Part shown: piece after piece, positions 1 to 64,000 of the stretch
Layout of the letters: each line of letters opens with the position of its first letter
Numbering within the stretch: the first letter of the stretch is position 1
NCBI GenBank assembly: GCA_028279825.1
Contig: JANQNA010000007.1
Span: forward strand, 1 to 64,000
Length of the DNA: 64,000 nucleotides
Direction of reading: 5' to 3'
Origin: an archaeon
GTDB taxonomy: Archaea > Aenigmatarchaeota > Aenigmatarchaeia > GW2011-AR5
Notes under the pieces: generated by a model
Told to the model about the DNA's origin: nothing
What the model saw: the letters and a program-made list of their open reading frames with translations, nothing else
Database searches by the model: none
Position numbers and translations under genes: made by a program

Positions 1-1
1 T

Positions 2-3000
2 GTTGGCTGGTACAACTGTACGTTTGACAGTACTGGACACAGTGAAGGTAACTGGTCTGTAGACATTAACTCTACAAAGCAGTACTTCCTGCCAAACACC
101 ACAACATGGATGAACAGATTCTGGCTGGAAAATGTTGAACCATTAAACCTAACGGAACCAAATGTAACACCATCAAGTGGTGGATGGTCAAGATTGTTTA
201 ACTTCTCTGTAAATCTAAGTGATCAGGAAGGTGACAATCTTACATGTATATTGTGGCTGAACAGAACTGGACAGTTTGTTAACCAGGGCAACATGACGTT
301 GATCAATACGACAGCCGGGCAGATATGTTACGTTGAGGTTCATGACTTTGGATTAAGCGACATAGGAACCACAAAACAGTTCTTGTTTGAGTTAAGGGAT
401 ACTTCTTTCAATAACACTTTCAATACTTCAGTATTCAACGGACCAACAATACAGGAATCGCAGGTTACAGTCACATATGTATTTGGAAATAACAGCTACG
501 TCAACAGAAGTGGTATTAACGTAACAGTTCTGAGAGTATTGGTAAATGATACAGAAAATGGAACCCTAGTTGGTGACGGCAACGTGACGTTCTGGGTAAC
601 TACAGATAATTCAAGTGTTGCCATCGGTGTGCTGAACAAAACAAGTAGTGACGGAATATCAAACTATTCATTCCCACCTGATTGTAGCTATAATGTTGGA
701 GACCAAGTATGGTTTGCTGGTGTTACAGATCCTAGATATATAGATGTAAACTCAACTAATCTTTCTCTAGTTATAATTGGTAATCTTGTCAATACTGTGA
801 CCGATCCTTCTGGGCAGAGTTTCTTAAGAGGTGAAAATATTACACTACGTGGAAACCTGACAGATGAGTGTAATAATCGTATAACAGATGCAACTGTTCA
901 GTTTAATTATACACATGGACCTGGTGTGTTCTTGTGTTCAAACGTCAACAACGAGAAGAACCAGTATTTTGTTTATAAGGAAAACACAACAGACTTTGCT
1001 TCAGGTTTGTTAAATCAGACAAAGACGGATGGAGAAAATGTAACATTATTAAATGATACAACAACCACATACTATCCTGTAGGTAACTTCACGTCACAAA
1101 TATTTGATCCGTCTGGTATATCAAACTGGACAAACATTAGTTGGGCTCAAATATCAAACGTAAATACTTCAGTTGTATTACAAGTAAGAAGTTGTAATGA
1201 CGAGAACTGTTCAGGTGAGAACTTCACCGGCCCTGACGGAACCAATGAAAGCTTCTTTACTAATAGTACACTCTCAATACTAGAAAATGTTACAAGTAAC
1301 AGATACTTCCAATACAAAGTTTACTTTAACACATCAAATGAAAATCAAACTGCCTACTTCAACGGAATAAATATAACTTATATGGCATTCTACCTTAATG
1401 GTTACTACAACTGTACGTTGAATACCACGTCTCCAACTATACTTCCAGCAAGGTATTACAATGTTACAATGTTTTCAAATATATCGTTGCACAATGACCA
1501 CTATATAACTGACTTGGATGAGTTCTTCATAAAAACAAGGCCTTATGTTGATAATACATCCATAATACCAATATCAGGCCCTTGGGGTGGAAGATTTAAC
1601 TTTACTGTAAACTTTACCGATGAGGATCTTGATGTCAGCATACTAAGACTTTACATAAACAGAAGCGTTGGTGTTGTACTAGGTGGTGAAAACTCTACTG
1701 TATCAGGAAGGAATATAACGGTCCCGTATACCGTGTCAGAATTCTTCTCCAGTACTGACATTGGTTCAAGAACATATCAATTCAATGCCACTGACTCTAG
1801 AGGTTATACGGCTGCTACTGTGTTTGAAGAGTTCAACCTGACCCCAGATAACGTCAGGGCAGATCACATAATAGGTAATAACAGTATAATTAATAGAAGT
1901 GCCGCTGAAACATTCTTCTTCTCAGTTAAACTTGTTGATATATCAAAGGAAAGTCAGCCTGCATTCCCATCTGCAAAGAAGGGTAAAATATACTATACAA
2001 AAGACGGTGAAAACTATACAAACAGTCCTGACAGGTTTACAAATTCAACTGGTGATATATCTTACTCTCCTGCCGACGTAGACTGCAGTTATGAAATCGG
2101 ACCGCAAACCTGGATGGGTGGTAGCTCCGGAAACACAGAATACTTTGACCAAAATTCCACAGAATTCTACTGGACCGTTATTACTGATCCTTTGGGAGGT
2201 ACTATACAGCAGCCACTATACCAACCATTCAGAAATGGGACGGATCCTATACTATTACGCGGAAACATAAGTGATGACTGTGGTGCTGTAGCCGGTGCGA
2301 CCGTATCATTCCGTGTTACAAAGGGTGGCTTCACATATACGTGTCCTACAACATTAGACGAAGGTAATGGATTTTACAACTGTACTGTATCAGCAGCTGC
2401 AACAGCTGATTGGAATTATGGTATGTATAACATAACCATGGAAATATCGAAACAACACTACAACGGAAGTAACGTCAGCGTGGTAGACACCATATTCATA
2501 ACAAGTCAGCCAAGTGTTAACAGCCTACAACCTCAGTCAGAATTAGGAATAACAACTGGTGGTTGGGGAGAAGACTGGAACTTCAGGGCAACTATACAAG
2601 ATTTGGATGGAAATGATGTTAACGTGTCACTCTATATCAACGTGACGGGACAGTGGGAATTCAGGAATACTACAATGTGTATAAATGAGGCATGTATAAA
2701 TCCTACACCAATAACATTGGGTGACAGTAACTTCACATGTGAACATATAGGATTACGTGGTTTCAACTTTACTGCCAGAGATGAATGGAATTACACCCCT
2801 TCTGCTACATCTACATTTACTCTTGAACAAGATGATATGGTCATAGAACCTGTATCTGGATTTGGTGGGGAAGTTAACAGAGACGGTAACGACAATGAGA
2901 CACTTGTGATAAGAGGTCTTGATTTAGATAACAGTCAATATCTGGGTGCTGGCAGGAATGGTACAATTTACGTGAGATACAATGACAGTGCGTTTGATGC

Positions 3001-6000
3001 AGGAAACGACACAACGTCTAATTCATCCGGTCATTTCTTCATAGATTTCAATCCTAACTGTTCTTACGCTGTAGGTCCGGCAAAATGGAGAGGTGGAACA
3101 CAAGGTGATGCATGTTACAAGAATGAGCTTTCCGATGATCTGGATATAACAATAAAGGGTCAGTTGAGGCAAGACTTTACATATCCACTCGAAGGTGAAT
3201 CAATACCTGTAGGTGATATGATAATAATAAATGTTACTATACCTACTGACTGTTATGTTGATGGCAATCAGACACAGTCAACTATTTCAATAGAAATGAT
3301 AGGTCCAACTGCCAATGAGAGTTGTGCACCTGTAGTAGATCTTGGACAGCTTGGATACAACTTTACTGACAATACGTCTTCTGACTTTAATCTGGGTGTA
3401 TACAACGGGACAGAGACAGACGGGGAAAATGTAACACTGACAGACAATTCAACCGGACACTATGAGAACTTAACGGGTAACTTTACATCACAGGTATTTG
3501 AGGCTGGAGGTGTGGTTACCTGGAAGAACATTAGCTGGTCTAACGTAACAAATGAGAACACTTCAATAGTTTTACAGGTAAGGAGTTGTAATGATGAGAA
3601 CTGTTCAGGGGAAATATTTACAGGGCCTGATGGGTTCACAACAACGTATTTCACAAATTCAGCGCATACTTCCCTGCAAAACCTGTCAAAGAACAGATAC
3701 TTGCAGTACAGGGCAATACTAAACACTACAGACGCTGATCAGACACCTTACTTGATGGATGTAAAGATTGCCTATATAACGTCTTATTTGGATGGAGATT
3801 ATTCATGCGCATGGAACACCAGCCTTAGGACAGGCGGTAATTACAGTTTCCAGATTAACGCATCAAAGAACAACTACAATCCAAACAACACGCTATATCA
3901 AAACCGCATATACCTGAACAACTCGCCACCTATACTTAACCATTCAAACGTCACACCATCAAGCGGTGGCTGGGGTAGAAACTATTCATTCACGATAGAT
4001 GTAGACGACAGACAATATGATAATGTTACTTGTACATTATTCACGTATACACCAAATGGCTGGACAAACAGAGGTAATCATACCATCTACGGTGGTTATG
4101 GTACATGTAACATAACCGTCTCGTCGATAGACTGCAGTGATATAAATAACTCGATGGTAAACAGATTCAAATGGGAAATAAACGACGGTACAAACCACTA
4201 CAATACAACAAACACAACAGGACCTGGAATAACGCGTGACTTTGTTATAATTGAATATGTTGAAGGTAATAATACAATCTCCAATAGATCCGGTTCACAA
4301 GCAAGGCCTCTTGTCCTGAAGATATTTGACAACATAACACAGAACTATGTTCCTGCCGGAGTCAATGGGACGATATACATAACAAAAGACAGCCAGGTGT
4401 ATGATGATGGGAATGACAATACAACTAACTCTTCAGGTCACCTGAGATTTGACTTTGATCCAACCGGTACTTACGATGTCGGTTATCAGAACTGGACCGG
4501 AGGAACCCATAATGATATATGCTACTATGAGACCAACATAACACAACTCAACGTATCAATATGGGGTGATGTCGTAGGTTCTATAACAACACCGACGCCG
4601 ACAACAGAGTATCTAAGAGGTGCCAATGTAACTATCGTAGTTAACCTTAAAGATGACCTGTTAATCAACATGGAAAACGCCACGACTGATATGAGAACCA
4701 TACATGAAAGCGGGCAAAATTACAGCTGTACTGAATTCTCATATCTAGGAAACGGTGATTACAGATGTATAATAAACACGGGTGACCCTGTTATACCTGC
4801 CAGGTATTACAACTTGTCATTGTATGCAAACAAGAGTTACTATAATCCGGAGAACGAAACAACAGCTGACCTGTTCTTCATAAAAACCGAGCCTGTTTTA
4901 ACAAACATAAGTGTCATATCGGAGGAAGGAAATGCAACAGGCGGGTGGGGTGAGAGGTGGACATTCAATGTTACTGTTACGGATGAAGACCTGGACAATA
5001 TTACCCTAACACTGAAGATCAAAAAGGACTCGGAAGGTGAAGGAAGTTGGGTAACCGTAAATAGTTCGGTATATACATCAAATCCTGATCTTATAGGACC
5101 GATAAACCAGACCATTTCACTTACATACTACAACCCGGCACTCTTCAAAGATGCTCAGGAAGTCTGGAATTATAGATTTGATGCAGAAGACTTCCCTCAC
5201 TTCTATCAAACATCCAGTGATGTAGGTAACTTCACAATAGAAAAGGATGACGTAGTTATAACCCTATTGGCCGGTAATGCCACGACAACCGTGAGACATA
5301 ATTCCACCGCCATATCTCTAACCGTAAACGTAACGGATATAGATGACGATTCACCGGCCTTCTCTTCAAACATAACGTTCTGGGTTACCACAAACTCCAG
5401 TGACAATTCCAGCTGGAACAGTGGCTTTGTTACGTTAACCTCCGGTATTGGTGTTGCGACAATACCATTCAATCCTGGTTGTACGTACACAACCGGCCCA
5501 CAGTACTGGAGAGCTGGTACAAAGAATGATCCTTACTATGAATATGTAAACAGTACTAACTTTACAACAACGATCGTGACATTCCTCAACATAACAATCA
5601 TAAATCCTTCCGGTGAAGCGTACTTAATAGGTTCAAACGTGCCTATGAGAGTTAACCTTACGGATGAGTGTGAAGGTATTCCTGGAGCCGAGGTAACCAT
5701 AGCTGACAAGTTCTCCGGTGTAGTATTTGATTGTGTTCCGCCAAAACATAGCGGTACAATAGAAGAAGGTGGTGGAAGTTACGTGTGTAATTTCGACAGT
5801 TCCGGCATGCCGTTCAAGTATCATGATGTGGAAGCCTCTGCAAGAAAGCAATACTTTGGAGATTATCCTTCATGGAATATAACCCTGAAAACACAGGCAT
5901 TCTTCCTGGCAAGTGCACCAAGTCTAGGTACACCTAATGTTGATCTTCTCCTGGCCGGATGGGGTAAGACGCATACATTCTCCGGTGCTGTAACAGACCA

Positions 6001-9000
6001 GGACCAGAATAATAACACAATAACACTGTGGCATAGCATAGACGGTGAGAACTTTACAATAAAGAATGCACAAAATGTAAGTCCTACATATTCAGGGTTC
6101 CCATTCAGTTTCCTGGAAGAATTCATTTGCAGTAACTACCTCAACGCCACCAACGGTACCAACTACTTTAAGATAAACGCCACAGACGCATTTAACTTTT
6201 CTGATGAGTCTTCAATATACAACTTTACCCTAAGACCTGACGCGGTTACTGTGACAGTAAGTACAATTAACTCTTCCCTGGACGTCAGGAGACAAAACAA
6301 CGTCAATTCAAATCTGAGAATAGTCATACAGGATACTGACAGGAGCAACGCACGCACCAACGGAACAAATGCTACGATATACATATCTACAAACAACAGT
6401 AACTTCAACGAGACATTAGGTTGTTTATCAGCAGAAGGAAATTGTACGGTGAATTACGATCCTTCATGTTCTTCACTATACGGTCCTCAGGAGTGGAAGG
6501 GTGGAACAACTGATGTTTGTTATGACTACGTAAACTCTACACCTAGAAACATTACAATAATAGGACAGTTAGGTGTTACAATAACCAAGCCCGAGAATAA
6601 TTCCATTGCAAACAGAGGAAATAACCTGAACTTAATATCACACACATACGACGAGTGTGCTGTTAACATAACAGATGCTACAATACTATGGCATAATTCA
6701 ACGTGGTACAACGTAGCAAACGGTTCCAATGTTAACTGGAGTGTGCCTATAACTTACAAGCTTGGATCAGAAACGATAAACGTCAGTGCATTCCACACGT
6801 ATAATGACAATAATACAAACATGAGTAACATACGCGTGTTTGGATTCTCCAGAATAAGCGGTATAATACCTGCAAACAACAGTGAGATAGATGCAGGTGC
6901 CAACATAGTAATACAATGTAACGTGACTGATTCCAACTTTTCAAATCCTCTGGAGAATTATTCTGTAGAGTTCTATCACACCAACCTCACGAACCACAGC
7001 ATTTCAATAGGAAGTGAGCTGACAAATGTAAACGGTACGGCTACAAATAACTGGTCTACAACATTTGAGGCTGCGGGTGTCTACGACATATTCTGTAATA
7101 TAACAGAGAACGTAACCCAATTCTATAACGCTTCTGATAACAGAGCAACTACAACAATTACACTGCTCAGAAAGCTGCTAATACAGACTATAGACGTTAG
7201 TACAAGCGATATCTATAGAAACGACAGCTACAGTCCTTTCAAGACAAATATAACCGTGGAGATTGACGATGCGTATATTGGACCTGCTGTTGGAGCAGAC
7301 GTAAGATTCTATAATTACACAGGATTGCTGGGAAATTGTACAACCAATTCAACTGGGCACTGCATATTCAACTATAATCCTGCCAACACTTCAATTCCTG
7401 ATCTTTTCACAATATACGTTAACGCTACCCTGGCAGGCAGTGAAGACTCTGATACTAATACGACCCAGATTATTGTAAGAGGTATATTAAGCGCCAATAT
7501 AACTTATCCTGTAAATGGCACACAAATTCCTAAATCAGGCGGTTTGACATTGAACGTTACGATCAGTACAGAAAACTATGAGACCTTGCCTGTAGGAACT
7601 ACAATAAAATGGTACAATGACAGTGACATAAATATAGCAAATGGCTCTGATACCTCAATCCCTCAGCCAACTGTGGCCATACAAAGAACCGGCTATAACA
7701 TATTCACTGTAAATGCGACCAAACAATACTACGATCTGGGTGAGGACACTGTAAATATAACAATAACCAGTCTTGCAGACGTTTATTGGGATGTGCCTAT
7801 ACCTGCAGCGTATGTTCCTTACCCGCATCCATTCTTTGTGGGATGTAACGTGACTGATTATGCATCTGGTTCAGGCATATCAGACTATCTGGTTAACTTC
7901 TCATATAAATGGAGCAACGGAACTGACACGTATAACGGAACGTTCCTTTCATCACCGGAAGGAGTGGCAAATTACAGCTTCAAACCTATACAAAAAGGTG
8001 AAATACTGTTCAACTGTACAATAGGTGGAAATGCCTCACAGTTCTATAGTGCCAACAGAGACAATGACAGTTCCCTGTTCTATGTGAGAGATATGAATCC
8101 ACCATACATATTCAACAGATCAATAACACCTAATGCAAGTATTGAAGCAAATGTAAATGTCACTAACTTTACTGTGTCCGTAGAAGATAATTACGACCTT
8201 TCAGACGTCTGGATTTACCTTGTGCTTCCAAACGGAACTACAATAAACATTACCATGGCAAACATATCTTCACCTAGCTACCACAACGGCACAGAGAATA
8301 CAACCACAAGATACTTTGCGAATTATACACCAGTAATAGGTGGTAACCACACAGTACTTGCTTTTGCGCGTGATATGCCTCCGGAGAGTAATGTCGGTAA
8401 TGCAACAATCGGAACATTTGAAGTTGTAGGTAACATAACCGGCCTGCTTTCACAGTGTGCAAATGATACATCAGATGGTGATGGAACCGACTGTGATTCA
8501 ATAGTTACTGCTGGTGCTATATCCCAGATACAAAACTACACGTTCACAATAGAAGCTGTTTTCACCAACCTTGGTCCTTCATTTTCATACGACACCAATC
8601 TTTCACACCTAGAGAATCCTTCTGGCAGCGTTGTATACAATGAATCGCAACGACAATGTGGTGATATAAACATCGGTGATAACTGTACATGGAAATTCAG
8701 TGTAACTATCCCTAAGTCTACACCACCTGGAATAATAACAACCAATGTAGTTGCAAACTGGAGAAACCCTGATATGACTACAGGTGAACATCAGAACCAG
8801 ACGGAAATAACTGTAAGTTCAAATCCAATAGTCAATATATCCGATGAACGCATAGACGTTGCAGTACAACATGGCCGCACCGAGGAAATAGCAAATATTT
8901 CAACGATGTCTTATGGTAATGACGAAATAAGAGATGTTTTTGTAACATGGTATGGAATAAGTAATGTAGAAAACGGCAAAAACCTGGCTACGGATTGTCC

Positions 9001-12000
9001 ATTATGTACATTGTTCATTGAACCTAACCAGACAGGTTTTCTGAATGCCGGTGAAAACCTTACATCAGCTGTCAGGGCAACAGTACCACTTGGTAAGGAT
9101 CCTGGAAGTTATTACGCCAAGATAAGATCGAATTCAAGCAATGCAGGTTACGACGAAATTCTGCTAAACTTGACAATTCCTTCAAACAGATCCTGGATAC
9201 AGAGCATCAACATACCATCTGTTTACATTGCTTCACTGAACACATCCGGAAACCTTGGCAATATATCAGTTATAAACACAGGGAATGAGAAAATAACATA
9301 CACTATTGTAAAGGGTGGTGACAATGGAATATTAAGCATAGAAGGCTTCTCGGCCTACTCATTTGATCTTGAAAAACAGATTACAAGAAACATATCTATA
9401 AACTATTCCGTTCCTGCCACGGCAACACAAGGTCTGTATAATGTAACGATTCTTATAAGAAATCCAACGGCCGAGCCTACGCAACGTAACGTTACATTTG
9501 TATTGAACGTGTCTGACACACCGCCTATACTTACCAACACTTTGATATATCCACTAGAATTTGAATTAGGATTTGAAAACATATCATTCCAGACAGATGC
9601 AACTGATAACTTTGGTGTAGATAAAGTATGGGCCAATATATCAACTCCGTTCAATACAAGTGAGATAGCCAACCTGACAAACTTATACAACATAACTTAT
9701 GTAGGAAATTACAGTGTAAATATTTCCGGCCTGTACCAGATAATGATATGTGCGAATGATACAAACAACTTACTGAGTTGTACAAACTTAACAAACGTTA
9801 CAAGTTCAGATACAACCACACTCCAGCTATTTACAATACCGGGTAATCTGACTGCCCAATACATAACCAGTCTGGCAAACCACACAATGAATGTAGTTCT
9901 AAGCCTGAACAACACTGGCGGATCAAGAGCGTTTAACGTAACGATGAACCTGACTTCGCTGAGCCCTAACGTCACAATAAACAACACGTACTTTGATCAT
10001 GTCATAATATACAAGAATTCAGCTGGTCTAAATGCAACGCTATTCTTTGTGAATGTTTCAACACAACCTGGTACATACATATTCAATGCCAGTTTGTACT
10101 GGGTTAATCTGGATGGATCCAATGTAAGCGCTGTGCACCCACTTCAGTTTAATGTAAGTTCAAATCCACAGATTAACGTATCGTCCAACTCAATAATCTA
10201 CCCTGTATATGACGGTCAGACCGGAAAGGTTCCAACAAACATAACCTCGTACGGTAACGTTAACGCCTCTTACATAGAATTTGAATGCATATCAGGAGAG
10301 ATATGCAATAACTTCACGGTGGAATTTGAACCTTCAAACATATCAAACATGGGAATAGTATCAACACGTCCGATAAATATATCTGTTACAGTGCCGTTAC
10401 AATACGAGACAGGATCGTACTCAGGTGTTGTACAGGTCAAATGGTACCAAAACAGGACTAACAACATAAGCCTGGAAATAGTCGTACCGGCCAACATAAC
10501 ATGGACACATGATCTGGATAACATAAGCTTAACTGTATACAATGACCAACAGGGTGTATTTGGATACGTTAACGTGACAAACTTCGGAAATATAGATACT
10601 CCTCTTAATCTTACCGTCAATGGAAGTATCGCACCTTACATAATCCTTAACCAGAGCAACATAACATTACCATATGCCGGTTCTGTTTTGATACCGATAC
10701 ACTATTCAACCTCTGATATAGAAAACAAAACATTGAACCTGACCGGTGCATTCATAACTAATCTTACAGGGCCGCTCAGAGAAAACTCAAGTACAAGAGA
10801 GGTTGGCACTGATCTTATAATGTACATAGAAAAATACAAGGTACAGATAGAATATCCGACAACACAAGTACCGATAATAGGTGTTGATCCGGGAGAAAAT
10901 GTGACGATAAAAGTAAATGTAACTGACAATGAAACAATAAGCAGCAACGTAACCTTCATAACAATGATACATAACAGTACCTTCTGGGTAATAGTCAATA
11001 CAACTGCTACGTACAATTCAACAGATTCAACGTGGTCACTGAACTTCACCGCACCGGATATAACACTACAAAGAGCTTACGGATTGAATGTAACTGCTAT
11101 ACAGAACCTGACAAATGTAACTTCTAGAAACAGAACTGACATGGAGTTAAATTCAATAATTTACAACGACAGTACATTACCGGCTATAGTAAACGAAATT
11201 CCTGTCAGAGTACTCCAGAACAGCAGCATAACAATAAGAAGCAACATAACCGAATCCGGCGGAATACAAAATGTAACCTCCAATATCACAACGCCAGACG
11301 GAAATGTGACACAAACAACCAGCACGTTAAACGGATCAAGCGGTGATATATACATATACACCACCCCATTCGACAATACAACAATACTTGGAGTATACAC
11401 TTTCAGGATATCAGTATGCGACATAACTGGTAACTGCAACTCAAGTGCAGAAACGTTTGAAATATATCCAACTGCATTGTTCTATGGTGATGTTGAGGAT
11501 GTGGAAGCATTGGCGGAACCTCCGCTTAACGTAAGCTTCAAATTCAAAGACTACGGAACATCTTCAGAAAGGTTCAACTTTGGAGTCAATCAGACTGACG
11601 GCAGCTTCAATGAGACTATTGACATAAAATCTTATGACATGGACATAGATATCCACAATCCGTTCATGATAACCACGATAGAACTGGGTAATCTTATTAT
11701 AGCCGGTGATACAAGAGAGCCTATAACGTTAGGTCGTATACCTAATGCAAGAACATCAACAAGTGTTCTAAAGGGATTGTACATATCAGATAATCTTACA
11801 TTTACTTCAGCTTACATAGAAATTGACTTCTCGGAATGTCTTAACGAAGGGTGCGGTAAACCAATCTATGACCCTAGACATCTTGCAATATACAAATATA
11901 CCGGATCATGGGTACCAAAAGTTAGTTCATCCCTGAATGACCAGTGGACAAGGTTGTCCAATATAGACGGTGACAACGCCGATGGAACAGTAAACCTGAC

Positions 12001-14164
12001 TTCATTAAGCATAAGAGCTCCTACAACAGGCCTTCCTGGAGCATACATACTGGCTGAATTCATTTGCGGAAACACGGACTGTGAAACTGATCTAGGTGAA
12101 AGTAACAGCATTTGTCCTTCCGATTGTCCTTACATACCACCGACAGAGGTTGAAGGAGGAGCCGGTGGCGGCGGAGGTGGAGGCGGCGGCGGAGGTGCCG
12201 CTGGAGGAGGAGCCGCGGGTGGCGGAGCGGCCGGCGGAGGTGCCGCTGGAGCTGCTGCACCACCAGTCACACCCTCGGAACCGGTAGAACTTGTGCCGCT
12301 GGAAGTTGATTCAGAGGTCGTGGAAATGCAGCTCGCACCTAACGAGGAGAAGGTATTCTCGATAGAAGTAACAAATAACAAGGCTTCTTCAACTGCCGTA
12401 AGCGTAACAGTCGAGGGTCCTGCATTCAATTTACTAACAGTGCAAAAACCTACATTCACCCTTGGCGGCACAACCACTGAGATAGTTGTGATAAAAGCAT
12501 TTGCACCTGGAAGTTCAGTTCCTGGAATATATGCCGGTGAGATAATTGTAAAGGCGGGTGATGTAACACACAAGACACCTGTTACAGTACAGATAAGACC
12601 TGTTCTTGAACCATTGCTCGACGTTTCAACAAAAGTACTTTCAAAAACAATGGATCCAAAAGAACCTCTTGTGTTCGAGGTTTCAATTCTGAACATGGGT
12701 GAGACTGCTACTGTCGAAGATATTACACTCACATACACGGTAAGACCTGTTAATGACCTGGATACAATCATAACGACCTCAAAAGAAACCCTGGGTATTG
12801 AGAACATCCAGACTATCAAGAAGGAATTGGATCTGCCGGACGGTACACCTGAAGGAAGATACCTATTGGAGACAAACGCAACTTATTGGTTTGAAAACAA
12901 GTACGCATCATCCGCAGACGATTTTGAAGTTGCCAACATACCAATACCGTTACTCATGTTGAGGGCAGTATTCCTGAATTGGATGACATATGCAATAGTA
13001 ATGGTTGGTTTCCCGGTCGGATATGTTGGAAGAAGATTCATTGTTGGTAAACTTTCAAAGAGAAAGAAACAGGCAAGATACATAACACCTGTGAACTTTA
13101 GTCTGCTGCCTAAAGCGGGCCCAACAGCAATACCGGTAGGTAAGATTGCAGAAAGTACAAGGAACGCCTACATGGATACAACGCAACTGTTGATGCACTC
13201 AATTGCCGCAGGTGGTACGGGATCCGGTAAATCCGTGTCCGCACAGGTTGTGACAGAGGAACTGCTTAAGAGAAAGGTTCCTATAGTAGTATTCGATCCT
13301 ACAGCACAGTGGACCGGTTTCATGAAGCCTTGTAAAGTTAAACCGATGCTGGATCTTTATTCAAAGTTCGGAATGAAACCTGAGGACGCTAAGGGCTTCA
13401 AGACCAACATAATAGTTGTCGATGATCCAAACATGGACATAAACATGAAAGATCACATGAAGCCTGGTGAAATAACTGTATTCGTCATGAACAGGTTACC
13501 GCCAGAGAAGCTGGATAACTTTGTAAGAAAGAGTATACAGTCAGTGTTTGACATGCGACCTCCTGAATCCAAGGAAGTCAAATTAATGCTGATCTACGAC
13601 GAGGTACACAGATTGCTGCCTAAATACGGTGGTAAGAAGGGTTACACTTCCATAGAAAGAGCAGCAAGAGAATTCCGTAAGTGGGGTATCGGCATATTCC
13701 TGATATCACAAGTATTGTTAGACTTCAAGGGTGCAATTAGAGCTAACATTGCAAACGAAATACAGCTGAGAACCAAGTACGAGGGTGACATCGGAAGAGT
13801 CAAACAGAAATACGGAATGGATTACGCATCTAAAGTAACCAAGCTAACCATAGGTACTGCATTGTTCCAGAATCCAGAGTATAACAACGGTAAACCTTGG
13901 TTCGTAAATTACAGGCCTCTAAAGCACAATCCATTTGCCCTTACAGATACGGAACTGAACAAGTACGTTGAACTGACAAAGAAAGCAGATGAAATAGCAG
14001 CCAAACTAGAGGCAATGAAGAAGGCCAAGAAAGATGTGTACGATATAGAGATAGAACTTAACATAGCTAAAGATAAAATAAAGACCGCAGCGTTTAAGAT
14101 GGCTGAAACCTATATAGATTCAGTAATTAAGCGTGTTGAGAAGCTGGAAAAGGGTGGTAAATAA
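2..14164 (+). CDS. Giant modular surface protein (partial, 5' end outside window) with Gly-rich linker, one TM segment and C-terminal HerA/FtsK-like ATPase
   Basis: Frame open from nt 2 (VGWYNCTFDSTGHSEG...) upstream of the listed ATG at 110; very many N-X-S/T sequons; Gly-rich tract ~12151-12260; hydrophobic segment LRAVFLNWMTYAIVMVGFPVGYVG followed by Lys/Arg ~12958-13070; Walker A GGTGSGKS at 13211-13234; Walker B LMLIYDEVHRLLPK ~13585-13620. Confidence 0.93.
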   Translation, partial: VGWYNCTFDSTGHSEGNWSVDINSTKQYFLPNTTTWMNRFWLENVEPLNLTEPNVTPSSGGWSRLFNFSVNLSDQEGDNLTCILWLNRTGQFVNQGNMTLINTTAGQICYVEVHDFGLSDIGTTKQFLFELRDTSFNNTFNTSVFNGPTIQESQVTVTYVFGNNSYVNRSGINVTVLRVLVNDTENGTLVGDGNVTFWVTTDNSSVAIGVLNKTSSDGISNYSFPPDCSYNVGDQVWFAGVTDPRYIDVNSTNLSLVIIGNLVNTVTDPSGQSFLRGENITLRGNLTDECNNRITDATVQFNYTHGPGVFLCSNVNNEKNQYFVYKENTTDFASGLLNQTKTDGENVTLLNDTTTTYYPVGNFTSQIFDPSGISNWTNISWAQISNVNTSVVLQVRSCNDENCSGENFTGPDGTNESFFTNSTLSILENVTSNRYFQYKVYFNTSNENQTAYFNGINITYMAFYLNGYYNCTLNTTSPTILPARYYNVTMFSNISLHNDHYITDLDEFFIKTRPYVDNTSIIPISGPWGGRFNFTVNFTDEDLDVSILRLYINRSVGVVLGGENSTVSGRNITVPYTVSEFFSSTDIGSRTYQFNATDSRGYTAATVFEEFNLTPDNVRADHIIGNNSIINRSAAETFFFSVKLVDISKESQPAFPSAKKGKIYYTKDGENYTNSPDRFTNSTGDISYSPADVDCSYEIGPQTWMGGSSGNTEYFDQNSTEFYWTVITDPLGGTIQQPLYQPFRNGTDPILLRGNISDDCGAVAGATVSFRVTKGGFTYTCPTTLDEGNGFYNCTVSAAATADWNYGMYNITMEISKQHYNGSNVSVVDTIFITSQPSVNSLQPQSELGITTGGWGEDWNFRATIQDLDGNDVNVSLYINVTGQWEFRNTTMCINEACINPTPITLGDSNFTCEHIGLRGFNFTARDEWNYTPSATSTFTLEQDDMVIEPVSGFGGEVNRDGNDNETLVIRGLDLDNSQYLGAGRNGTIYVRYNDSAFDAGNDTTSNSSGHFFIDFNPNCSYAVGPAKWRGGTQGDACYKNELSDDLDITIKGQLRQDFTYPLEGESIPVGDMIIINVTIPTDCYVDGNQTQSTISIEMIGPTANESCAPVVDLGQLGYNFTDNTSSDFNLGVYNGTETDGENVTLTDNSTGHYENLTGNFTSQVFEAGGVVTWKNISWSNVTNENTSIVLQVRSCNDENCSGEIFTGPDGFTTTYFTNSAHTSLQNLSKNRYLQYRAILNTTDADQTPYLMDVKIAYITSYLDGDYSCAWNTSLRTGGNYSFQINASKNNYNPNNTLYQNRIYLNNSPPILNHSNVTPSSGGWGRNYSFTIDVDDRQYDNVTCTLFTYTPNGWTNRGNHTIYGGYGTCNITVSSIDCSDINNSMVNRFKWEINDGTNHYNTTNTTGPGITRDFVIIEYVEGNNTISNRSGSQARPLVLKIFDNITQNYVPAGVNGTIYITKDSQVYDDGNDNTTNSSGHLRFDFDPTGTYDVGYQNWTGGTHNDICYYETNITQLNVSIWGDVVGSITTPTPTTEYLRGANVTIVVNLKDDLLINMENATTDMRTIHESGQNYSCTEFSYLGNGDYRCIINTGDPVIPARYYNLSLYANKSYYNPENETTADLFFIKTEPVLTNISVISEEGNATGGWGERWTFNVTVTDEDLDNITLTLKIKKDSEGEGSWVTVNSSVYTSNPDLIGPINQTISLTYYNPALFKDAQEVWNYRFDAEDFPHFYQTSSDVGNFTIEKDDVVITLLAGNATTTVRHNSTAISLTVNVTDIDDDSPAFSSNITFWVTTNSSDNSSWNSGFVTLTSGIGVATIPFNPGCTYTTGPQYWRAGTKNDPYYEYVNSTNFTTTIVTFLNITIINPSGEAYLIGSNVPMRVNLTDECEGIPGAEVTIADKFSGVVFDCVPPKHSGTIEEGGGSYVCNFDSSGMPFKYHDVEASARKQYFGDYPSWNITLKTQAFFLASAPSLGTPNVDLLLAGWGKTHTFSGAVTDQDQNNNTITLWHSIDGENFTIKNAQNVSPTYSGFPFSFLEEFICSNYLNATNGTNYFKINATDAFNFSDESSIYNFTLRPDAVTVTVSTINSSLDVRRQNNVNSNLRIVIQDTDRSNARTNGTNATIYISTNNSNFNETLGCLSAEGNCTVNYDPSCSSLYGPQEWKGGTTDVCYDYVNSTPRNITIIGQLGVTITKPENNSIANRGNNLNLISHTYDECAVNITDATILWHNSTWYNVANGSNVNWSVPITYKLGSETINVSAFHTYNDNNTNMSNIRVFGFSRISGIIPANNSEIDAGANIVIQCNVTDSNFSNPLENYSVEFYHTNLTNHSISIGSELTNVNGTATNNWSTTFEAAGVYDIFCNITENVTQFYNASDNRATTTITLLRKLLIQTIDVSTSDIYRNDSYSPFKTNITVEIDDAYIGPAVGADVRFYNYTGLLGNCTTNSTGHCIFNYNPANTSIPDLFTIYVNATLAGSEDSDTNTTQIIVRGILSANITYPVNGTQIPKSGGLTLNVTISTENYETLPVGTTIKWYNDSDINIANGSDTSIPQPTVAIQRTGYNIFTVNATKQYYDLGEDTVNITITSLADVYWDVPIPAAYVPYPHPFFVGCNVTDYASGSGISDYLVNFSYKWSNGTDTYNGTFLSSPEGVANYSFKPIQKGEILFNCTIGGNASQFYSANRDNDSSLFYVRDMNPPYIFNRSITPNASIEANVNVTNFTVSVEDNYDLSDVWIYLVLPNGTTINITMANISSPSYHNGTENTTTRYFANYTPVIGGNHTVLAFARDMPPESNVGNATIGTFEVVGNITGLLSQCANDTSDGDGTDCDSIVTAGAISQIQNYTFTIEAVFTNLGPSFSYDTNLSHLENPSGSVVYNESQRQCGDINIGDNCTWKFSVTIPKSTPPGIITTNVVANWRNPDMTTGEHQNQTEITVSSNPIVNISDERIDVAVQHGRTEEIANISTMSYGNDEIRDVFVTWYGISNVENGKNLATDCPLCTLFIEPNQTGFLNAGENLTSAVRATVPLGKDPGSYYAKIRSNSSNAGYDEILLNLTIPSNRSWIQSINIPSVYIASLNTSGNLGNISVINTGNEKITYTIVKGGDNGILSIEGFSAYSFDLEKQITRNISINYSVPATATQGLYNVTILIRNPTAEPTQRNVTFVLNVSDTPPILTNTLIYPLEFELGFENISFQTDATDNFGVDKVWANISTPFNTSEIANLTNLYNITYVGNYSVNISGLYQIMICANDTNNLLSCTNLTNVTSSDTTTLQLFTIPGNLTAQYITSLANHTMNVVLSLNNTGGSRAFNVTMNLTSLSPNVTINNTYFDHVIIYKNSAGLNATLFFVNVSTQPGTYIFNASLYWVNLDGSNVSAVHPLQFNVSSNPQINVSSNSIIYPVYDGQTGKVPTNITSYGNVNASYIEFECISGEICNNFTVEFEPSNISNMGIVSTRPINISVTVPLQYETGSYSGVVQVKWYQNRTNNISLEIVVPANITWTHDLDNISLTVYNDQQGVFGYVNVTNFGNIDTPLNLTVNGSIAPYIILNQSNITLPYAGSVLIPIHYSTSDIENKTLNLTGAFITNLTGPLRENSSTREVGTDLIMYIEKYKVQIEYPTTQVPIIGVDPGENVTIKVNVTDNETISSNVTFITMIHNSTFWVIVNTTATYNSTDSTWSLNFTAPDITLQRAYGLNVTAIQNLTNVTSRNRTDMELNSIIYNDSTLPAIVNEIPVRVLQNSSITIRSNITESGGIQNVTSNITTPDGNVTQTTSTLNGSSGDIYIYTTPFDNTTILGVYTFRISVCDITGNCNSSAETFEIYPTALFYGDVEDVEALAEPPLNVSFKFKDYGTSSERFNFGVNQTDGSFNETIDIKSYDMDIDIHNPFMITTIELGNLIIAGDTREPITLGRIPNARTSTSVLKGLYISDNLTFTSAYIEIDFSECLNEGCGKPIYDPRHLAIYKYTGSWVPKVSSSLNDQWTRLSNIDGDNADGTVNLTSLSIRAPTTGLPGAYILAEFICGNTDCETDLGESNSICPSDCPYIPPTEVEGGAGGGGGGGGGGGAAGGGAAGGGAAGGGAAGAAAPPVTPSEPVELVPLEVDSEVVEMQLAPNEEKVFSIEVTNNKASSTAVSVTVEGPAFNLLTVQKPTFTLGGTTTEIVVIKAFAPGSSVPGIYAGEIIVKAGDVTHKTPVTVQIRPVLEPLLDVSTKVLSKTMDPKEPLVFEVSILNMGETATVEDITLTYTVRPVNDLDTIITTSKETLGIENIQTIKKELDLPDGTPEGRYLLETNATYWFENKYASSADDFEVANIPIPLLMLRAVFLNWMTYAIVMVGFPVGYVGRRFIVGKLSKRKKQARYITPVNFSLLPKAGPTAIPVGKIAESTRNAYMDTTQLLMHSIAAGGTGSGKSVSAQVVTEELLKRKVPIVVFDPTAQWTGFMKPCKVKPMLDLYSKFGMKPEDAKGFKTNIIVVDDPNMDINMKDHMKPGEITVFVMNRLPPEKLDNFVRKSIQSVFDMRPPESKEVKLMLIYDEVHRLLPKYGGKKGYTSIERAAREFRKWGIGIFLISQVLLDFKGAIRANIANEIQLRTKYEGDIGRVKQKYGMDYASKVTKLTIGTALFQNPEYNNGKPWFVNYRPLKHNPFALTDTELNKYVELTKKADEIAAKLEAMKKAKKDVYDIEIELNIAKDKIKTAAFKMAETYIDSVIKRVEKLEKGGK

Positions 14165-15723
14165 TGGAGAATATGCCAGAGCCGAAAACAAAAGAAGACA
14201 TAAAGAACATGTTGAAACATATAGAGGACGAGCACAGGAAGGCCAACATAACTGAACAGACTTACAAGGAACTGAAGGCTAAATACAAGGAACAGATGAA
14301 ATATATGGATAATGTAATATCTCCTGAAGAGGCCGGAGGTCCACCGGCTGCTGAAGCGCCAGCGCCTCCTGCAGAAGCACCAGCTGAGGAGGCACCTAAG
14401 GAAGAAGTTAAAGAGGAGCCAAAAGAGGAAAAGAAGGAAGAGAAGAAAGGTGGTTTGTTAAAGAAAGTTTTCAAAGGTAAAAAAGAAGAAAAGAAAGAAT
14501 CTGCTCCGCCAGCAGAAGCACCAGCTGAGGCTGCTGCATCCAGTCGTGCTATGGACAAGCTTTCAATAGAATTAGAAAAATTGAAAGCAATGTTAGAGGC
14601 AATAAGGGACCAGAAAAAGGCCTCCGATGAATCAATACAGTCAATATTCGAAAGTATTGGCGAAATACGTTCCATGTCTATACAAACCAACGCAGACGAA
14701 AGTGAACTAAGCTCAAAGATGGAAAGATTGGAGGATGAAGTTTCAGGTGTTCGTCCAAAAGAAATGGAAAAGAAATTCAATGAACTTCGTGAGGCGTTGA
14801 ACAAATCCCAGACAGAAATGGAAAAAATGATTGCCAAAACAAATGATATGGCCCAGAGACTTAACAAGCTTTACGAGAATATGAAGTCTATCGGCAATAT
14901 TGAGAACCTGGCAAATCTGAACAAGGACGTCCAGAAAAAACTAGGGGACATAAGAGAAGCTACAAATTACGTTGAACGCCTTTCTTCGAAAACTGAAAAG
15001 ATGTTTATTGATCTGAAGGCTGGTATGGAAGAGATGATAATATACAGATCCAAACAAGAAGGTCTGGAAGAGTCTGTAAGGGATCTGATAAAAAGTGTTG
15101 ATGATCTTGGATTAAAGTTCGAAAACTATTCAACAAAGAAAGATCTGCAGGATGAAAAACAGGATCTCATGATTATCAGCAAGGAATTAGACGGCTTAAA
15201 AGACAATCTTGGTATACTCCAGTCGAAAGTACCTGAAACTATTACTGTACTTAGAAAGGAGAGAGAAGACATACAGATGTTTCTTGACCATTTAGATGAA
15301 CAGCTAAAGGCTGGTGCCATACAAAAAATTGAATACGAGAACGTGAAAACCAAAAACATGGATAAACTTAAACTCCTTGACAACTCTTTACGTGAAGAAT
15401 GGAAGAAGTTTGAAAAGGCAATGGCTACTGCCCCGAAAGAAACCACACCTCCTGCAGAGGCAGCTGTAGAAACGACTAAAGCCCCAGATGAACCTCCTGT
15501 CGAAGCTGCTGAGCCGGTTGAAACACCGGAAGAAGCACCACCACAGGAAGCGCCGGCACCTCCCGAAGAGGCGCCTGTGGAAGCGGCTAAGGAAGAAGTT
15601 AAAGAGGAGAAGAAGGAAGAGAAAGAAGAGCCTAAAAAGAAGCACAAGAAAAAGTCTGCAGAGAAAAAAGAGGAGAAGGATGACGGAAAAAAGAAAAAGG
15701 TTGCGACAACGCTACCTTTCTGA
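14164..15723 (+). CDS. Pro/Ala/Glu/Lys-rich coiled-coil cytoplasmic protein
   Basis: Start overlaps the preceding stop (TAATG); heptad-rich central region; two copies of a short SHOCT-like helical motif (N- and C-terminal). Confidence 0.88.
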   Translation: MENMPEPKTKEDIKNMLKHIEDEHRKANITEQTYKELKAKYKEQMKYMDNVISPEEAGGPPAAEAPAPPAEAPAEEAPKEEVKEEPKEEKKEEKKGGLLKKVFKGKKEEKKESAPPAEAPAEAAASSRAMDKLSIELEKLKAMLEAIRDQKKASDESIQSIFESIGEIRSMSIQTNADESELSSKMERLEDEVSGVRPKEMEKKFNELREALNKSQTEMEKMIAKTNDMAQRLNKLYENMKSIGNIENLANLNKDVQKKLGDIREATNYVERLSSKTEKMFIDLKAGMEEMIIYRSKQEGLEESVRDLIKSVDDLGLKFENYSTKKDLQDEKQDLMIISKELDGLKDNLGILQSKVPETITVLRKEREDIQMFLDHLDEQLKAGAIQKIEYENVKTKNMDKLKLLDNSLREEWKKFEKAMATAPKETTPPAEAAVETTKAPDEPPVEAAEPVETPEEAPPQEAPAPPEEAPVEAAKEEVKEEKKEEKEEPKKKHKKKSAEKKEEKDDGKKKKVATTLPF

Positions 15724-18700
15724 TTATTTCTTACTTATGTTATCTAGTTTTCTTTGTATAGTCCTCTTCATTTCCTTGTAAGCTGTTTCACTTATTATAC
15801 TCTCTTTTCTTTCTTTGTCCAATACCGACAACATTCTACTTAATTTCTCCTTTTCCTTTGTCATGGATACTTTGCTTGGTTTGTGTGGCTTTATTCTATC
15901 TGCTATTTGTTTCAGGTGAATCAGTGTCTGTTGAATCTGTTTTGGCATCTTCTTTTTCCTGTTAAGATAGAACAGGATTATTATTACTGTCAATGGTATC
16001 AGAAGTATCAGTATTATTACAAGTATGCTTAACGGCTCTGCTCTCAGTGTTGACTCTAACGTGCTTAATATTTCTTTTGCTTTTTCAATAAGTATCTTTG
16101 CATCCTTGATGTGATTTAGTGCTGTTTGTGTATTGTTCAGATTGGCATTTATTTCTGCCTTGTTTATGTTCTGAAGTATTTCATCGGCTATAAAGAGAAC
16201 ATTTTCGACAGGTTTACCCTGGGATTTAGCAACCCCTATATCTATTAACAGGTCTCTATACTGGTTTTTCAGGTCTGCAATTTCGCCGTATATCAGATCC
16301 GATAAAGTCTCCACAACCTGTATGGTTATTGATCTCTGGTCACTTGTTGTACTCGTTGTTACTATAAGATTTGCTTTGTATTCACCGAGCTCCGCATTTT
16401 CAGGCACCTCAAACTCAAGAACAAAGACGGAAGTGTTATCAGGACTTAGCTTTTGATAGATTGTAGGTGTTATGTTGAACCAGTCAGCTGATATTCCTAA
16501 TACATTTAGCTTTATCTCATTCAACGGAAGTTCCCCTGTGTTCTTTATTACAACATACTCTATCCTCTTGAATCCCGGATAAAGTTTCAGGTCATCCGGA
16601 TATTTTTCAATAAACACTGATTTTAACCTGTCGGGTGCTTCAACATCAGTTACCTGTGCTGTTACCTTTGTTATTGGTGTTGTTCCGCCGCCGCCTCCAC
16701 CCGTAGGTTCTTCAGTAACGTTGTAACCTGCAGCAAGAACGTTGAATGTTGTACTTGCGTTTATAGGTGGCTGGGTATTATCGTATCTTACAGTTGCCGT
16801 AAACTTGTAAGTACCTAAAGGCTGGTTTGAAAACACAAAAGGTGTTCTTGTGAAGCTTACATTAGAGAATGCAGGTGTAAGTACAGCTTCCTCATCTTCG
16901 AAATACACAACCCTTGTTGCCAGATTCGCTATAGTATAATTAATGAATACGTCCTGGGTTACTTCTCCCTTATTTTCTATATGAATTTCGAACGTTGCCG
17001 GTGTTCCCTGCTGAACTTCAGGTGTCAATGCAACAACTCTAACGTCGTAAGGACCACCCTGTGTCACACGGAAAGCTTTCAGTTTCATTGTTGAAAGAGT
17101 TCCTTGTGTAACGTTCAGAACAGCCAAATACATTCCATTTGCTGTCGTAGCCGGCATTGCATAACTGTACAGGTAGTATCCGGAGCCTAATTGTGTCATT
17201 GAAGAATCTGTGACTGAAAAGTATGTGTTCTGTGCAGGATCAAGAACGGTCAGATTCATTGTTGTAGGATTTACCGGCTGTCCCTCACCGTCGTAAATCA
17301 AAGTATTAATTCTCATGACGTTGTTAGGAAACCAAACAACTGCTGTTTCAATATCAGCGAACAATCCTGTAACAGTAACTGTTTTTGCACCTACATCAAA
17401 TGTGTATGTGTTCTGGTCAGTTACCATCTGATCTAGTAAAGTATCGTTATATGTTGAATTTGTTTTCAGTGTATAGGTTCCGACTATCGCGTCTGATGCC
17501 AGTAAAAATGTTGGCAGAGGAGCAAATGTTCCCAGATAATCTGTTAATCTGTTTGCAGTATATATCAAAGTTGAGTTTGGATCGTAAACAAAGAATGATA
17601 CGTTAACATCTTCAACACCTGAACCATTCAGTGCAGTTGCTGAATAATAAAGTGTTGCAGTGTCACCCTGATAGTACTGGCTTGACAATGTTGTTGCTGC
17701 TATATTTACCTTTTTCCCTATTGTGAAATTTGTTGTTGAATTTCCAACGTTTCCTATGGAATCTCTTGCATATATTGTTACATTATATGTACCACGGGCG
17801 GATGTATTACCGAACGTTCCGTTGGCATAATTTACTGTCCATCTACTTACATTGCCTATCTGCGATACAAATGACATATTTGCAAAGTCTGATGTACTGT
17901 TAGGTCTCAATATTGTCACGTTTGCAATTGTTACCGAGAAGTCCCCTGCAGTTATATTTGCTGAAATTGTCACCTGTTCGTCCTGTTCAGGCTCTTCCGG
18001 AGCCACTTCTATTGTAATGTTTGGAGGGGTATAAGGCAGTATTGTTACATTTAGAGTTATGTTAACCGGAGTTGCGTTATCCAGTGCCTGGACGACAAAT
18101 GTTGAGTTGTACTCTTTCTGTGCGAATCCCGTTATGTTGTACAGAACCGCGAACGTATAGTTTTGACCTTCCAACGAAGTGAAATTTGTTACATTTGTAC
18201 TGGTCTTGTTTGCATTTACAGATATTATTGTGAAATTTATGTCTTCATTTCCTATGTTTGACACATTTACTTCACATACAGTTCCCTCATTTGAGAAGGA
18301 ACTTTTCTGGCAGAATGTTGGCTCCATTCTCCATCCTCTATTGGCATCAACTGTAACAAATAATGTAACCATTCGTTCTCCGTCATTTTGTGTTGATACA
18401 TTCAAAGTTCCGTTGTGTATACCTGCAGAAAAGTTAACAGGAACTGTGATGTTAATCACAACAGACGTGTTTGTTCCAAATTCAAGATTTTCTATCGTGG
18501 ACGGTATCACAGTAACAGTAAGATTATTACATACTGTGCCGCTGTTACAGGTGAATGTTATGTTTGTCAGGTTCCCACTACCCGTGGAAAGAACTGTCAA
18601 GTTGTAAGGATTTGTTGTCTGTCCGTGATAAACATTACCAGTTAGTGTAGAGTTTTCCACATTAAGTACAGGATTATCGACAACGGTTACGTTGAATATG

Positions 18701-21561
18701 TATAACTGTTCTGCTGTTGTGTTATCCAGATTTGTATATACACTTGTTATGTTTATTGTATAATTACCGGGTGCGGTACCGTTTGGTATTGTGACTGAGA
18801 CATCCTTGGAGCAAACCTGGTTGTGTGTTATGTTTCCGCAGTAATCAATTGTAGTATTCATAGCCCATCCAGGAATTGTTGTATAAGTTATGTTTGTGTA
18901 CCTTGCACTGCTGTTTCCTACATTTGTCAGATTTGTCTTTATTGAAAATGTTGAATTATCAAATACTGTTATGTTCAGGGCCGTTATGTTTACCGGGGTT
19001 ACTACCATTGATATGTTGGTTTTGTTCTGTATTGTCAGGAAGAATATAACAGTGTCTGTTGTGTTTGACACTGAAGAGTTTACAAGAATAGTACCGTTGT
19101 ATGTACCTGGTGTGTAGTTAAGGGATATATTGGCTATTATATCTATAGAGAAATTATCGCCGCTGGGTAACTGTGATAAGAAAGGTGACGATACAGTTAT
19201 ATTGAAATTCTGGCATGCATATCCTGATCCGCAGGATGTATTTATGCTCCACGTGTTTGATATACCTATCGATTCCAAAAGAAATGTACCTATGGTTTTT
19301 GACGTACCATCTGCTCCCACACCTGTCACGTTTGTTTCGGCAATAGAAATTTGTGAGTGAGGTGAAACAGTTACATTCACAGTTGCGTTTGTTGTGTTGG
19401 ATGAGTAATCAGGGTTTATCCACACAATGCTCAAATTAAACGTGTAGTTACCAATGGCTGTGTTGTTTGGTGCTGTAACATTCACAGTTCTTACACATGA
19501 TGATTTATTTGCTATGTTTCCGCAGCTCTGTATTACACCTGTCCAGTTTTCCAGCAACTCAAGTGTTATGTTTGAATCTCTTGATGTACCATCTCCCGGA
19601 TTTGAAAGGTTAACATCTATAGAGAACGTGCTGTTAAATCTTATTGTCATATTTTCCACGTTTGGTGTCAAAGGTGTCCAATTAAGTTCAAGGTAAGTTT
19701 TCGGTGCTTCTGCCGTGAATTGTTCGGTACTGTTTCCTGTATTATTCACCTTTGTTACGTTACAGAATAAGTCGTACATGCCAACCTGTGCAGGAGCCGT
19801 GAAATTAATTGCCCATGTTCCGTCAAGATTGTCTGTTTTATTAACTACATTGGTGTTATTGAACGTGCAGTCCAAAGAAGATCCCGGTATCTGCAGTGTT
19901 TGGTTAAAGTTCTTTATTGTAATAACTGCAAATATCTGCCTGCTTACAATACCTATGGAGTTCGATATGTTTACATCTACAGAATAAACATCCGTTACGT
20001 TGAAAATGAATGTTGTTGAATTCAGATATTCTTCAATGTCGTTATATGTAGACAAGTTCATGATCCATTGTGTTGTATTTACGTCTGACGGGAACGTGTA
20101 ATTGTTTGTGAATATCTTATCGTCGGCTGTTTGATCACCGTTTGTTCCGTCATCATAAAGTCTTACTATAGTATCATCTGACGTCGAAGGAGTTCCCATG
20201 TCCAGTGTTGCGTTTATGTAAGCAACAAGATTGTACGGATCTCCCTCGGACACATTTCCCTTTATCAATACAGTTTCGTTGTAATTGAAAATTGTTGCAT
20301 TGATTGAAGGTTGTATAACGTTTGACCATTTTTCTGACAAATTACGTGTTATTATAACATCTGTGGAAGACCCGTTACGAACGTCTAAAAACTCTGACAC
20401 ACCATCAGAACCACCGGTTGCAAAGAATATAACCGCTGTTTCTTTTATTGAAGTTCCATCCGTTATTGTTGTGTTTGTTAAACCTATACCTATTCTTCCA
20501 AGACCTGTTGTGTCATTTCCAGCATAATAGTTTGAACTTGTTTCATTGATGTTTACCAAACCTGCTACACTACCTGACGAGTCGGAAGCCCAAGTCCACG
20601 AATAAGGATCGTTCATATCCCGGTCTCTGTTATTCACATCATTGTTAAGGAATGTTCGTTGTACATCCAGGGCAACTGCCCCGAATCTGCTGGATCTATT
20701 CACAGTAGCGTTCGCAAAGAACTCGTGGCTAATCTTTATGAACGATCCTTCGGCTTCAGGTCCTGCTCTGTTGTATATGAAATATTTCTTTACCACTCTT
20801 CCCTGCCCTGTTTGTTGTGATACATTACCAAATACAACCTCGGGCCCTTCCTGTATTATGGTTAATCTGACAGGTCCCCATACGAATGACGCGTTACCTA
20901 TCAGGTCAAACGTTGTGTTAATAGTTCCGTTGTAGAACTCTAAATATTCAGCTGTTCGTTCGGAAGATGATGTCACAATAACAGGTACGAAGAATACGCG
21001 CTGCTGCACGTAAGATAAACCTGATGTGTTTTCGTATCCGTTTGTGTCTATCTTTATTCCAAGCATTGTTGTATTAACGGAAACTATTTTTCCGTCCCAT
21101 GAGTAAGATATGTTTGAATCATAATTGGCAATATCTTTCTGTGTGCTTCCATCTATATCAAAGTATACGTAGAAGGTTCGCTTCTGATCCGGATCAGTAG
21201 TTCCGTTCATTAGGAATATTAGTTCGCCTATTGCATTGGATGCATTGTTATAGCCTGCACCTTTGTCGAACTGGCTTGGAACGACATGCATTACGTGATT
21301 CGTTTCATTGTATTCAACAACTCTTATTGATTCGTTATCAAATGTGCCTCCAGGCAGTAAGTCTGAAAAATTCACCGTCATTTCTATCGGCCAGTCTGTC
21401 CTGTTTACTGTTGTTCCATTAACCTCTATCTTAAACCTGTAATCCCATGAAATATTGTACCATTCACCGTCTGTTGGGTTGGAAAATCCGGAGAATGCTG
21501 TAACTATGCCTAATGAAGCTATGAGTAATATCAGCCCTATGTAGATTCGTTTTTCTATCAC
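15724..21561 (-). CDS. Giant surface protein with signal peptide, NEW3/CARDB-like repeats, C-terminal TM and SHOCT-like cytoplasmic tail
   Basis: GTG start; N-terminal hydrophobic signal MIEKRIYIGLILLIASLGIVTAF; sequon-rich repeats; TM LSILVIILILLIPLTVIIILFYLNRKKK; tail LDKERKESIISETAYKEMKRTIQRKLDNI. Confidence 0.92.
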   Translation of the reverse strand: MIEKRIYIGLILLIASLGIVTAFSGFSNPTDGEWYNISWDYRFKIEVNGTTVNRTDWPIEMTVNFSDLLPGGTFDNESIRVVEYNETNHVMHVVPSQFDKGAGYNNASNAIGELIFLMNGTTDPDQKRTFYVYFDIDGSTQKDIANYDSNISYSWDGKIVSVNTTMLGIKIDTNGYENTSGLSYVQQRVFFVPVIVTSSSERTAEYLEFYNGTINTTFDLIGNASFVWGPVRLTIIQEGPEVVFGNVSQQTGQGRVVKKYFIYNRAGPEAEGSFIKISHEFFANATVNRSSRFGAVALDVQRTFLNNDVNNRDRDMNDPYSWTWASDSSGSVAGLVNINETSSNYYAGNDTTGLGRIGIGLTNTTITDGTSIKETAVIFFATGGSDGVSEFLDVRNGSSTDVIITRNLSEKWSNVIQPSINATIFNYNETVLIKGNVSEGDPYNLVAYINATLDMGTPSTSDDTIVRLYDDGTNGDQTADDKIFTNNYTFPSDVNTTQWIMNLSTYNDIEEYLNSTTFIFNVTDVYSVDVNISNSIGIVSRQIFAVITIKNFNQTLQIPGSSLDCTFNNTNVVNKTDNLDGTWAINFTAPAQVGMYDLFCNVTKVNNTGNSTEQFTAEAPKTYLELNWTPLTPNVENMTIRFNSTFSIDVNLSNPGDGTSRDSNITLELLENWTGVIQSCGNIANKSSCVRTVNVTAPNNTAIGNYTFNLSIVWINPDYSSNTTNATVNVTVSPHSQISIAETNVTGVGADGTSKTIGTFLLESIGISNTWSINTSCGSGYACQNFNITVSSPFLSQLPSGDNFSIDIIANISLNYTPGTYNGTILVNSSVSNTTDTVIFFLTIQNKTNISMVVTPVNITALNITVFDNSTFSIKTNLTNVGNSSARYTNITYTTIPGWAMNTTIDYCGNITHNQVCSKDVSVTIPNGTAPGNYTINITSVYTNLDNTTAEQLYIFNVTVVDNPVLNVENSTLTGNVYHGQTTNPYNLTVLSTGSGNLTNITFTCNSGTVCNNLTVTVIPSTIENLEFGTNTSVVINITVPVNFSAGIHNGTLNVSTQNDGERMVTLFVTVDANRGWRMEPTFCQKSSFSNEGTVCEVNVSNIGNEDINFTIISVNANKTSTNVTNFTSLEGQNYTFAVLYNITGFAQKEYNSTFVVQALDNATPVNITLNVTILPYTPPNITIEVAPEEPEQDEQVTISANITAGDFSVTIANVTILRPNSTSDFANMSFVSQIGNVSRWTVNYANGTFGNTSARGTYNVTIYARDSIGNVGNSTTNFTIGKKVNIAATTLSSQYYQGDTATLYYSATALNGSGVEDVNVSFFVYDPNSTLIYTANRLTDYLGTFAPLPTFLLASDAIVGTYTLKTNSTYNDTLLDQMVTDQNTYTFDVGAKTVTVTGLFADIETAVVWFPNNVMRINTLIYDGEGQPVNPTTMNLTVLDPAQNTYFSVTDSSMTQLGSGYYLYSYAMPATTANGMYLAVLNVTQGTLSTMKLKAFRVTQGGPYDVRVVALTPEVQQGTPATFEIHIENKGEVTQDVFINYTIANLATRVVYFEDEEAVLTPAFSNVSFTRTPFVFSNQPLGTYKFTATVRYDNTQPPINASTTFNVLAAGYNVTEEPTGGGGGGTTPITKVTAQVTDVEAPDRLKSVFIEKYPDDLKLYPGFKRIEYVVIKNTGELPLNEIKLNVLGISADWFNITPTIYQKLSPDNTSVFVLEFEVPENAELGEYKANLIVTTSTTSDQRSITIQVVETLSDLIYGEIADLKNQYRDLLIDIGVAKSQGKPVENVLFIADEILQNINKAEINANLNNTQTALNHIKDAKILIEKAKEILSTLESTLRAEPLSILVIILILLIPLTVIIILFYLNRKKKMPKQIQQTLIHLKQIADRIKPHKPSKVSMTKEKEKLSRMLSVLDKERKESIISETAYKEMKRTIQRKLDNISKK

Positions 21562-21773
21562 TTAATCACCTTGAATACTTTTGCCATTCCAATGTCTCTT
21601 CTAACAACAATATTTTGCGCCTCCATAACAGCAAGATACTTGGAGGCCGTCGTGTAATGAATATCAAGAAGTTTTGCCATGTCTGTTATTGTGAGCCCGT
21701 CTTGGTTCTCTTTTAGAGCACTAAGAATAAGCTTTCTAGTTCTATCCTCGCGTTTTTTGCTACGGCCGGTCAT
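21558..21773 (-). CDS. Small winged-HTH transcriptional regulator
   Basis: TRKLILSALKENQDGLTITDMAKLLDIHYTTASKYLAVMEAQNIVVRRDIG; stop overlaps the GTG start of the giant surface protein. Confidence 0.8.
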   Translation of the reverse strand: MTGRSKKREDRTRKLILSALKENQDGLTITDMAKLLDIHYTTASKYLAVMEAQNIVVRRDIGMAKVFKVIK

Positions 21774-21816
21774 TTTTCTCTAGTCCCGACCACCCCTACA
21801 TAAACCGATAATAGTA

Positions 21817-21834
21817 TCAGTTAATGTCAACTGA
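21817..21834. promoter_or_regulatory. Inverted repeat TCAGTT-N6-AACTGA, candidate operator
   Basis: Perfect 6-bp dyad, nested inside a second dyad AAACCGA (21802-21808)/TCGGTTT (21856-21862). Confidence 0.4.
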
Positions 21835-21897
21835 TGGCATACACTAATAACATTGTCGGTTTTTGGGTATATAACCATTTGGGTAATAGAAGATAGT

Positions 21898-22002
21898 ATG
21901 GAAAACCGGCGAATACTAAGAAAAATGGCGCGAATTCTTAACGTTAAAGAAGAGGACGTGCCTAAGATGTTGAGAAAGTTCAAGAAAGAATCAAATATCT
22001 AG
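21898..22002 (+). CDS. 34-aa basic small protein MENRRILRKMARILNVKEEDVPKMLRKFKKESNI
   Basis: Complete short ORF absent from the ORF track; TATA-like GTATATAACC about 25-30 nt upstream of the ATG, consistent with leaderless transcription. Confidence 0.45.
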   Translation: MENRRILRKMARILNVKEEDVPKMLRKFKKESNI

Positions 22003-22446
22003 TCCATGCAATGCGCATTCTGCCGGCAGAGCGACCAAATTGTTGCACAATACGTCAAATATGTTGCTAACGGTAACGTTGAAGATGTCTGTTTCACCGT
22101 TTATGTTTGAAATCTTTACGTAACTCGTTTCCGAGGTCAGTTTCTGTACAACCAGCTGCGTTTGTCCATTATTAGTTGTGAACGTCTGGGGTGCCTGGTT
22201 CGCAAATAGAATGACCTCGCCCGGTGTTTCCTCGTTTTGATATACTTTCAGGAATGTAAAGCCGGCCCGAATATATGCATCCTCTACCAAAGGATCTATG
22301 TCACCATCAACTACAAACGTATCCAATAACTGTAATTGCTGTTGTTCTTCGGTGCCGAAGCTGGATACAACAAAGGCTATGGAAGACATACCAAAAATAA
22401 TAACAATGAAAAGCGCCATTAATGTTTTTTTAGTTGATTTTTTCAT
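21991..22446 (-). CDS. Conserved-looking membrane-anchored protein, extracytoplasmic domain
   Basis: N-terminal TM KKTLMALFIVIIFGMSSIAFVVSSF, soluble domain, C-terminal Cys pair. Confidence 0.75.
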   Translation of the reverse strand: MKKSTKKTLMALFIVIIFGMSSIAFVVSSFGTEEQQQLQLLDTFVVDGDIDPLVEDAYIRAGFTFLKVYQNEETPGEVILFANQAPQTFTTNNGQTQLVVQKLTSETSYVKISNINGETDIFNVTVSNIFDVLCNNLVALPAECALHGLDI

Positions 22447-22788
22447 TTACTCGCCCACATTGATATGTGCAACCACTTTCCTGCCTTGTCTAGCTATTTC
22501 CTGGAACTTTTTCAAGGCTTCAGGTGTGTTAAGAACGTGCACATTTACTTTCAACTTTGCAGTAGCATTCATGACTTCCGGGGCAACCGTTGCTTTGCCC
22601 CTGAAACCTATACCAAAGATAACTGCTTCTGGCTCGTGCAGCAACATTTTTTCTAATTCCTTGTTTGTAGCACTAGGTCTTTTCTCCAATAGCTCATGCC
22701 CGTTGGGATGGATAAAAAAATTGTCTGTAACTATATCTTCATTTATGTGAATTTTCCCCTGTTCGACTTTCTTTATTCTTGGAAACAT
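22447..22788 (-). CDS. MTH938-like (DUF498/NDUFAF3-like) protein
   Basis: PEAVIFGIGFRGKATVAPEV...VHVLNTPEALKKFQEIARQGRKVVAHINV resembles the MTH938 family signature. Confidence 0.7.
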   Translation of the reverse strand: MFPRIKKVEQGKIHINEDIVTDNFFIHPNGHELLEKRPSATNKELEKMLLHEPEAVIFGIGFRGKATVAPEVMNATAKLKVNVHVLNTPEALKKFQEIARQGRKVVAHINVGE

Positions 22789-22819
22789 GAAAATACATGG
22801 ATAGAATAAATAAAAAGGC

Positions 22820-23458
22820 TTATTTGCCTTTGCACTTTAACCATTTGCCTTCTGTAACGATGCTAATTTTACCATCTACAACCTGTATACCAGTCTCATC
22901 GTCGATCACGTATGTGTCACCCACTAGGTCTTTTGAAACTTTCGAAAGATTTTCATCAGTCACATGTGGAAAGTCAGGAGAGTTGAGGTGAGGGCGTATA
23001 TTGAAATCAACAAAGCCAAGGCCTTTTGGTATGATTTTTCTTGGCTCATCATAAATAAAATCCGAAGACGCATGAAGTGTTTTGGCCGTAGCTATACTGC
23101 CAGCACTTATTCCCACATATATTCTGGTTTTCAGAAGTTCTTCCAGTTCTTTGTCAAGACCTGAAGCGGAAATACATTCCATTAAATGTGCGCTATTTCC
23201 ACCGCCGAAAACTATTACATTTGCTTCTTTGATACGTGGCAGCCAAACACTTCGCTCTACAGCAGAAATGTCAACTATATCAACTTCGCCCACTTTTTGA
23301 AAGTTTGTGAGATCATTTATCAGCCAGTATTTTGATCCTTCTACTATGTTCGCAGCCGTTGGAATAAATGCTACTCTCACTTCGTCGTTGACCAACTTTT
23401 TTAGTGCATCCCGTAGTGTTTTGTTACACACTCCGTTGGATGTCAATAACAACTTCAT
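22820..23458 (-). CDS. Peptidase S51 / dipeptidase E-like protein
   Basis: FGGGNSAHLM and GISAGSIA nucleophile-elbow motifs. Confidence 0.8.
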   Translation of the reverse strand: MKLLLTSNGVCNKTLRDALKKLVNDEVRVAFIPTAANIVEGSKYWLINDLTNFQKVGEVDIVDISAVERSVWLPRIKEANVIVFGGGNSAHLMECISASGLDKELEELLKTRIYVGISAGSIATAKTLHASSDFIYDEPRKIIPKGLGFVDFNIRPHLNSPDFPHVTDENLSKVSKDLVGDTYVIDDETGIQVVDGKISIVTEGKWLKCKGK

Positions 23459-23460
23459 AA

Positions 23461-23556
23461 TAGCCCCGCCAGGATTCGAACCTGGGTCACCTGGTCCAGA
23501 GCCAGATATGCTTGACCAAAATGCGTATTTTTTAGAATACTCTACACTACGGGGCT
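23461..23556 (-). tRNA. tRNA-Gln (anticodon CUG) with ~23-nt insertion in the D-loop (candidate non-canonical intron)
   Basis: AGCCCCG acceptor pairs with CGGGGCT; anticodon arm TCTGG-CTCTGGA-CCAGG; T arm CCAGG-TTCGAAT-CCTGG; D arm GTGT...GCAT interrupted by about GTATTCTAAAAAATACGCATTTT; 96 nt total, 73 nt after removing the insert; no encoded CCA. Confidence 0.88.
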
Positions 23557-24420
23557 AATTTCCTTGATTTTTCTTGAATTCTTTGGATTACTAAATCCTA
23601 TTTCATCCATGTACTTTACTATATCTTTTTTTCGTGTTATGAATATATTACCGTGTGTGATTTTACTCGGATGAAACCCTAAACCTATTGCCATATCTCT
23701 GAAATCCTTTAGAAGCTTTACATTAGCATTTTTAAATGATATTCTTTTCGAATCTGGATCTTTTCTAGACAATCTATATATGGATCCGTCTGTATCTATC
23801 AGCCCCCTTAAGCAAGCGGCTGAGAAAGATTTATTGTTCTTAATCCATGATGGTACATTGGAGGATTTCCGTCCTTTGTGCCATAAGCCTATGTTGGCAA
23901 AAAAATCTACTAACTCTTTGGAATCTACTGATATACATATTACTCCCCTGTCGGGGCGTTCTACCACACGACAATTTATATCGAACAAATTCTTGAATAT
24001 TGGTACAAGATGTTCTTCAACATAATCTCTTTCCTTGTTTATGTTTAGTGTTATTCTAATTTGGTAGGCGCCACATTCTTTGTTAAGGTAAATCGACCCA
24101 TCACCCAGCATTACCCCGACCAATTCTGCCAATTTCTTATCCAATTTTGGTTTTTTAATGGTTTTTGTAGTACCACTGGATTTCTTGCCTCCCTTGGACC
24201 TACCCCAATTATCACTCACCTTTTTTATGACGAATCTATCCGATTCGCACGTCTTTATCTTGTTGTATATATCTTCGGGTAGTGTGTTCCCATAATGTGC
24301 ACATTGTTTTATTATATGCTCCCTTGTTCCCAAATTCTCTGAAAATTCTTTCCAAGATCGATTTCCTTTGACATTTATTAAGAATTGTTTTTGAAAGTCT
24401 TTCCGTAGTAGTACACGCAT
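23542..24420 (-). CDS. LAGLIDADG homing endonuclease-like protein with N-terminal HTH
   Basis: Two LAGLIDADG-type helices: LAELVGVMLGDGSIY and AACLRGLIDTDGSIY; N-terminal RSWKEFSENLGTREHIIKQ HTH-like. Confidence 0.88.
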   Translation of the reverse strand: MRVLLRKDFQKQFLINVKGNRSWKEFSENLGTREHIIKQCAHYGNTLPEDIYNKIKTCESDRFVIKKVSDNWGRSKGGKKSSGTTKTIKKPKLDKKLAELVGVMLGDGSIYLNKECGAYQIRITLNINKERDYVEEHLVPIFKNLFDINCRVVERPDRGVICISVDSKELVDFFANIGLWHKGRKSSNVPSWIKNNKSFSAACLRGLIDTDGSIYRLSRKDPDSKRISFKNANVKLLKDFRDMAIGLGFHPSKITHGNIFITRKKDIVKYMDEIGFSNPKNSRKIKEISPVV

Positions 24421-24520
24421 TCTATTAATTAGTCACAAAAATATTAATCCTTGTTCGCTAAAATACGTTGACTGGTTTGTTACCCAATACTGTTTTATAT
24501 CTTCTATATACAGTTTTCTC

Positions 24521-24742
24521 ATGACACATTTTCAGTACGAATTAGAGGATCCTGATAAAGATATTCTGCCTGTTGTTGTATTTCTTAACAAGAGAGGTCA
24601 CACATGTATTCCACTAGGTCCAAAATATCCTGGAATTATAGATGTTGTTAACGATACTTCTTCAAATGATGGTGTGTCACAAGATTACCTAGAAATACTA
24701 GAAGATTTAGGATATGCACTTAAACCAGCAAAACTCGAATAG
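24521..24742 (+). CDS. Hypothetical protein
   Basis: Intact ORF, stop 1 bp from the convergent gene's stop. Confidence 0.6.
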   Translation: MTHFQYELEDPDKDILPVVVFLNKRGHTCIPLGPKYPGIIDVVNDTSSNDGVSQDYLEILEDLGYALKPAKLE

Positions 24743-24743
24743 C

Positions 24744-24977
24744 TTATATCTTCATCTCGTCGAGAAAACGGTTTCCTTTCTGTGTGATTACGTAACATGT
24801 AGAACCAATTGGATTTACTTCTGAAAGAAGGTTGTTCTTTAGCAGGTTTCTTGTAACAGAATCAATAGCTGAAGCAGAGCCTCCGTTACTTTGTAAAAAT
24901 GTCTTTAGTTCAGAGCGTGTAATAATGTGGTTTTCAGCTACCTTCTTCAGGATCCTTTTTTCTGATGGGCTTAACAT
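24744..24977 (-). CDS. Winged-HTH protein
   Basis: SPSEKRILKKVAENHIITRSELKTFL...SVTRNLLKNNLLSEV...YVITQKGNRFL. Confidence 0.7.
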   Translation of the reverse strand: MLSPSEKRILKKVAENHIITRSELKTFLQSNGGSASAIDSVTRNLLKNNLLSEVNPIGSTCYVITQKGNRFLDEMKI

Positions 24978-25047
24978 GGATTGTATATCGCGAGAGTCTT
25001 ATTTAAAAGTTTATATTCTATAGTAGTAAGAAGTTTGAGGTGAGCAA

Positions 25048-25470
25048 ATGAGTGTAATTGGATTCAATTTAAAGTCAATAAGAGCGAATGTTGATGAAAA
25101 GAAACTAGCAGGGGATGTTAGTGTAAACAGTTCTCCCAGCATAAAAACCATAGAAAAAAGAGATCTTGGTTTTGTTGGTGTCAAAGATGCCATAGGCATC
25201 GAATTTGAATTTTCTACATTGTATGAACCTAAGGTAGGTGAAATATCTTTTGCCGGTGAAATAATGTACCAGGTAGAAGACGCGAAAAAGGTTCTTGATG
25301 CATGGGTTAAGAACAAGAAACTGGATGAAAAGATAGCTACAGATGTTCTGAATACAATATTCAGGAAGTGTCTGGCTAAATCTGTTGAGATCTCCGATGC
25401 ATTGAGATTGCCTCCTCCAATAAGATTTCCTGTCGTAACGGCCGAGAAACCAAATGTAAAGGGTAACTGA
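25048..25470 (+). CDS. Hypothetical protein, possibly SecB-like
   Basis: Two-layer pattern GEISFAGEIMYQVEDAKKVLDAW...NTIFRKCLAKSVEISDALRLPPPIRFP, reminiscent of archaeal SecB-like proteins; tentative. Confidence 0.6.
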   Translation: MSVIGFNLKSIRANVDEKKLAGDVSVNSSPSIKTIEKRDLGFVGVKDAIGIEFEFSTLYEPKVGEISFAGEIMYQVEDAKKVLDAWVKNKKLDEKIATDVLNTIFRKCLAKSVEISDALRLPPPIRFPVVTAEKPNVKGN

Positions 25471-25718
25471 GTACTACTCAGAGACTGGCTATAATATAGG
25501 AAGCCTCTTTAACCCTCACAAACGACGTGCAACTTTGGAAAATATATTTCTTATTATATATTAAATAACGTATATTTTGTAGAATCATTTCTCATTTTAT
25601 CACTCACATAAAAAATGTTCTGAAGAAAATATATTTTGTGAAGAATATTATATGTAGTATTTTATATAATATATATACTATAGAAGAATGTAATGTCCGG
25701 AAAATGGGCTGGCTCTAT

Positions 25719-25756
25719 CTCTCACATAAAAAAGCCTTTTCTTTCACGAAAGAAAA
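25719..25756 (-). terminator. Hairpin plus T-run downstream of the HTH/dCMP deaminase pair
   Basis: TTTTCTTTC-AC-GAAAGAAAA perfect inverted repeat (25737-25756); on the - strand it is followed by GGCTTTTTT. Confidence 0.5.
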
Positions 25757-25777
25757 CCCTTGGAAAAAGAAAGGTTA

Positions 25778-26296
25778 TTAATTGTTTTCTTCATCCTGCA
25801 GCATTTCTTCTTTGTTTTCTTCTTCTGTTTCCGTTCCTTTTTGAGCGCGTGCCATCTCTAACATAAGAAGATCGTCAAAATCCTTGGCTATGCGGCGTGT
25901 TTTGCGGAAAAACGACTTTGTTGATGACTCAGCCTTGTCCAGCAGTCTATTCACCGTACCGCCTGTAAGCATGTAACCCTTAACAAAGCCCTCTCCTGCA
26001 GGAATTTTAACGAATTCCAGAAGACCTAAACTTCTCCATTTACGAATTTCCTCGTATGTCTGGCTTTGTGAAACGGATAATACCTCTGATATTTTCTCTA
26101 TTGAAAGTGGAACATTGTCTTTTCTGTACTTTAACAATTCTAGAAGCAGCCTGGCGTGCTCAGCGCGTGATTCTTTACGTTTTAGGCCAAGACGTCTCAC
26201 TAAAACATTGGACATATCCGTTGGAGACAGTGTTTTTTGATGATCCGGAGGACTAATCCTCTGGAAAACAATATCAGACATCTTTCTCTTTGGCAT
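25778..26296 (-). CDS. HTH DNA-binding protein
   Basis: PLSIEKISEVLSVSQSQTYEEIRKWRSLGLLEFVK HTH; acidic C-terminus. Confidence 0.75.
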   Translation of the reverse strand: MPKRKMSDIVFQRISPPDHQKTLSPTDMSNVLVRRLGLKRKESRAEHARLLLELLKYRKDNVPLSIEKISEVLSVSQSQTYEEIRKWRSLGLLEFVKIPAGEGFVKGYMLTGGTVNRLLDKAESSTKSFFRKTRRIAKDFDDLLMLEMARAQKGTETEEENKEEMLQDEENN

Positions 26297-26300
26297 TGAA

Positions 26301-26810
26301 TCACCTCTTGAATTTATCGACGGTTATACCTGATTCTTTCATCATATCCATTGCTTTGTGATCTAAACCGTCGTCATGAAAATAATCCGCATCGAAGACA
26401 ACCCGTTTGATTCCAGCGGCTATAACCATCTTTGCACATTGATAACATGGATTGTACATAACATAAAGAGTAGAACCATCGGTTGGTATGCCATTAAGGG
26501 CACACTGCATTATCGCGTTTTGCTCTGCGTGAAGAGTTCGGATACAGTGGTCTCTGGCGATCTCCTGGCCATCAACGATCTGGGTTGTTGGGACAACAAA
26601 ACATCCCTTATCATCGCAGTGTGGCTGACCGGATGGGGAGCCGTTGTAGCCTGTTGCTACGATTCTTTTGTTTTTTACCAGAACAGCACCTAACTTTTTT
26701 CTTGTACAGGTTGCGCGCTTTGCAACAAACTGCGTCAAGTTCATGAAATACTCATCCCAACTTGGTCTTCCTTCCTTTGTTTTGAATATATCTGCATTCA
26801 TTTGGGTCAC
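26301..26810 (-). CDS. dCMP/cytidine deaminase family protein
   Basis: Zinc motifs LHAEQNAIMQCA and NPCYQCAKMVIAAGI; true start probably the internal MNADIFK. Confidence 0.85.
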   Translation of the reverse strand: MTQMNADIFKTKEGRPSWDEYFMNLTQFVAKRATCTRKKLGAVLVKNKRIVATGYNGSPSGQPHCDDKGCFVVPTTQIVDGQEIARDHCIRTLHAEQNAIMQCALNGIPTDGSTLYVMYNPCYQCAKMVIAAGIKRVVFDADYFHDDGLDHKAMDMMKESGITVDKFKR

Positions 26811-27075
26811 CTTTTGGATACAAGATTGAGTCCTGTAATAGGGCTATTTTCTTTTGTGAGAGATAAAATCACTTCAAAAACCGTGTTATTTTTTGTCTCA
26901 ATTTTCATCATTTTTCACCAAAAACGCTATCATAATTTACTTGGAGTGAAATTATAAATTACCCTGTTTTTCGTTTTTTTGGCTCATAACCTTGCTCATG
27001 AGTAAACTCTTTTTGTACAGGGAATTTTTATGTTTTTCTATGTTTGACAAGAAGTATTGGTATAACCAGGAGTAA

Positions 27076-27096
27076 GGCCATTTTCTAAAAATGGCC
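27076..27096. repeat. Inverted repeat GGCCATTTT-CTA-AAAATGGCC
   Basis: Perfect 9-bp stem, 3-nt loop. Confidence 0.6.
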
Positions 27097-27099
27097 CTC

Positions 27100-27132
27100 T
27101 GAAAAGCCTTAATTTTTTTCACAATTAAGCCG
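27100..27132 (-). terminator. Candidate terminator for the 27186-27608 gene
   Basis: On the - strand GGCTTAATT-GTGAAAAA-AATTAAGGC followed by TTTT. Confidence 0.4.
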
Positions 27133-27185
27133 TAATGAAAAAAGTAGAGATTTTTCGTATATGTCTCACATGAGAACTAGAAAAA

Positions 27186-27608
27186 TTACCAACCAGTTGG
27201 AATGTCACGACCTTGCTCACTTTCTACTACTGGGCGCGTGGCATAAGCTCCTTGTTCGTCATGGTAGAAAACAACCCTGCTTTTGACTTTGACATCGTCA
27301 AGCTGTTCCAATTCTCTGGAAATATAAACAATATCACCCGGCATTTCGGCATAATCTATGCCAAGTTCACCTCTTTCTACAGCTTCTCTTACAGCTCTGT
27401 TGAAAGACAAAGAATCGAAACGTTGCAGTTCTCGATCGTCACGCGGGGCCTTGCTGCCAGGAGTGCTTACCATCTCATGTTCCACGTATAACTCACCAAC
27501 AACCGGGAACTCCTGAAAAGGTCTAACTCCAATGATTCCCGGGTTTCCTATCCTGTCTTCTGACGGATGCCAGTCAAAATATTTTGCAGCTCCTTTTATT
27601 TCTGCCAT
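27186..27608 (-). CDS. Hypothetical protein
   Basis: ORF with internal start MAEIKGAAKYFDW. Confidence 0.6.
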   Translation of the reverse strand: MAEIKGAAKYFDWHPSEDRIGNPGIIGVRPFQEFPVVGELYVEHEMVSTPGSKAPRDDRELQRFDSLSFNRAVREAVERGELGIDYAEMPGDIVYISRELEQLDDVKVKSRVVFYHDEQGAYATRPVVESEQGRDIPTGW

Positions 27609-27655
27609 AAGTATCACTGGTAAATGTAGTGAAAATGTATTTAAACGCTGTAAAA

Positions 27656-27829
27656 TCAGGTGAATTTTGGGTATTCATATGCTCCATTTTCTCGTGTTTG
27701 GTGTCTATCTTTACTTCCTTCTCTGTATGAATCCTCAATTGGTTGACCCTCTCCAGGAGGTTCAAGTACCCATCTAGTTCCCCAGAAATAACTATGTCCC
27801 ACTGCTATTGTTTGTGTTGGTCCTTGCAT
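27656..27829 (-). CDS. 57-aa hypothetical protein with FWGxRW motif
   Basis: MQGPTQTIAVGHSYFWGTRWVLEPPGEG...; below the ORF-track cutoff; motif shared with the ORF at 30400-30747. Confidence 0.5.
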   Translation of the reverse strand: MQGPTQTIAVGHSYFWGTRWVLEPPGEGQPIEDSYREGSKDRHQTRENGAYEYPKFT

Positions 27830-27833
27830 TTTT

Positions 27834-28130
27834 TCACTTTCTTTTTGGTTTTAGTTTGGCGAATTTGCGTAGCACGGCTTCAAAGTTACCGGCAAGTTCC
27901 ATACCATCCTGTGTTAACTTAACGTACTTGATTCTTCCGTGTTTTTCAAATTCAACAATGCCCATATCCTTGAAGATTTCAAGAAGTTTTACAGTGTGAG
28001 AATACGTACAGTCTGTATTCTTGGCTAAAACGGAAACGTATTTCGGGTTAGATCCTATCTTGACGTTTAGCAGCAATCTAACAGGTTTCCTTCGGATAAA
28101 AAGTTCCTCAATTTCGTTTTTTGCAGTCAT
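27834..28130 (-). CDS. Winged-HTH (MarR/ArsR-like) protein
   Basis: GSNPKYVSVLAKNTDCTYSHTVKLLEIFKDMGIVEFEKHGRIKYVKLTQDG. Confidence 0.8.
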   Translation of the reverse strand: MTAKNEIEELFIRRKPVRLLLNVKIGSNPKYVSVLAKNTDCTYSHTVKLLEIFKDMGIVEFEKHGRIKYVKLTQDGMELAGNFEAVLRKFAKLKPKRK

Positions 28131-28358
28131 GTCAACTATGTTTTACTATATATTTTCTCCTTTATATACGTTAAATATATCTTTGAACATATACTTTACT
28201 ATAGGTACATTACTACATATCTGTTATTTTGTATTCTATAGCGTAATTGCTTTGTAAAATATACATTAAAATAGATATATTACACTAAATTCTTTGACTC
28301 TCACAAAGTAAAAAGTTAGCTTAAAATAAAAAGAAACGACTAAGTTATCAGTGATTAC

Positions 28359-28574
28359 ATGGAAATGACGCTGCAGCCTCTGAGAAAGATGATGAAAAGG
28401 GCCGGTGCCAAAAGAGTGAGTGATAAGGCAGCCGGGCAACTGGGGTTAATTCTTGAGGATCACGCAAAAATACTTTTACTAGAGGCAAAAAGGCTGTCAG
28501 AACACGTTGGCAGACGTACAGTAATGAAAAGAGATGTGCGCGCGGCGCGTAAGATACTGGAGAAGAGACAGTAA
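28359..28574 (+). CDS. Archaeal histone
   Basis: PLRKMMKRAGAKRVSDKAAGQLGLILEDHAKILLLEAKRLSEHVGRRTVMKRDVRAARKIL histone fold. Confidence 0.92.
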   Translation: MEMTLQPLRKMMKRAGAKRVSDKAAGQLGLILEDHAKILLLEAKRLSEHVGRRTVMKRDVRAARKILEKRQ

Positions 28575-28621
28575 AAATATCTTTATATACTAGTCACTAT
28601 ATAGTGGTTACAGGTGTGGAT

Positions 28622-29029
28622 ATGAACTGGAAAGAATTCGCTGCAGGAGCCGCTATTGCGGGTGTAACAGCAGGGGTTATAGGTCAGGGTGTGTATACAG
28701 GTAAAACAAGGCAGATTAAGGAAGCCGCTGAAAGAAGGGCTTATTTTCAAGATGCTGGTTTGCATGTAGTTCAATGCCCAGATACCATGGTTACATGTGT
28801 TTACAGACAAACAGGTGATGGTCCACAGCTTATTGGTAAATACGGACGCAGCCTTATAGACGGAGTAATGGAGTTCCAGCCTGAGGAAAATGATACTGAA
28901 TTAGAAGAGTTTGCCGGTAAAGGTAGAATGAGGGTAAGAAAAAAGTCTTCAGACGTGGATTGTACTGCTGATACTATAGAAGACTTGTCAATAGCTGCCA
29001 GTTATGCACCGTTATTGCTTTTGTGGTAA
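28622..29029 (+). CDS. Small membrane-anchored hypothetical protein
   Basis: MNWKEFAAGAAIAGVTAGVIGQGVYTGK N-terminal Gly/Ala TM; related layout to the next gene. Confidence 0.65.
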   Translation: MNWKEFAAGAAIAGVTAGVIGQGVYTGKTRQIKEAAERRAYFQDAGLHVVQCPDTMVTCVYRQTGDGPQLIGKYGRSLIDGVMEFQPEENDTELEEFAGKGRMRVRKKSSDVDCTADTIEDLSIAASYAPLLLLW

Positions 29030-29065
29030 TTTAGTCCTTTAAACATTTTTTAGATATCTTTGATT

Positions 29066-29371
29066 ATGTTAAAGGAACTTGGGCTATCTATTGCACTATT
29101 AGGTGGTGTTGGTGCTATGGCAGGTCTTTCTGTTTCACAGGAAAATGAAAGAAGGGGAAACCTCAGAAATGCCTTTACAGAAGCTGGTTATGAGATCGTT
29201 GGTTCTGGAAGCCAGATTGCGTTCTTAAGAGATGGAGAGATTGTCGGACACTACAGAATTGATCCTTTTAACGGATCGTATTTTGTGACAACAGACGAAA
29301 AGGCTCGTAAACTCGCCATAGGACACGCAAGAGTTAGTAGAACGTCGCTAAGTCCTTTCCCAGGCTACTGA
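29066..29371 (+). CDS. Small membrane-anchored hypothetical protein (paralog-like)
   Basis: MLKELGLSIALLGGVGAMAGLSVSQENERRGNLRNAFTEAGYEIV; TTTAAA element ~27 nt upstream of the ATG. Confidence 0.65.
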   Translation: MLKELGLSIALLGGVGAMAGLSVSQENERRGNLRNAFTEAGYEIVGSGSQIAFLRDGEIVGHYRIDPFNGSYFVTTDEKARKLAIGHARVSRTSLSPFPGY

Positions 29372-29400
29372 TTGGTCTTTAAACATTTTTCTGAAATACT

Positions 29401-30387
29401 ATGTGGATGCTTAATGAGATCATAAAAAGAATTGCTTCTGAAAGCGGGAAAACAGAAAAGGAAATCAATGTTCTTATTGAAGAAAAAAGGACGGAACTGT
29501 CTGATTTAATTTCTGAAGAAGGTGCAGCTTACATTGTTGCCAAAGAACTGGGTGTGGCAATGATAAAGCAAGACAGACTTAACATAGCAAACATAGTTGC
29601 CGGGATGCAAAATGTTGATGTTGTCGGCAAAATAACCAACATTTCGCCTGTCAGAGAGTTTAAAACAGAAAAAGCATCAGGGCGCTTTGCCAATGTTACT
29701 ATTGCTGACGAAACCGGATCCGTGAGAATTTCTTTCTGGAATGATGAAATTAACCACTTAGCCGGTATGGAAGTAAACGATGCGGTGCGTATCAAAGGAT
29801 ACGTTAAAGAGGATAATCTTGGCAATCCTGAGATAAGACTTGGCAGGTACGGCAATATTGCAAAGAGTGATGAACAAATAGGCACAGTAAAGGAAGCGGA
29901 ACGGAAAACTGCACGTACTTCTATAGCAGGCCTAACGGAAGGCGGTTACAAGGAGATAAGGACGCCTCTGCTGCAGATATTCGAAGGGAATACCTTCTAT
30001 GAGGTCTGTCCTGAATGCCGCTCACGCGTCAAGTTAAATGATAAAGATGAGTTTGCATGTGAAGAACACGGGGAAGTAAAGCCTGCTTACGGCATGATTA
30101 TATCCGGAATATCTGACGATGGGACAGGATCAATAAGAACGGTTTTCTTCAACGAGAATGCTGAGAAGATTCTGGGAATGAGCACAGAAGATGCCAAGAA
30201 AGTGTTTGATCGTAAAAAGAAAATAACTGCTGTGCTAGAACAGGTTCCGTTGGGGAAAGAACTAATATTGACGGGTAGGGCCCGCAGAAACCAGCTTTTT
30301 GAGCGGCTGGAATTCATAGTCAACGATGTTAAGGATGTTGATGTAAAACAGGAAATAGAATTATTGCTAAACAGTTTGAACGAATAG
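29401..30387 (+). CDS. Replication protein A (OB-fold ssDNA-binding protein)
   Basis: Two OB folds (NVDVVGKITNISPVREFKTEKASGRFANVTIADETGSVRISFWNDE) plus zinc ribbon CPECRSRVKLNDKDEFACEEHG. Confidence 0.88.
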   Translation: MWMLNEIIKRIASESGKTEKEINVLIEEKRTELSDLISEEGAAYIVAKELGVAMIKQDRLNIANIVAGMQNVDVVGKITNISPVREFKTEKASGRFANVTIADETGSVRISFWNDEINHLAGMEVNDAVRIKGYVKEDNLGNPEIRLGRYGNIAKSDEQIGTVKEAERKTARTSIAGLTEGGYKEIRTPLLQIFEGNTFYEVCPECRSRVKLNDKDEFACEEHGEVKPAYGMIISGISDDGTGSIRTVFFNENAEKILGMSTEDAKKVFDRKKKITAVLEQVPLGKELILTGRARRNQLFERLEFIVNDVKDVDVKQEIELLLNSLNE

Positions 30388-30399
30388 AGGTGAATTGAA

Positions 30400-30747
30400 A
30401 TGAAAAACTCTGCAGAAATAACACAAGATATAAGAGATGAAGTAGATTATAGATGGCTTGGCAGTCCAGGGTTTGATAAACCATTTGAATTTGATTATAG
30501 AGGAAGTCATATTTCAAGCAAGTTTGCCAAAGTGCGAGAAGGTGTAGTGTTAGTACGCCCGTATACTGTTATGTACTCGTTAGTACCACAGGCTTTTGAC
30601 TTGCGTGAAGTAAGTAATCCAAGTGTACCTAATGAAGAAAATTATAGACCCCATTCACATCCTCTAGAAGGGGGTAGTCAATTCTGGGGACCCAGATGGA
30701 GTTTAGATGTACTTGGCGGTGCAAATGAATTAGGAAAGGAGGTATAA
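30400..30747 (+). CDS. Hypothetical protein with C-terminal FWGxRW motif
   Basis: SD-like GAGGTGA upstream; [21 protein letters not shown]. Confidence 0.65.
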
Positions 30748-30749
30748 AC

Positions 30750-31781
30750 ATGGCTTTCAAAAAGAAAAAAACGGTAGAAGAGGAATTGGCTGAACTCAGC
30801 GAGGGCGCTGATGAGGTAGAGAAGGATACTAGTGACAAGGATGTGGATGAACTTACTATAGAAGATCTTCCTGGTATTGGTCCAAAGGGTGCTGAAAAAC
30901 TTAGAGAAGCAGGTTATAATGATTTGATATCTATAGCAGCTGCCTCTACAGGTGAAATAGGGGCTGCATGTAGCATAGGTTCGGCAACTGCGGAAAAAAT
31001 TATACAGTCTGCTAGAAGTAAGCTCGACATGGGTTTCAAGAGTGCTTCTGATGTACTTCAAAGGAGAAAGGAAATAGGTAAAATAACAACTGGCTCCGCT
31101 ACGCTGGATGCTCTTCTAGGCGGCGGGGTGGAAACGCAGGCGATAACAGAAGCGTTTGGGGCCTTCGGCTCCGGCAAGAGTCAAATTGGATTCCAGCTTG
31201 CTGTTAATGTGCAGCTGCCTAAGAAAGACGGTGGACTAAACGGTAAATGTGTTTTCATTGATACGGAAAGTACGTTTCGTCCTGAGCGTATAATGCAACT
31301 TGCAGAGGCGAAAGGATTGGATCCAAAGAAAGTTCTAAAGAACATTCTTATTGCTAAAGCATACAACAGTGATCACCAGGTTCTTTTAGCGGAAAAGGTA
31401 AAAGACCTGATGAAGGAGCACGATGTAAAACTTGTGATAGTTGATTCTATGATGAGTCACTTTAGGAGTGATTACAGTGGTAGAGGAGAATTAGCACCAC
31501 GTCAGCAAAAATTAAATCGGCATCTGCATGCACTACAGAAATTGGCTGATACAAACAACGTTGCTATTTATTTTACGAACCAGGTAATGGCTCGTCCAGA
31601 CGTCATGTTCGGCGATCCAACAACACACATAGGTGGACACATAATCGGACATGCATCAACGTACAGACTATATCTAAGAAAAAGCAAACAGAGTACAAGA
31701 ATTGCAAGATTGATAGACAGTCCTAATTTGCCGGAAGGTGAAGCTGTGTTTAAGCTGTCGGAAGTTGGGTTGAGTGACTGA
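30750..31781 (+). CDS. radA: DNA repair and recombination protein RadA
   Basis: Hh[14 protein letters not shown]; Walker [40 protein letters not shown]. Confidence 0.96.
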
Positions 31782-31998
31782 AATAGTTGGAAGAGGATAC
31801 GCAGCTTTTGATAGAGCGTTTCGTAGGGGTGAAATCAAACCAGGTTCCACTGTGGCAGTTCCTATCCAAGACGAAGTAGAATTCTATACAGTAGCCAGAA
31901 ATGGTCAACTAGATATACGTGATAGGAATCGGGGTGTTCATTCACAAGAGGCTACCAGTTTACTTTTATACAGACGTAAGTGGCAAGTCACGTTCTAA
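31774..31998 (+). CDS. Hypothetical protein, overlapping radA
   Basis: GTG start overlaps the radA 3' end by 8 nt. Confidence 0.55.
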
Positions 31999-32057
31999 TT
32001 TTCTTTTGTGAGAGATAGAGTCGTAAAAGTAGTATGGAATTATTATACTACAAAAAA

Positions 32058-32312
32058 TTAAACAATTTCCTTCTCGCTTATGATTACGAAGTCGCCTACA
32101 CTTTTTACTGATGAGAATGGAATAAGTAGACGGTTGTTATCGTCCTTATCTAAATTCAAGTCACCAATATGTTTTGTAGGCTCAACAAGAACCAGGTTGA
32201 GAAGTTCGCCACTCTCGGAAATGAAGTTTATGTCCCCGATTACACCGAATTTTCTTCCGGTTTCCTCAGAAACTATTACCTTTCCAAGTAGATCTCGTCC
32301 TCTGCTTTGCAT
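32058..32312 (-). CDS. PRC-barrel domain protein
   Basis: RDLLGKVIVSEETGRKFGVIGDINFISESGELLNLVLVEPTK...LLIPFSSVKSVGDFVII. Confidence 0.8.
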   Translation of the reverse strand: MQSRGRDLLGKVIVSEETGRKFGVIGDINFISESGELLNLVLVEPTKHIGDLNLDKDDNNRLLIPFSSVKSVGDFVIISEKEIV

Positions 32313-32391
32313 CTTGTATCACCTCAATGTTAACTAATTACTGTCCTACCTTTAAATAATTTGTTCGGAAACTTCCTCAATTACGTGAAAA

Positions 32392-33594
32392 TTACGCTCT
32401 CACAAGAATGCTTCTTATAGAAGGTGAAACCTGGTAAGCAAACGCTCTATCAACACGTACACGCTCTACAAGGCCTTCTTCCATCAGTCTCTTTAGGATG
32501 TTATTCATAGAACGAACAGCATGCTGACGTGATTTGTATTTTTCTAAATCCAACTTATCCGCTACTTGTCCTGGTGTTAAAGGATCGACAAGCATTTCTA
32601 CTATTTCACGTTGTGTAGGCGTAAGCTCCTCTAAGAACCTCAACGAGACTTTAACCTCTTCTGATGCCATTTCCGGAACAACCAATTCTTTTGTGAGAGG
32701 TCTGCCTGTCTTCATGGACTCATTAATAATATCATTACATACTTTGATGATCTCACGAGGGAAGCCGCCAGAGCGGCTATAGATAGTATCAATGATTTCA
32801 CTAAACTCATTACCTGTTCCACCGACACTTTGAATTCTCTTAACAATTAATTCCCTTGTTTCTTCTTTTGTGAGAGATACGAGTTCTATTTTTGCCATGA
32901 TTCGTTTTCTCAGCGTTTCTAGTCTTGTAAGGTTTTCTTCGAAAACAGGTAATCCTGCCAATACAATGGACATATTGTCAACCTGGTCGCTTAGGACACG
33001 AAGCCATTCTAAGACGTCAGTCTTGGACTCATGGGCCTCATCATACATTACAATCAGATGCTTAGAACGGAGGCGTTTATTCAAAAATCCTTTCAATTGA
33101 TATATGTTTTTTATGTGAGGCTTACGGAACGGTATTTTTGTAGGATATTTTTCATTGAATATGTCAACAAACTCTTCTGGTTTTTGCGGTGGTTTTCCAA
33201 TAAAAACAAAATCGAACACTTTATTTACACTACCTGCCAGCCACTCAAGCATTGTGGTCTTGCCTGAGCCGGTTGGGCCCACTAGTAGTACTACTTTGTG
33301 CTTTTCCTTCACAAGCCTCACAAGGTCTTCTGACTGTGACCTATATCCAACAAACAATTCTGGCAATATATTCAGTATGAACGGATTTCCTGCCCAATTC
33401 ATAGTTCTAAACCACTCTTCCGGTTCTTTAGGCATTTTCTTCTCTGGAATGACTGTTTTTGGCTCTTCTGGTATTAACTGTGCCGGGGCGGGCATCACTT
33501 GTTTCTCAATCTTTTCTATCCTCTCTTCTATTTTTTCTTCATTCTGGGCATGGGCTTCCTCTATTTTGTCCTCTTTTTTCTCTTCCATGCCCAT
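32392..33594 (-). CDS. AAA+ ATPase with C-terminal winged HTH (Orc1/Cdc6- or ExeA/TniB-like)
   Basis: NPFILNILPELFVGYRSQSEDLVRLV; Walker A LVGPTGSGKTTML; Walker B LIVMYDEAHE; C-terminal LTPTQREIVEMLVDPLTPGQVADKLDLEKYKSRQHAVRSMNNILKRLMEEGLV. Confidence 0.85.
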   Translation of the reverse strand: MGMEEKKEDKIEEAHAQNEEKIEERIEKIEKQVMPAPAQLIPEEPKTVIPEKKMPKEPEEWFRTMNWAGNPFILNILPELFVGYRSQSEDLVRLVKEKHKVVLLVGPTGSGKTTMLEWLAGSVNKVFDFVFIGKPPQKPEEFVDIFNEKYPTKIPFRKPHIKNIYQLKGFLNKRLRSKHLIVMYDEAHESKTDVLEWLRVLSDQVDNMSIVLAGLPVFEENLTRLETLRKRIMAKIELVSLTKEETRELIVKRIQSVGGTGNEFSEIIDTIYSRSGGFPREIIKVCNDIINESMKTGRPLTKELVVPEMASEEVKVSLRFLEELTPTQREIVEMLVDPLTPGQVADKLDLEKYKSRQHAVRSMNNILKRLMEEGLVERVRVDRAFAYQVSPSIRSILVRA

Positions 33595-33634
33595 TATTTA
33601 TACTCTATAGTATATATATTTATCTGTTGTCAAG

Positions 33635-33990
33635 TTCACACATCTTCACGAGATTTTGATCCAATTTCACGGACTTTAGTCTTATCTTCATAAACTTCAC
33701 CAACTCTTTCACAGAATTCTTGTTTTGTTCACGAATTTCACGTGAAATTCACGTGAATGTGGTGAAATTAGGCGTGAAGTATATGAAGGTTTTGTGAAGG
33801 GTTTATGAAGGTTTTGTGAACACTATTCCGGGTTTTTGTCATAGTACATGTTCAATTGTGAGTTTTGACTATATAGGGTCTATGAGATTCATTTTGTTTG
33901 TGAGGGTTTTTCACGATGTTCACATGAATTCACGTAGATCTTCACGGATTTTCATGAACTTCACATGAAGTTCACGTGGTATTCACGAAC
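33635..33990. repeat. Helically phased TTCAC/GTGAA pentamer array (three blocks, ~85-bp spacer)
   Basis: TTCAC at 33635, 33645, 33666, 33696, 33708, 33728, 33737, 33748; GTGAA at 33742, 33753, 33762, 33774, 33794, 33816 (ATGAA at 33783, 33805); TTCAC at 33910, 33919, 33929, 33941, 33960, 33971, 33982 (TTCAT at 33687, 33951); spacings 9-12 or ~20-21 bp. Confidence 0.85.
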
Positions 33991-34086
33991 ACAAATTTTT
34001 TTCGGGTGCCATCTATCAAAAATCGTGAGCCAGGGTTAGACTTAATTTTATGACTCAAATCAACATTACTTTGGCTATAGTATTGC

Positions 34087-34108
34087 AAAAGGCAATATTT
34101 TGCCTTTT
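34087..34108. repeat. Inverted repeat AAAAGGCAA-TATT-TTGCCTTTT
   Basis: Perfect 9-bp stem; followed by a second dyad AGGATTTAATCCT. Confidence 0.6.
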
Positions 34109-34138
34109 TAAAGGATTTAATCCTAAAAATAGTCTTTT

Positions 34139-34441
34139 TTATTCGATTTTGCTCATGAGCCTCAAAATTTTCATGATCTGCTGGAGGTTGGAACCAGATT
34201 GCAGTCTCTCTATGACAAAGGGCTTTAGCTTGACTACACGCAGAAGTGGCTTGCTATCCGGACCTAGGCTGACATCATCAATCAACGGTGCAAGCACTGT
34301 TTTCAGGTAATGAGCTACTGTTGTAGGCGAATAACCCGCCTGTTTGGCTATTTGTCTAAGCCAAAGTCCATCTGGATTAGCTGCCAGGACTGATACTATC
34401 TTCGCAATCTTCTTCTCATCGAAGCCTTTCTTCCTTCCCAT
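34139..34441 (-). CDS. HTH DNA-binding protein
   Basis: Likely start MGRKKGFDEKKIAKIVSVLAANPDGLWLRQIAKQAGYSPTTVAHYLKTVL. Confidence 0.7.
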   Translation of the reverse strand: MGRKKGFDEKKIAKIVSVLAANPDGLWLRQIAKQAGYSPTTVAHYLKTVLAPLIDDVSLGPDSKPLLRVVKLKPFVIERLQSGSNLQQIMKILRLMSKIE

Positions 34442-34602
34442 AGGGAATAAACTGGACAGCTGTACATAAAAAGATATCTGTGGGTATGAAGTCTGTAGAT
34501 GCAGAATTTTGGTACACATGGAGTTTTTGCGAATTTAACTCTCATACGCGCTTTATTCCTGGTTCTGACAGTAGTTAATAAGCTTTTTCGCTATTTATTA
34601 CT

Positions 34603-35109
34603 ATGCGTTGTTTCATTGCTGTTGATCTTGAACCAGGTCTTGTAAATAAAGTGAAAGCTCTTCAAGCAGATATATCCGGTCTAGCAAGAATTGTAGATCC
34701 AAGTAACCTACACTTCACGCTGAAGTTCATAGGTGAAGCAGATGAAGCTAAGATCGAAGAGCTAAAGGCTACTCTTCAAGGTATTGCTGAATCTACCCAG
34801 CCATTTGAGATCAATATAGAAACAGTTGGTGTATTTCCCTCAGAAAACTTCATACGAGTTGTCTGGGTAGGTGCGTTTGGACTGGAAAATTTTCATAAAA
34901 CCATAAGCGGCGAAAGGAATCCTATTCCACATCTTACCATAGCGCGCGTTGGCTCAAAGAATAAGGAAAAAATCGTTGATTTTGTGAAAAAGCATGAGAC
35001 TGACAAAATTGGAACAATGACCGTGAAGACTGTGAAACTCAAGAAGTCCACGCTGACACCTGATGGGCCAATTTACGAGGATGTAGCTTCATATGAACTA
35101 GGTGAATAG
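34603..35109 (+). CDS. thpR: RNA 2',3'-cyclic phosphodiesterase (2'-5' RNA ligase family)
   Basis: RCFIAVDLEPGL; HFTLKFIGE and HLTIARV (two HxTx motifs). Confidence 0.9.
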   Translation: MRCFIAVDLEPGLVNKVKALQADISGLARIVDPSNLHFTLKFIGEADEAKIEELKATLQGIAESTQPFEINIETVGVFPSENFIRVVWVGAFGLENFHKTISGERNPIPHLTIARVGSKNKEKIVDFVKKHETDKIGTMTVKTVKLKKSTLTPDGPIYEDVASYELGE

Positions 35110-35460
35110 ATGAATGTAAAAGAACTCTCTTTGATAGTTGCGATTATTGGCATAGTAATGATTTTTGCTGTATCTGTATTCATAGAGCCTGAACAGGTAC
35201 CTATTGGTTCTATAGAGTTTTCTGACTCCGGTAGACATGTGATCATAAACGGAACAATATCTGAAATGAGCGTCAGTGGAGGCCATATATTCCTGACAGT
35301 CGAGGATAGCACGGGCAGTATATTGGTGGTCATGTTTGAACGTGATGCTAATCAAGATGTCTATAACATGAAAGCAGGAAATAACGTTGTTATTGAAGGT
35401 CAGATTAACGTATATAAAAATGAGCTAGAAATAATAGCAAGAGACATAAAAGAGAAGTAA
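35110..35460 (+). CDS. Membrane-anchored OB-fold protein
   Basis: N-terminal TM; IINGTISEMSVSGGHIFLTVEDSTGSILVVMFERDAN...VVIEGQINVYKNELEIIA. Confidence 0.75.
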   Translation: MNVKELSLIVAIIGIVMIFAVSVFIEPEQVPIGSIEFSDSGRHVIINGTISEMSVSGGHIFLTVEDSTGSILVVMFERDANQDVYNMKAGNNVVIEGQINVYKNELEIIARDIKEK

Positions 35461-35481
35461 CTTCTCAACGCTCGTGATAAA

Positions 35482-36126
35482 ATGGAAATGATAATTCTCG
35501 CCGGTGGTCAAGGTAAGAGGCTACGACCTTTGACCCACGATCTACCGAAATGTATGGTGCCTGTCAATGGCCATCCTATGCTTCACTGGCATTTACAATG
35601 GATAAACAAATACAAAATTGAGAAGGTGGTGCTTGCATGCGGATACAAATGGGAAAAGGTAAAACAGCACTATGGTGACAAGCTTGTATACTCCATAGAA
35701 GACGAGCCTCTTGGTACCGGTGGCGCGATAAAGCTTGCTCTGGATCATATAGAAAGTGACGAGTTTTTTGTGCTTAATTCTGATGATATCAACAACGTAA
35801 ACCTGGCAGAAATGGCAAAACTCGGTGCCAATACAATAGCACTTAGCAGATTCAGAAGCCAGTTTGGTATTGTATCTGTGGAAGAGGGGCTAGCCAGGGA
35901 GTTTGAACAAAAACCTATTCTTCCTTACTGGGCAAATATGGGGTTGTATCTTTTCAGCAAGAAAATGGACTTCCCGAAAAAAGGTGCATTTGAAATGGAG
36001 CTGTTACCTGAACTGGCTGCCAAAGGCGAGCTGAAAGCCTACCAACACACAGGTTACTGGGTAACCATAAACACTATGAAGGAATTGGAACAAGCCCAGG
36101 AATTCCTGAAAACGGTTAAGATTTAA
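35482..36126 (+). CDS. Sugar-phosphate nucleotidyltransferase
   Basis: ILAGGQGKRLRPLTHDLPKCMVPVNGHPMLHWHL; LGTGGAIKLA. Confidence 0.9.
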   Translation: MEMIILAGGQGKRLRPLTHDLPKCMVPVNGHPMLHWHLQWINKYKIEKVVLACGYKWEKVKQHYGDKLVYSIEDEPLGTGGAIKLALDHIESDEFFVLNSDDINNVNLAEMAKLGANTIALSRFRSQFGIVSVEEGLAREFEQKPILPYWANMGLYLFSKKMDFPKKGAFEMELLPELAAKGELKAYQHTGYWVTINTMKELEQAQEFLKTVKI

Positions 36127-36149
36127 TAGACTTCTGATATCGCTTTTCT

Positions 36150-37118
36150 ATGCTTAGAAGGGCAATGATTGAATTTTCATTAAGAGCCGCTTTTGGTACA
36201 GCCGTTAGAGCTCAGGAAGGGATACCTTCGTATGTTGAATCGCTTTTTACTGAAACAGCAGAAGATTGTTTAGAAGGGCAGCCGCTTTATTTCTATGGAC
36301 AATTTCTAGAAGATCTAAAAAGGCCTGAAAGGAGGGAACAACTTTACAGATTATGTCATAGATACAAGAGATTGCATGATGAGCTATCTGGATATACACC
36401 AAAGAGATTAACACGTGAAGAATACACGGAAATGGTTCCTTATCTGGAAGATCTGGTTGTAAGAGCCTCTGGACATAAGGGCCGGTTACCTTTGGTACTA
36501 AGGTTTTTTTCTACAGAGGAAGAACTGGAAACTCTTCTGGAAGGTACAGAGTACGAGCAAGAAAGTGAGGCTATCGAAAGCGGAGCTGCATGGTTTTTGC
36601 CTCCAAATATTGGTATTGTCAATGAAAATGAAAATACAGATGCGCTGTTTCCAAATATTTATGCGCATGAAAACGCGCACTGCGTTACTCACTGGACTGG
36701 CTTAATACGAGGTGTTGTTAATTCTCTTAAGCGGGATTATGCAACTCGCGTTCCCTGGGACGCGACAAGGACTGAAATAGAGCTCATGGAAGTTTTTGCA
36801 CACGCCTTTGATGAAGGTATGGCGCAATGTTATCAGGAAGAAGCCATGAAACTACTCTTCAAAGAAACAGGTAATTTTGCTCCTTTGAAAAGGGCTTATA
36901 GAATGATTAATGAAAGATTATATTGTGCATTTATGTACGCAATTGATGAAAGTCCAGCATGTATATGGAGTGACGATGGCAGTGGCATTATAACAGACGA
37001 TAGTATAAATCAACATGCATTTGGAGCTGTAGTCCTAAAGTTTCTGCAAGACAGGCACGGGGAGGATGTTTGGAAAAGTTTCATAGACGGCCACTTAGAC
37101 CTGATTACCGACTTCTGA
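36150..37118 (+). CDS. Hypothetical protein, candidate HExxH zinc metallopeptidase
   Basis: HENAH at 36666-36680 with downstream EVFAHAFDEGMAQCYQEE. Confidence 0.7.
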   Translation: MLRRAMIEFSLRAAFGTAVRAQEGIPSYVESLFTETAEDCLEGQPLYFYGQFLEDLKRPERREQLYRLCHRYKRLHDELSGYTPKRLTREEYTEMVPYLEDLVVRASGHKGRLPLVLRFFSTEEELETLLEGTEYEQESEAIESGAAWFLPPNIGIVNENENTDALFPNIYAHENAHCVTHWTGLIRGVVNSLKRDYATRVPWDATRTEIELMEVFAHAFDEGMAQCYQEEAMKLLFKETGNFAPLKRAYRMINERLYCAFMYAIDESPACIWSDDGSGIITDDSINQHAFGAVVLKFLQDRHGEDVWKSFIDGHLDLITDF

Positions 37119-38411
37119 TTCTAATCTCTTGAAGAATTCTTCCTTTAACTCTCTTAGCCTTTTTTCGTTGTCTGCTTCTACTGTCAGCCTGATCTTCGGC
37201 CCCGTATTTGAGGCTCTTATAAGAATCCAGCCGTCATGGAAATCCACACGCACGCCATCCATTGTTGTGACGTTTTTGTATTCTTCCTTGAACTTGTGCT
37301 TTAATCTGTTGACAACGGCAAACTTTTTTTCGTCAGAACACTCTACTTTTGCACGCTCCGACGGATATATTCTAATCTCGTCGACTATCTCTGACAATCG
37401 CTTATCCTGCTTGGATAATACTGTAGCTGCATAAAGACTAACCATAAGAGAATCGTCAAAGGGTGCCAGATGAGGGACGGCAAAATGTCCCGCGGCTTCT
37501 ACGCCGAAACATGCCTTGTGCTTCAATGCTCCTTCCATCAGGAAAGTATGGCCTACGGGTACACGCACGACTTTTTTCCCGAACTTCCTGGCCATATCAT
37601 CTATTACACGGGTACATTCAACATTTGCTATGATCGGGCCCGGCTGCTTTGATGCATCCAAAAGTATCAGGTAAGATGTTTGTTCCGCTGACAGTTTTCT
37701 TCCGTTTTCGTCAACAAGCCCCATTCTGTCTCCGTCACCGTCATAAGCAATACCAATATCTGCTGTAGCCGTACGCTTCTTCAGCTCGAGCAACGGGTCA
37801 GATACTGGGTCCGGCTTTCTGTTAGGAAATTCCGGGTCAACAGTGTCAAAAATCGAATCTACCTCAAACCCTTCTTTCTCAAAAAGTTTCTTTGCAACTA
37901 CGCTGCCCATTCCGTTTCCTGAGTCCAATACCACAGACAGCTTTTTTCCTATTGTGGTCTTTTGTGTAAAGTACCTCACATAATGATCCAGTACTTCCTG
38001 TGTGTCTACTTTAGTTACCTTTGCGCCGCTCTGTACTTCTATACTCTGGAAAATCCTTTCTATGTTTTTTCCTTCTTCTTCCATGAAACCTACACCGCTC
38101 TTGTGGAAGAATTTCACGCCGTTCCACTCTTTTGGCAAATGAGAAGCAGTTATGTATGCATAATCAGCTTTGTTTAATGCCCAGAGCATACCAACACCAA
38201 GAGGTACGCACCCAATATCCACAATTTTTTTGTTGCTGCCGGCGATGAAAGCGTTTTTTAGAGGTATGCTGGAAGTCCGGCCGTCATGACCTATAACTAT
38301 TGTGTCTTCACTCATAGTAGAAAAGGCCGCTGCTATCCTTTTCATGATGTTTTCATCCAAATCTTTGGAATAAATTCCTCTAACATCGTAACTTCTGAAT
38401 ATGCCCATCAC
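37095..38411 (-). CDS. Phosphomannomutase/phosphoglucomutase
   Basis: FRSYDVRGIYSKDL; ITASHLPKEWNGVKFF; IAYDGDGDRMGLVDE. Confidence 0.93.
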   Translation of the reverse strand: MMGIFRSYDVRGIYSKDLDENIMKRIAAAFSTMSEDTIVIGHDGRTSSIPLKNAFIAGSNKKIVDIGCVPLGVGMLWALNKADYAYITASHLPKEWNGVKFFHKSGVGFMEEEGKNIERIFQSIEVQSGAKVTKVDTQEVLDHYVRYFTQKTTIGKKLSVVLDSGNGMGSVVAKKLFEKEGFEVDSIFDTVDPEFPNRKPDPVSDPLLELKKRTATADIGIAYDGDGDRMGLVDENGRKLSAEQTSYLILLDASKQPGPIIANVECTRVIDDMARKFGKKVVRVPVGHTFLMEGALKHKACFGVEAAGHFAVPHLAPFDDSLMVSLYAATVLSKQDKRLSEIVDEIRIYPSERAKVECSDEKKFAVVNRLKHKFKEEYKNVTTMDGVRVDFHDGWILIRASNTGPKIRLTVEADNEKRLRELKEEFFKRLESEVGNQV

Positions 38412-38459
38412 ATTAATATGAGAAAATAACTTTATAATTCTAACTTTCCAATTATCACT

Positions 38460-40910
38460 ATGTTATTAAATCATAATTTGAGTTGCTCTGTTCCTGATCC
38501 TCGTTTTGCCGGTGCTTCTCCGCAGGCACAATATGAACCTGACAGGAGTTTTGATACGGTTCACATAAAATTAGAACTTGATATTGATCATGAAAAGAAA
38601 ATAATACACGGTACCGCTACAAGTTCGTTCAGATCCATAAACGGATCCAATATCCTGAAGCTTAACGCTGCAGGCTTCAAGGTTAGTTCTGTTACGGATG
38701 CAAAAGGAAAGGCCCTTAAGCACAAACATGGCAATGGAATCCTGGAAATAACAACACAGAAAGTAGAGCCCGGTAACGAAATTGCTGTTGTGATAAAATA
38801 CAAGATACACAATCCAAAACTCGGGGTATATTTTGTCGGGCCTGACAAACACTGGCCCAAAAAACCTATTCACATATGGTCGCACAGTGAGACGGAAGAG
38901 GCGCAATACTGGTTTCCCGTACAGGACGTACCAAGCGACAAAGCAACAAGTGAAATGATCCTGCATGTCAAGAAAGGTTTCCTTGCAATATCCAACGGAA
39001 TTTTGTTAAGCAAAACCGAAAAGAACAACAAGGAAGTGTTCCACTGGAAAATGTCAAAGCTGCATTCACCGTACCTGATGAATTTCGTTGCCGGAGAATT
39101 TGTGGAGATAAAAGACTCGTGGAAGAAAATACCCGTTAATTACTACTGTGAAAAAGGAAGGGAGCAGGAAACAAAAAATGCTTTTGGCAAGACGCCAAGA
39201 ATGATGGAGTTTTTTTCCAACAAGATCGGTTTTCCATATCCTTATGAAAAGTACCACCAGATGGCTGTCGTTGATTTCATTTTCGGCGGCATGGAACATA
39301 CAACTTCCACAACAATGGCTGATAGCTTCTTGCATGAATCAAGAATAAGAGAAGAGGCAAAATTCAGGGCGGAAGATGTTTGCGCGCATGAACTTGCACA
39401 CCAATGGTTTGGAGATTTAATTACATGCAAGGACTGGTCGCACGGATGGCTGAATGAAAGTTTTGCAACCTATTTCTCTGCCCTGTTTACACAGTTTGAC
39501 TCAGGTGATGACGAGTTTCTTTACCAGCTGTATGATAATTACAACATCTACATGTCAGAAGACAAAGACTCTTACAGGAGGCCTATAGTCACCAATATGT
39601 TCAAACGTTCCAACGACCTGTTTGACAGGCATCTGTATGAGAAAGGTTCGCTGATACTTAACATGATACGCAACATACTTGGAGAGAAACTGTGGTGGGC
39701 TGCCATAAAGAAGTATGTTGAAAGAAACCAGAACAGGGCTGTTGAGACACTGGATCTTATAGAGGCTATCAGAGAGGCTACCGGCAAAAACATGAAAAAA
39801 TTCTTTGACCAGTGGGTATTCTGTGCCGGGCATCCTGAATACAAAGTTCTTTATCACTGGAACGGCAAGGAAGCTGTTGTGACAATATCACAAATGCAGA
39901 AACCTGATTCTCCCATCTATGACATGGACATGACGTTCCATTTTGTTACAAGAAACGGTGTTAAGAACTTTACAGAAAGGGTAAACGGTAAAAAGCACAC
40001 GTTCAAATGGAGACTTGACTCGGAGCCGGTGCTGTTTACAGCTGATCCTGACAATTTTATACTGAAGACAATGGAAACAATAAAGCCGAAAAAGATGTGG
40101 GTTTACCAGCTTAACTTTGATCCAAACGTTGTAGGACGTATAACTGCTGCACAGGAACTTGGAAAGATTGGAGCTGTTGATGAACTGGGAAAGGCCCTTC
40201 ATAAAGAAAAGTTCTGGGGTGTGCAGATGGAAATTGCAAAGGCACTTGGCGTAATCAGGACTGAAAAGGCTTTTGATTATCTTGTTGAAGGACTGAAGAT
40301 AAAGCATCCGCGTGCAAGAAGATGTGCCGTTGCGGCGCTTGGTGAATTCAAAGACGGAAAGACTGTGAAGCATGTAAAACACTTCCTGGATGATAAAAAC
40401 AGTGATCTGGTTCCTGCTGAATCATGCATAACACTAGGTAAAAGCGGAGACAAGTCAGCCGAGCACATGCTGAAAGTAATGCTAGGCAGGAACTCATGGA
40501 ATGACGTCATACGAACAGGTTCCCTGGAAGGACTTACATTATTGAAAGGCGAAGACGCCATAGATATCCTGAAAAAATATTCATTACCGGGTAATTTTTG
40601 GAGGACGCGAATAAATGCACTGAAGAATCTTGCGCTGGTTGGGAAAGGTAAAAGGGACGTACTGGACAGACTCATGGAATGCAGCAAAGACACCGACTTT
40701 ATGGTAAGATTCGGTACTGCTATGGCTCTCGGCGAACTTATGGATGAAAGAGCAGTTCCCGTACTGGAAGAAATGACAAAAGGCCATGAGGATGGAAGGA
40801 TAATAAGATCAGCCGAGGATTCTATAAAGAAAATATACTCATGGCTGGAAACGGATATAGAAACGTATCGTATTACAGAGGAAGTAAAGAAAAAGATGAG
40901 GAGGGAATAG
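38460..40910 (+). CDS. M1 family aminopeptidase with C-terminal HEAT repeats
   Basis: GGMEHTTSTTM; HELAHQWFGDLIT...NESFATYF; HEAT-like repeats from about residue 570. Confidence 0.93.
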   Translation: MLLNHNLSCSVPDPRFAGASPQAQYEPDRSFDTVHIKLELDIDHEKKIIHGTATSSFRSINGSNILKLNAAGFKVSSVTDAKGKALKHKHGNGILEITTQKVEPGNEIAVVIKYKIHNPKLGVYFVGPDKHWPKKPIHIWSHSETEEAQYWFPVQDVPSDKATSEMILHVKKGFLAISNGILLSKTEKNNKEVFHWKMSKLHSPYLMNFVAGEFVEIKDSWKKIPVNYYCEKGREQETKNAFGKTPRMMEFFSNKIGFPYPYEKYHQMAVVDFIFGGMEHTTSTTMADSFLHESRIREEAKFRAEDVCAHELAHQWFGDLITCKDWSHGWLNESFATYFSALFTQFDSGDDEFLYQLYDNYNIYMSEDKDSYRRPIVTNMFKRSNDLFDRHLYEKGSLILNMIRNILGEKLWWAAIKKYVERNQNRAVETLDLIEAIREATGKNMKKFFDQWVFCAGHPEYKVLYHWNGKEAVVTISQMQKPDSPIYDMDMTFHFVTRNGVKNFTERVNGKKHTFKWRLDSEPVLFTADPDNFILKTMETIKPKKMWVYQLNFDPNVVGRITAAQELGKIGAVDELGKALHKEKFWGVQMEIAKALGVIRTEKAFDYLVEGLKIKHPRARRCAVAALGEFKDGKTVKHVKHFLDDKNSDLVPAESCITLGKSGDKSAEHMLKVMLGRNSWNDVIRTGSLEGLTLLKGEDAIDILKKYSLPGNFWRTRINALKNLALVGKGKRDVLDRLMECSKDTDFMVRFGTAMALGELMDERAVPVLEEMTKGHEDGRIIRSAEDSIKKIYSWLETDIETYRITEEVKKKMRRE

Positions 40911-40911
40911 T

Positions 40912-41931
40912 ATGCTTCCCGGTTCCTATATATTCTCAACAGCCGGTGATCACGTTGACGAGAATTTCTACTATGTTACCGGCCTAAGTAAAATAAGGCA
41001 GGTTAGCGGTGCTGTTATTGTTACGAAGAAAGGTAATGTTGTTCTTACCAATATACTTGAGCACGGTCTCTTCAAAGGGAAGAAAATAATACTGAAAGAA
41101 AGGAAAGACACCATAAAGGCTTTTCGAAAGTATACAGGAAAGACAGTCGGGTTGAATTTTTCTTCAATGAGTGCCAACGAGTTGAAACTTTACAGAAAAC
41201 TCCTGAAAGGCAAAAAAATTGTTGACATATCCAAGGATATGTTTGAAAAAAGATCTGTTAAAACCCGGGAAGAGATCAAAAAGATAAAACATGCATGCAA
41301 AATCACAACAGATGTTTTGGATGATATTGATAAACTTCTTAAAAAAAGTAAAACGGAAAAAGATCTTGCCATGGAACTCGAATGTGCCGCGCGGAGAAAC
41401 GGGGCTGAAGCCATATCATTCGCCACAATTGTGGCTGCAGGCAAGGGCAGCGCGCTTCCTCACTATGCGTTGCATTCAAAGAAAATCGGGAAAGGTCTGC
41501 TGCTGATAGACTTTGGCGTTGTTCACGACGGTTATTGTTCAGATATAACAAGAACGTTCTGCGTGGGCAGGGCTGATCAAAGAACCCAATACGTTTACAA
41601 AAGTGTGTATTCAGCACAGCAGGCCGCCATGAAAAAGGTAAAGTCCGGTGCGAAAGCCAGTGATGTTCATAATGCAGCCAGTCGCGTCCTGAAGGACACT
41701 TTAGGCCAGGAACTTGTTCACAGTCTTGGCCATGGACTAGGTATAGAAGTTCATGACTGTTTTGGAGTCAACCAAAAGTCAAAACTTGTTCTGAAGAATA
41801 ATATGGTAATGACAGTAGAACCAGGCTACTACAATAAAGCATGGGGCGGAATAAGAATAGAGGATGATGTAGTAGTCAGACATAGTGCTTTGCAGTTAAG
41901 CAAAGCGCCAAATGAGATAATAGAAATCTAG
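40912..41931 (+). CDS. M24 family Xaa-Pro aminopeptidase/dipeptidase
   Basis: LLIDFGVVHDGYCSDITRTFCVG; HSLGHGLGIEVHD; MTVEPGYY. Confidence 0.92.
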   Translation: MLPGSYIFSTAGDHVDENFYYVTGLSKIRQVSGAVIVTKKGNVVLTNILEHGLFKGKKIILKERKDTIKAFRKYTGKTVGLNFSSMSANELKLYRKLLKGKKIVDISKDMFEKRSVKTREEIKKIKHACKITTDVLDDIDKLLKKSKTEKDLAMELECAARRNGAEAISFATIVAAGKGSALPHYALHSKKIGKGLLLIDFGVVHDGYCSDITRTFCVGRADQRTQYVYKSVYSAQQAAMKKVKSGAKASDVHNAASRVLKDTLGQELVHSLGHGLGIEVHDCFGVNQKSKLVLKNNMVMTVEPGYYNKAWGGIRIEDDVVVRHSALQLSKAPNEIIEI

Positions 41932-42074
41932 TCATCTAACATCTGGGGCCTTGCTGCTTTGTCTTTCTTGACATAAACCACGTCACCGCACAGATCACAG
42001 TGAGCTTCAAAGAATTTCACTGTCTCTAATCCCGGTCTCATTTCTCTATTACAGCATTTTGGTAGTTTTTCCAT
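41928..42074 (-). CDS. 48-aa zinc-ribbon protein
   Basis: MEKLPKCCNREMRPGLETVKFFEAHCDLCGDVVYVKKDKAARPQMLDD*; not in the ORF track; Cys pairs. Confidence 0.7.
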   Translation of the reverse strand: MEKLPKCCNREMRPGLETVKFFEAHCDLCGDVVYVKKDKAARPQMLDD

Positions 42075-42095
42075 TTTATACACCTCTTGTTTGAA

Positions 42096-42352
42096 AACGT
42101 CAAGGCCTTAGACGTTCTTTGAACGTCATTCTGCCCAGCGTTGATTCGTTATTTTTATTTCGTTTGTTAACCCCTGAATAATCAAAGATAGCTTGGTTGA
42201 CGGCTGAAAGGTCCTCTGTCGCGCCTTAGAACAGGATCATACCCACATCACAGTGTTGTACACTTATCGATGCGAGCTGACACATAGATCATGCTATCAA
42301 AGTTAGATATAGCCCACGAATTATGTATATTTTGCATGATCTCCACTATGTG
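42096..42352 (-). ncRNA. Candidate structured RNA (or long structured leader), identity unknown
   Basis: CDS-free; hairpin CACATAG...GATCATGC (42281-42294) with GCATGATC...CTATGTG (42334-42352); hairpin GACGTTC-TTT-GAACGTC at 42111-42127; TATA-like ATATATTTAA on the - strand at ~42371-42380. Confidence 0.4.
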
Positions 42353-42438
42353 ATTCTTGGGGCCGGATCCTTAAATATATTTTTTGCTACAGAAATTTTT
42401 ACTGTTAAGTTACAAACCATACCACTCATGGCGCACAT

Positions 42439-43599
42439 TTACTGTTTCATGCTTTCCATTGTTATGATTCTTACGTTTCCTGCCTCAATTCTCTCTTTCA
42501 GGCCCATTGCTGCTATAATAGCTATTCCTTTCTTTCTTGCCATGTCAGCCATGGTCTGGCTTACCTTGCCATCTACAACCATAGCGTAAATGTTGTTGTA
42601 GTCGTTTATCATTTCAGGCAGTTGTGCAAGTGGAATTTTGCTTATTACCTGCTGGTTCTTGTCGATAAGATAAGCAGCTCTTGTACCTACAAGGTCTTCC
42701 AGAAGATCCTTGAAGAAATCAATGCTGTCACCGCCTACTTCTTCAGGTTCACTGACCTCTTCCTTTACCTCTATTTTCTTGTCAGAAGCCTGGTCCAGGG
42801 GAACCTTTTCACGCAAAGCCTTGAAGATCTCCTTTTTGGAAAGCTCTTCTACTTCCTTGCCTTCTTCAGCACGTGCGACGAAATCAAGGTCTGCAACGCT
42901 GCGCAGTTTCTTGAGATCTAAATCGCCACCACGATCACCGTCCAGAAATGCAGTTGTTATTTTCTTCTTGATAAGATCAACAGCTGCCGGTGGAACTTTT
43001 GAACCTTCAATTGCTACGCCATTTCTTATTCCGTTCTTCAGAAGGTTAATCACATCGGCACGGCCTTCTACGACGATTATCTCCTCGCTTGTTTCTATAT
43101 CAGGTCCGCTTGCAAGTCCGTTGTAGTTGCATACTTCCCAACCTCTGACAGACTCCTTGATCGAATCGGCCATTTTCTGGGAATCCTGCATACCCGTGCT
43201 GTCCATCATTGCGCGTAAGATTTCTTTGGCGCGGTCAACAACATAACGTCTTTTCTGACTTCTCACGTCTTCTACCTTTGTGACCTCTACTTCAGCGTCA
43301 CAAGGACCTACCTTGTCGATAGTTTCCAAAGATGAAGCGATCAAAGCTGTTTCAGAAGCGTCCAAAGAAGACGGAATTATAATGTCTGCTGAGGACTTTC
43401 CCCTGTTTGTTTTAACATTAACCTCTATCCTGCCTATTCTTCCTGTCTGCTGTAATTCCCGAAGATCCAGCTCTGAACCTAATAGTCCTTCTGTTTGTCC
43501 GAAAATTGCTCCTATCACGTCTGGTCTTTCAACTACTCCCTTAGCCTGCATCCTGGAGTAAACCATATACTTTGCGAAATTCTGTGCCAATTTGGCCAT
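42439..43599 (-). CDS. dnaG: Archaeal DnaG-like primase
   Basis: TOPRIM IVVEGRADVINLLKNGIRNGVAIEG...AFLDGDRGGDLDLKKL. Confidence 0.93.
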   Translation of the reverse strand: MAKLAQNFAKYMVYSRMQAKGVVERPDVIGAIFGQTEGLLGSELDLRELQQTGRIGRIEVNVKTNRGKSSADIIIPSSLDASETALIASSLETIDKVGPCDAEVEVTKVEDVRSQKRRYVVDRAKEILRAMMDSTGMQDSQKMADSIKESVRGWEVCNYNGLASGPDIETSEEIIVVEGRADVINLLKNGIRNGVAIEGSKVPPAAVDLIKKKITTAFLDGDRGGDLDLKKLRSVADLDFVARAEEGKEVEELSKKEIFKALREKVPLDQASDKKIEVKEEVSEPEEVGGDSIDFFKDLLEDLVGTRAAYLIDKNQQVISKIPLAQLPEMINDYNNIYAMVVDGKVSQTMADMARKKGIAIIAAMGLKERIEAGNVRIITMESMKQ

Positions 43600-43761
43600 A
43601 ATACCAACCTCCTAAACATCTTTCGATGTTAATCTGTTTTGGAAGAACTAGCTACGTATAACCTTTGCCTTATTCATTGGTAAGTATGATATCATAACTA
43701 TCCTTCCTGCTATGATAGAGAAGCAAATGTTTTTAAGCTTGAGGGCTTTTTATACCCTAAA

Positions 43762-44142
43762 TTAGTATTTTCTTACTTGAAGCCAAAAATGAAATAGAAG
43801 TATAGTTATTATCCATGTCGCGACGGGTGCCAAGACGTGGATATCTGCCCCTGATATGTATGAATAAGTCCATATTATCGAAATAATCAAGAACACTATT
43901 CCCAGTAGCAGTGGATTATACCATCCCTTCCATTTGAAGTCTTTTGCTTCTTTTTCCGTCTTTGGTATGTTCCTTGGAAACAAAGCAAAAGCAACTGTCA
44001 ACAATGGCACAGTTATTACTATTGTTAGTAATAGACCTGTTCCGCTCCATTGATCATAAAATCTTCGGATAATAGTGTTGGCAATGGCCAATACCACAAA
44101 AATTCCGATTATCAGTGCCGTGTTTCTCTTCATAATTATCAT
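43762..44142 (-). CDS. Four-TM membrane protein
   Basis: Four hydrophobic segments. Confidence 0.65.
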   Translation of the reverse strand: MIIMKRNTALIIGIFVVLAIANTIIRRFYDQWSGTGLLLTIVITVPLLTVAFALFPRNIPKTEKEAKDFKWKGWYNPLLLGIVFLIISIIWTYSYISGADIHVLAPVATWIITILLFHFWLQVRKY

Positions 44143-44510
44143 ATATCCAGAATGCTTATACCTTTGTCTTCGATGAATTTCTTGCCAATATTTCCCCCAT
44201 TCGCGACTACGTCGCTCAGGTGTAAAAATTTCCAGTCTTTTCTTGATTGTTTGCAGCCGATATAGGCTGTCGCGCCTGCTTTATTGGCCCATTGTGTCAG
44301 TTCATCGAGCTGTTCGGCTCTTACAGTAAAGGCAGATTCCCTGGATTTACACTCTATGACAATCAATTTTCCGTCTTTTGCAGCAATTACATCCGGGCTT
44401 GGAAGGCCTATGCGGCCTGATCTCGGGGCACGTATTGTCATGTAACCCATTTCTGCCAATTTATGTGTTAATGAGCGCTCAGCGCGATATCCTTTGGCAT
44501 ATGATCTCAT
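44139..44510 (-). CDS. hjc: Holliday junction resolvase Hjc
   Basis: MRSYAKGYRAERSLTHKLAEMGY...RAPRSGRIGLPSPDVIAAKDGKLIVIECKSR. Confidence 0.9.
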   Translation of the reverse strand: MRSYAKGYRAERSLTHKLAEMGYMTIRAPRSGRIGLPSPDVIAAKDGKLIVIECKSRESAFTVRAEQLDELTQWANKAGATAYIGCKQSRKDWKFLHLSDVVANGGNIGKKFIEDKGISILDI

Positions 44511-45646
44511 GCGACATTGCCTCCAACCAGCTTTGAAGCAAGTAAACATAAATCCGTCCGTGTTTTCGAAATTTCTGAATTATAATCGTTGAATTTTTCC
44601 TGGGATTCATCCATGATTTTACCCGATTTCTTTATTTGGGACTCAAGATCCTGAATCTCTAAATCTTTGGCCATTTTCTTGGCCTCCAGGCTTTCATTTT
44701 GTTTCTTGAATTTCTCATGTTCTGTGCCCAAAATGTTTAGCGCGTCAGCCAGATCATCACGTACAACGCGCAAGTATATGGAACCGCCTACAACCGTCTC
44801 TATCTTCTTTTTCATTTCATCCACCTGACCTTCCAATGCCTGTGCTGCCTGTTTTGTGAGGTCAACTATCCTGATTTCCGAATCTTGCAACAGTGCGTTA
44901 CTTGGGGATTTTATGTATTCTTCCAGGAGTGGTTCTTTTGTATCGGAATCGTGCAGATATTTTTTGTACAGTTTCTGTAAAGACAAAAAGGAGTCTATTT
45001 CCTGCCTAAGTGACGAGGCTTTGCGCCTGGCTTCTGCCAGAATTGTCTCGTCAACCTGTCCGGGTTCTATGGAAGATATTTGACTGAGCCTGAGCTTCAG
45101 ATCTTCTATTTTTTCCTCATTTACTATTCGTTCCGCCTGGATTTTCCCCTTTTCTTCCTCAAGATCACGGATCTTTTTGTAAAACCTCACAGCCTTACGG
45201 TAATCAGTGGTCTCGTCTTTTGCTTTTTCTAACAATGACTCTATAGAACGAACCTTCTTCAGGACAGGCTGGAATGACTCTTCAAAGAACACCTTGATAT
45301 ACATTATCTGTTTTTGGGTTAGACCGCCTATACCGTTCAAAGTTGCCCTTACATCATCAAGATAATTATCTGACTCGGAATTTAACACTTTCAGCTGGTT
45401 GTTTGTGACGGAACAAAACCTGTTTTTTATCTGTTCCGCCCCTTTGTGATTGTTCAAAGCATGACTTTCTTCAAAGGTTTTGACAAGATCTGCCAATACA
45501 TCCATCTCTTTGGCTACGTCCACGGCAGTTTTTTTGTACTTTTCCCTATGTTCGCCTTCTGCCTCTGCGAGTCGTTTAGCTATCAAATCCATGGCCTGTT
45601 GTAATGTATAATTTTCTTCCTTCTTGAATCTAGAGAAAAATCCCAT
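44507..45646 (-). CDS. Coiled-coil protein
   Basis: Extensive heptad pattern; ATGA-type overlap with hjc. Confidence 0.75.
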   Translation of the reverse strand: MGFFSRFKKEENYTLQQAMDLIAKRLAEAEGEHREKYKKTAVDVAKEMDVLADLVKTFEESHALNNHKGAEQIKNRFCSVTNNQLKVLNSESDNYLDDVRATLNGIGGLTQKQIMYIKVFFEESFQPVLKKVRSIESLLEKAKDETTDYRKAVRFYKKIRDLEEEKGKIQAERIVNEEKIEDLKLRLSQISSIEPGQVDETILAEARRKASSLRQEIDSFLSLQKLYKKYLHDSDTKEPLLEEYIKSPSNALLQDSEIRIVDLTKQAAQALEGQVDEMKKKIETVVGGSIYLRVVRDDLADALNILGTEHEKFKKQNESLEAKKMAKDLEIQDLESQIKKSGKIMDESQEKFNDYNSEISKTRTDLCLLASKLVGGNVA

Positions 45647-45697
45647 AGATAATACTTAGACATTAGATATTTTAACGCGTTTTCACATAATTCATAA

Positions 45698-45883
45698 ATG
45701 TTCTCAAAGAAATGCGCTGTTTGTAAACGCCAAGCAAAGATAACCAAAATATTACCTGTTTACGGGTATACTACCGATCAAAAAAGACATTTTTGCACAG
45801 AGAAGCATGCCGAGGCCTTTGAAAACGCCCATAAAACAGCCCTGGAGCATCATGTGCCCGGCTGTCGCACGTGCTACAAGTAA
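45698..45883 (+). CDS. Small Cys-rich zinc-binding protein
   Basis: CAVCKRQAKI...RHFCTEKHAEAFE...CRTCYK; TTTTAA ~27 nt upstream of the ATG. Confidence 0.75.
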   Translation: MFSKKCAVCKRQAKITKILPVYGYTTDQKRHFCTEKHAEAFENAHKTALEHHVPGCRTCYK

Positions 45884-45910
45884 TTTAAACATTCTGGGTA
45901 AACTAGGGGA

Positions 45911-46534
45911 ATGGGTCATTTATTCCTGGATATAGAGACGTATGCTGCAAATGGAAATGAACAGACAGCACTTAATCCGTATCATGCTGATTCGAAGATA
46001 CTTCTGATAGCTTACAATTACTACAACTCTTTCAGGCCGCCGGTTATAGCGGATGTGAAGCCGCCTACTTTCCTGAAGGAATGGGAGTTAGGAGAAAGGG
46101 AGATGTTGAGACAGTTTTTGGAAATGCTGAGAATAACGCAGAAAGCTGACCCTCATATGAAGTTTCACGGATTTAATATTCTCAAATTCGATTTACCGTT
46201 TTTGTTCGGCAGGATGAAAAACCACAACCTCACGGAAGAACATGAACTGCATGAATTGCTGTTCAGGCCTTTCGGGCACGATATGATGCAGTTAAGTTCA
46301 ATAGTATCAGATGAAACAAGAGTAAAAGAGCAGCTATGGGGAATAAGCCAGAAAGACGCGAACAAGTTCTTTGGTATACAGGTGAAGGAAGGAACAGGCC
46401 TTGACTGTTCAAGACATTATGATAACAAGGACTATGAGAAAATCATGCATTACTGCCAGCAGGAATTTACTTTTGAGCAGCTGTTAAATTCGTTTTATCT
46501 ATATGCTAAAAGATTGAAAGAAGGTAAGGATTAG
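45911..46534 (+). CDS. DEDD-type 3'-5' exonuclease-like protein
   Basis: LFLDIETYA; FHGFNILKFDLPFLFGRM; HYCQQEFTFEQLL. Confidence 0.8.
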   Translation: MGHLFLDIETYAANGNEQTALNPYHADSKILLIAYNYYNSFRPPVIADVKPPTFLKEWELGEREMLRQFLEMLRITQKADPHMKFHGFNILKFDLPFLFGRMKNHNLTEEHELHELLFRPFGHDMMQLSSIVSDETRVKEQLWGISQKDANKFFGIQVKEGTGLDCSRHYDNKDYEKIMHYCQQEFTFEQLLNSFYLYAKRLKEGKD

Positions 46535-46830
46535 TAATTAACACGGACTGTCCTATCTACGTCACTTGCCACTTTAGCGTCCTTTGCAAACTGGGCGCAT
46601 TCTGCTTCCCACTCTTCGAATGGAACACTTCTTCCTTGTAATAACCTAAGGGCATCTGCTTCACGTTCCGGTATAGAACCCATAAGTATTACAGCAGGGT
46701 TACCTTCTCTGAGCTTTTTTTCTCTGTCTACTTTTGGATAAATATGAGCCGTTGCCTTTGCGCCGTCTACATATCCTTTCATTTCTCTGCCAATTCTTTC
46801 TCTGATACATTCGTAGCTTTTTTCTATCAT
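46531..46830 (-). CDS. Hypothetical protein
   Basis: Intact ORF; stop codon overlaps the convergent gene's stop. Confidence 0.6.
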   Translation of the reverse strand: MIEKSYECIRERIGREMKGYVDGAKATAHIYPKVDREKKLREGNPAVILMGSIPEREADALRLLQGRSVPFEEWEAECAQFAKDAKVASDVDRTVRVNY

Positions 46831-46834
46831 ATTA

Positions 46835-48109
46835 TCACTTCAAATGGTTCTGTATTCTCTTCAGGGATTGATCTATCTCACTTTGCAATCCTCTTAAAGT
46901 TGATTCAATAGAGTCCACAGCTGTGTTTATGGTACGTGCTTTTTTTATTGCTTGGTCTATTGCCAGGCTTTTTTCCAGAAGGAAAACAACTTCTGCCTGG
47001 ATTTTGTCTATTGGTATTGTTTCGTGATTCTTTCGACCGGATTCCATCATCAGTCGTGCAACATGATAAGCGTAGTACAGGCCATTGCCGTCCATTGAAG
47101 TTATAATGTAATTCCTCGATATTCTACAAGGACGTAGCTTTGATGGTAATTGTTCAGAGTTTTTGAAGACGAAAATACCACACTCTGCTTTACGGTTCTC
47201 CATTGCTTCCTGGATCTCTTGTATTGTCTTGTTTACAGAATAATTCATAGCGTCCTTTGCTTCGACAACTATTCTCTCTTCGTCAGATTCGCGGAGTGTT
47301 ATTACAAAATCGCCTGTCTTGCCTATAGTGCCTGTTACTTTTGAAGTATCGCGAACTGTGTCACCATGTGCGTTGGTTATCTCGTGCAGAACGTCCATAA
47401 TCCGTTCCTCAAATAAACCGCCCTTCTGGGTGGATTTCTCTAAGACGGCCTGTTCAGCTCTTGTTGTGACGATCTTTTCACTCAAATCGGCTATATTCTT
47501 GGACATTTCCTCGCGAAGCAGGTTTACAGGTGAACCAGGTCGTGCCGGATCTAATAGCTGTTTAATCTTTCCCTTATCAACATCAAAGTTCTCTGACAAC
47601 TTGTCAGCAAACTGGCTCATTGAGCTGGACTTGGAGTTAAGATCAAAGTGTTTGTCCATCATTTGTCTGACTGTGCCTTGCTCTGAGAAGTATGAATCCA
47701 TGTTCTTCAGCATGCCGCCAACAGGCGAACTTGGATTGTTAGGATCAAATGTAGTGTTCATTATATTCCTTACAACACCATTTTCGTCGTTGAAATACTC
47801 CTCCAACTGATTAGCCAATTTGAACATTGGAGAATCTGTGTTGGACGAATCAAACAATCTCTCAACACGATCGTGCTGTTCTGTAAATTTTCTTTCCATT
47901 TCCGTCAGAAACTGGTTGAATCTTTTGTCAATATAGTCAATGTTCATGCCTGTACTCATGCCGCGTAGGCCGATAGCGCCTACGGACAAGGCCTTTTCCA
48001 AAGCCGCCTCTTTGTCATCATGGTCTTCTAGAAAGTTAAACAGTTCGTCATTACGTATGGTCAAATCCTTGATTATAATCTCGCGCGTATCCTTGTTAAG
48101 ACGAATCAT
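46835..48109 (-). CDS. Coiled-coil protein with PD-(D/E)XK-like nuclease domain
   Basis: KGGLFEERIMDVLHEI...GKTGDFVITLRESDEERIVVEAKDAMNY matches the E...(G)D...ExK pattern; likely start MIRLNKDT. Confidence 0.65.
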   Translation of the reverse strand: MIRLNKDTREIIIKDLTIRNDELFNFLEDHDDKEAALEKALSVGAIGLRGMSTGMNIDYIDKRFNQFLTEMERKFTEQHDRVERLFDSSNTDSPMFKLANQLEEYFNDENGVVRNIMNTTFDPNNPSSPVGGMLKNMDSYFSEQGTVRQMMDKHFDLNSKSSSMSQFADKLSENFDVDKGKIKQLLDPARPGSPVNLLREEMSKNIADLSEKIVTTRAEQAVLEKSTQKGGLFEERIMDVLHEITNAHGDTVRDTSKVTGTIGKTGDFVITLRESDEERIVVEAKDAMNYSVNKTIQEIQEAMENRKAECGIFVFKNSEQLPSKLRPCRISRNYIITSMDGNGLYYAYHVARLMMESGRKNHETIPIDKIQAEVVFLLEKSLAIDQAIKKARTINTAVDSIESTLRGLQSEIDQSLKRIQNHLK

Positions 48110-48170
48110 ACCACTAATACTGCACAAATATATTTAATTGCCTTAAAAAGATTTCTGTCAAGGACTGGAT

Positions 48171-48422
48171 ATGCTTCCGGGAATAGATAGTTATGCCGTA
48201 GCATCGACAGAGGCTGCGAAAGCGTATAGAAGATTGAGTGCATGCAGCCCTGACTCCAGACTTCTTGTGCTTGTAGAATTTCAGGGTAATACAGCTGTTT
48301 TTAACGCTGGGAGATTCCAGGAATTCTATGCCGGATTCTGCACAGATCTAGATACTACAAAAGGTATGGAAAGATATCGTGATGCTATGAACGCTGAAGC
48401 TGACAAAGCGGAGGGTAAATAA
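48171..48422 (+). CDS. Small hypothetical protein (pair, copy 1)
   Basis: Overlaps and resembles the next ORF. Confidence 0.6.
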   Translation: MLPGIDSYAVASTEAAKAYRRLSACSPDSRLLVLVEFQGNTAVFNAGRFQEFYAGFCTDLDTTKGMERYRDAMNAEADKAEGK

Positions 48423-48712
48423 TGCTACGCGACTGGGAAAGAAACAGGGCTATAGAAGATGTAAGAGCTGCGTATGAGAGATTATCGCTTGTACGGGAAG
48501 ACCATTTTTTGCTTAAAGAATTGACTTATGCAGGTGAAGGCGGTATTGTTTTTGCCAATCGCCCAGGATTCGACAAAACATACGGAGCAGATGACGTTGA
48601 ATCGTTCAGAAAATACGCTGCTGCTCTAAACACGGCTGCAGAGGTAGCAGAAGATGCTGAACTTCTCAAGGGTGGTATGAGACCCAACATAACCGAAATT
48701 GTTGATGAATAA
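48422..48712 (+). CDS. Small hypothetical protein (pair, copy 2)
   Basis: TAATG coupling with the previous ORF. Confidence 0.6.
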   Translation: MLRDWERNRAIEDVRAAYERLSLVREDHFLLKELTYAGEGGIVFANRPGFDKTYGADDVESFRKYAAALNTAAEVAEDAELLKGGMRPNITEIVDE

Positions 48713-51700
48713 TTAACCCCATTTAGGACAATATAGTTTGTAAGAGCAGAACTTGCAGGGTGTATCGGATTCAGCCACGCTGAATCCATGTTCGTAGTCG
48801 TGAGCTATCTTCTGGCAGATTTCTAGAACATTCTTCCTAATGTCTTCTACCTTTGCTTCTTTGATCCGTGTACCCGGTGCAGTCATGATACCGTTTTCTA
48901 ATGTAAACTCCAATGGCTTTTCTTTCTCTAACATATCTAAAACTAATTCAGTAGGGATCCAGTTATTCTTCTTTATCGTTTCATCGTTTTGCAAGGCTAA
49001 AGCATACAACAGTAGCTGCCGCTCACGATCATCTTTAGGAACGTCTGTCTTAGTGTAACCTGTCTTGTAATCAATAATTCTTACTTTACCATCACCAAGA
49101 TAATCGATACGATCTATCTTCCCGCGGAAAGCAAATCCACCAAGACGGAAGTTGAAAGGAAGCTCTGTTTCCAGAATACTGCGCATTCTTTTTTCATGTC
49201 TGTGCCAGAATACATCAATGATACGTTTTGCACGCTCTATGTCAATGTTTTCTGGTATTAACTCCTTTGTCTCTTCTTTGGTTAGTTTGTTCTTTGCAGC
49301 TAAGTCTAAAATATCGTGCATAATAGAACCGAAACCAAAAGCCCCTTCTCCTTCTTCGTCTTCACGGGAAGGCATGTTGAGTACGTGCTTAAGCTCATAC
49401 TTTTTTGGACATTGTAAGTATGTACCGGTGGATGTGACTGAGAAAGTTAGTGCATTAGGATTGAACTTTAATCCGGTCTTGCCGGAGGCCGCGTTATCTA
49501 AAAGTCTCTTTACCTCCTTTGCGGCTGCACCCTTGCCAACAGGTTCTCTGTTTATCAGACCCTGATAAACCAGCATGTGATAGTTTGCTGACTTCGTGTT
49601 ACCGGTCTCCAGAGCATTCATCATTATCTTTTTACGATCCGCAGCCAACCTGTCTATATCTGTGTCCCTTGCCTCGTTAGCACGGATGTTTTTATCGAAA
49701 GTAAAATGAAGATCTGCTTCTTGTATTTCTTTTTGTGAAAACCATTGTGGTTTTGCCCCAACCTCAAAAAGGAAACCGGACGGATCACGTGAATCTTTAC
49801 CACCATAATCTTTTGCTAAAGTAAGAATCAGATTTTCCTTCGCTCTTGTAAGACCAACATAACACAATCTTCGCTCTTCCTTTTCTTTCAAGGTCTTTGT
49901 TAACTCTTTGATAGCTGTTTCCTTTTCTTTTTCGTTACGATAAGTTTTGGATAAAACTTCATTGTATTGTTCGTTTAACTCCTGTGGAATTAACGGTTCC
50001 GCACCACCACGTGTCAAAGGGAACTTGTCTTTGACCATGTCCACGAGGAACACTGTCTTAAACTCTAAACCTTTAGCAGCATGGATAGTCATTAGCTTGA
50101 CTGATTCCTCTTCAATTATCTTTGTTGACGGCATGCCGCCTCCCATCTCGTCAACCATTTCTAAGTATGTGATAAAATTGGCCAGGTCTGCACCATGGAA
50201 GGTTTCGAAAGTAGAGGACAGGCCAATCAAAAGTTTAATGTTCTGCATCGCTTCACGGTCAGAGGAATATTCTCTGGCCAGTCCTGTACGGTCATAAATT
50301 TCCAGGACTAAGTCAGAGACCTTTCTGGCAGTCTTTGTTTTAAGATCATCAACTAGTGCCGTTAGGTCTTTAACACACTGTTTACCCTTTGCAGATAACC
50401 TAGTAGCATCAATGTGGTTGTATAGAAGATCCTGAAGACCTAATCGTTTCTTCTTTTTGAAATCTGCTAAGATTGTAGAATCTGCTGCCGTTAGTCCAAA
50501 TCTTGTATGTAAAAGTCTCCACCAGGCTTGTTCTGCTTGTAGAAGCGAGCTGGATAAGTTGTTAAGTATGTAGATGAATGATAAAGCTGTCTTTATTTCT
50601 GGTTTATGAAAGAACTCCGTGCCACCGGCTGTTGAGTAAGGTATACCTCTTTGATTTAGAGCACGCTTGATTGCGCCGGCGGAAGAGTGGGATCTGTAAA
50701 GAATAGCTATGTCCTTGTACGTACCCTGAAGTTTTTCAATTTCCTCCACTATACGCCTTGCCTGTTCCTTGTTGTCCTCTAACTGCACAATACGTACATC
50801 CTCACCCTCTATACTCTCGGCACTGGATAATAGAACAGACTCCTCTGGCTTAACATAGTTGTTTGTGATAAGCTTGTGTGCTGTTCTTAGTATCTTGTCT
50901 GAGGAACGGTAGTTTGTTGAAAGTTTGATTACATTCTCATCAGGCACACGGAATACTTTACGAAACTTTTCTATGTTATCTGCGTAAGCCCCACGAAAAG
51001 CGTAAACAGTCTGGTTCTGATCCCCTACAACAGTTATGTTACCGCGCTTCGCTAAATGAAGTAATAACTCGAACTGTACTTTGTTTGTGTCTTGAAACTC
51101 GTCTACAACAATGTAATCATATACAGCTAATTCCTCGGCACCGTAACGAGAAACGTAATCAAGAACAATCATGTTTAGGTCTGCGAAATCCAGTGACTTA
51201 GACTTTTTCTTTAACTCTTCGTACTTAATCCAGGCTTCTAGAAACTCTTTGTACTGCAAATAGTTTTCATAGAGCTTGACAAACTCCATCAGTTTTTTCC
51301 GCTCTTCCTTAGGTAAGTCTTCACGAATAGTACGTAATATAACCAAAGCCTTATCGTACTCATAATTATAATTCGCCAAAAGATTTTCCTGATCCTGAAG
51401 ATATCTTCTATAGTCGTCGATAGTTAACGACAGATCTTTTGCTTTGCCTATTGTGTTTGCATAACGCTTTGCACGACCTACATCCAGGTCCAGCTCACGC
51501 TTAAGCAAAATTGCCCCGTCCAACTCCTCAAGAATATTGTAGTTCTCACCTACGTTACACTCACGTGTATGGGCACGAATAAACTTATCACAGAAACTGT
51601 GGAAGGTGGAGATATGAATATGGCGTGCCTCAGGCGTCAGATCTTCTACCTTTGTTTTCATCTGTTCGGCTGCTTCATTGGAGAACGTCAACGCCAAAAC

Positions 51701-51859
51701 CTTTTCAGGAGGTACGCCGTGATCGATAAGATACGTTAACTTCTCGACAATAGTCATTGTTTTGCCTGTTCCTGCACCTGCTATTATCAGACAAGGTCCC
51801 TCACTCATATGTACTGCGCGCAGCTGCTCAGAATTCAACATCTTTGTATGATACCACAA
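48713..51859 (-). CDS. UvrD/AddA-like SF1 helicase with C-terminal RecB/Cas4-like nuclease and Cys cluster
   Basis: IIAGAGTGKTMTIVEKL; VVDEFQDTN; VGDQNQTVYAFRGA; C-terminal GKIDRIDYLGDGKVRIIDYKTG...QLLLYALAL...CKFCSYKLYCP. Confidence 0.93.
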   Translation of the reverse strand: MWYHTKMLNSEQLRAVHMSEGPCLIIAGAGTGKTMTIVEKLTYLIDHGVPPEKVLALTFSNEAAEQMKTKVEDLTPEARHIHISTFHSFCDKFIRAHTRECNVGENYNILEELDGAILLKRELDLDVGRAKRYANTIGKAKDLSLTIDDYRRYLQDQENLLANYNYEYDKALVILRTIREDLPKEERKKLMEFVKLYENYLQYKEFLEAWIKYEELKKKSKSLDFADLNMIVLDYVSRYGAEELAVYDYIVVDEFQDTNKVQFELLLHLAKRGNITVVGDQNQTVYAFRGAYADNIEKFRKVFRVPDENVIKLSTNYRSSDKILRTAHKLITNNYVKPEESVLLSSAESIEGEDVRIVQLEDNKEQARRIVEEIEKLQGTYKDIAILYRSHSSAGAIKRALNQRGIPYSTAGGTEFFHKPEIKTALSFIYILNNLSSSLLQAEQAWWRLLHTRFGLTAADSTILADFKKKKRLGLQDLLYNHIDATRLSAKGKQCVKDLTALVDDLKTKTARKVSDLVLEIYDRTGLAREYSSDREAMQNIKLLIGLSSTFETFHGADLANFITYLEMVDEMGGGMPSTKIIEEESVKLMTIHAAKGLEFKTVFLVDMVKDKFPLTRGGAEPLIPQELNEQYNEVLSKTYRNEKEKETAIKELTKTLKEKEERRLCYVGLTRAKENLILTLAKDYGGKDSRDPSGFLFEVGAKPQWFSQKEIQEADLHFTFDKNIRANEARDTDIDRLAADRKKIMMNALETGNTKSANYHMLVYQGLINREPVGKGAAAKEVKRLLDNAASGKTGLKFNPNALTFSVTSTGTYLQCPKKYELKHVLNMPSREDEEGEGAFGFGSIMHDILDLAAKNKLTKEETKELIPENIDIERAKRIIDVFWHRHEKRMRSILETELPFNFRLGGFAFRGKIDRIDYLGDGKVRIIDYKTGYTKTDVPKDDRERQLLLYALALQNDETIKKNNWIPTELVLDMLEKEKPLEFTLENGIMTAPGTRIKEAKVEDIRKNVLEICQKIAHDYEHGFSVAESDTPCKFCSYKLYCPKWG

Positions 51860-51892
51860 ATCTATTTATTGGGGTGGTGATGAAATAGTAGT

Positions 51893-52318
51893 ATGCGGGT
51901 ACAAGAGACACTGATGAACAGATCGTTTTCGGTCATGAATAGCGATCCATATCTGCTGTCGCTAAAGGCGATGGAGAATATTTCCAGAAGTGGCAAGGTT
52001 ATTGAGAAGAAGAACAAGTATGAGACGGACGGACCGCATCACAGGTCGTTTGTCAACTTTGATGTCGTTGAGATAGTTGATGATTTTTCGAAGATTGTAT
52101 TCAACTTTGACCTTGTCGGTGAGAATGGAACGCTTCGCGTGACGGTAACAGGGAGTTTGATCACAAAGGTAGAAGACACGGGATTCTTCAGCCACGCGTT
52201 TTCTGACCATTACATAAAAGAGATATATCCTGTGCTTCGCAAAATGAGCGGGGAAAAGATAGAGTTCTTTGGAAAGCGTGTGGACAGAATATTCCAAAAA
52301 TCAATACCTGCGTCTTAA
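51893..52318 (+). CDS. Hypothetical protein
   Basis: Intact ORF overlapping the 3' end of the HMG-CoA reductase gene. Confidence 0.6.
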   Translation: MRVQETLMNRSFSVMNSDPYLLSLKAMENISRSGKVIEKKNKYETDGPHHRSFVNFDVVEIVDDFSKIVFNFDLVGENGTLRVTVTGSLITKVEDTGFFSHAFSDHYIKEIYPVLRKMSGEKIEFFGKRVDRIFQKSIPAS

Positions 52319-53563
52319 TTCTTCGAGAATTTCCTTGGCCCTTGCATTTGTTATCTGGCCTTCCTGGATCATGAGCTTTGTTACTTTTGGCACTTCATCA
52401 GGTGTTGCGCCGGCGGTCATAGCTAAATTGCTTGCATGGAGCTTCATGTGACCTGCCTGGATTCCTTCCTTGGCCATTGCGCGCATAGCTGCGAAGTTAT
52501 TGGCCAAGCCAACACAGGCTGCTATCTCACCGAGTTCAGATGCATGCTTAACACCGAGAATCTTCAAGGTTATCCTTGCTATAGGATTCGTTTTTGTGGC
52601 TCCGCCAACTATTCCTGCGACCATTGGCATTTCTATTGAGCCAACTAAGTCTCCAGACTCGTTCTTCCGGTAGTGTGTTAGCGGGCCATATCTACCTGCA
52701 GTAGCTGCGTAAGCATGTGCTCCGGCTTCCGCTGCTCTAAAGTCGTTTCCTGTGGCAATCATAACAGCGTCAACGCCGTTCATTATTCCCTTGTTGTGTG
52801 TAGCACAACGGAATTTGTCCACTCTGGCCATTTCATAAGCATCAAGAATTCCCTCTATAACGTCTTCTCCTAGAACTTCCTTTTTCCAGATAACTTCTGC
52901 TTTGGCGAGCCTGTAAATAGCCAAATTGGAAATTATTTTTAGAACCGATCTTCCGCCTGTCAACTCTTCAAGAAAAGGTGCTATACACTCGCACATTGTG
53001 TTTACAGCATTTGCACCCATCGCGTCCTGGACGTTAACAAGAAGGTGGACAACAACTATTCTGCCTCTGTCACTGTCATACTCGTTTACCTCTAAATCTT
53101 TCAAGCCTCCGCCAAGCTTCACTAAAGTAGAATCTTTCTTATTTACTAATCTTTCAATTTGGCCCTTTTCTTTCAAGATCTTTTGCTTCGCGTTATCTTT
53201 TGTGTCCATTAACTGAATCTGGCCAATCATGATGGGTTTGTCACTAGAAGCTGTAAATCCTTCAGGTCTGGCCAATTTTGCGGCGTGGCTTGCAGCTGCC
53301 ACAACAGAAGGTTCTTCAATGGCCATAGGAACTAGAATGTCTTTGTTGTTAATTGTAAAGTTGGTGGCTATGCCCAGAGGAAGCTCAACTGTGCCGATGA
53401 CGTTTTCGATCATCATATCGGCCAATTTCTCTAAACAGCCGGTGTCTTTCAGTGTTTCAGCCTCGCTATCTGTCAAGTTGCACTGATTTTTTATTATGGA
53501 TACACGTTCCTCGACAGGCAGCTTGTAAAATCCGGATAAATCACTGTTCATAAGAATTAGCAA
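52301..53563 (-). CDS. Hydroxymethylglutaryl-CoA reductase, class II-like
   Basis: GFYKLPVEERVSII; VPMAIEEPSVVAAASHAAKLAR; GVDAVMIATGNDFRAAEAGAHAYA. Confidence 0.92.
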   Translation of the reverse strand: MLILMNSDLSGFYKLPVEERVSIIKNQCNLTDSEAETLKDTGCLEKLADMMIENVIGTVELPLGIATNFTINNKDILVPMAIEEPSVVAAASHAAKLARPEGFTASSDKPIMIGQIQLMDTKDNAKQKILKEKGQIERLVNKKDSTLVKLGGGLKDLEVNEYDSDRGRIVVVHLLVNVQDAMGANAVNTMCECIAPFLEELTGGRSVLKIISNLAIYRLAKAEVIWKKEVLGEDVIEGILDAYEMARVDKFRCATHNKGIMNGVDAVMIATGNDFRAAEAGAHAYAATAGRYGPLTHYRKNESGDLVGSIEMPMVAGIVGGATKTNPIARITLKILGVKHASELGEIAACVGLANNFAAMRAMAKEGIQAGHMKLHASNLAMTAGATPDEVPKVTKLMIQEGQITNARAKEILEELRRRY

Positions 53564-53630
53564 TTAGACCGCATGTATTAAAGGGTATCGTTGGATATCA
53601 TTTTTTATAGGTTTTTGAGATGGTTTTGAT

Positions 53631-53954
53631 ATGACTGAAGTAAGAGGGTTTATAGCGCTAGGTATTGTAGATAAACCTGGTGATGTATCTATATACCAGC
53701 AGCATCGTTTCAAAGAGCCTGCCAGAAGATGCATATCCGGTCTTGGGTACTTATGTGATAATCTTGAATCAGCTTCTGACCGGATTGTAGGAATTCTCGA
53801 TTCTGCCGGCTTACCAGACGGGTATGTTGTTTGTGTGCGGGATCAGCGTTCTTCGAACTTTGTTCAATCTGAAAGACCGCTAAAAAGACGCGAGCTTGGT
53901 CCTATCGTAGCCGAAGTGAAAAGACAGAGACCTCAGTTTTCTTTCGTGTATTAA
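53631..53954 (+). CDS. Small hypothetical protein (tandem paralog 1)
   Basis: LPDGYVVCVRDQ...LGPIVAEVKRQRPQFSFV shared with the next ORF. Confidence 0.65.
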   Translation: MTEVRGFIALGIVDKPGDVSIYQQHRFKEPARRCISGLGYLCDNLESASDRIVGILDSAGLPDGYVVCVRDQRSSNFVQSERPLKRRELGPIVAEVKRQRPQFSFVY

Positions 53955-53986
53955 CTCTTTTTATATGTTTTTGAGATGGTTTTTGT

Positions 53987-54319
53987 ATGTCTGAAAATTC
54001 TGGGGTAATTGAGCTTGCCACTTACCGTAGTGGCGGCGTGCCGGGTTTTGTGTCTAAAAACTACGAGCTTTACGGTGAAGATGGTACTTTGAGAAGAGCC
54101 GGAACCGGACATTTTTGTGATAAAGCCGATGAGATTGTATATAGACTTCTGGAACTCCTTGATACTTCTGATTTGCCTGACGGTTATTCAATAGCTATTC
54201 GAAATGGATTAACAGTGCCTGGATGGCAGCAGAATAATCACCCGTTACGGGCGGCGGATTTCAGTGCTATTGTGGAAAAAGTAAAAAGGTGCCGGCCCAG
54301 ATTTGCTTTCGTAGATTAA
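53987..54319 (+). CDS. Small hypothetical protein (tandem paralog 2)
   Basis: LPDGYSIAIRNG...FSAIVEKVKRCRPRFAFV. Confidence 0.65.
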   Translation: MSENSGVIELATYRSGGVPGFVSKNYELYGEDGTLRRAGTGHFCDKADEIVYRLLELLDTSDLPDGYSIAIRNGLTVPGWQQNNHPLRAADFSAIVEKVKRCRPRFAFVD

Positions 54320-54353
54320 AAATCTTTTTATTGGGTCTGTGGCAAGTATAGTT

Positions 54354-55154
54354 ATGCTTGAGTCTATCATCAGACCGATGAGGGCAGAGAAGAATCCGAA
54401 GGAAGTATTTGTGATTTCGCTGTTCTTTTCGTTTGTATCTGTGGCGTTTGCTATACATATATTTCCTTCACAGGCGTCTGTTTTCTCTGTTGCTTTGCTG
54501 ACAATGCTGTTTCTACCGTTGTTTCAAAAGTTGTTTGTAATAGAAGAAAAGAAAGACTACAAACTGCACAAAAATCTTTGGAAACGGCATGAAGAGCTGT
54601 TCAAGGTGTTTACAGCGTTCTTCTTAGGTACTATTGTTGCATTGAGCTTCATCTACGTGTTCTTTCCTCATGCGCGTGATGCGTTTGCTCTTCAGGAAAG
54701 CTGGTATATGGCCAACGGTTCAGTTATCACGGGCGAAGCCACAGGCGACGCCCAGTTCTGGGCGTTTTTCTGGAATAACACACAGGTCATGCTGATGATG
54801 TTTTTACTGTCTATAATCTTCGGTGCCGGTGCTATCTTCATTCTGGCGTGGAACGCGTCTGTAATAGCCGTATATGTTGGATTTGTAATCAATTCGTTCA
54901 TACGAACAGGTATCAGTCCGGAAATTGCGTATATTTTAGGCGTTCCGGCAGGTATAGGATCTATCGCTCTACATGGAATTCCGGAAATACTGGCTTACTT
55001 TGTGGCTGCTTTAGCCGGAGGCATGCTGTCTGTGGGTGTTATAAGAGAAAGACTAAAGGGTCATTTTGAGAAGATTTTCATAGACTCGCTAATTTTCTTA
55101 GGTGCAGCTGAAGTACTCATAATCGTGGCTGCTTTACTGGAAGCTTATATCTAA
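54354..55154 (+). CDS. SpoIIM-family (stage II sporulation protein M-like) membrane protein
   Basis: FFWNNTQVMLMMFLLSIIFGAGAIFILAWNASVIA...GIPAGIG-like loop and ALHGIPEILAYFVAALAGG. Confidence 0.8.
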   Translation: MLESIIRPMRAEKNPKEVFVISLFFSFVSVAFAIHIFPSQASVFSVALLTMLFLPLFQKLFVIEEKKDYKLHKNLWKRHEELFKVFTAFFLGTIVALSFIYVFFPHARDAFALQESWYMANGSVITGEATGDAQFWAFFWNNTQVMLMMFLLSIIFGAGAIFILAWNASVIAVYVGFVINSFIRTGISPEIAYILGVPAGIGSIALHGIPEILAYFVAALAGGMLSVGVIRERLKGHFEKIFIDSLIFLGAAEVLIIVAALLEAYI

Positions 55155-55224
55155 ATTCTGCGTTAAAACCGCAAAATTAGGGCTTAAAGGCGTAATTTAA
55201 GAATGTTTCGGTGATACTAGATTG

Positions 55225-56259
55225 ATGAACGTAGGTATAGTTGGGTACGGGGCATATGTGCCTAAATTCCGCATAAAAGCAGAGGAAATAGCCAAAGTAT
55301 GGAACATGAATCCTGATAGTATAAGGAATGGTTTGTTAATAGAGGAGAAAAGTGTTCCTTCTCAGGATGAGGATACTGTTACTATATCCGTTGAGGCTGC
55401 GCGAAACGCATTGATAAGAGCAAATGTTAACGGTAGTCGTATTGGCTCGGTATACATAGGCAGTGAAAGTCATCCGTATACAGTAAAACCATCAGGTACA
55501 GTCGTGGCGGAAGCTATAGGCGCTACGCCTGATGTTATGGTTGCTGATTTTGAGTTTGCATGCAAGGCCGGGACGGCTGCTATGCAGGTGTGTTTTGCAC
55601 AAGTGAAAGCTGGTCTGGTTGAATATGGACTGGCAATAGGTGCTGATACGTCACAAGGACGTCCGGGTGATGCGCTGGAGTATTCGGCTGCTGCCGGAGG
55701 CGCAGCTTTTGTGATTGGAAAGGATCCTATAGTCACGATAGATGATACTTATTCGTACACGACGGATACACCTGACTTCTGGCGAAGAGAAGGACAGCCA
55801 TATCCAAGCCATGGGGCAAGATTCACAGGTGAACCGGCTTACTTTGCTCATCTGCCCGGTGCAGTGAAGGGTCTTCTAAGGAAGACTAACACTCAACCTG
55901 ACGATTATGATTACGTAGCTTTTCATACTCCTAACGGAAAGTTTCCGCTGCGCGCTGCAAAGATGTTAGGATTTGCAAAGGAAAAATTGCTTCCGGGATT
56001 AATTGTTACAAAGATAGGTAATACTTATTCAGGTGCTTCTTTACTTTCTTTAACGGCTATACTTGATATAGCAAAGCCTGGGGACAAAATTTTACTCTGT
56101 TCTTATGGTTCAGGAGCAGGTGCTGACGCATTCAAGTTAACAGTAACAGACAAAATACTGGAAGTTAGAAAGGCTCCAACTACACAGCAATATATTGACA
56201 AGGCTGAATACATAGATTATGGTACTTATGCTAAATTGAGAGGAAAACTGGTGAGATAG
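55225..56259 (+). CDS. Hydroxymethylglutaryl-CoA synthase (archaeal type)
   Basis: [49 protein letters not shown]. Confidence 0.92.
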
Positions 56260-56511
56260 ATGGGTGTTGATGAAGCCTTTAAGGTGTTTTACGTGGCAGC
56301 TGGCAGAGTTGACGGAGATGAGAATAGAAGAACGTGGCTGTATGATCAGGAAGAAGGATCGAATACTGACATAGGGCAGCTTTTGGAGCATGGCTACCTA
56401 GAAACCGTCGGGACAAGACAGGCTGGAGATGTTGTTGAAACTGTTTACGAATTTACGAGAAGGGGAAGGAGACTTGGAATGAGGCTTTTCCCAGAAAGAG
56501 TGGTGAATTGA
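56260..56511 (+). CDS. Small wHTH-like hypothetical protein
   Basis: IGQLLEHGYLETVGTRQAGDVVETVYEFTRRGRRLG. Confidence 0.6.
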   Translation: MGVDEAFKVFYVAAGRVDGDENRRTWLYDQEEGSNTDIGQLLEHGYLETVGTRQAGDVVETVYEFTRRGRRLGMRLFPERVVN

Positions 56512-56512
56512 T

Positions 56513-56944
56513 ATGGTAGATGCACAAAGAGCACTCAAAAACTTCAGGATTACAGCAGATGAAAACGGTGAAGTACTGCAGATGGCAAGGTATCCCTGCC
56601 AGACGGTCCAAGGACTTGTGGATGATGGTTATGCGGAGCTTCGGAGCCGTAGAGATGGCGTTGACAGATATGGCCTTACAAGGAAGGGTTTAAATGAGGC
56701 AAACGGTGTTGTAGATTTAAACCGTTACAGAGAGCGGCAAAGAAAGCTCAGGACATTTGCGGAATGTGAAAGGGCAGATGGCGTTGTCACGGCGGTAGCC
56801 AATACCTTCCTGGAAGAAGAAATTGGTAAACTTGTGGATGATGGTCTTGTAAGGGATCTTGGTGTAAAACATGGGCATCATGCGTATGCGTTGTCGATGA
56901 AAGGGCAGATAAGATTTGATAGAAAGGAGGGTGTGATGAAATGA
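56513..56944 (+). CDS. Hypothetical protein with two wHTH-like units
   Basis: VQGLVDDGYAELRSRRDGVDRYGLTRKGL and IGKLVDDGLVRDLGVKHGHHAYALSMKG. Confidence 0.6.
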   Translation: MVDAQRALKNFRITADENGEVLQMARYPCQTVQGLVDDGYAELRSRRDGVDRYGLTRKGLNEANGVVDLNRYRERQRKLRTFAECERADGVVTAVANTFLEEEIGKLVDDGLVRDLGVKHGHHAYALSMKGQIRFDRKEGVMK

Positions 56945-57165
56945 GTTTTCAATTAGAAGAAGTAGAAGATTTTAAGGGATTCTGGCGTGACGGTGGACAT
57001 CTGGCATATCCTGCTGGAATGGAAATACCAAGGTATGTTCAGAAAATGGAGAACGCTGGTCTTGTCAGAAGAGGATACGCTATAATAAACGGCATAGAAT
57101 CCACGCATTTTGTTGCTACTGATATGGGTAAAAGACTTGGAAGTACAATAGAGTTGAGAAAATGA
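56941..57165 (+). CDS. Small wHTH-like hypothetical protein
   Basis: VQKMENAGLVRRGYAIINGIESTHFVATDMGKRLG. Confidence 0.6.
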   Translation: MSFQLEEVEDFKGFWRDGGHLAYPAGMEIPRYVQKMENAGLVRRGYAIINGIESTHFVATDMGKRLGSTIELRK

Positions 57166-58319
57166 GAAATGTGGCTGTTGTAGGCGTCGGGCAGACGAAG
57201 TTCGGGGAACACTGGAGCATGTCGCTGCGCGACATGCTTACGGAAGCCGGTAATGCCGCAATAGCCGATGCAGGTATTGAGCGAAGCTCTATAGAATCAT
57301 TATTTGTAGGATCAATGTCGCCAGGGCGATATTCAGGACAAGAGCATATAGGTCCTCTGGCTGCTGATGCGCTTCGCTTGGGCAACATACCTGCTACAAG
57401 ATTTGAAGGTGCTTGTGCTTCGGGATCGTTAGCATTGAGGACAGCTTATATTGATATTGCATCCGGCCGTCACGATACGGCTATTGTGCTTGGCGGGGAG
57501 AAGATGACCGATGTAAACGGCTCAGAAGCTATTACAACCCTGGCTGCTGCCGGAGACCAGGAATGGGAAGCATCCATTGGTCTTACTTTTGCAGGTCTGT
57601 ATGCACTGATGGCAAGAAAGCATATGCATGATTATGGTACTACACTGGAACAAATGGCGGCTGTGTCAGTTAATAATCACAAGAACGGGATCAATAATCC
57701 TAACGCGCAGTTTCGCAGTCCTATCACAGTTGAACAAGTATTAGCTTCTTCGATGGTTGCTGATCCGTTGCGGCTTCTGGACTGCTCGCCGATAACGGAC
57801 GGTTCAGCTGCGATGATTCTTATGTCAGAAGAACGTGCTAAGGCGCTTGATAATCCTGTTTGGATTCTGGGAAGCGGACAGGGTTCAGATACTCTTGCTC
57901 TACATGATAGGATGTCTTACACAGAAATGATGGCAACCAAGGCAGCTGCCAAGGAGGCATTGGCAGAAGCAGGAATATCTATTGGAGATGTTGGCGCACT
58001 GGAAGTCCATGATTGTTTTTCGATAAACCAGATCATAGCTCTGGAAGATCTTGGTTTCTGTAAAAAGGGTGAAGGCGGTAAATTCGTAGAGGATGGAAAA
58101 ATTGCATTAAACGGTGAGATACCTGTCAACACCACAGGCGGGCTAAAGGCTGGTGGTCATCCGGTAGGTGCTACTGGTGTAAGACAGGCTATTGATATTG
58201 TTAAACAGCTTCGCGGAGACTCAGTAAACCAGATAAACACAGAGAAGGGAATGACGCTGAATATCGGCGGATCAGGCGCGACGGCTGTTGTGAACATATT
58301 CGGAAAGGAGATGGAATAA
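57162..58319 (+). CDS. Acetyl-CoA C-acetyltransferase / thiolase
   Basis: EGACASGSLALRTAY; EVHDCFSINQI; NTTGGLKAGGHPVGATGVRQ. Confidence 0.92.
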   Translation: MRNVAVVGVGQTKFGEHWSMSLRDMLTEAGNAAIADAGIERSSIESLFVGSMSPGRYSGQEHIGPLAADALRLGNIPATRFEGACASGSLALRTAYIDIASGRHDTAIVLGGEKMTDVNGSEAITTLAAAGDQEWEASIGLTFAGLYALMARKHMHDYGTTLEQMAAVSVNNHKNGINNPNAQFRSPITVEQVLASSMVADPLRLLDCSPITDGSAAMILMSEERAKALDNPVWILGSGQGSDTLALHDRMSYTEMMATKAAAKEALAEAGISIGDVGALEVHDCFSINQIIALEDLGFCKKGEGGKFVEDGKIALNGEIPVNTTGGLKAGGHPVGATGVRQAIDIVKQLRGDSVNQINTEKGMTLNIGGSGATAVVNIFGKEME

Positions 58320-58320
58320 A

Positions 58321-58641
58321 ATGGAATTGAGTTTTAAGGAAATGAGAGAAAGAGATCGTGTAGAGGTTACATGCAGAGGTGATCCGGTCGCAAAAGATCC
58401 TTATGAATTGCAGGGTTTTGTTGAGGGGGTTAAAGATGGCCATTTACGCATAAAACCTGATTACGAAAAGCCGTTGGTAGTAGCTCCTCTCAGTGACTTG
58501 ACAATAGATGGCCATGAAGATGATGTGTGGCACCTGACTTATCATATGGGTAGAGCTGAACAACAAAGAGGTTATTGTGAACCTAGATTTGCACTGAGTA
58601 CGTTTGCTCTTGAGAGGGAGAGGCCAGATGAACAGAGCTGA
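58321..58641 (+). CDS. Small hypothetical protein, SH3-barrel-like
   Basis: RDRVEVTCRG...LQGFVEGVKDGHLRIKPDYEKPLVVAPLSDLTID. Confidence 0.55.
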   Translation: MELSFKEMRERDRVEVTCRGDPVAKDPYELQGFVEGVKDGHLRIKPDYEKPLVVAPLSDLTIDGHEDDVWHLTYHMGRAEQQRGYCEPRFALSTFALERERPDEQS

Positions 58642-58864
58642 ATTCAGGGCACGTGCTGGTGTCGGTGATCTTGTAGTGATAGATGTCAGACGTGGTGAAA
58701 GGACTGAACATTATAGAGGTGCTGTAGTGCATTATACAAATGACGGCAGCGTAAAACTTGACGTTAACGGGAATGTACGGTTATACCCACTAACTGACAT
58801 CAAGAATGTTCGGAGGATTAGAATACCAGTAGACCCGCATGGGCCTATACCAATGTTGGAGTGA
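58628..58864 (+). CDS. Small hypothetical protein, SH3-barrel-like
   Basis: GDLVVIDVRRGERTEHYRGAVVHYTNDGSVKLDVNGNVRLYPLTDIKNV. Confidence 0.55.
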   Translation: MNRAEFRARAGVGDLVVIDVRRGERTEHYRGAVVHYTNDGSVKLDVNGNVRLYPLTDIKNVRRIRIPVDPHGPIPMLE

Positions 58865-59250
58865 TAATTATGCCGCATAGATCAAGTGTGCCAGCGTCGT
58901 GGAGACTACAGGAAAACAGGTATTCTTTAGTCGGCACTACATGTGAGTGTGGTGAATGTCATATGCCAGGCCGACGCGTATGCGAGTGTGGTAATGAGAA
59001 GTTGGAATCTTTAGAGTTCTGCGGGCTTGGTGAGATCGTTAGTTATACTACAATTCACGTGGCGCCTGCAGGCTTTAGCGGTCCTTATCATATAGCGCTA
59101 ATTCGTTTGGAAGAAGGACCTGTTGTGACGGGTATTGTTACCGGTGATGATATTTCTGTTGGCAAGAAGGTGAAAAGTGTCTTTCGACGTCTGTATACAG
59201 ACGGCCAAGAAGGGTTAATAACCTACGGATTCAAGTTTGAACTAATGTAA
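58861..59250 (+). CDS. DUF35-type Zn-ribbon/OB-fold protein (HMG-CoA synthase/thiolase partner)
   Basis: PASWRLQENRYSLVGTTCECGECHMPGRRVCECGN...GEIVSYTTIHVAPAGF. Confidence 0.9.
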   Translation: MIIMPHRSSVPASWRLQENRYSLVGTTCECGECHMPGRRVCECGNEKLESLEFCGLGEIVSYTTIHVAPAGFSGPYHIALIRLEEGPVVTGIVTGDDISVGKKVKSVFRRLYTDGQEGLITYGFKFELM

Positions 59251-59583
59251 TTAACCTACTAATTTAGTTGGTTCTATGGGAAAAATGCCAACAGGTTCTC
59301 TTGAGCGCGAATCCCTTCCAAGATGGTTTTCCAGAACGTACAACAGAGTTGGACGTTTCATAGCTCGTCCATATATAAGACCACCCCGATATAAAAAATA
59401 ACCGGGACCAAGACCACTAAAAACACCGTAATCAAGATCTTGTTGGAACCATAAACAGTCGTCAAGGATACTATCAGGGAACTCTCGGAAAATATACGAC
59501 CCGTTAAGTGGGACTGGATCAGTTGGTTCTAGAATTAATATCTTTTCTCCATTATCTTCCGGTACTTTGGCATGGGTAATCAT
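59251..59583 (-). CDS. Hypothetical protein
   Basis: Likely start MITHAKVPEDNGEK; stop abuts the DUF35 gene's stop. Confidence 0.55.
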   Translation of the reverse strand: MITHAKVPEDNGEKILILEPTDPVPLNGSYIFREFPDSILDDCLWFQQDLDYGVFSGLGPGYFLYRGGLIYGRAMKRPTLLYVLENHLGRDSRSREPVGIFPIEPTKLVG

Positions 59584-59939
59584 AAAAATATTAGATTGAA
59601 TACAAATAAAAGCTTTTCCAGGGTTTATCAAGAATAAAAATCCCAGACACCTTTGTTTCGTATGGAAATATTATATTTTGAAGGTGGTTTTGTGTTGAGA
59701 ACCACACTTTCATTTCATATAACATAGTTATAAAGAAGAAATAGATTAATAGGGGGTTCTATAGGAAGTCATAGGGTGTTATGTCACTACTGATATACAG
59801 TTCTTAACATGTTCTTTCCGGATTGATTAACTATATATAGTTCCAGGGGAAATGTAGGTAAGTAGTTTGGTGAGAAGCAAAAGAAAACATTGGTCATGTT
59901 CGATGCTATTCACTAACAATTGGTAACAGGGGTGGTTTG

Positions 59940-61163
59940 GTGCAGGCAACAAGTAATATGTTCGTTCAGTATATTCAGCAGGAAGATATTTTTCAGGACA
60001 AAAAAGCTCTTTCTTCTTCTTTTGTCCCACAGAAGATAGCGCACAGGGATCTTGAACTGCAGCAAATCGGTTCCATGCTCGCGCCCGTTCTAAAAGGATA
60101 TAACCCTAATAATGTTTTCATCTACGGTACCTGTGGTACAGGCAAGACAATATGTGCCAAGTTTATCATAAAACAGCTTCAGGAGGCAGTTGCACAAAAG
60201 GGTAATAACCTACAAGTTGTGTACATAAACTGTAAAATGAAGAAGGTTGCTGATACAGAATACAGGCTATTTGCGCAGCTGTTGAAAGAGCTGGGTGAGT
60301 GCGTGCCGGATACAGGACTTCCAACAGATGTTCTGTACAGAAGATTCTTTGAATGTGTAGACCAGAAGAATTCCCAACTCATTATAATACTTGACGAGAT
60401 AGACACGCTTGTAAGGAAAGTCGGCGATGATTTCCTGTACAACCTGACCCGGATAAACCAGGAGATGAAGAAGAGCCATATAACCGTCATTGGTATTACA
60501 AATGACATTTCTTTCAGGGACAATCTTGATCTTCGCGTAAAGTCTTCGCTGTCTGAAGAGGAAATTCTGTTTAAACCATACGATGCAAGGCAGCTGAGGG
60601 ACATACTCAAAGACAGGGCTAAAGATGGCTACAAAGCAGGCGCCGTTGACGAGCTTGTGATAAGCAAGTGTGCAGCTCTGGCTGCCCAGGAACACGGGGA
60701 TGCAAGGAGAGCACTGGATCTTTTACGCGTGGCAGGCGAGATAGCAGAGAGAAACGCTGAAAATGCCGTGACAGAGCACCACATTGACATGGCCCAGCAG
60801 AAACTGGACATGGATCGTGTAACTGAAACGGTGAGAGGCCAGCCATCACAATCACAAGCGGTGCTTTATTCAATAATAAAACTGAATGAGAAAAACACCT
60901 CCCAAAAGGGCTGGGTTGACCGGAGACTTTTGACGGGTGATGTTTTTGATACGTACACGTCTATCTGCAAGACAAACAACATTAAGCCGTTGACACAACG
61001 TAGGATAAGTGACCTTATCGGGGAACTTGATATGCTTGGTGTGATAACTGCGAAAGTGATATCAAACGGCAGATACGGAAGGACGAGAGAAATAACGCTG
61101 GCACTGAAGGAAGACATTCTTGCCAGGACAAAGTCACTGCTGATAGAGAGATTTGGCGTTTGA
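59940..61163 (+). CDS. Orc1/Cdc6 replication initiator
   Basis: KIAHRDLELQQIGSML; VFIYGTCGTGKTICAKF; LIIILDEIDTLV; C-terminal WH. Confidence 0.93.
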   Translation: MQATSNMFVQYIQQEDIFQDKKALSSSFVPQKIAHRDLELQQIGSMLAPVLKGYNPNNVFIYGTCGTGKTICAKFIIKQLQEAVAQKGNNLQVVYINCKMKKVADTEYRLFAQLLKELGECVPDTGLPTDVLYRRFFECVDQKNSQLIIILDEIDTLVRKVGDDFLYNLTRINQEMKKSHITVIGITNDISFRDNLDLRVKSSLSEEEILFKPYDARQLRDILKDRAKDGYKAGAVDELVISKCAALAAQEHGDARRALDLLRVAGEIAERNAENAVTEHHIDMAQQKLDMDRVTETVRGQPSQSQAVLYSIIKLNEKNTSQKGWVDRRLLTGDVFDTYTSICKTNNIKPLTQRRISDLIGELDMLGVITAKVISNGRYGRTREITLALKEDILARTKSLLIERFGV

Positions 61164-61164
61164 A

Positions 61165-62226
61165 ATGAACAAGGAGCAGATAATTAGTGAGTTTTTTAAA
61201 AAAGGAAACCTTCTTACTGTGGATGCTATTCCCATTATAGAGAAAGATCCTGAGGCCTTTTTGAAAATGAAGCTGCCGACCATTGTCAAGGCCAATGACC
61301 TGAAACAGGAATGGAAAATTCTCAGGAATATAACTTCCAAGAAAACAGAAATCACAAAGGAAGATTTTGTCAAATTCTACAACTCCAAATACGAGAAAAT
61401 GAGGAACATCATCGTCCAGAGAGTTCCAAAAGATTACGTTTCTATAAACAAACTGGACTCTACGCGCAGCGAGGTGCACGTCATAGGAATAGTCAAGGAT
61501 ATCAGGGAGAAGGACAGCAAGAAGATTATAGAACTGGAGGACACGACCGGAAGCATTCCTATAATCTTTGACGATGTTGAGGATGCGGAGCTCGACGACG
61601 TTATAGCTGTGAGGGCTATAGCAGGAGGCAAGGTTCTTTTCGGGAAGCAAATAATTTACCCGGATATACCATTGCGCCAACCTACTGTTGGTTCCGGCAA
61701 GGGATGTTTTGTATCAGATTTGCATTTAGATGTGGCTTCCGTGAAGGACGTCGAAAAATTCTTTGAGTGGTTCAGCAAGCAGAGTATACCTTACTTGTTT
61801 GTGGCAGGTGTGACGGGCAATATGGCTGCTTTGGAGAAGTATGTTGACAGGTACTGTTACATGAAGACGGTTTTTGTTATACCTGATGATTATCCCAGTA
61901 TACCCGTTAACTTCAAGAGCAGCAAAATAATCTCCCTCGGCAATCCTGCAATGATTGATATCGGCGTTAAGATTTTACTAACACACAAGGCCGACAAGAC
62001 AATGCTCAAGAAAAGATATTTACAAAAGACGAAAACCATACTGGAAGAAGATTATCTTGTTATGGAGGACGTGCCTGATATTGTCCATTCAGGGAGAAGC
62101 AATGACGCAAGCGTTGTAAATTACAAATCCGTAACAATGGTTAGTTCTGGAAGTATGCTGGCCGATTTCCGGCCAATAGTGATTGATTTCGCGACCAGAG
62201 ATATCGTAAAAGAGAAAGTTAAATAA
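61165..62226 (+). CDS. DNA polymerase D small subunit (DP1)-like, shortened and degenerate
   Basis: OB region HVIGIVKDIREKDSKKIIELEDTTGSIPIIF; GCFVSDLHLD; MLKKRYL; EDYLVMEDVPDIVHSG. Confidence 0.8.
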   Translation: MNKEQIISEFFKKGNLLTVDAIPIIEKDPEAFLKMKLPTIVKANDLKQEWKILRNITSKKTEITKEDFVKFYNSKYEKMRNIIVQRVPKDYVSINKLDSTRSEVHVIGIVKDIREKDSKKIIELEDTTGSIPIIFDDVEDAELDDVIAVRAIAGGKVLFGKQIIYPDIPLRQPTVGSGKGCFVSDLHLDVASVKDVEKFFEWFSKQSIPYLFVAGVTGNMAALEKYVDRYCYMKTVFVIPDDYPSIPVNFKSSKIISLGNPAMIDIGVKILLTHKADKTMLKKRYLQKTKTILEEDYLVMEDVPDIVHSGRSNDASVVNYKSVTMVSSGSMLADFRPIVIDFATRDIVKEKVK

Positions 62227-62254
62227 TATTTAGAACAATGTAGAGTGTGGTCAG

Positions 62255-64000
62255 ATGAAGGTCAGGTTTCAACTAATCGATGCAGACTATTTTTTGAACG
62301 GTAATAACCCTGTTATAAGACTTTTTGGAAGAACTGATGAGGGAAAATCAATATGTGTGCTGTATGACAAGTTCAGGCCTTATTTTTATGTGAAATGCAA
62401 GAAACCGCAGAACCTGGCTGTTGCCAACGCTGTTAACATAGAAGAAGTTGAAAAGTATCCGGCTATTGGTTATCACGAAAAGACGAAACTGTACAAGGTG
62501 ACTGTAAACAATCCCCAGGAAGTCCCGAAGATAAGAGACAGATTGACGGAGGAGAAACTGGTTGAAGAGATATTTGAAGCGGACATACTCTTCAAGTACA
62601 GGTTCATGATAGACTTTGGCATGAAGGGCATGGACTGGATTGAAGCAGAGGTTGAGCGTGTAAACACAAGAGTGTCCAAGTGTATAACATTCACTGCACA
62701 CAACATGAAAGTTGTCGAAGGGAAGAATGTTAAACTTAGGCACATGGCATTTGATATTGAATGTGTGCCGTCTGATCCTACGAAAGCGATAAGCTCAAAG
62801 AAAGATCCTATAGTGATGATCTCATTGTCGTTCTATCCGGAATTTCGCGGAAAAAAATCCCTGGTTGTGGTATCAAAGCCTTTTGCAGGACCGGACACAA
62901 AGGGGTTTGCTACAGAGAAAGAGATGCTTGAGGAATTTGTAAAAATAGTAGATGCTTATGATCCGGATGTTCTTACAGGCTATAACATAAATATGTTTGA
63001 CCTTCCGTACATCCTGGACAGATTAAGGGCTAATAACCTACACCTTAATCTCGGCAGAGCGGACAAGAACATGTTCTCCAGAACAGCGGGCATGTCGCAG
63101 GAGTTTGTTATAACAGGCAGGGTTGTTGTTGACCCGTACCAGCTCTACAAAAGAGATCCGTGGGTCAAATTCAACAGGTACGACCTGAATACAGTGTCAA
63201 AAATTCTGCTTAACGACGAGAAACACAATATAGAATACGGTGAAATGGCCGGTATGTGGAACGGTACCAGAGAGCAGCTGCACAAGTTTGTTGAATATGC
63301 GCGAAAGGACGCGGATTTATCACTGCGATTGGTTGTGGAGAAAGGACTGCTTGACAAGTTTATTGAGCTCGGAAAGGTATCCGGATTACTTCTTCAGGAT
63401 GTACTGGGCGGGCAGACAAGACGCGTGGAAATAATGGTTCTGCACGAATTCAAGAAGAGAGGGTTTGTTATGCCTTGTGCTCCGACGAAGGCAGATATAA
63501 TCAAAAGAACCCGCGATCGTGATAAACAGGGCCTGAAAGGTGCTATTGTTTTGGATCCCAGAAAAGGCCTGCATTCGGAAGGCTGTATTCTTGTGCTGGA
63601 CTTCAAGAGCCTTTATCCGTCAATCATGAGAACGTATAATGTGTCGCCGGATACAGTGACTGTGGAAGGCGAGAATACACACAACTCACCATCAGGATCT
63701 TACTTTGTCGACCAGAAAATCAGGCAGGGAATACTTCCGGATTTGCTGACGGTGCTGCTTGCTGCAAGGGGGAAAGCCAAGAAAGAGATGAAAACGGCTG
63801 AGGGGGATATGAAGAGGCAGCTGAATGCAAAACAGCTGGCCATCAAGGACATGTGCAATTCGTTCTATGGTTATACGGGCTACATAAGGGCAAGACTTTA
63901 CACCATAGACGTTGCGAATACGATAACGGCCTATGGACGTAAGAACATAGAAAAGACGCGCAAGTTCGTGGAAGAGAACTTTGACGTTGAGGTTGTTTAT
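62255..64000 (+). CDS. Family B DNA polymerase (partial, runs off window)
   Basis: Exo I MAFDIECVP; TGYNINMFDLPYI; ARKDADLSLRL; Pol motif A LVLDFKSLYPSIM; KQLAIKDMCNSFYGYTGY; absent from the ORF track because it has no stop in the window. Confidence 0.95.
   Translation, partial: MKVRFQLIDADYFLNGNNPVIRLFGRTDEGKSICVLYDKFRPYFYVKCKKPQNLAVANAVNIEEVEKYPAIGYHEKTKLYKVTVNNPQEVPKIRDRLTEEKLVEEIFEADILFKYRFMIDFGMKGMDWIEAEVERVNTRVSKCITFTAHNMKVVEGKNVKLRHMAFDIECVPSDPTKAISSKKDPIVMISLSFYPEFRGKKSLVVVSKPFAGPDTKGFATEKEMLEEFVKIVDAYDPDVLTGYNINMFDLPYILDRLRANNLHLNLGRADKNMFSRTAGMSQEFVITGRVVVDPYQLYKRDPWVKFNRYDLNTVSKILLNDEKHNIEYGEMAGMWNGTREQLHKFVEYARKDADLSLRLVVEKGLLDKFIELGKVSGLLLQDVLGGQTRRVEIMVLHEFKKRGFVMPCAPTKADIIKRTRDRDKQGLKGAIVLDPRKGLHSEGCILVLDFKSLYPSIMRTYNVSPDTVTVEGENTHNSPSGSYFVDQKIRQGILPDLLTVLLAARGKAKKEMKTAEGDMKRQLNAKQLAIKDMCNSFYGYTGYIRARLYTIDVANTITAYGRKNIEKTRKFVEENFDVEVVY

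Follow-up and report, generated by a model that had tools for sequence, protein, structure and literature searches.

How does a tRNA gene come to carry an extra segment in its D-loop, and what is that segment? The question is raised by the tRNA-Gln(CUG) gene on the minus strand of the window, the 64,000-nucleotide stretch of archaeal DNA analyzed here. Read from 23556 to 23461, the gene is AGCCCCGTAGTGTAGAGTATTCTAAAAAATACGCATTTTGGTCAAGCATATCTGGCTCTGGACCAGGTGACCCAGGTTCGAATCCTGGCGGGGCTA and comprises 96 nt including the discriminator A73. An earlier note on this DNA had described a tRNA-Gln(CUG) with an insertion of about 23 nt in the D-loop, the removal of which leaves a canonical 73-nt tRNA with good acceptor, anticodon and T arms, and both statements held. 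On the unspliced window ARAGORN called no tRNA, whether its intron option was on or off, and it called tRNA-Gln(ctg) once the 23 nt were removed; as a control, none of 300 shuffled 73-mers was called as a tRNA. The acceptor, anticodon and T stems are intact, and the pairing of the D-stem is kept. The features of the locus are listed in Table 1.

Table 1. Features of the tRNA-Gln(CUG) locus and its surroundings in the window
Feature	Coordinates	Strand	Basis or remark
tRNA-Gln(CUG) gene, intron-containing	23461..23556	-	nt 1 at 23556, discriminator A73 at 23461; canonical once 23 nt are removed
Exon 1 (tRNA nt 1-15)	23542..23556	-	doubles as the final 15 nt (S-P-V-V-stop) of the HEG frame
D-loop intron, 23 nt, AGUAUUCUAAAAAAUACGCAUUU	23519..23541	-	BHB parse; boundaries match intronless relatives
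Exon 2 (mature nt 16 to 73)	23461..23518	-	spliced tRNA model
D-stem 5' strand GUGU	23544..23547	-	pairs with GCAU of the intron in the precursor or of the exon in the mature tRNA
Intron GCAU, mimic of the D-stem 3' strand	23521..23524	-	forms the central BHB helix
Inner BHB hairpin GUAUU-CUAAAA-AAUAC	23525..23540	-	BHB parse
HTH + LAGLIDADG_3 homing endonuclease gene (HEG), 292 aa	23542..24420	-	Pfam; AlphaFold2 pLDDT 90; stop is tRNA nt 13-15
Degenerate orphan tRNA-Gln 5' half, intronless, AGTCAACGTATTTTAGCGAACAAGGAT	24447..24473	-	17/21 matches to CGTAGTCTAGCGGTCAAGGAT in 24447-24467 (shuffle p<=0.01)
Winged-helix gene, left flank of the insertion	24744..24977	-	adjoins HEG-less tRNA-Gln in G002, G006, G010, G012 and G013
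Peptidase S51 gene, right flank	22820..23458	-	Pfam; same place in G010

A BHB parse (AG^A...UU^U) delimits the insert as AGTATTCTAAAAAATACGCATTT (23541-23519). The boundaries proposed earlier need a shift of 1 nt, the intron starting one base earlier, and the hairpin GTATT-CTAAAA-AATAC that had been noticed within the insert is recovered as the inner BHB helix (23525-23540). Cutting after the second bulge base would give the mature D-loop AG-U-GGUCAA; at this position all intronless tRNA-Gln relatives but one have a U or a C instead of an A. The BHB consists of a central 4-bp helix, GUGU(10-13)/GCAU, 3-nt bulges AGA and UUU, and the inner helix GUAUU/AAUAC, and it is a relaxed BHB in that the outer helix is absent. 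Because the intron duplicates the 3' strand of the D-stem (GCAU), the same GUGU would have different partners in the precursor and in the mature tRNA. The tRNA-Gln of a relative, G006, carries a different insert at the identical position, with GUGU/GCAU read by eye at the 3' end of the insert. As 6.75% of shuffled inserts score as well as this BHB, the fold alone is mildly above chance, so the case for an intron rests on comparison, and the shuffle test was dropped as chief proof. A group I intron is ruled out by size (23 nt, against a ribozyme core of 200 nt or more). The sequence thus supports the insert as a non-canonical D-loop BHB intron that would be removed by splicing.

The window belongs to genome G000 (978 kb, about 91% complete), a member of an Aenigmatarchaeota-type class that includes G003, a relative of the same genus. 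A second intact Gln(CUG) gene, which the earlier note would have taken as a sign that this copy is a pseudogene, was not found in this genome, whose other Gln gene (contig C3) has the anticodon UUG. About 30 tRNAs were read in G000, and a D-loop insert occurs in seven of them: Gln-CUG, Gln-UUG, Asp, Glu-UUC, Thr-GGU, Arg-GCG and Val-GAC. Several of the six besides Gln-CUG (L011, L022, L023, L024, L025 and L060) were missed or misplaced by ARAGORN, and a simple BHB search of the inserts found none for Asp and none convincing for Val. The assignment as a non-canonical intron fits all tests. D-loop introns are, however, common in the host's class, so the intron alone is less exceptional than the earlier note had held. 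By itself, it is a further member of an already known intron type.

Such introns had been expected to need a splicing endonuclease of relaxed specificity, and the enzyme encoded in G000 is in keeping with this. Its EndA is one 196-aa protein (L001:1474-2064, G000:C2) with an extra loop, GVQLKKGPKS, which recurs with small variations in the EndA of 20 class genomes, is shared with the broad-specificity Nanoarchaeum subunit NEQ205 and is absent in the M. jannaschii enzyme. The loop is CSL-like, and loops of this sort give crenarchaeal EndA broad substrate specificity (PMC6379350). In the same 20 genomes (L001, L314-L332), the catalytic Lys position (M. jannaschii K156) is Ala, while the Tyr and His are retained. 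A heterotetrameric EndA was rejected for G000, where only one EndA gene exceeded the cut-off, with at most a sub-threshold second match in a 625-aa frame. Two genomes of the class (G022:C50 and G027:C2) encode a two-domain EndA of about 410 aa in addition to a 200-aa EndA. The ligase RtcB is also encoded in G000.

The larger finding concerns the neighbouring gene. The final codons of a homing endonuclease gene (HEG), AGC CCC GTA GTG TAG, are tRNA nt 1-15, and its stop codon TAG ends exactly at the 5' splice site. In the encoded protein, two LAGLIDADG motifs follow an N-terminal helical (HTH-like) domain. The LGDG and DTDG motifs, with their acidic residues, are invariant across 28 HEG homologues, and the model has the alpha-beta-beta fold; the closest folds to the AlphaFold2 model (pLDDT 90) are archaeal inteins, I-Tsp061I and I-DmoI. 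Judged by its sequence, the protein is a LAGLIDADG homing endonuclease, which would be expected to cut DNA and to home. Its nearest relatives, in G003 (61% identity), G133 (48-49%) and G045 (40-41%), also stop inside tRNA-Gln(CUG) genes with D-loop introns, within their first 10-15 nt. Neither the HEG overlapping the tRNA up to the splice site nor the orphan tRNA half upstream of it, described below, appeared in the earlier note.

The surroundings of the HEG indicate that it is an insertion. The order in the family is orf25048, winged helix, tRNA-Gln, and then S51 or DUF498 where seen. At this conserved site the HEG is patchy, being present in G000 and G003 and absent from the same locus in G002, G006, G010, G012 and G013. 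Synteny with the HEG-less relatives thus shows that the HEG was inserted where the winged-helix gene and tRNA-Gln otherwise adjoin. In G001, a different, broken HEG lies ahead of an intronless tRNA-Gln. No integrase was found in the interval from the winged-helix gene to the tRNA, whose ORFs of at least 70 aa are the HEG, two short antisense ORFs inside it and one 73-aa ORF. Elsewhere in the window (15724-21561, minus strand) lies a gene for a 1945-aa surface-type protein, which has numerous repeat domains rich in Asn and Thr and a membrane segment at the C terminus.

We surveyed 139 HEG loci from the host's class, named archaea (DPANN) and CPR bacteria; they were picked by similarity and cannot count as independent of one another. 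At least 102 of the 139 have a recognised tRNA between -180 and +60 nt from the HEG 3' end (87 on the same strand, 15 antisense), and further HEGs have tRNA-derived C-termini that the tRNA finder missed. Where at least 400 nt of flank was present, a tRNA lay at the 3' end in 93 of 127 loci and at the 5' end in 8. Among same-strand HEGs, the stop codon has two favoured places, tRNA nt 13-15 in 29 loci and nt 8-10 in 14. At either position, tRNA 5' processing would strip the stop from the HEG message, which is possibly a brake on HEG expression. The isotype of the tRNA tracks the HEG phylogeny (FastTree): the Gln label changes 4 times against 31.3 when shuffled (reached in 0/500 shuffles), Ser 2 times against 19, and all groups together 30 times against 81.5. 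Members of the Gln clade come from Aenigmatarchaeota, Woesearchaeota, Pacearchaeota, Micrarchaeota and Diapherotrites.

Several members depart from the arrangement in the window. CPR bacteria (L121-L159) have HEGs of this family at intronless genes for tRNA-Ser and tRNA-Tyr, whose 5' ends the HEGs overlap or adjoin; GCTG, the common D-stem of tRNA-Ser, is seldom found in the HEG-linked genes, and its lack may be a further escape from self-cutting. Antisense HEGs enter tRNA genes from the 3' end (L033, L038, L040, L049, L175, L177, L182, L202, L220 and L221), their C-termini, such as GFEPS, being translated from the complement of the T arm, and many of these tRNAs carry introns in the anticodon or variable region. 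A literature search, with most subscription papers and preprints outside its scope, found no description of a tRNA-associated HEG family in DPANN or CPR.

Many of the HEG loci also retain a tRNA fragment. An orphan 5' half of a tRNA of the same isotype lies upstream of the HEG in 21 of 34 full-length Gln/Glu-linked loci (shuffle p<=0.02), and most of these orphans, the window's included, stop 26-43 nt short of the HEG start. The window's copy, CGTATTTTAGCGAACAAGGAT at 24467-24447, is identical to an intronless Gln D-arm at 17 of 21 positions. Perfect copies of tRNA nt 1-22 or more occur at L090, L095, L108 and L117, and at L220, with its antisense HEG, the orphan is a mirror image, a 22-nt tRNA 3' end. 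None of the 21 orphans contains a D-loop intron, though about a dozen of the downstream tRNAs have one. The orphans thus put the insertion point near tRNA nt 22-26, in an intronless gene to which the cassette would have given a new half. No orphan was detected at the closest HEG relative (G003/L080), and few were significant for the Ser and Tyr HEGs of CPR bacteria and for other isotypes. At L235 (G163:C22), tandem tRNA-Gln 5'-end pieces (AGCCCCATAGTATA...) lie directly upstream of an intact tRNA-Gln and may be scars left as HEGs inserted and were lost more than once.

The presence of a HEG is statistically tied to alteration of the D-arm. Outside the host's class, in hand tallies that ignore phylogeny except via within-genome pairs and use HEG loci found by similarity, D-arm introns occur in 13 of 23 HEG-linked tRNA-Gln genes and 3 of 28 unlinked ones (p=7e-4); one extra nucleotide between A14 and G18 occurs in 5 of 10 HEG-linked and none of 25 unlinked intronless tRNA-Gln genes (p=8e-4); either alteration is present in 18 of 23 against 3 of 28 (p=1.6e-6); and discordant pairs of tRNA-Gln within a genome number 9:0, the intron always being on the HEG side (p=0.004). 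L235 was left out of these counts, having first been parsed as a 108-nt D-loop intron when it is actually a triple tandem of tRNA 5' pieces. The excess of altered D-arms next to HEGs is expected if the alterations block re-cutting. Inside the class, again by hand tally, the link is weaker, with D-loop introns in 14 of 26 tRNAs linked to a same-strand HEG against 11 of 47 unlinked non-Gln tRNAs (p=0.011).

The association is not a strict rule. A reading in which a HEG always means an intron is refuted by one Pacearchaeota HEG subclade, all of whose members sit on intronless tRNA-Gln, and by the intronless HEG-linked tRNAs of CPR bacteria; self-cutting would have to be avoided in some other way there. 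Strict dependence of the intron on a resident HEG is refuted inside the host's class, where the tRNA-Gln genes that lack an intact HEG still have D-loop introns in 12 of 18 cases, so that a resident HEG is unnecessary for keeping the intron. We infer that the class introns outlast the HEGs that favoured them.

These intron-containing but HEG-less genes, together with the six other D-loop-insert tRNAs of G000 and the G006 intron at the same position without a HEG, are what would be expected if the insert were an ordinary non-canonical BHB intron, acquired by a transposition of tRNA introns like that in Thermoproteales and unrelated to the HEG, whose presence next door would be a coincidence. 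We regard this as unlikely, given that the overlap of HEG and tRNA is systematic and isotype-specific, that the HEG is tied to D-arm alteration within genomes too, and that the orphan halves put the insertion point in the D-arm. Still less probable is an intron-encoded HEG, in which the orphan 5' half would be spliced to the 3' half across one long intron made up of the HEG, the second 5' half and the insert, the internal 5' half serving as a backup: the four loci with perfect orphans would suit it, but in the window and most loci the acceptor strand of the orphan has decayed too far for pairing with the 3' end, and the internal 5' half is intact wherever the tRNA was recognised. Equally improbable is retention of the insert, in which case the gene would be a pseudogene or give a tRNA-Gln whose D-loop is enlarged, and tRNA-Gln(UUG) would read CAG; the Gln(UUG) gene on contig C3 could wobble-read CAG and a second CUG gene could be missing from an assembly of this completeness, but against it stand the intact acceptor, anticodon and T stems, the kept D-stem pairing, a BHB that fits in the right place and orthologues conserved in relatives.

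We therefore favour the reading that the insert is a BHB intron belonging to a mobile LAGLIDADG cassette specific for tRNA-Gln, in which the D-arm change shields the HEG-bearing allele, and consider it probable. What the DNA itself shows is the parse of the intron, the overlap of HEG and tRNA, the orphan halves, a phylogeny that tracks isotype and the statistical link between HEG and D-arm alteration; from these we infer splicing, DNA cleavage, the site of the cut and protection by the intron. The endonuclease would cut the D-arm of an intronless tRNA-Gln gene, and repair of the break would put in the HEG with a new tRNA 5' half, and perhaps the intron, at about nt 22-26. The former 5' half would be left stranded upstream of the HEG, while the new one would be joined to the 3' half already in place. 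The recognition site would then be split by the D-loop intron, or by one more base in the D-loop in other lineages, and the HEG-bearing chromosome spared from re-cutting; an altered D-stem may also protect the HEG-bearing allele. At HEG-linked tRNAs the insertion point and the altered D-arm coincide, and this is where the cut presumably falls. EndA would excise the intron from the pre-tRNA-Gln and RtcB would seal the exons, so that the spliced tRNA would stay normal despite the intron. The intron could have arrived with the cassette or arisen later. Counting against the cassette model are the degenerate orphan in the window, the lack of a detectable one at G003/L080, the share of shuffled inserts that score as well, and the Ala at the Lys position of EndA, along with the class introns that lack a resident HEG, the intronless HEG-linked tRNAs of the Pacearchaeota subclade and CPR bacteria, and the similarity-based choice of HEG loci. 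For the family as a whole we lean, with less assurance, towards a picture of widespread tRNA-isotype-specific LAGLIDADG cassettes in DPANN and CPR that insert in tRNA genes, swap the 5' half (the 3' half for antisense members) and drive or bring D-loop BHB introns as self-protection.

Several known systems resemble this one in part. The non-canonical BHB tRNA introns of Pyrobaculum and other Thermoproteales and of Nanoarchaeum (PMC3218864, PMC4090602) are likewise short introns outside 37/38 with a relaxed BHB and a conserved spliced tRNA, whereas here the host is a DPANN archaeon and an endonuclease gene overlaps the tRNA and ends at the splice site; for the reviewed Thermoproteales cases no transposition mechanism is known (PMC4090602). 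The free-standing HEGs of T4-type phages, with intronless and collaborative homing (mobE, and SegB in the T4 tRNA region; PMC2988022), also lie beside their presumed target, with an intron in the presumed cleavage site. Those systems involve GIY-YIG or HNH enzymes and group I introns, whereas here the enzyme is of the LAGLIDADG type, the intron is a BHB intron, the specificity is for a tRNA isotype and half of the tRNA is replaced. Insertion in a tRNA gene, a replacement piece, a left-over tRNA fragment and possible intron delivery are shared with the tRNA-targeting integrases (SSV/pNOB8 type) and with the model that Sugahara et al. 2012 proposed for intron gain (PMC3293823); in contrast, the inserted interval here has an endonuclease alone and no integrase, the 5' half is replaced and the insertion is in the D-arm. 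By analogy, the cassette thus resembles T4-type intronless or collaborative homing (PMC2988022) combined with an integrase-like replacement of a tRNA half (PMC3293823). I-DmoI and I-Tsp061I, from archaeal rRNA introns, have the same fold and two LAGLIDADG motifs, whereas the window HEG has an extra N-terminal helix-turn-helix-like domain and lies upstream of the intron rather than inside it. The Randau-Soll hypothesis, as cited in PMC4090602 and PMC3293823, holds that tRNA introns shield tRNA genes from mobile elements. In both cases the intron would shield a tRNA target; in their hypothesis, as cited there, the threat is integrating viruses, whereas here the candidate threat is the HEG and the shield is on the HEG-bearing allele.

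If this reading is true, it would provide a DNA-level mechanism for the gain of archaeal tRNA introns with the insertion scar still visible. The loci show together a candidate agent, its isotype specificity, an insertion point and the remnant of the intronless target, and the protection hypothesis of tRNA introns would become testable with one enzyme and two DNA substrates. The family also offers a large set of endonucleases, each of which may recognise a different tRNA gene. With relatives that have the same arrangement, the locus suggests a concrete, testable path by which archaeal tRNA introns may be gained.

Follow-up and report, generated by a model that had tools for sequence, protein, structure and literature searches.

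How small-genome archaea, most of them uncultured, start copying their chromosomes and distribute the copies has, to our knowledge, hardly been studied, and text searches of the literature found no paper on chromosome initiation or distribution in these organisms. The locus described here raises the question in a concrete form: ahead of the gene of an AAA+ ATPase lies an intergenic region in which one pentamer, TTCAC or its complement GTGAA, recurs in step with the DNA helix. Which protein reads these sites, and what does the resulting complex do? The array may belong, so far unrecognised, to the machinery by which a class of small-genome archaea begins to copy its DNA or sorts it; text searches returned no paper on it, which is not proof of absence. 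Because this cis-site occurs nearly throughout the class and has only one obvious protein partner, the question is directly testable, and if cognate binding is true, the partner would be one more AAA+ family among the few that assemble on such arrays.

Here, we characterize the array in a 64,000-nucleotide stretch of archaeal DNA (the window) and in related genomes, examine its association with the ATPase gene and with orc1, and weigh what it may do.

A phased pentamer array at the start of an AAA+ ATPase gene

The intergenic region (33595–34138, as the first-pass annotation had placed it) is bounded by the start codon of the AAA+ gene on the minus strand (33594) and the stop codon of a small winged helix-turn-helix (wHTH) gene (34139). 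Our recount returned the same 21 exact TTCAC/GTGAA sites that had been reported earlier. They span 33635–33986 in both orientations with a phasing of ~10.5 bp that is kept in relatives, while any other 352-bp stretch of the 64-kb window holds at most five. When the 1-kb stretch preceding the AAA+ gene was dinucleotide-shuffled, it contained 3.1 sites on average and never more than 9. The autocorrelation check that the first-pass annotation had proposed gave a signal above its control: same-orientation spacings reached a periodic score of 0.75 at a best period of 10.15 bp, a score never attained in 2,000 random placements of the sites (mean 0.15, maximum 0.50).

On the plus strand, the array reads as a TTCAC block (33635–33741), a mixed palindromic core, a GTGAA block extending to 33820, and a second TTCAC block (33910–33986). 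The first two blocks converge at the palindrome TTTCACGTGAAATTCACGTGAA, which we confirmed at 33736–33757. The same arrangement with a 5-bp offset, TTCACGTGAA, was seen 55 times in the pooled loci and presumably resembles a contracted ORB dyad. Just outside the first array site, inspection of the sequence revealed an AT-rich, TATA-like stretch (33611–33621, minus strand), a putative element of the AAA+ promoter.

The divergent blocks are separated by a gap (33821–33909, minus strand). The ~85-bp spacer noted earlier does exist but is not empty: it holds a TACTATGacaaaaacccGGAATAGTG core (33821–33846), common to the window and its relatives, and two CTCAC variants (GTGAG on the plus strand) at 33858–33862 and 33900–33904, exactly 42 bp apart. 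In about 15 loci, the gap contains CTCACAAA, then ACTCACA 31 or 42 bp on, then TAcTAT-N-AAAA-ccgGAATA; the window counterparts on the minus strand lie at 33900–33904, 33858–33862 and 33821–33846, respectively. Read in the sense of the AAA+ gene, many loci show the same block order: a distal GTGAA block, the gap, a TTCAC block, a GTGAA block and the promoter. One might guess that the gap core is a melting site or the site of a second protein. This gap and its equivalents in loci L001–L018 carry a conserved core made up of CTCACAAA, ACTCACA and TACTAT-N-GGAATA, which has imperfect dyad symmetry and a spacing of three or four turns.

Conservation across the class

The first-pass annotation had also asked whether orthologous loci carry the array, and they do: it adjoins the start codon of the AAA+/wHTH ortholog in all 31 loci examined, and begins within ~60 bp of that start in nearly all of them. 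Site density in these loci was 9–42 per kb, measured over 1 kb upstream in 29 of the 31 and over a shorter stretch in L006 and L019; shuffled sequences averaged 0.9–4.4. Pooled same-strand spacings from 27 loci (570 sites with full flanks) peaked at 11, 20–22, 30–33, 41–42, 52 and 62–63 bp, and their best period was 10.45 bp, the helical repeat. The earlier proposal that the sites lie on one helical face is thus well supported by the comparative data.

We detected an ortholog of the AAA+ gene in 53 of 60 relatives and in 118 of the 160 genomes of a phylum sample, all 118 from one class. Genome size and gene content suggest that the host lineage is DPANN-like. A strict pattern of three in-phase TTCAC sites was present in 84 of 158 genomes, and most of the matches listed were no more than ~1 kb away from the AAA+ gene; a reversed-pattern control was near zero. 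In families f7, f8 and parts of f13 the gene is present and the strict pattern rare or absent, from which the motif or its spacing appears to have drifted there. In each of the five long contigs that we scanned (G050, G006, G003, G009 and C8, the window's own contig), the array surpassed every other TTCAC cluster in density. In the single 875-kb contig of G050 it holds 14 sites per 300 bp, the next-densest cluster 6, and a second TTCAC cluster in G009 falls at the same locus as its array. A scan of contigs from named relatives yielded chiefly P-loop lookalikes, with a true ortholog only in CP070662.1. Given the shuffles, the random placements, the reversed-pattern control and the conservation across genomes, an origin of the array by chance or as an artefact of low-complexity composition is excluded for practical purposes.

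Several genomes stood out in these scans. The array of G155 (f11) is greatly expanded: its 33 three-in-phase TTCAC matches lie on a single strand and far outnumber those elsewhere (G022 has 19). G088 (f20) has 16 matches to the reversed control CACTT-N-CACTT-N-CACTT, again all on one strand, which represent a different repeat array or a tandem repeat. G068, in which the AAA+ gene was undetected, has a three-in-phase TTCAC match shortly downstream of orc1 (C17:5896–7054).

The AAA+ protein as the presumed binder of the array

The adjacent gene (32392–33594, minus strand) encodes an AAA+ ATPase of AAA_22 type, ExeA/TIGR03015-like, with a STAND-like GGFPRE motif and a C-terminal winged helix, and we presume it to be the protein that binds the array. 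A nearly class-invariant DNA site predicts a conserved recognition helix, and this is what we observed: among 15-residue windows of the protein, conservation is highest in the wHTH recognition helix at residues 353–367, YKSRQHAVRSVNNIL (0.88), slightly ahead of Walker A (0.85).

A natural duplication bears on the same point. The single contig of G112 (apparently CP070662.1, whose AAA+ coordinates are the same) carries two close ATPase paralogs, at C1:255466 and 461468. They are separated by more than 200 kb and both have a TTCAC cluster of their own, and a diverged third copy has none. The close pair is a duplication of the gene-plus-array unit, and together with the bare third copy it suggests that the array follows the ATPase gene. 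Families in which no neighbouring HTH gene was found likewise keep the array beside the AAA+ gene. From these comparisons, the array is very probably the cognate binding site of the adjacent AAA+/wHTH protein. The first-pass annotation had suggested, among other options, a nucleation array for a filament-forming protein, and the comparative evidence lends good support both to the link between array and gene and to the idea of nucleation.

By the tests run, this system belongs to none of the Orc1, ParABS or TIGR03015 families. The ATPase matches TIGR03015 over its AAA core only (E = 7e-21), and its 74.9 bits lie far under the curated cut-off of 324.5, so we rejected membership of that family. 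We also rejected its assignment as an Orc1/Cdc6 initiator: it is absent among the listed TIGR02928 or NCBIfam matches, alignment of its profile with an Orc1 profile by hhalign gave a probability of 15% over the AAA+ region only, and canonical orc1 is a separate gene. A fold search placed archaeal ORC2/Cdc6 on top (E = 3e-9, TM 0.39), with the MuB filament among the matches; the model, predicted from two sequences, is weak (pLDDT 62) and its fold matches serve as leads only. We found no sign that the gene came from a mobile element, as there was no phage match and matches on viral contigs span the P-loop region only. The plasmid matches listed are ExeA-type ATPases, 25–29% identical at a coverage of at most 59%.

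Relation of the array to orc1

The window contains a canonical orc1/cdc6 gene (TIGR02928, 427 bits; 59937–61163, plus strand), divergent from the AAA+ gene with the array between them. Upstream of it lie ORB-like TTC-N4-6-GGAA repeats (59265–59853) at 59265–59282, ~59655–59669, 59750–59767 and 59834–59851, which form a candidate for a conventional Orc1 origin. Across the class, orc1 genes are preceded by ORB-like TTTC-N-TGGAAA repeats, and those of the window resemble the CTTnnTTTCnTATGGAAAT elements that precede the gene in many relatives. Within the array, we recognised no ORB repeat; the ORB-like TTC-N-GGAA sites are at orc1. Since these repeats of orc1 lie 26 kb from the array, a conventional origin may sit there.

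Both genes share a contig in 22 genomes. In 21 of these, the flank of the ATPase gene that carries the array points towards orc1, and in 20 the two genes are divergent; the median distance is 16 kb (range 3–58 kb). Linkage is common, not universal, since the AAA+ gene of G118 lies 294 kb from orc1; in G112, one of the two array copies is ~200 kb away from it. The ATPase, a canonical high-scoring Orc1 and the array are jointly missing from families f20, f27 and their neighbours. Among genomes at least 85% complete, 56 have both the AAA+ protein and canonical Orc1, 3 have one only and 16 have neither, a count that ignores phylogeny and in which the co-absences come mostly from one clade and may reflect one or two events. 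Genomes of f20, f27 and f28 (G055 and G086–G107) have no canonical Orc1 and only a short Orc of ~350 aa (156–273 bits); this clade may start replication differently.

The first-pass annotation had left open an origin, a partition site or a nucleation array, and a role related to an origin is favoured by the linkage to orc1 and by the joint loss with Orc1. GC skew lent this no support. We ran the check that had been suggested on five long contigs (raw skew, third-position residual and intergenic skew) and found no usable signal or turning point at the array or orc1. In G050, the skew does not turn at either, its minimum lying near 48 kb and the array at 665 kb; in the other long contigs the skew is weak or patchy, and the test is low in power.

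A proposed mechanism and its alternatives

The computations establish that the array exists, is phased and conserved, sits at the gene, is missing where the gene is missing and is linked to orc1. On this basis, we propose that the wHTH domain of each ATPase reads one TTCAC half-site. With a site at every turn of the helix, all on the same face, ATP-bound protomers would pack side by side into a directional nucleoprotein filament; that the protein oligomerises on the array is what we infer from this geometry. Opposed blocks converge close to the AAA+ promoter, at the TTCACGTGAA palindromes, and point outwards from the conserved gap core. The filament would act as an orisome-like element, comparable to arrays of DnaA boxes or iterons. 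Together with Orc1, it would prepare chromosome initiation in this archaeal class or regulate it, and the complex would also autoregulate the ATPase gene. We put an origin-type output alongside Orc1 at a little under even odds; it is the most likely output, with segregation or pure autoregulation possible. In its fuller form, this is a lineage-specific second initiator, an ExeA/STAND-like AAA+ protein unrelated by family to Orc1 and DnaA, which would nucleate on the one-turn array of TTCAC sites and be needed, like Orc1, for initiation or origin segregation throughout this class of archaea, and we give this reading a probability of roughly 35%.

The closest working analogy is the bacterial DnaA-box array. 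In E. coli oriC, the low-affinity DnaA sites are 9-mers with 2 bp between them and form two sets of opposite orientation (PMC6727663). The present array shares with such arrays the close spacing, which amounts to an ~11-bp repeat in oriC, and the opposite orientations. The DnaA-box system, too, pairs an AAA+ ATPase that has a C-terminal HTH with sites often near the initiator gene; as in DnaA- and iteron-type systems, multiple one-turn sites lie here beside the gene of an AAA+/HTH protein, presumed to bind them. Unlike in DnaA systems, the site is TTCAC rather than a 9-mer box, the protein is an ExeA/STAND-like wHTH protein, the host is an archaeon with Orc1, and origin activity is putative. 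Archaeal Orc1/Cdc6 origins built on ORB or mini-ORB sites are similar in joining an AAA+ and winged-helix protein to inverted TTC...GAA-type sites beside its gene, and ORC2/Cdc6 are the nearest PDB folds to the ATPase, by a weak model. They differ in that the array has no G-rich ORB tail, comprises ~20 one-turn sites against few ORBs, and lies apart from orc1. The AAA_22-type AAA+ core is shared with ExeA and the XrtA-associated ATPase (TIGR03015) and with MuB/TnsC. The last two function in transposition and bind DNA with no phased array of sites.

The site might instead serve autoregulation only, the AAA+/wHTH protein cooperatively controlling its own promoter, and perhaps the HTH gene, without a chromosomal role. 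In its favour, the array nearly always starts within ~60 bp of the AAA+ start beside a TATA-like element, both close paralogs of G112 have their own cluster, and the distance to orc1 varies (3–58 kb on shared contigs and far larger in G118). We nevertheless consider it doubtful: ~20 phased sites over 350–700 bp, with a polarity that recurs in several families, go beyond usual autoregulation, and the presence of one site per genome near orc1 and its joint loss with canonical Orc1 would then be coincidental.

A centromere-like partition site, coated by the wHTH protein and mediating chromosome segregation, is the other output to be weighed. In ParR/parC and TubR/tubC centromeres, a small DNA-binding domain forms a curved filament on one-turn direct repeats, and one-turn iterons with small DNA-binding domains are typical of them. 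The array has such repeats; its presumed origin-proximal location fits parS-like sites, and in most genomes it is unique per chromosome. It departs from these systems in having opposed orientations with palindromes, a DNA-binding domain fused to an ExeA/STAND-type AAA+ ATPase, and no adjacent ParA-type gene. We know of no partition system in which such an ATPase is the centromere binder. A search of PF13614 proteins for a ParA-type motor found none at the array locus, the nearest ParA/MinD-type gene lying ~24–33 kb off in G003, G006 and G007 and on another contig in G000. We regard a partition site as rather unlikely.

Neighbouring genes and the small wHTH protein

Across the array from the ATPase gene, a small wHTH protein is encoded (34139–34519, minus strand) that could in principle bind the array in place of the ATPase. 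Its gene is conserved near the array within the window's own order and adjoins it in many genomes, and the imperfect dyad of the gap core is a possible site for this protein. Yet f9, f14 and part of f15 retain the AAA+ gene and the array with no recognisable HTH homolog, which disfavours it as the main binder, and the near-invariant recognition helix of the ATPase points away from it as well; we rate this reading as highly improbable.

Beyond the ATPase gene lies a conserved neighbourhood on the plus strand (28359–31781) encoding a histone (28359–28574), RPA (29401–30387) and RadA (30750–31781). Further out are two giant convergent ORFs, at 110–14164 (plus strand; 4,684 aa) and 15724–21561 (minus strand; 1,945 aa), which have almost no homologs in four relatives and probably encode large surface proteins.
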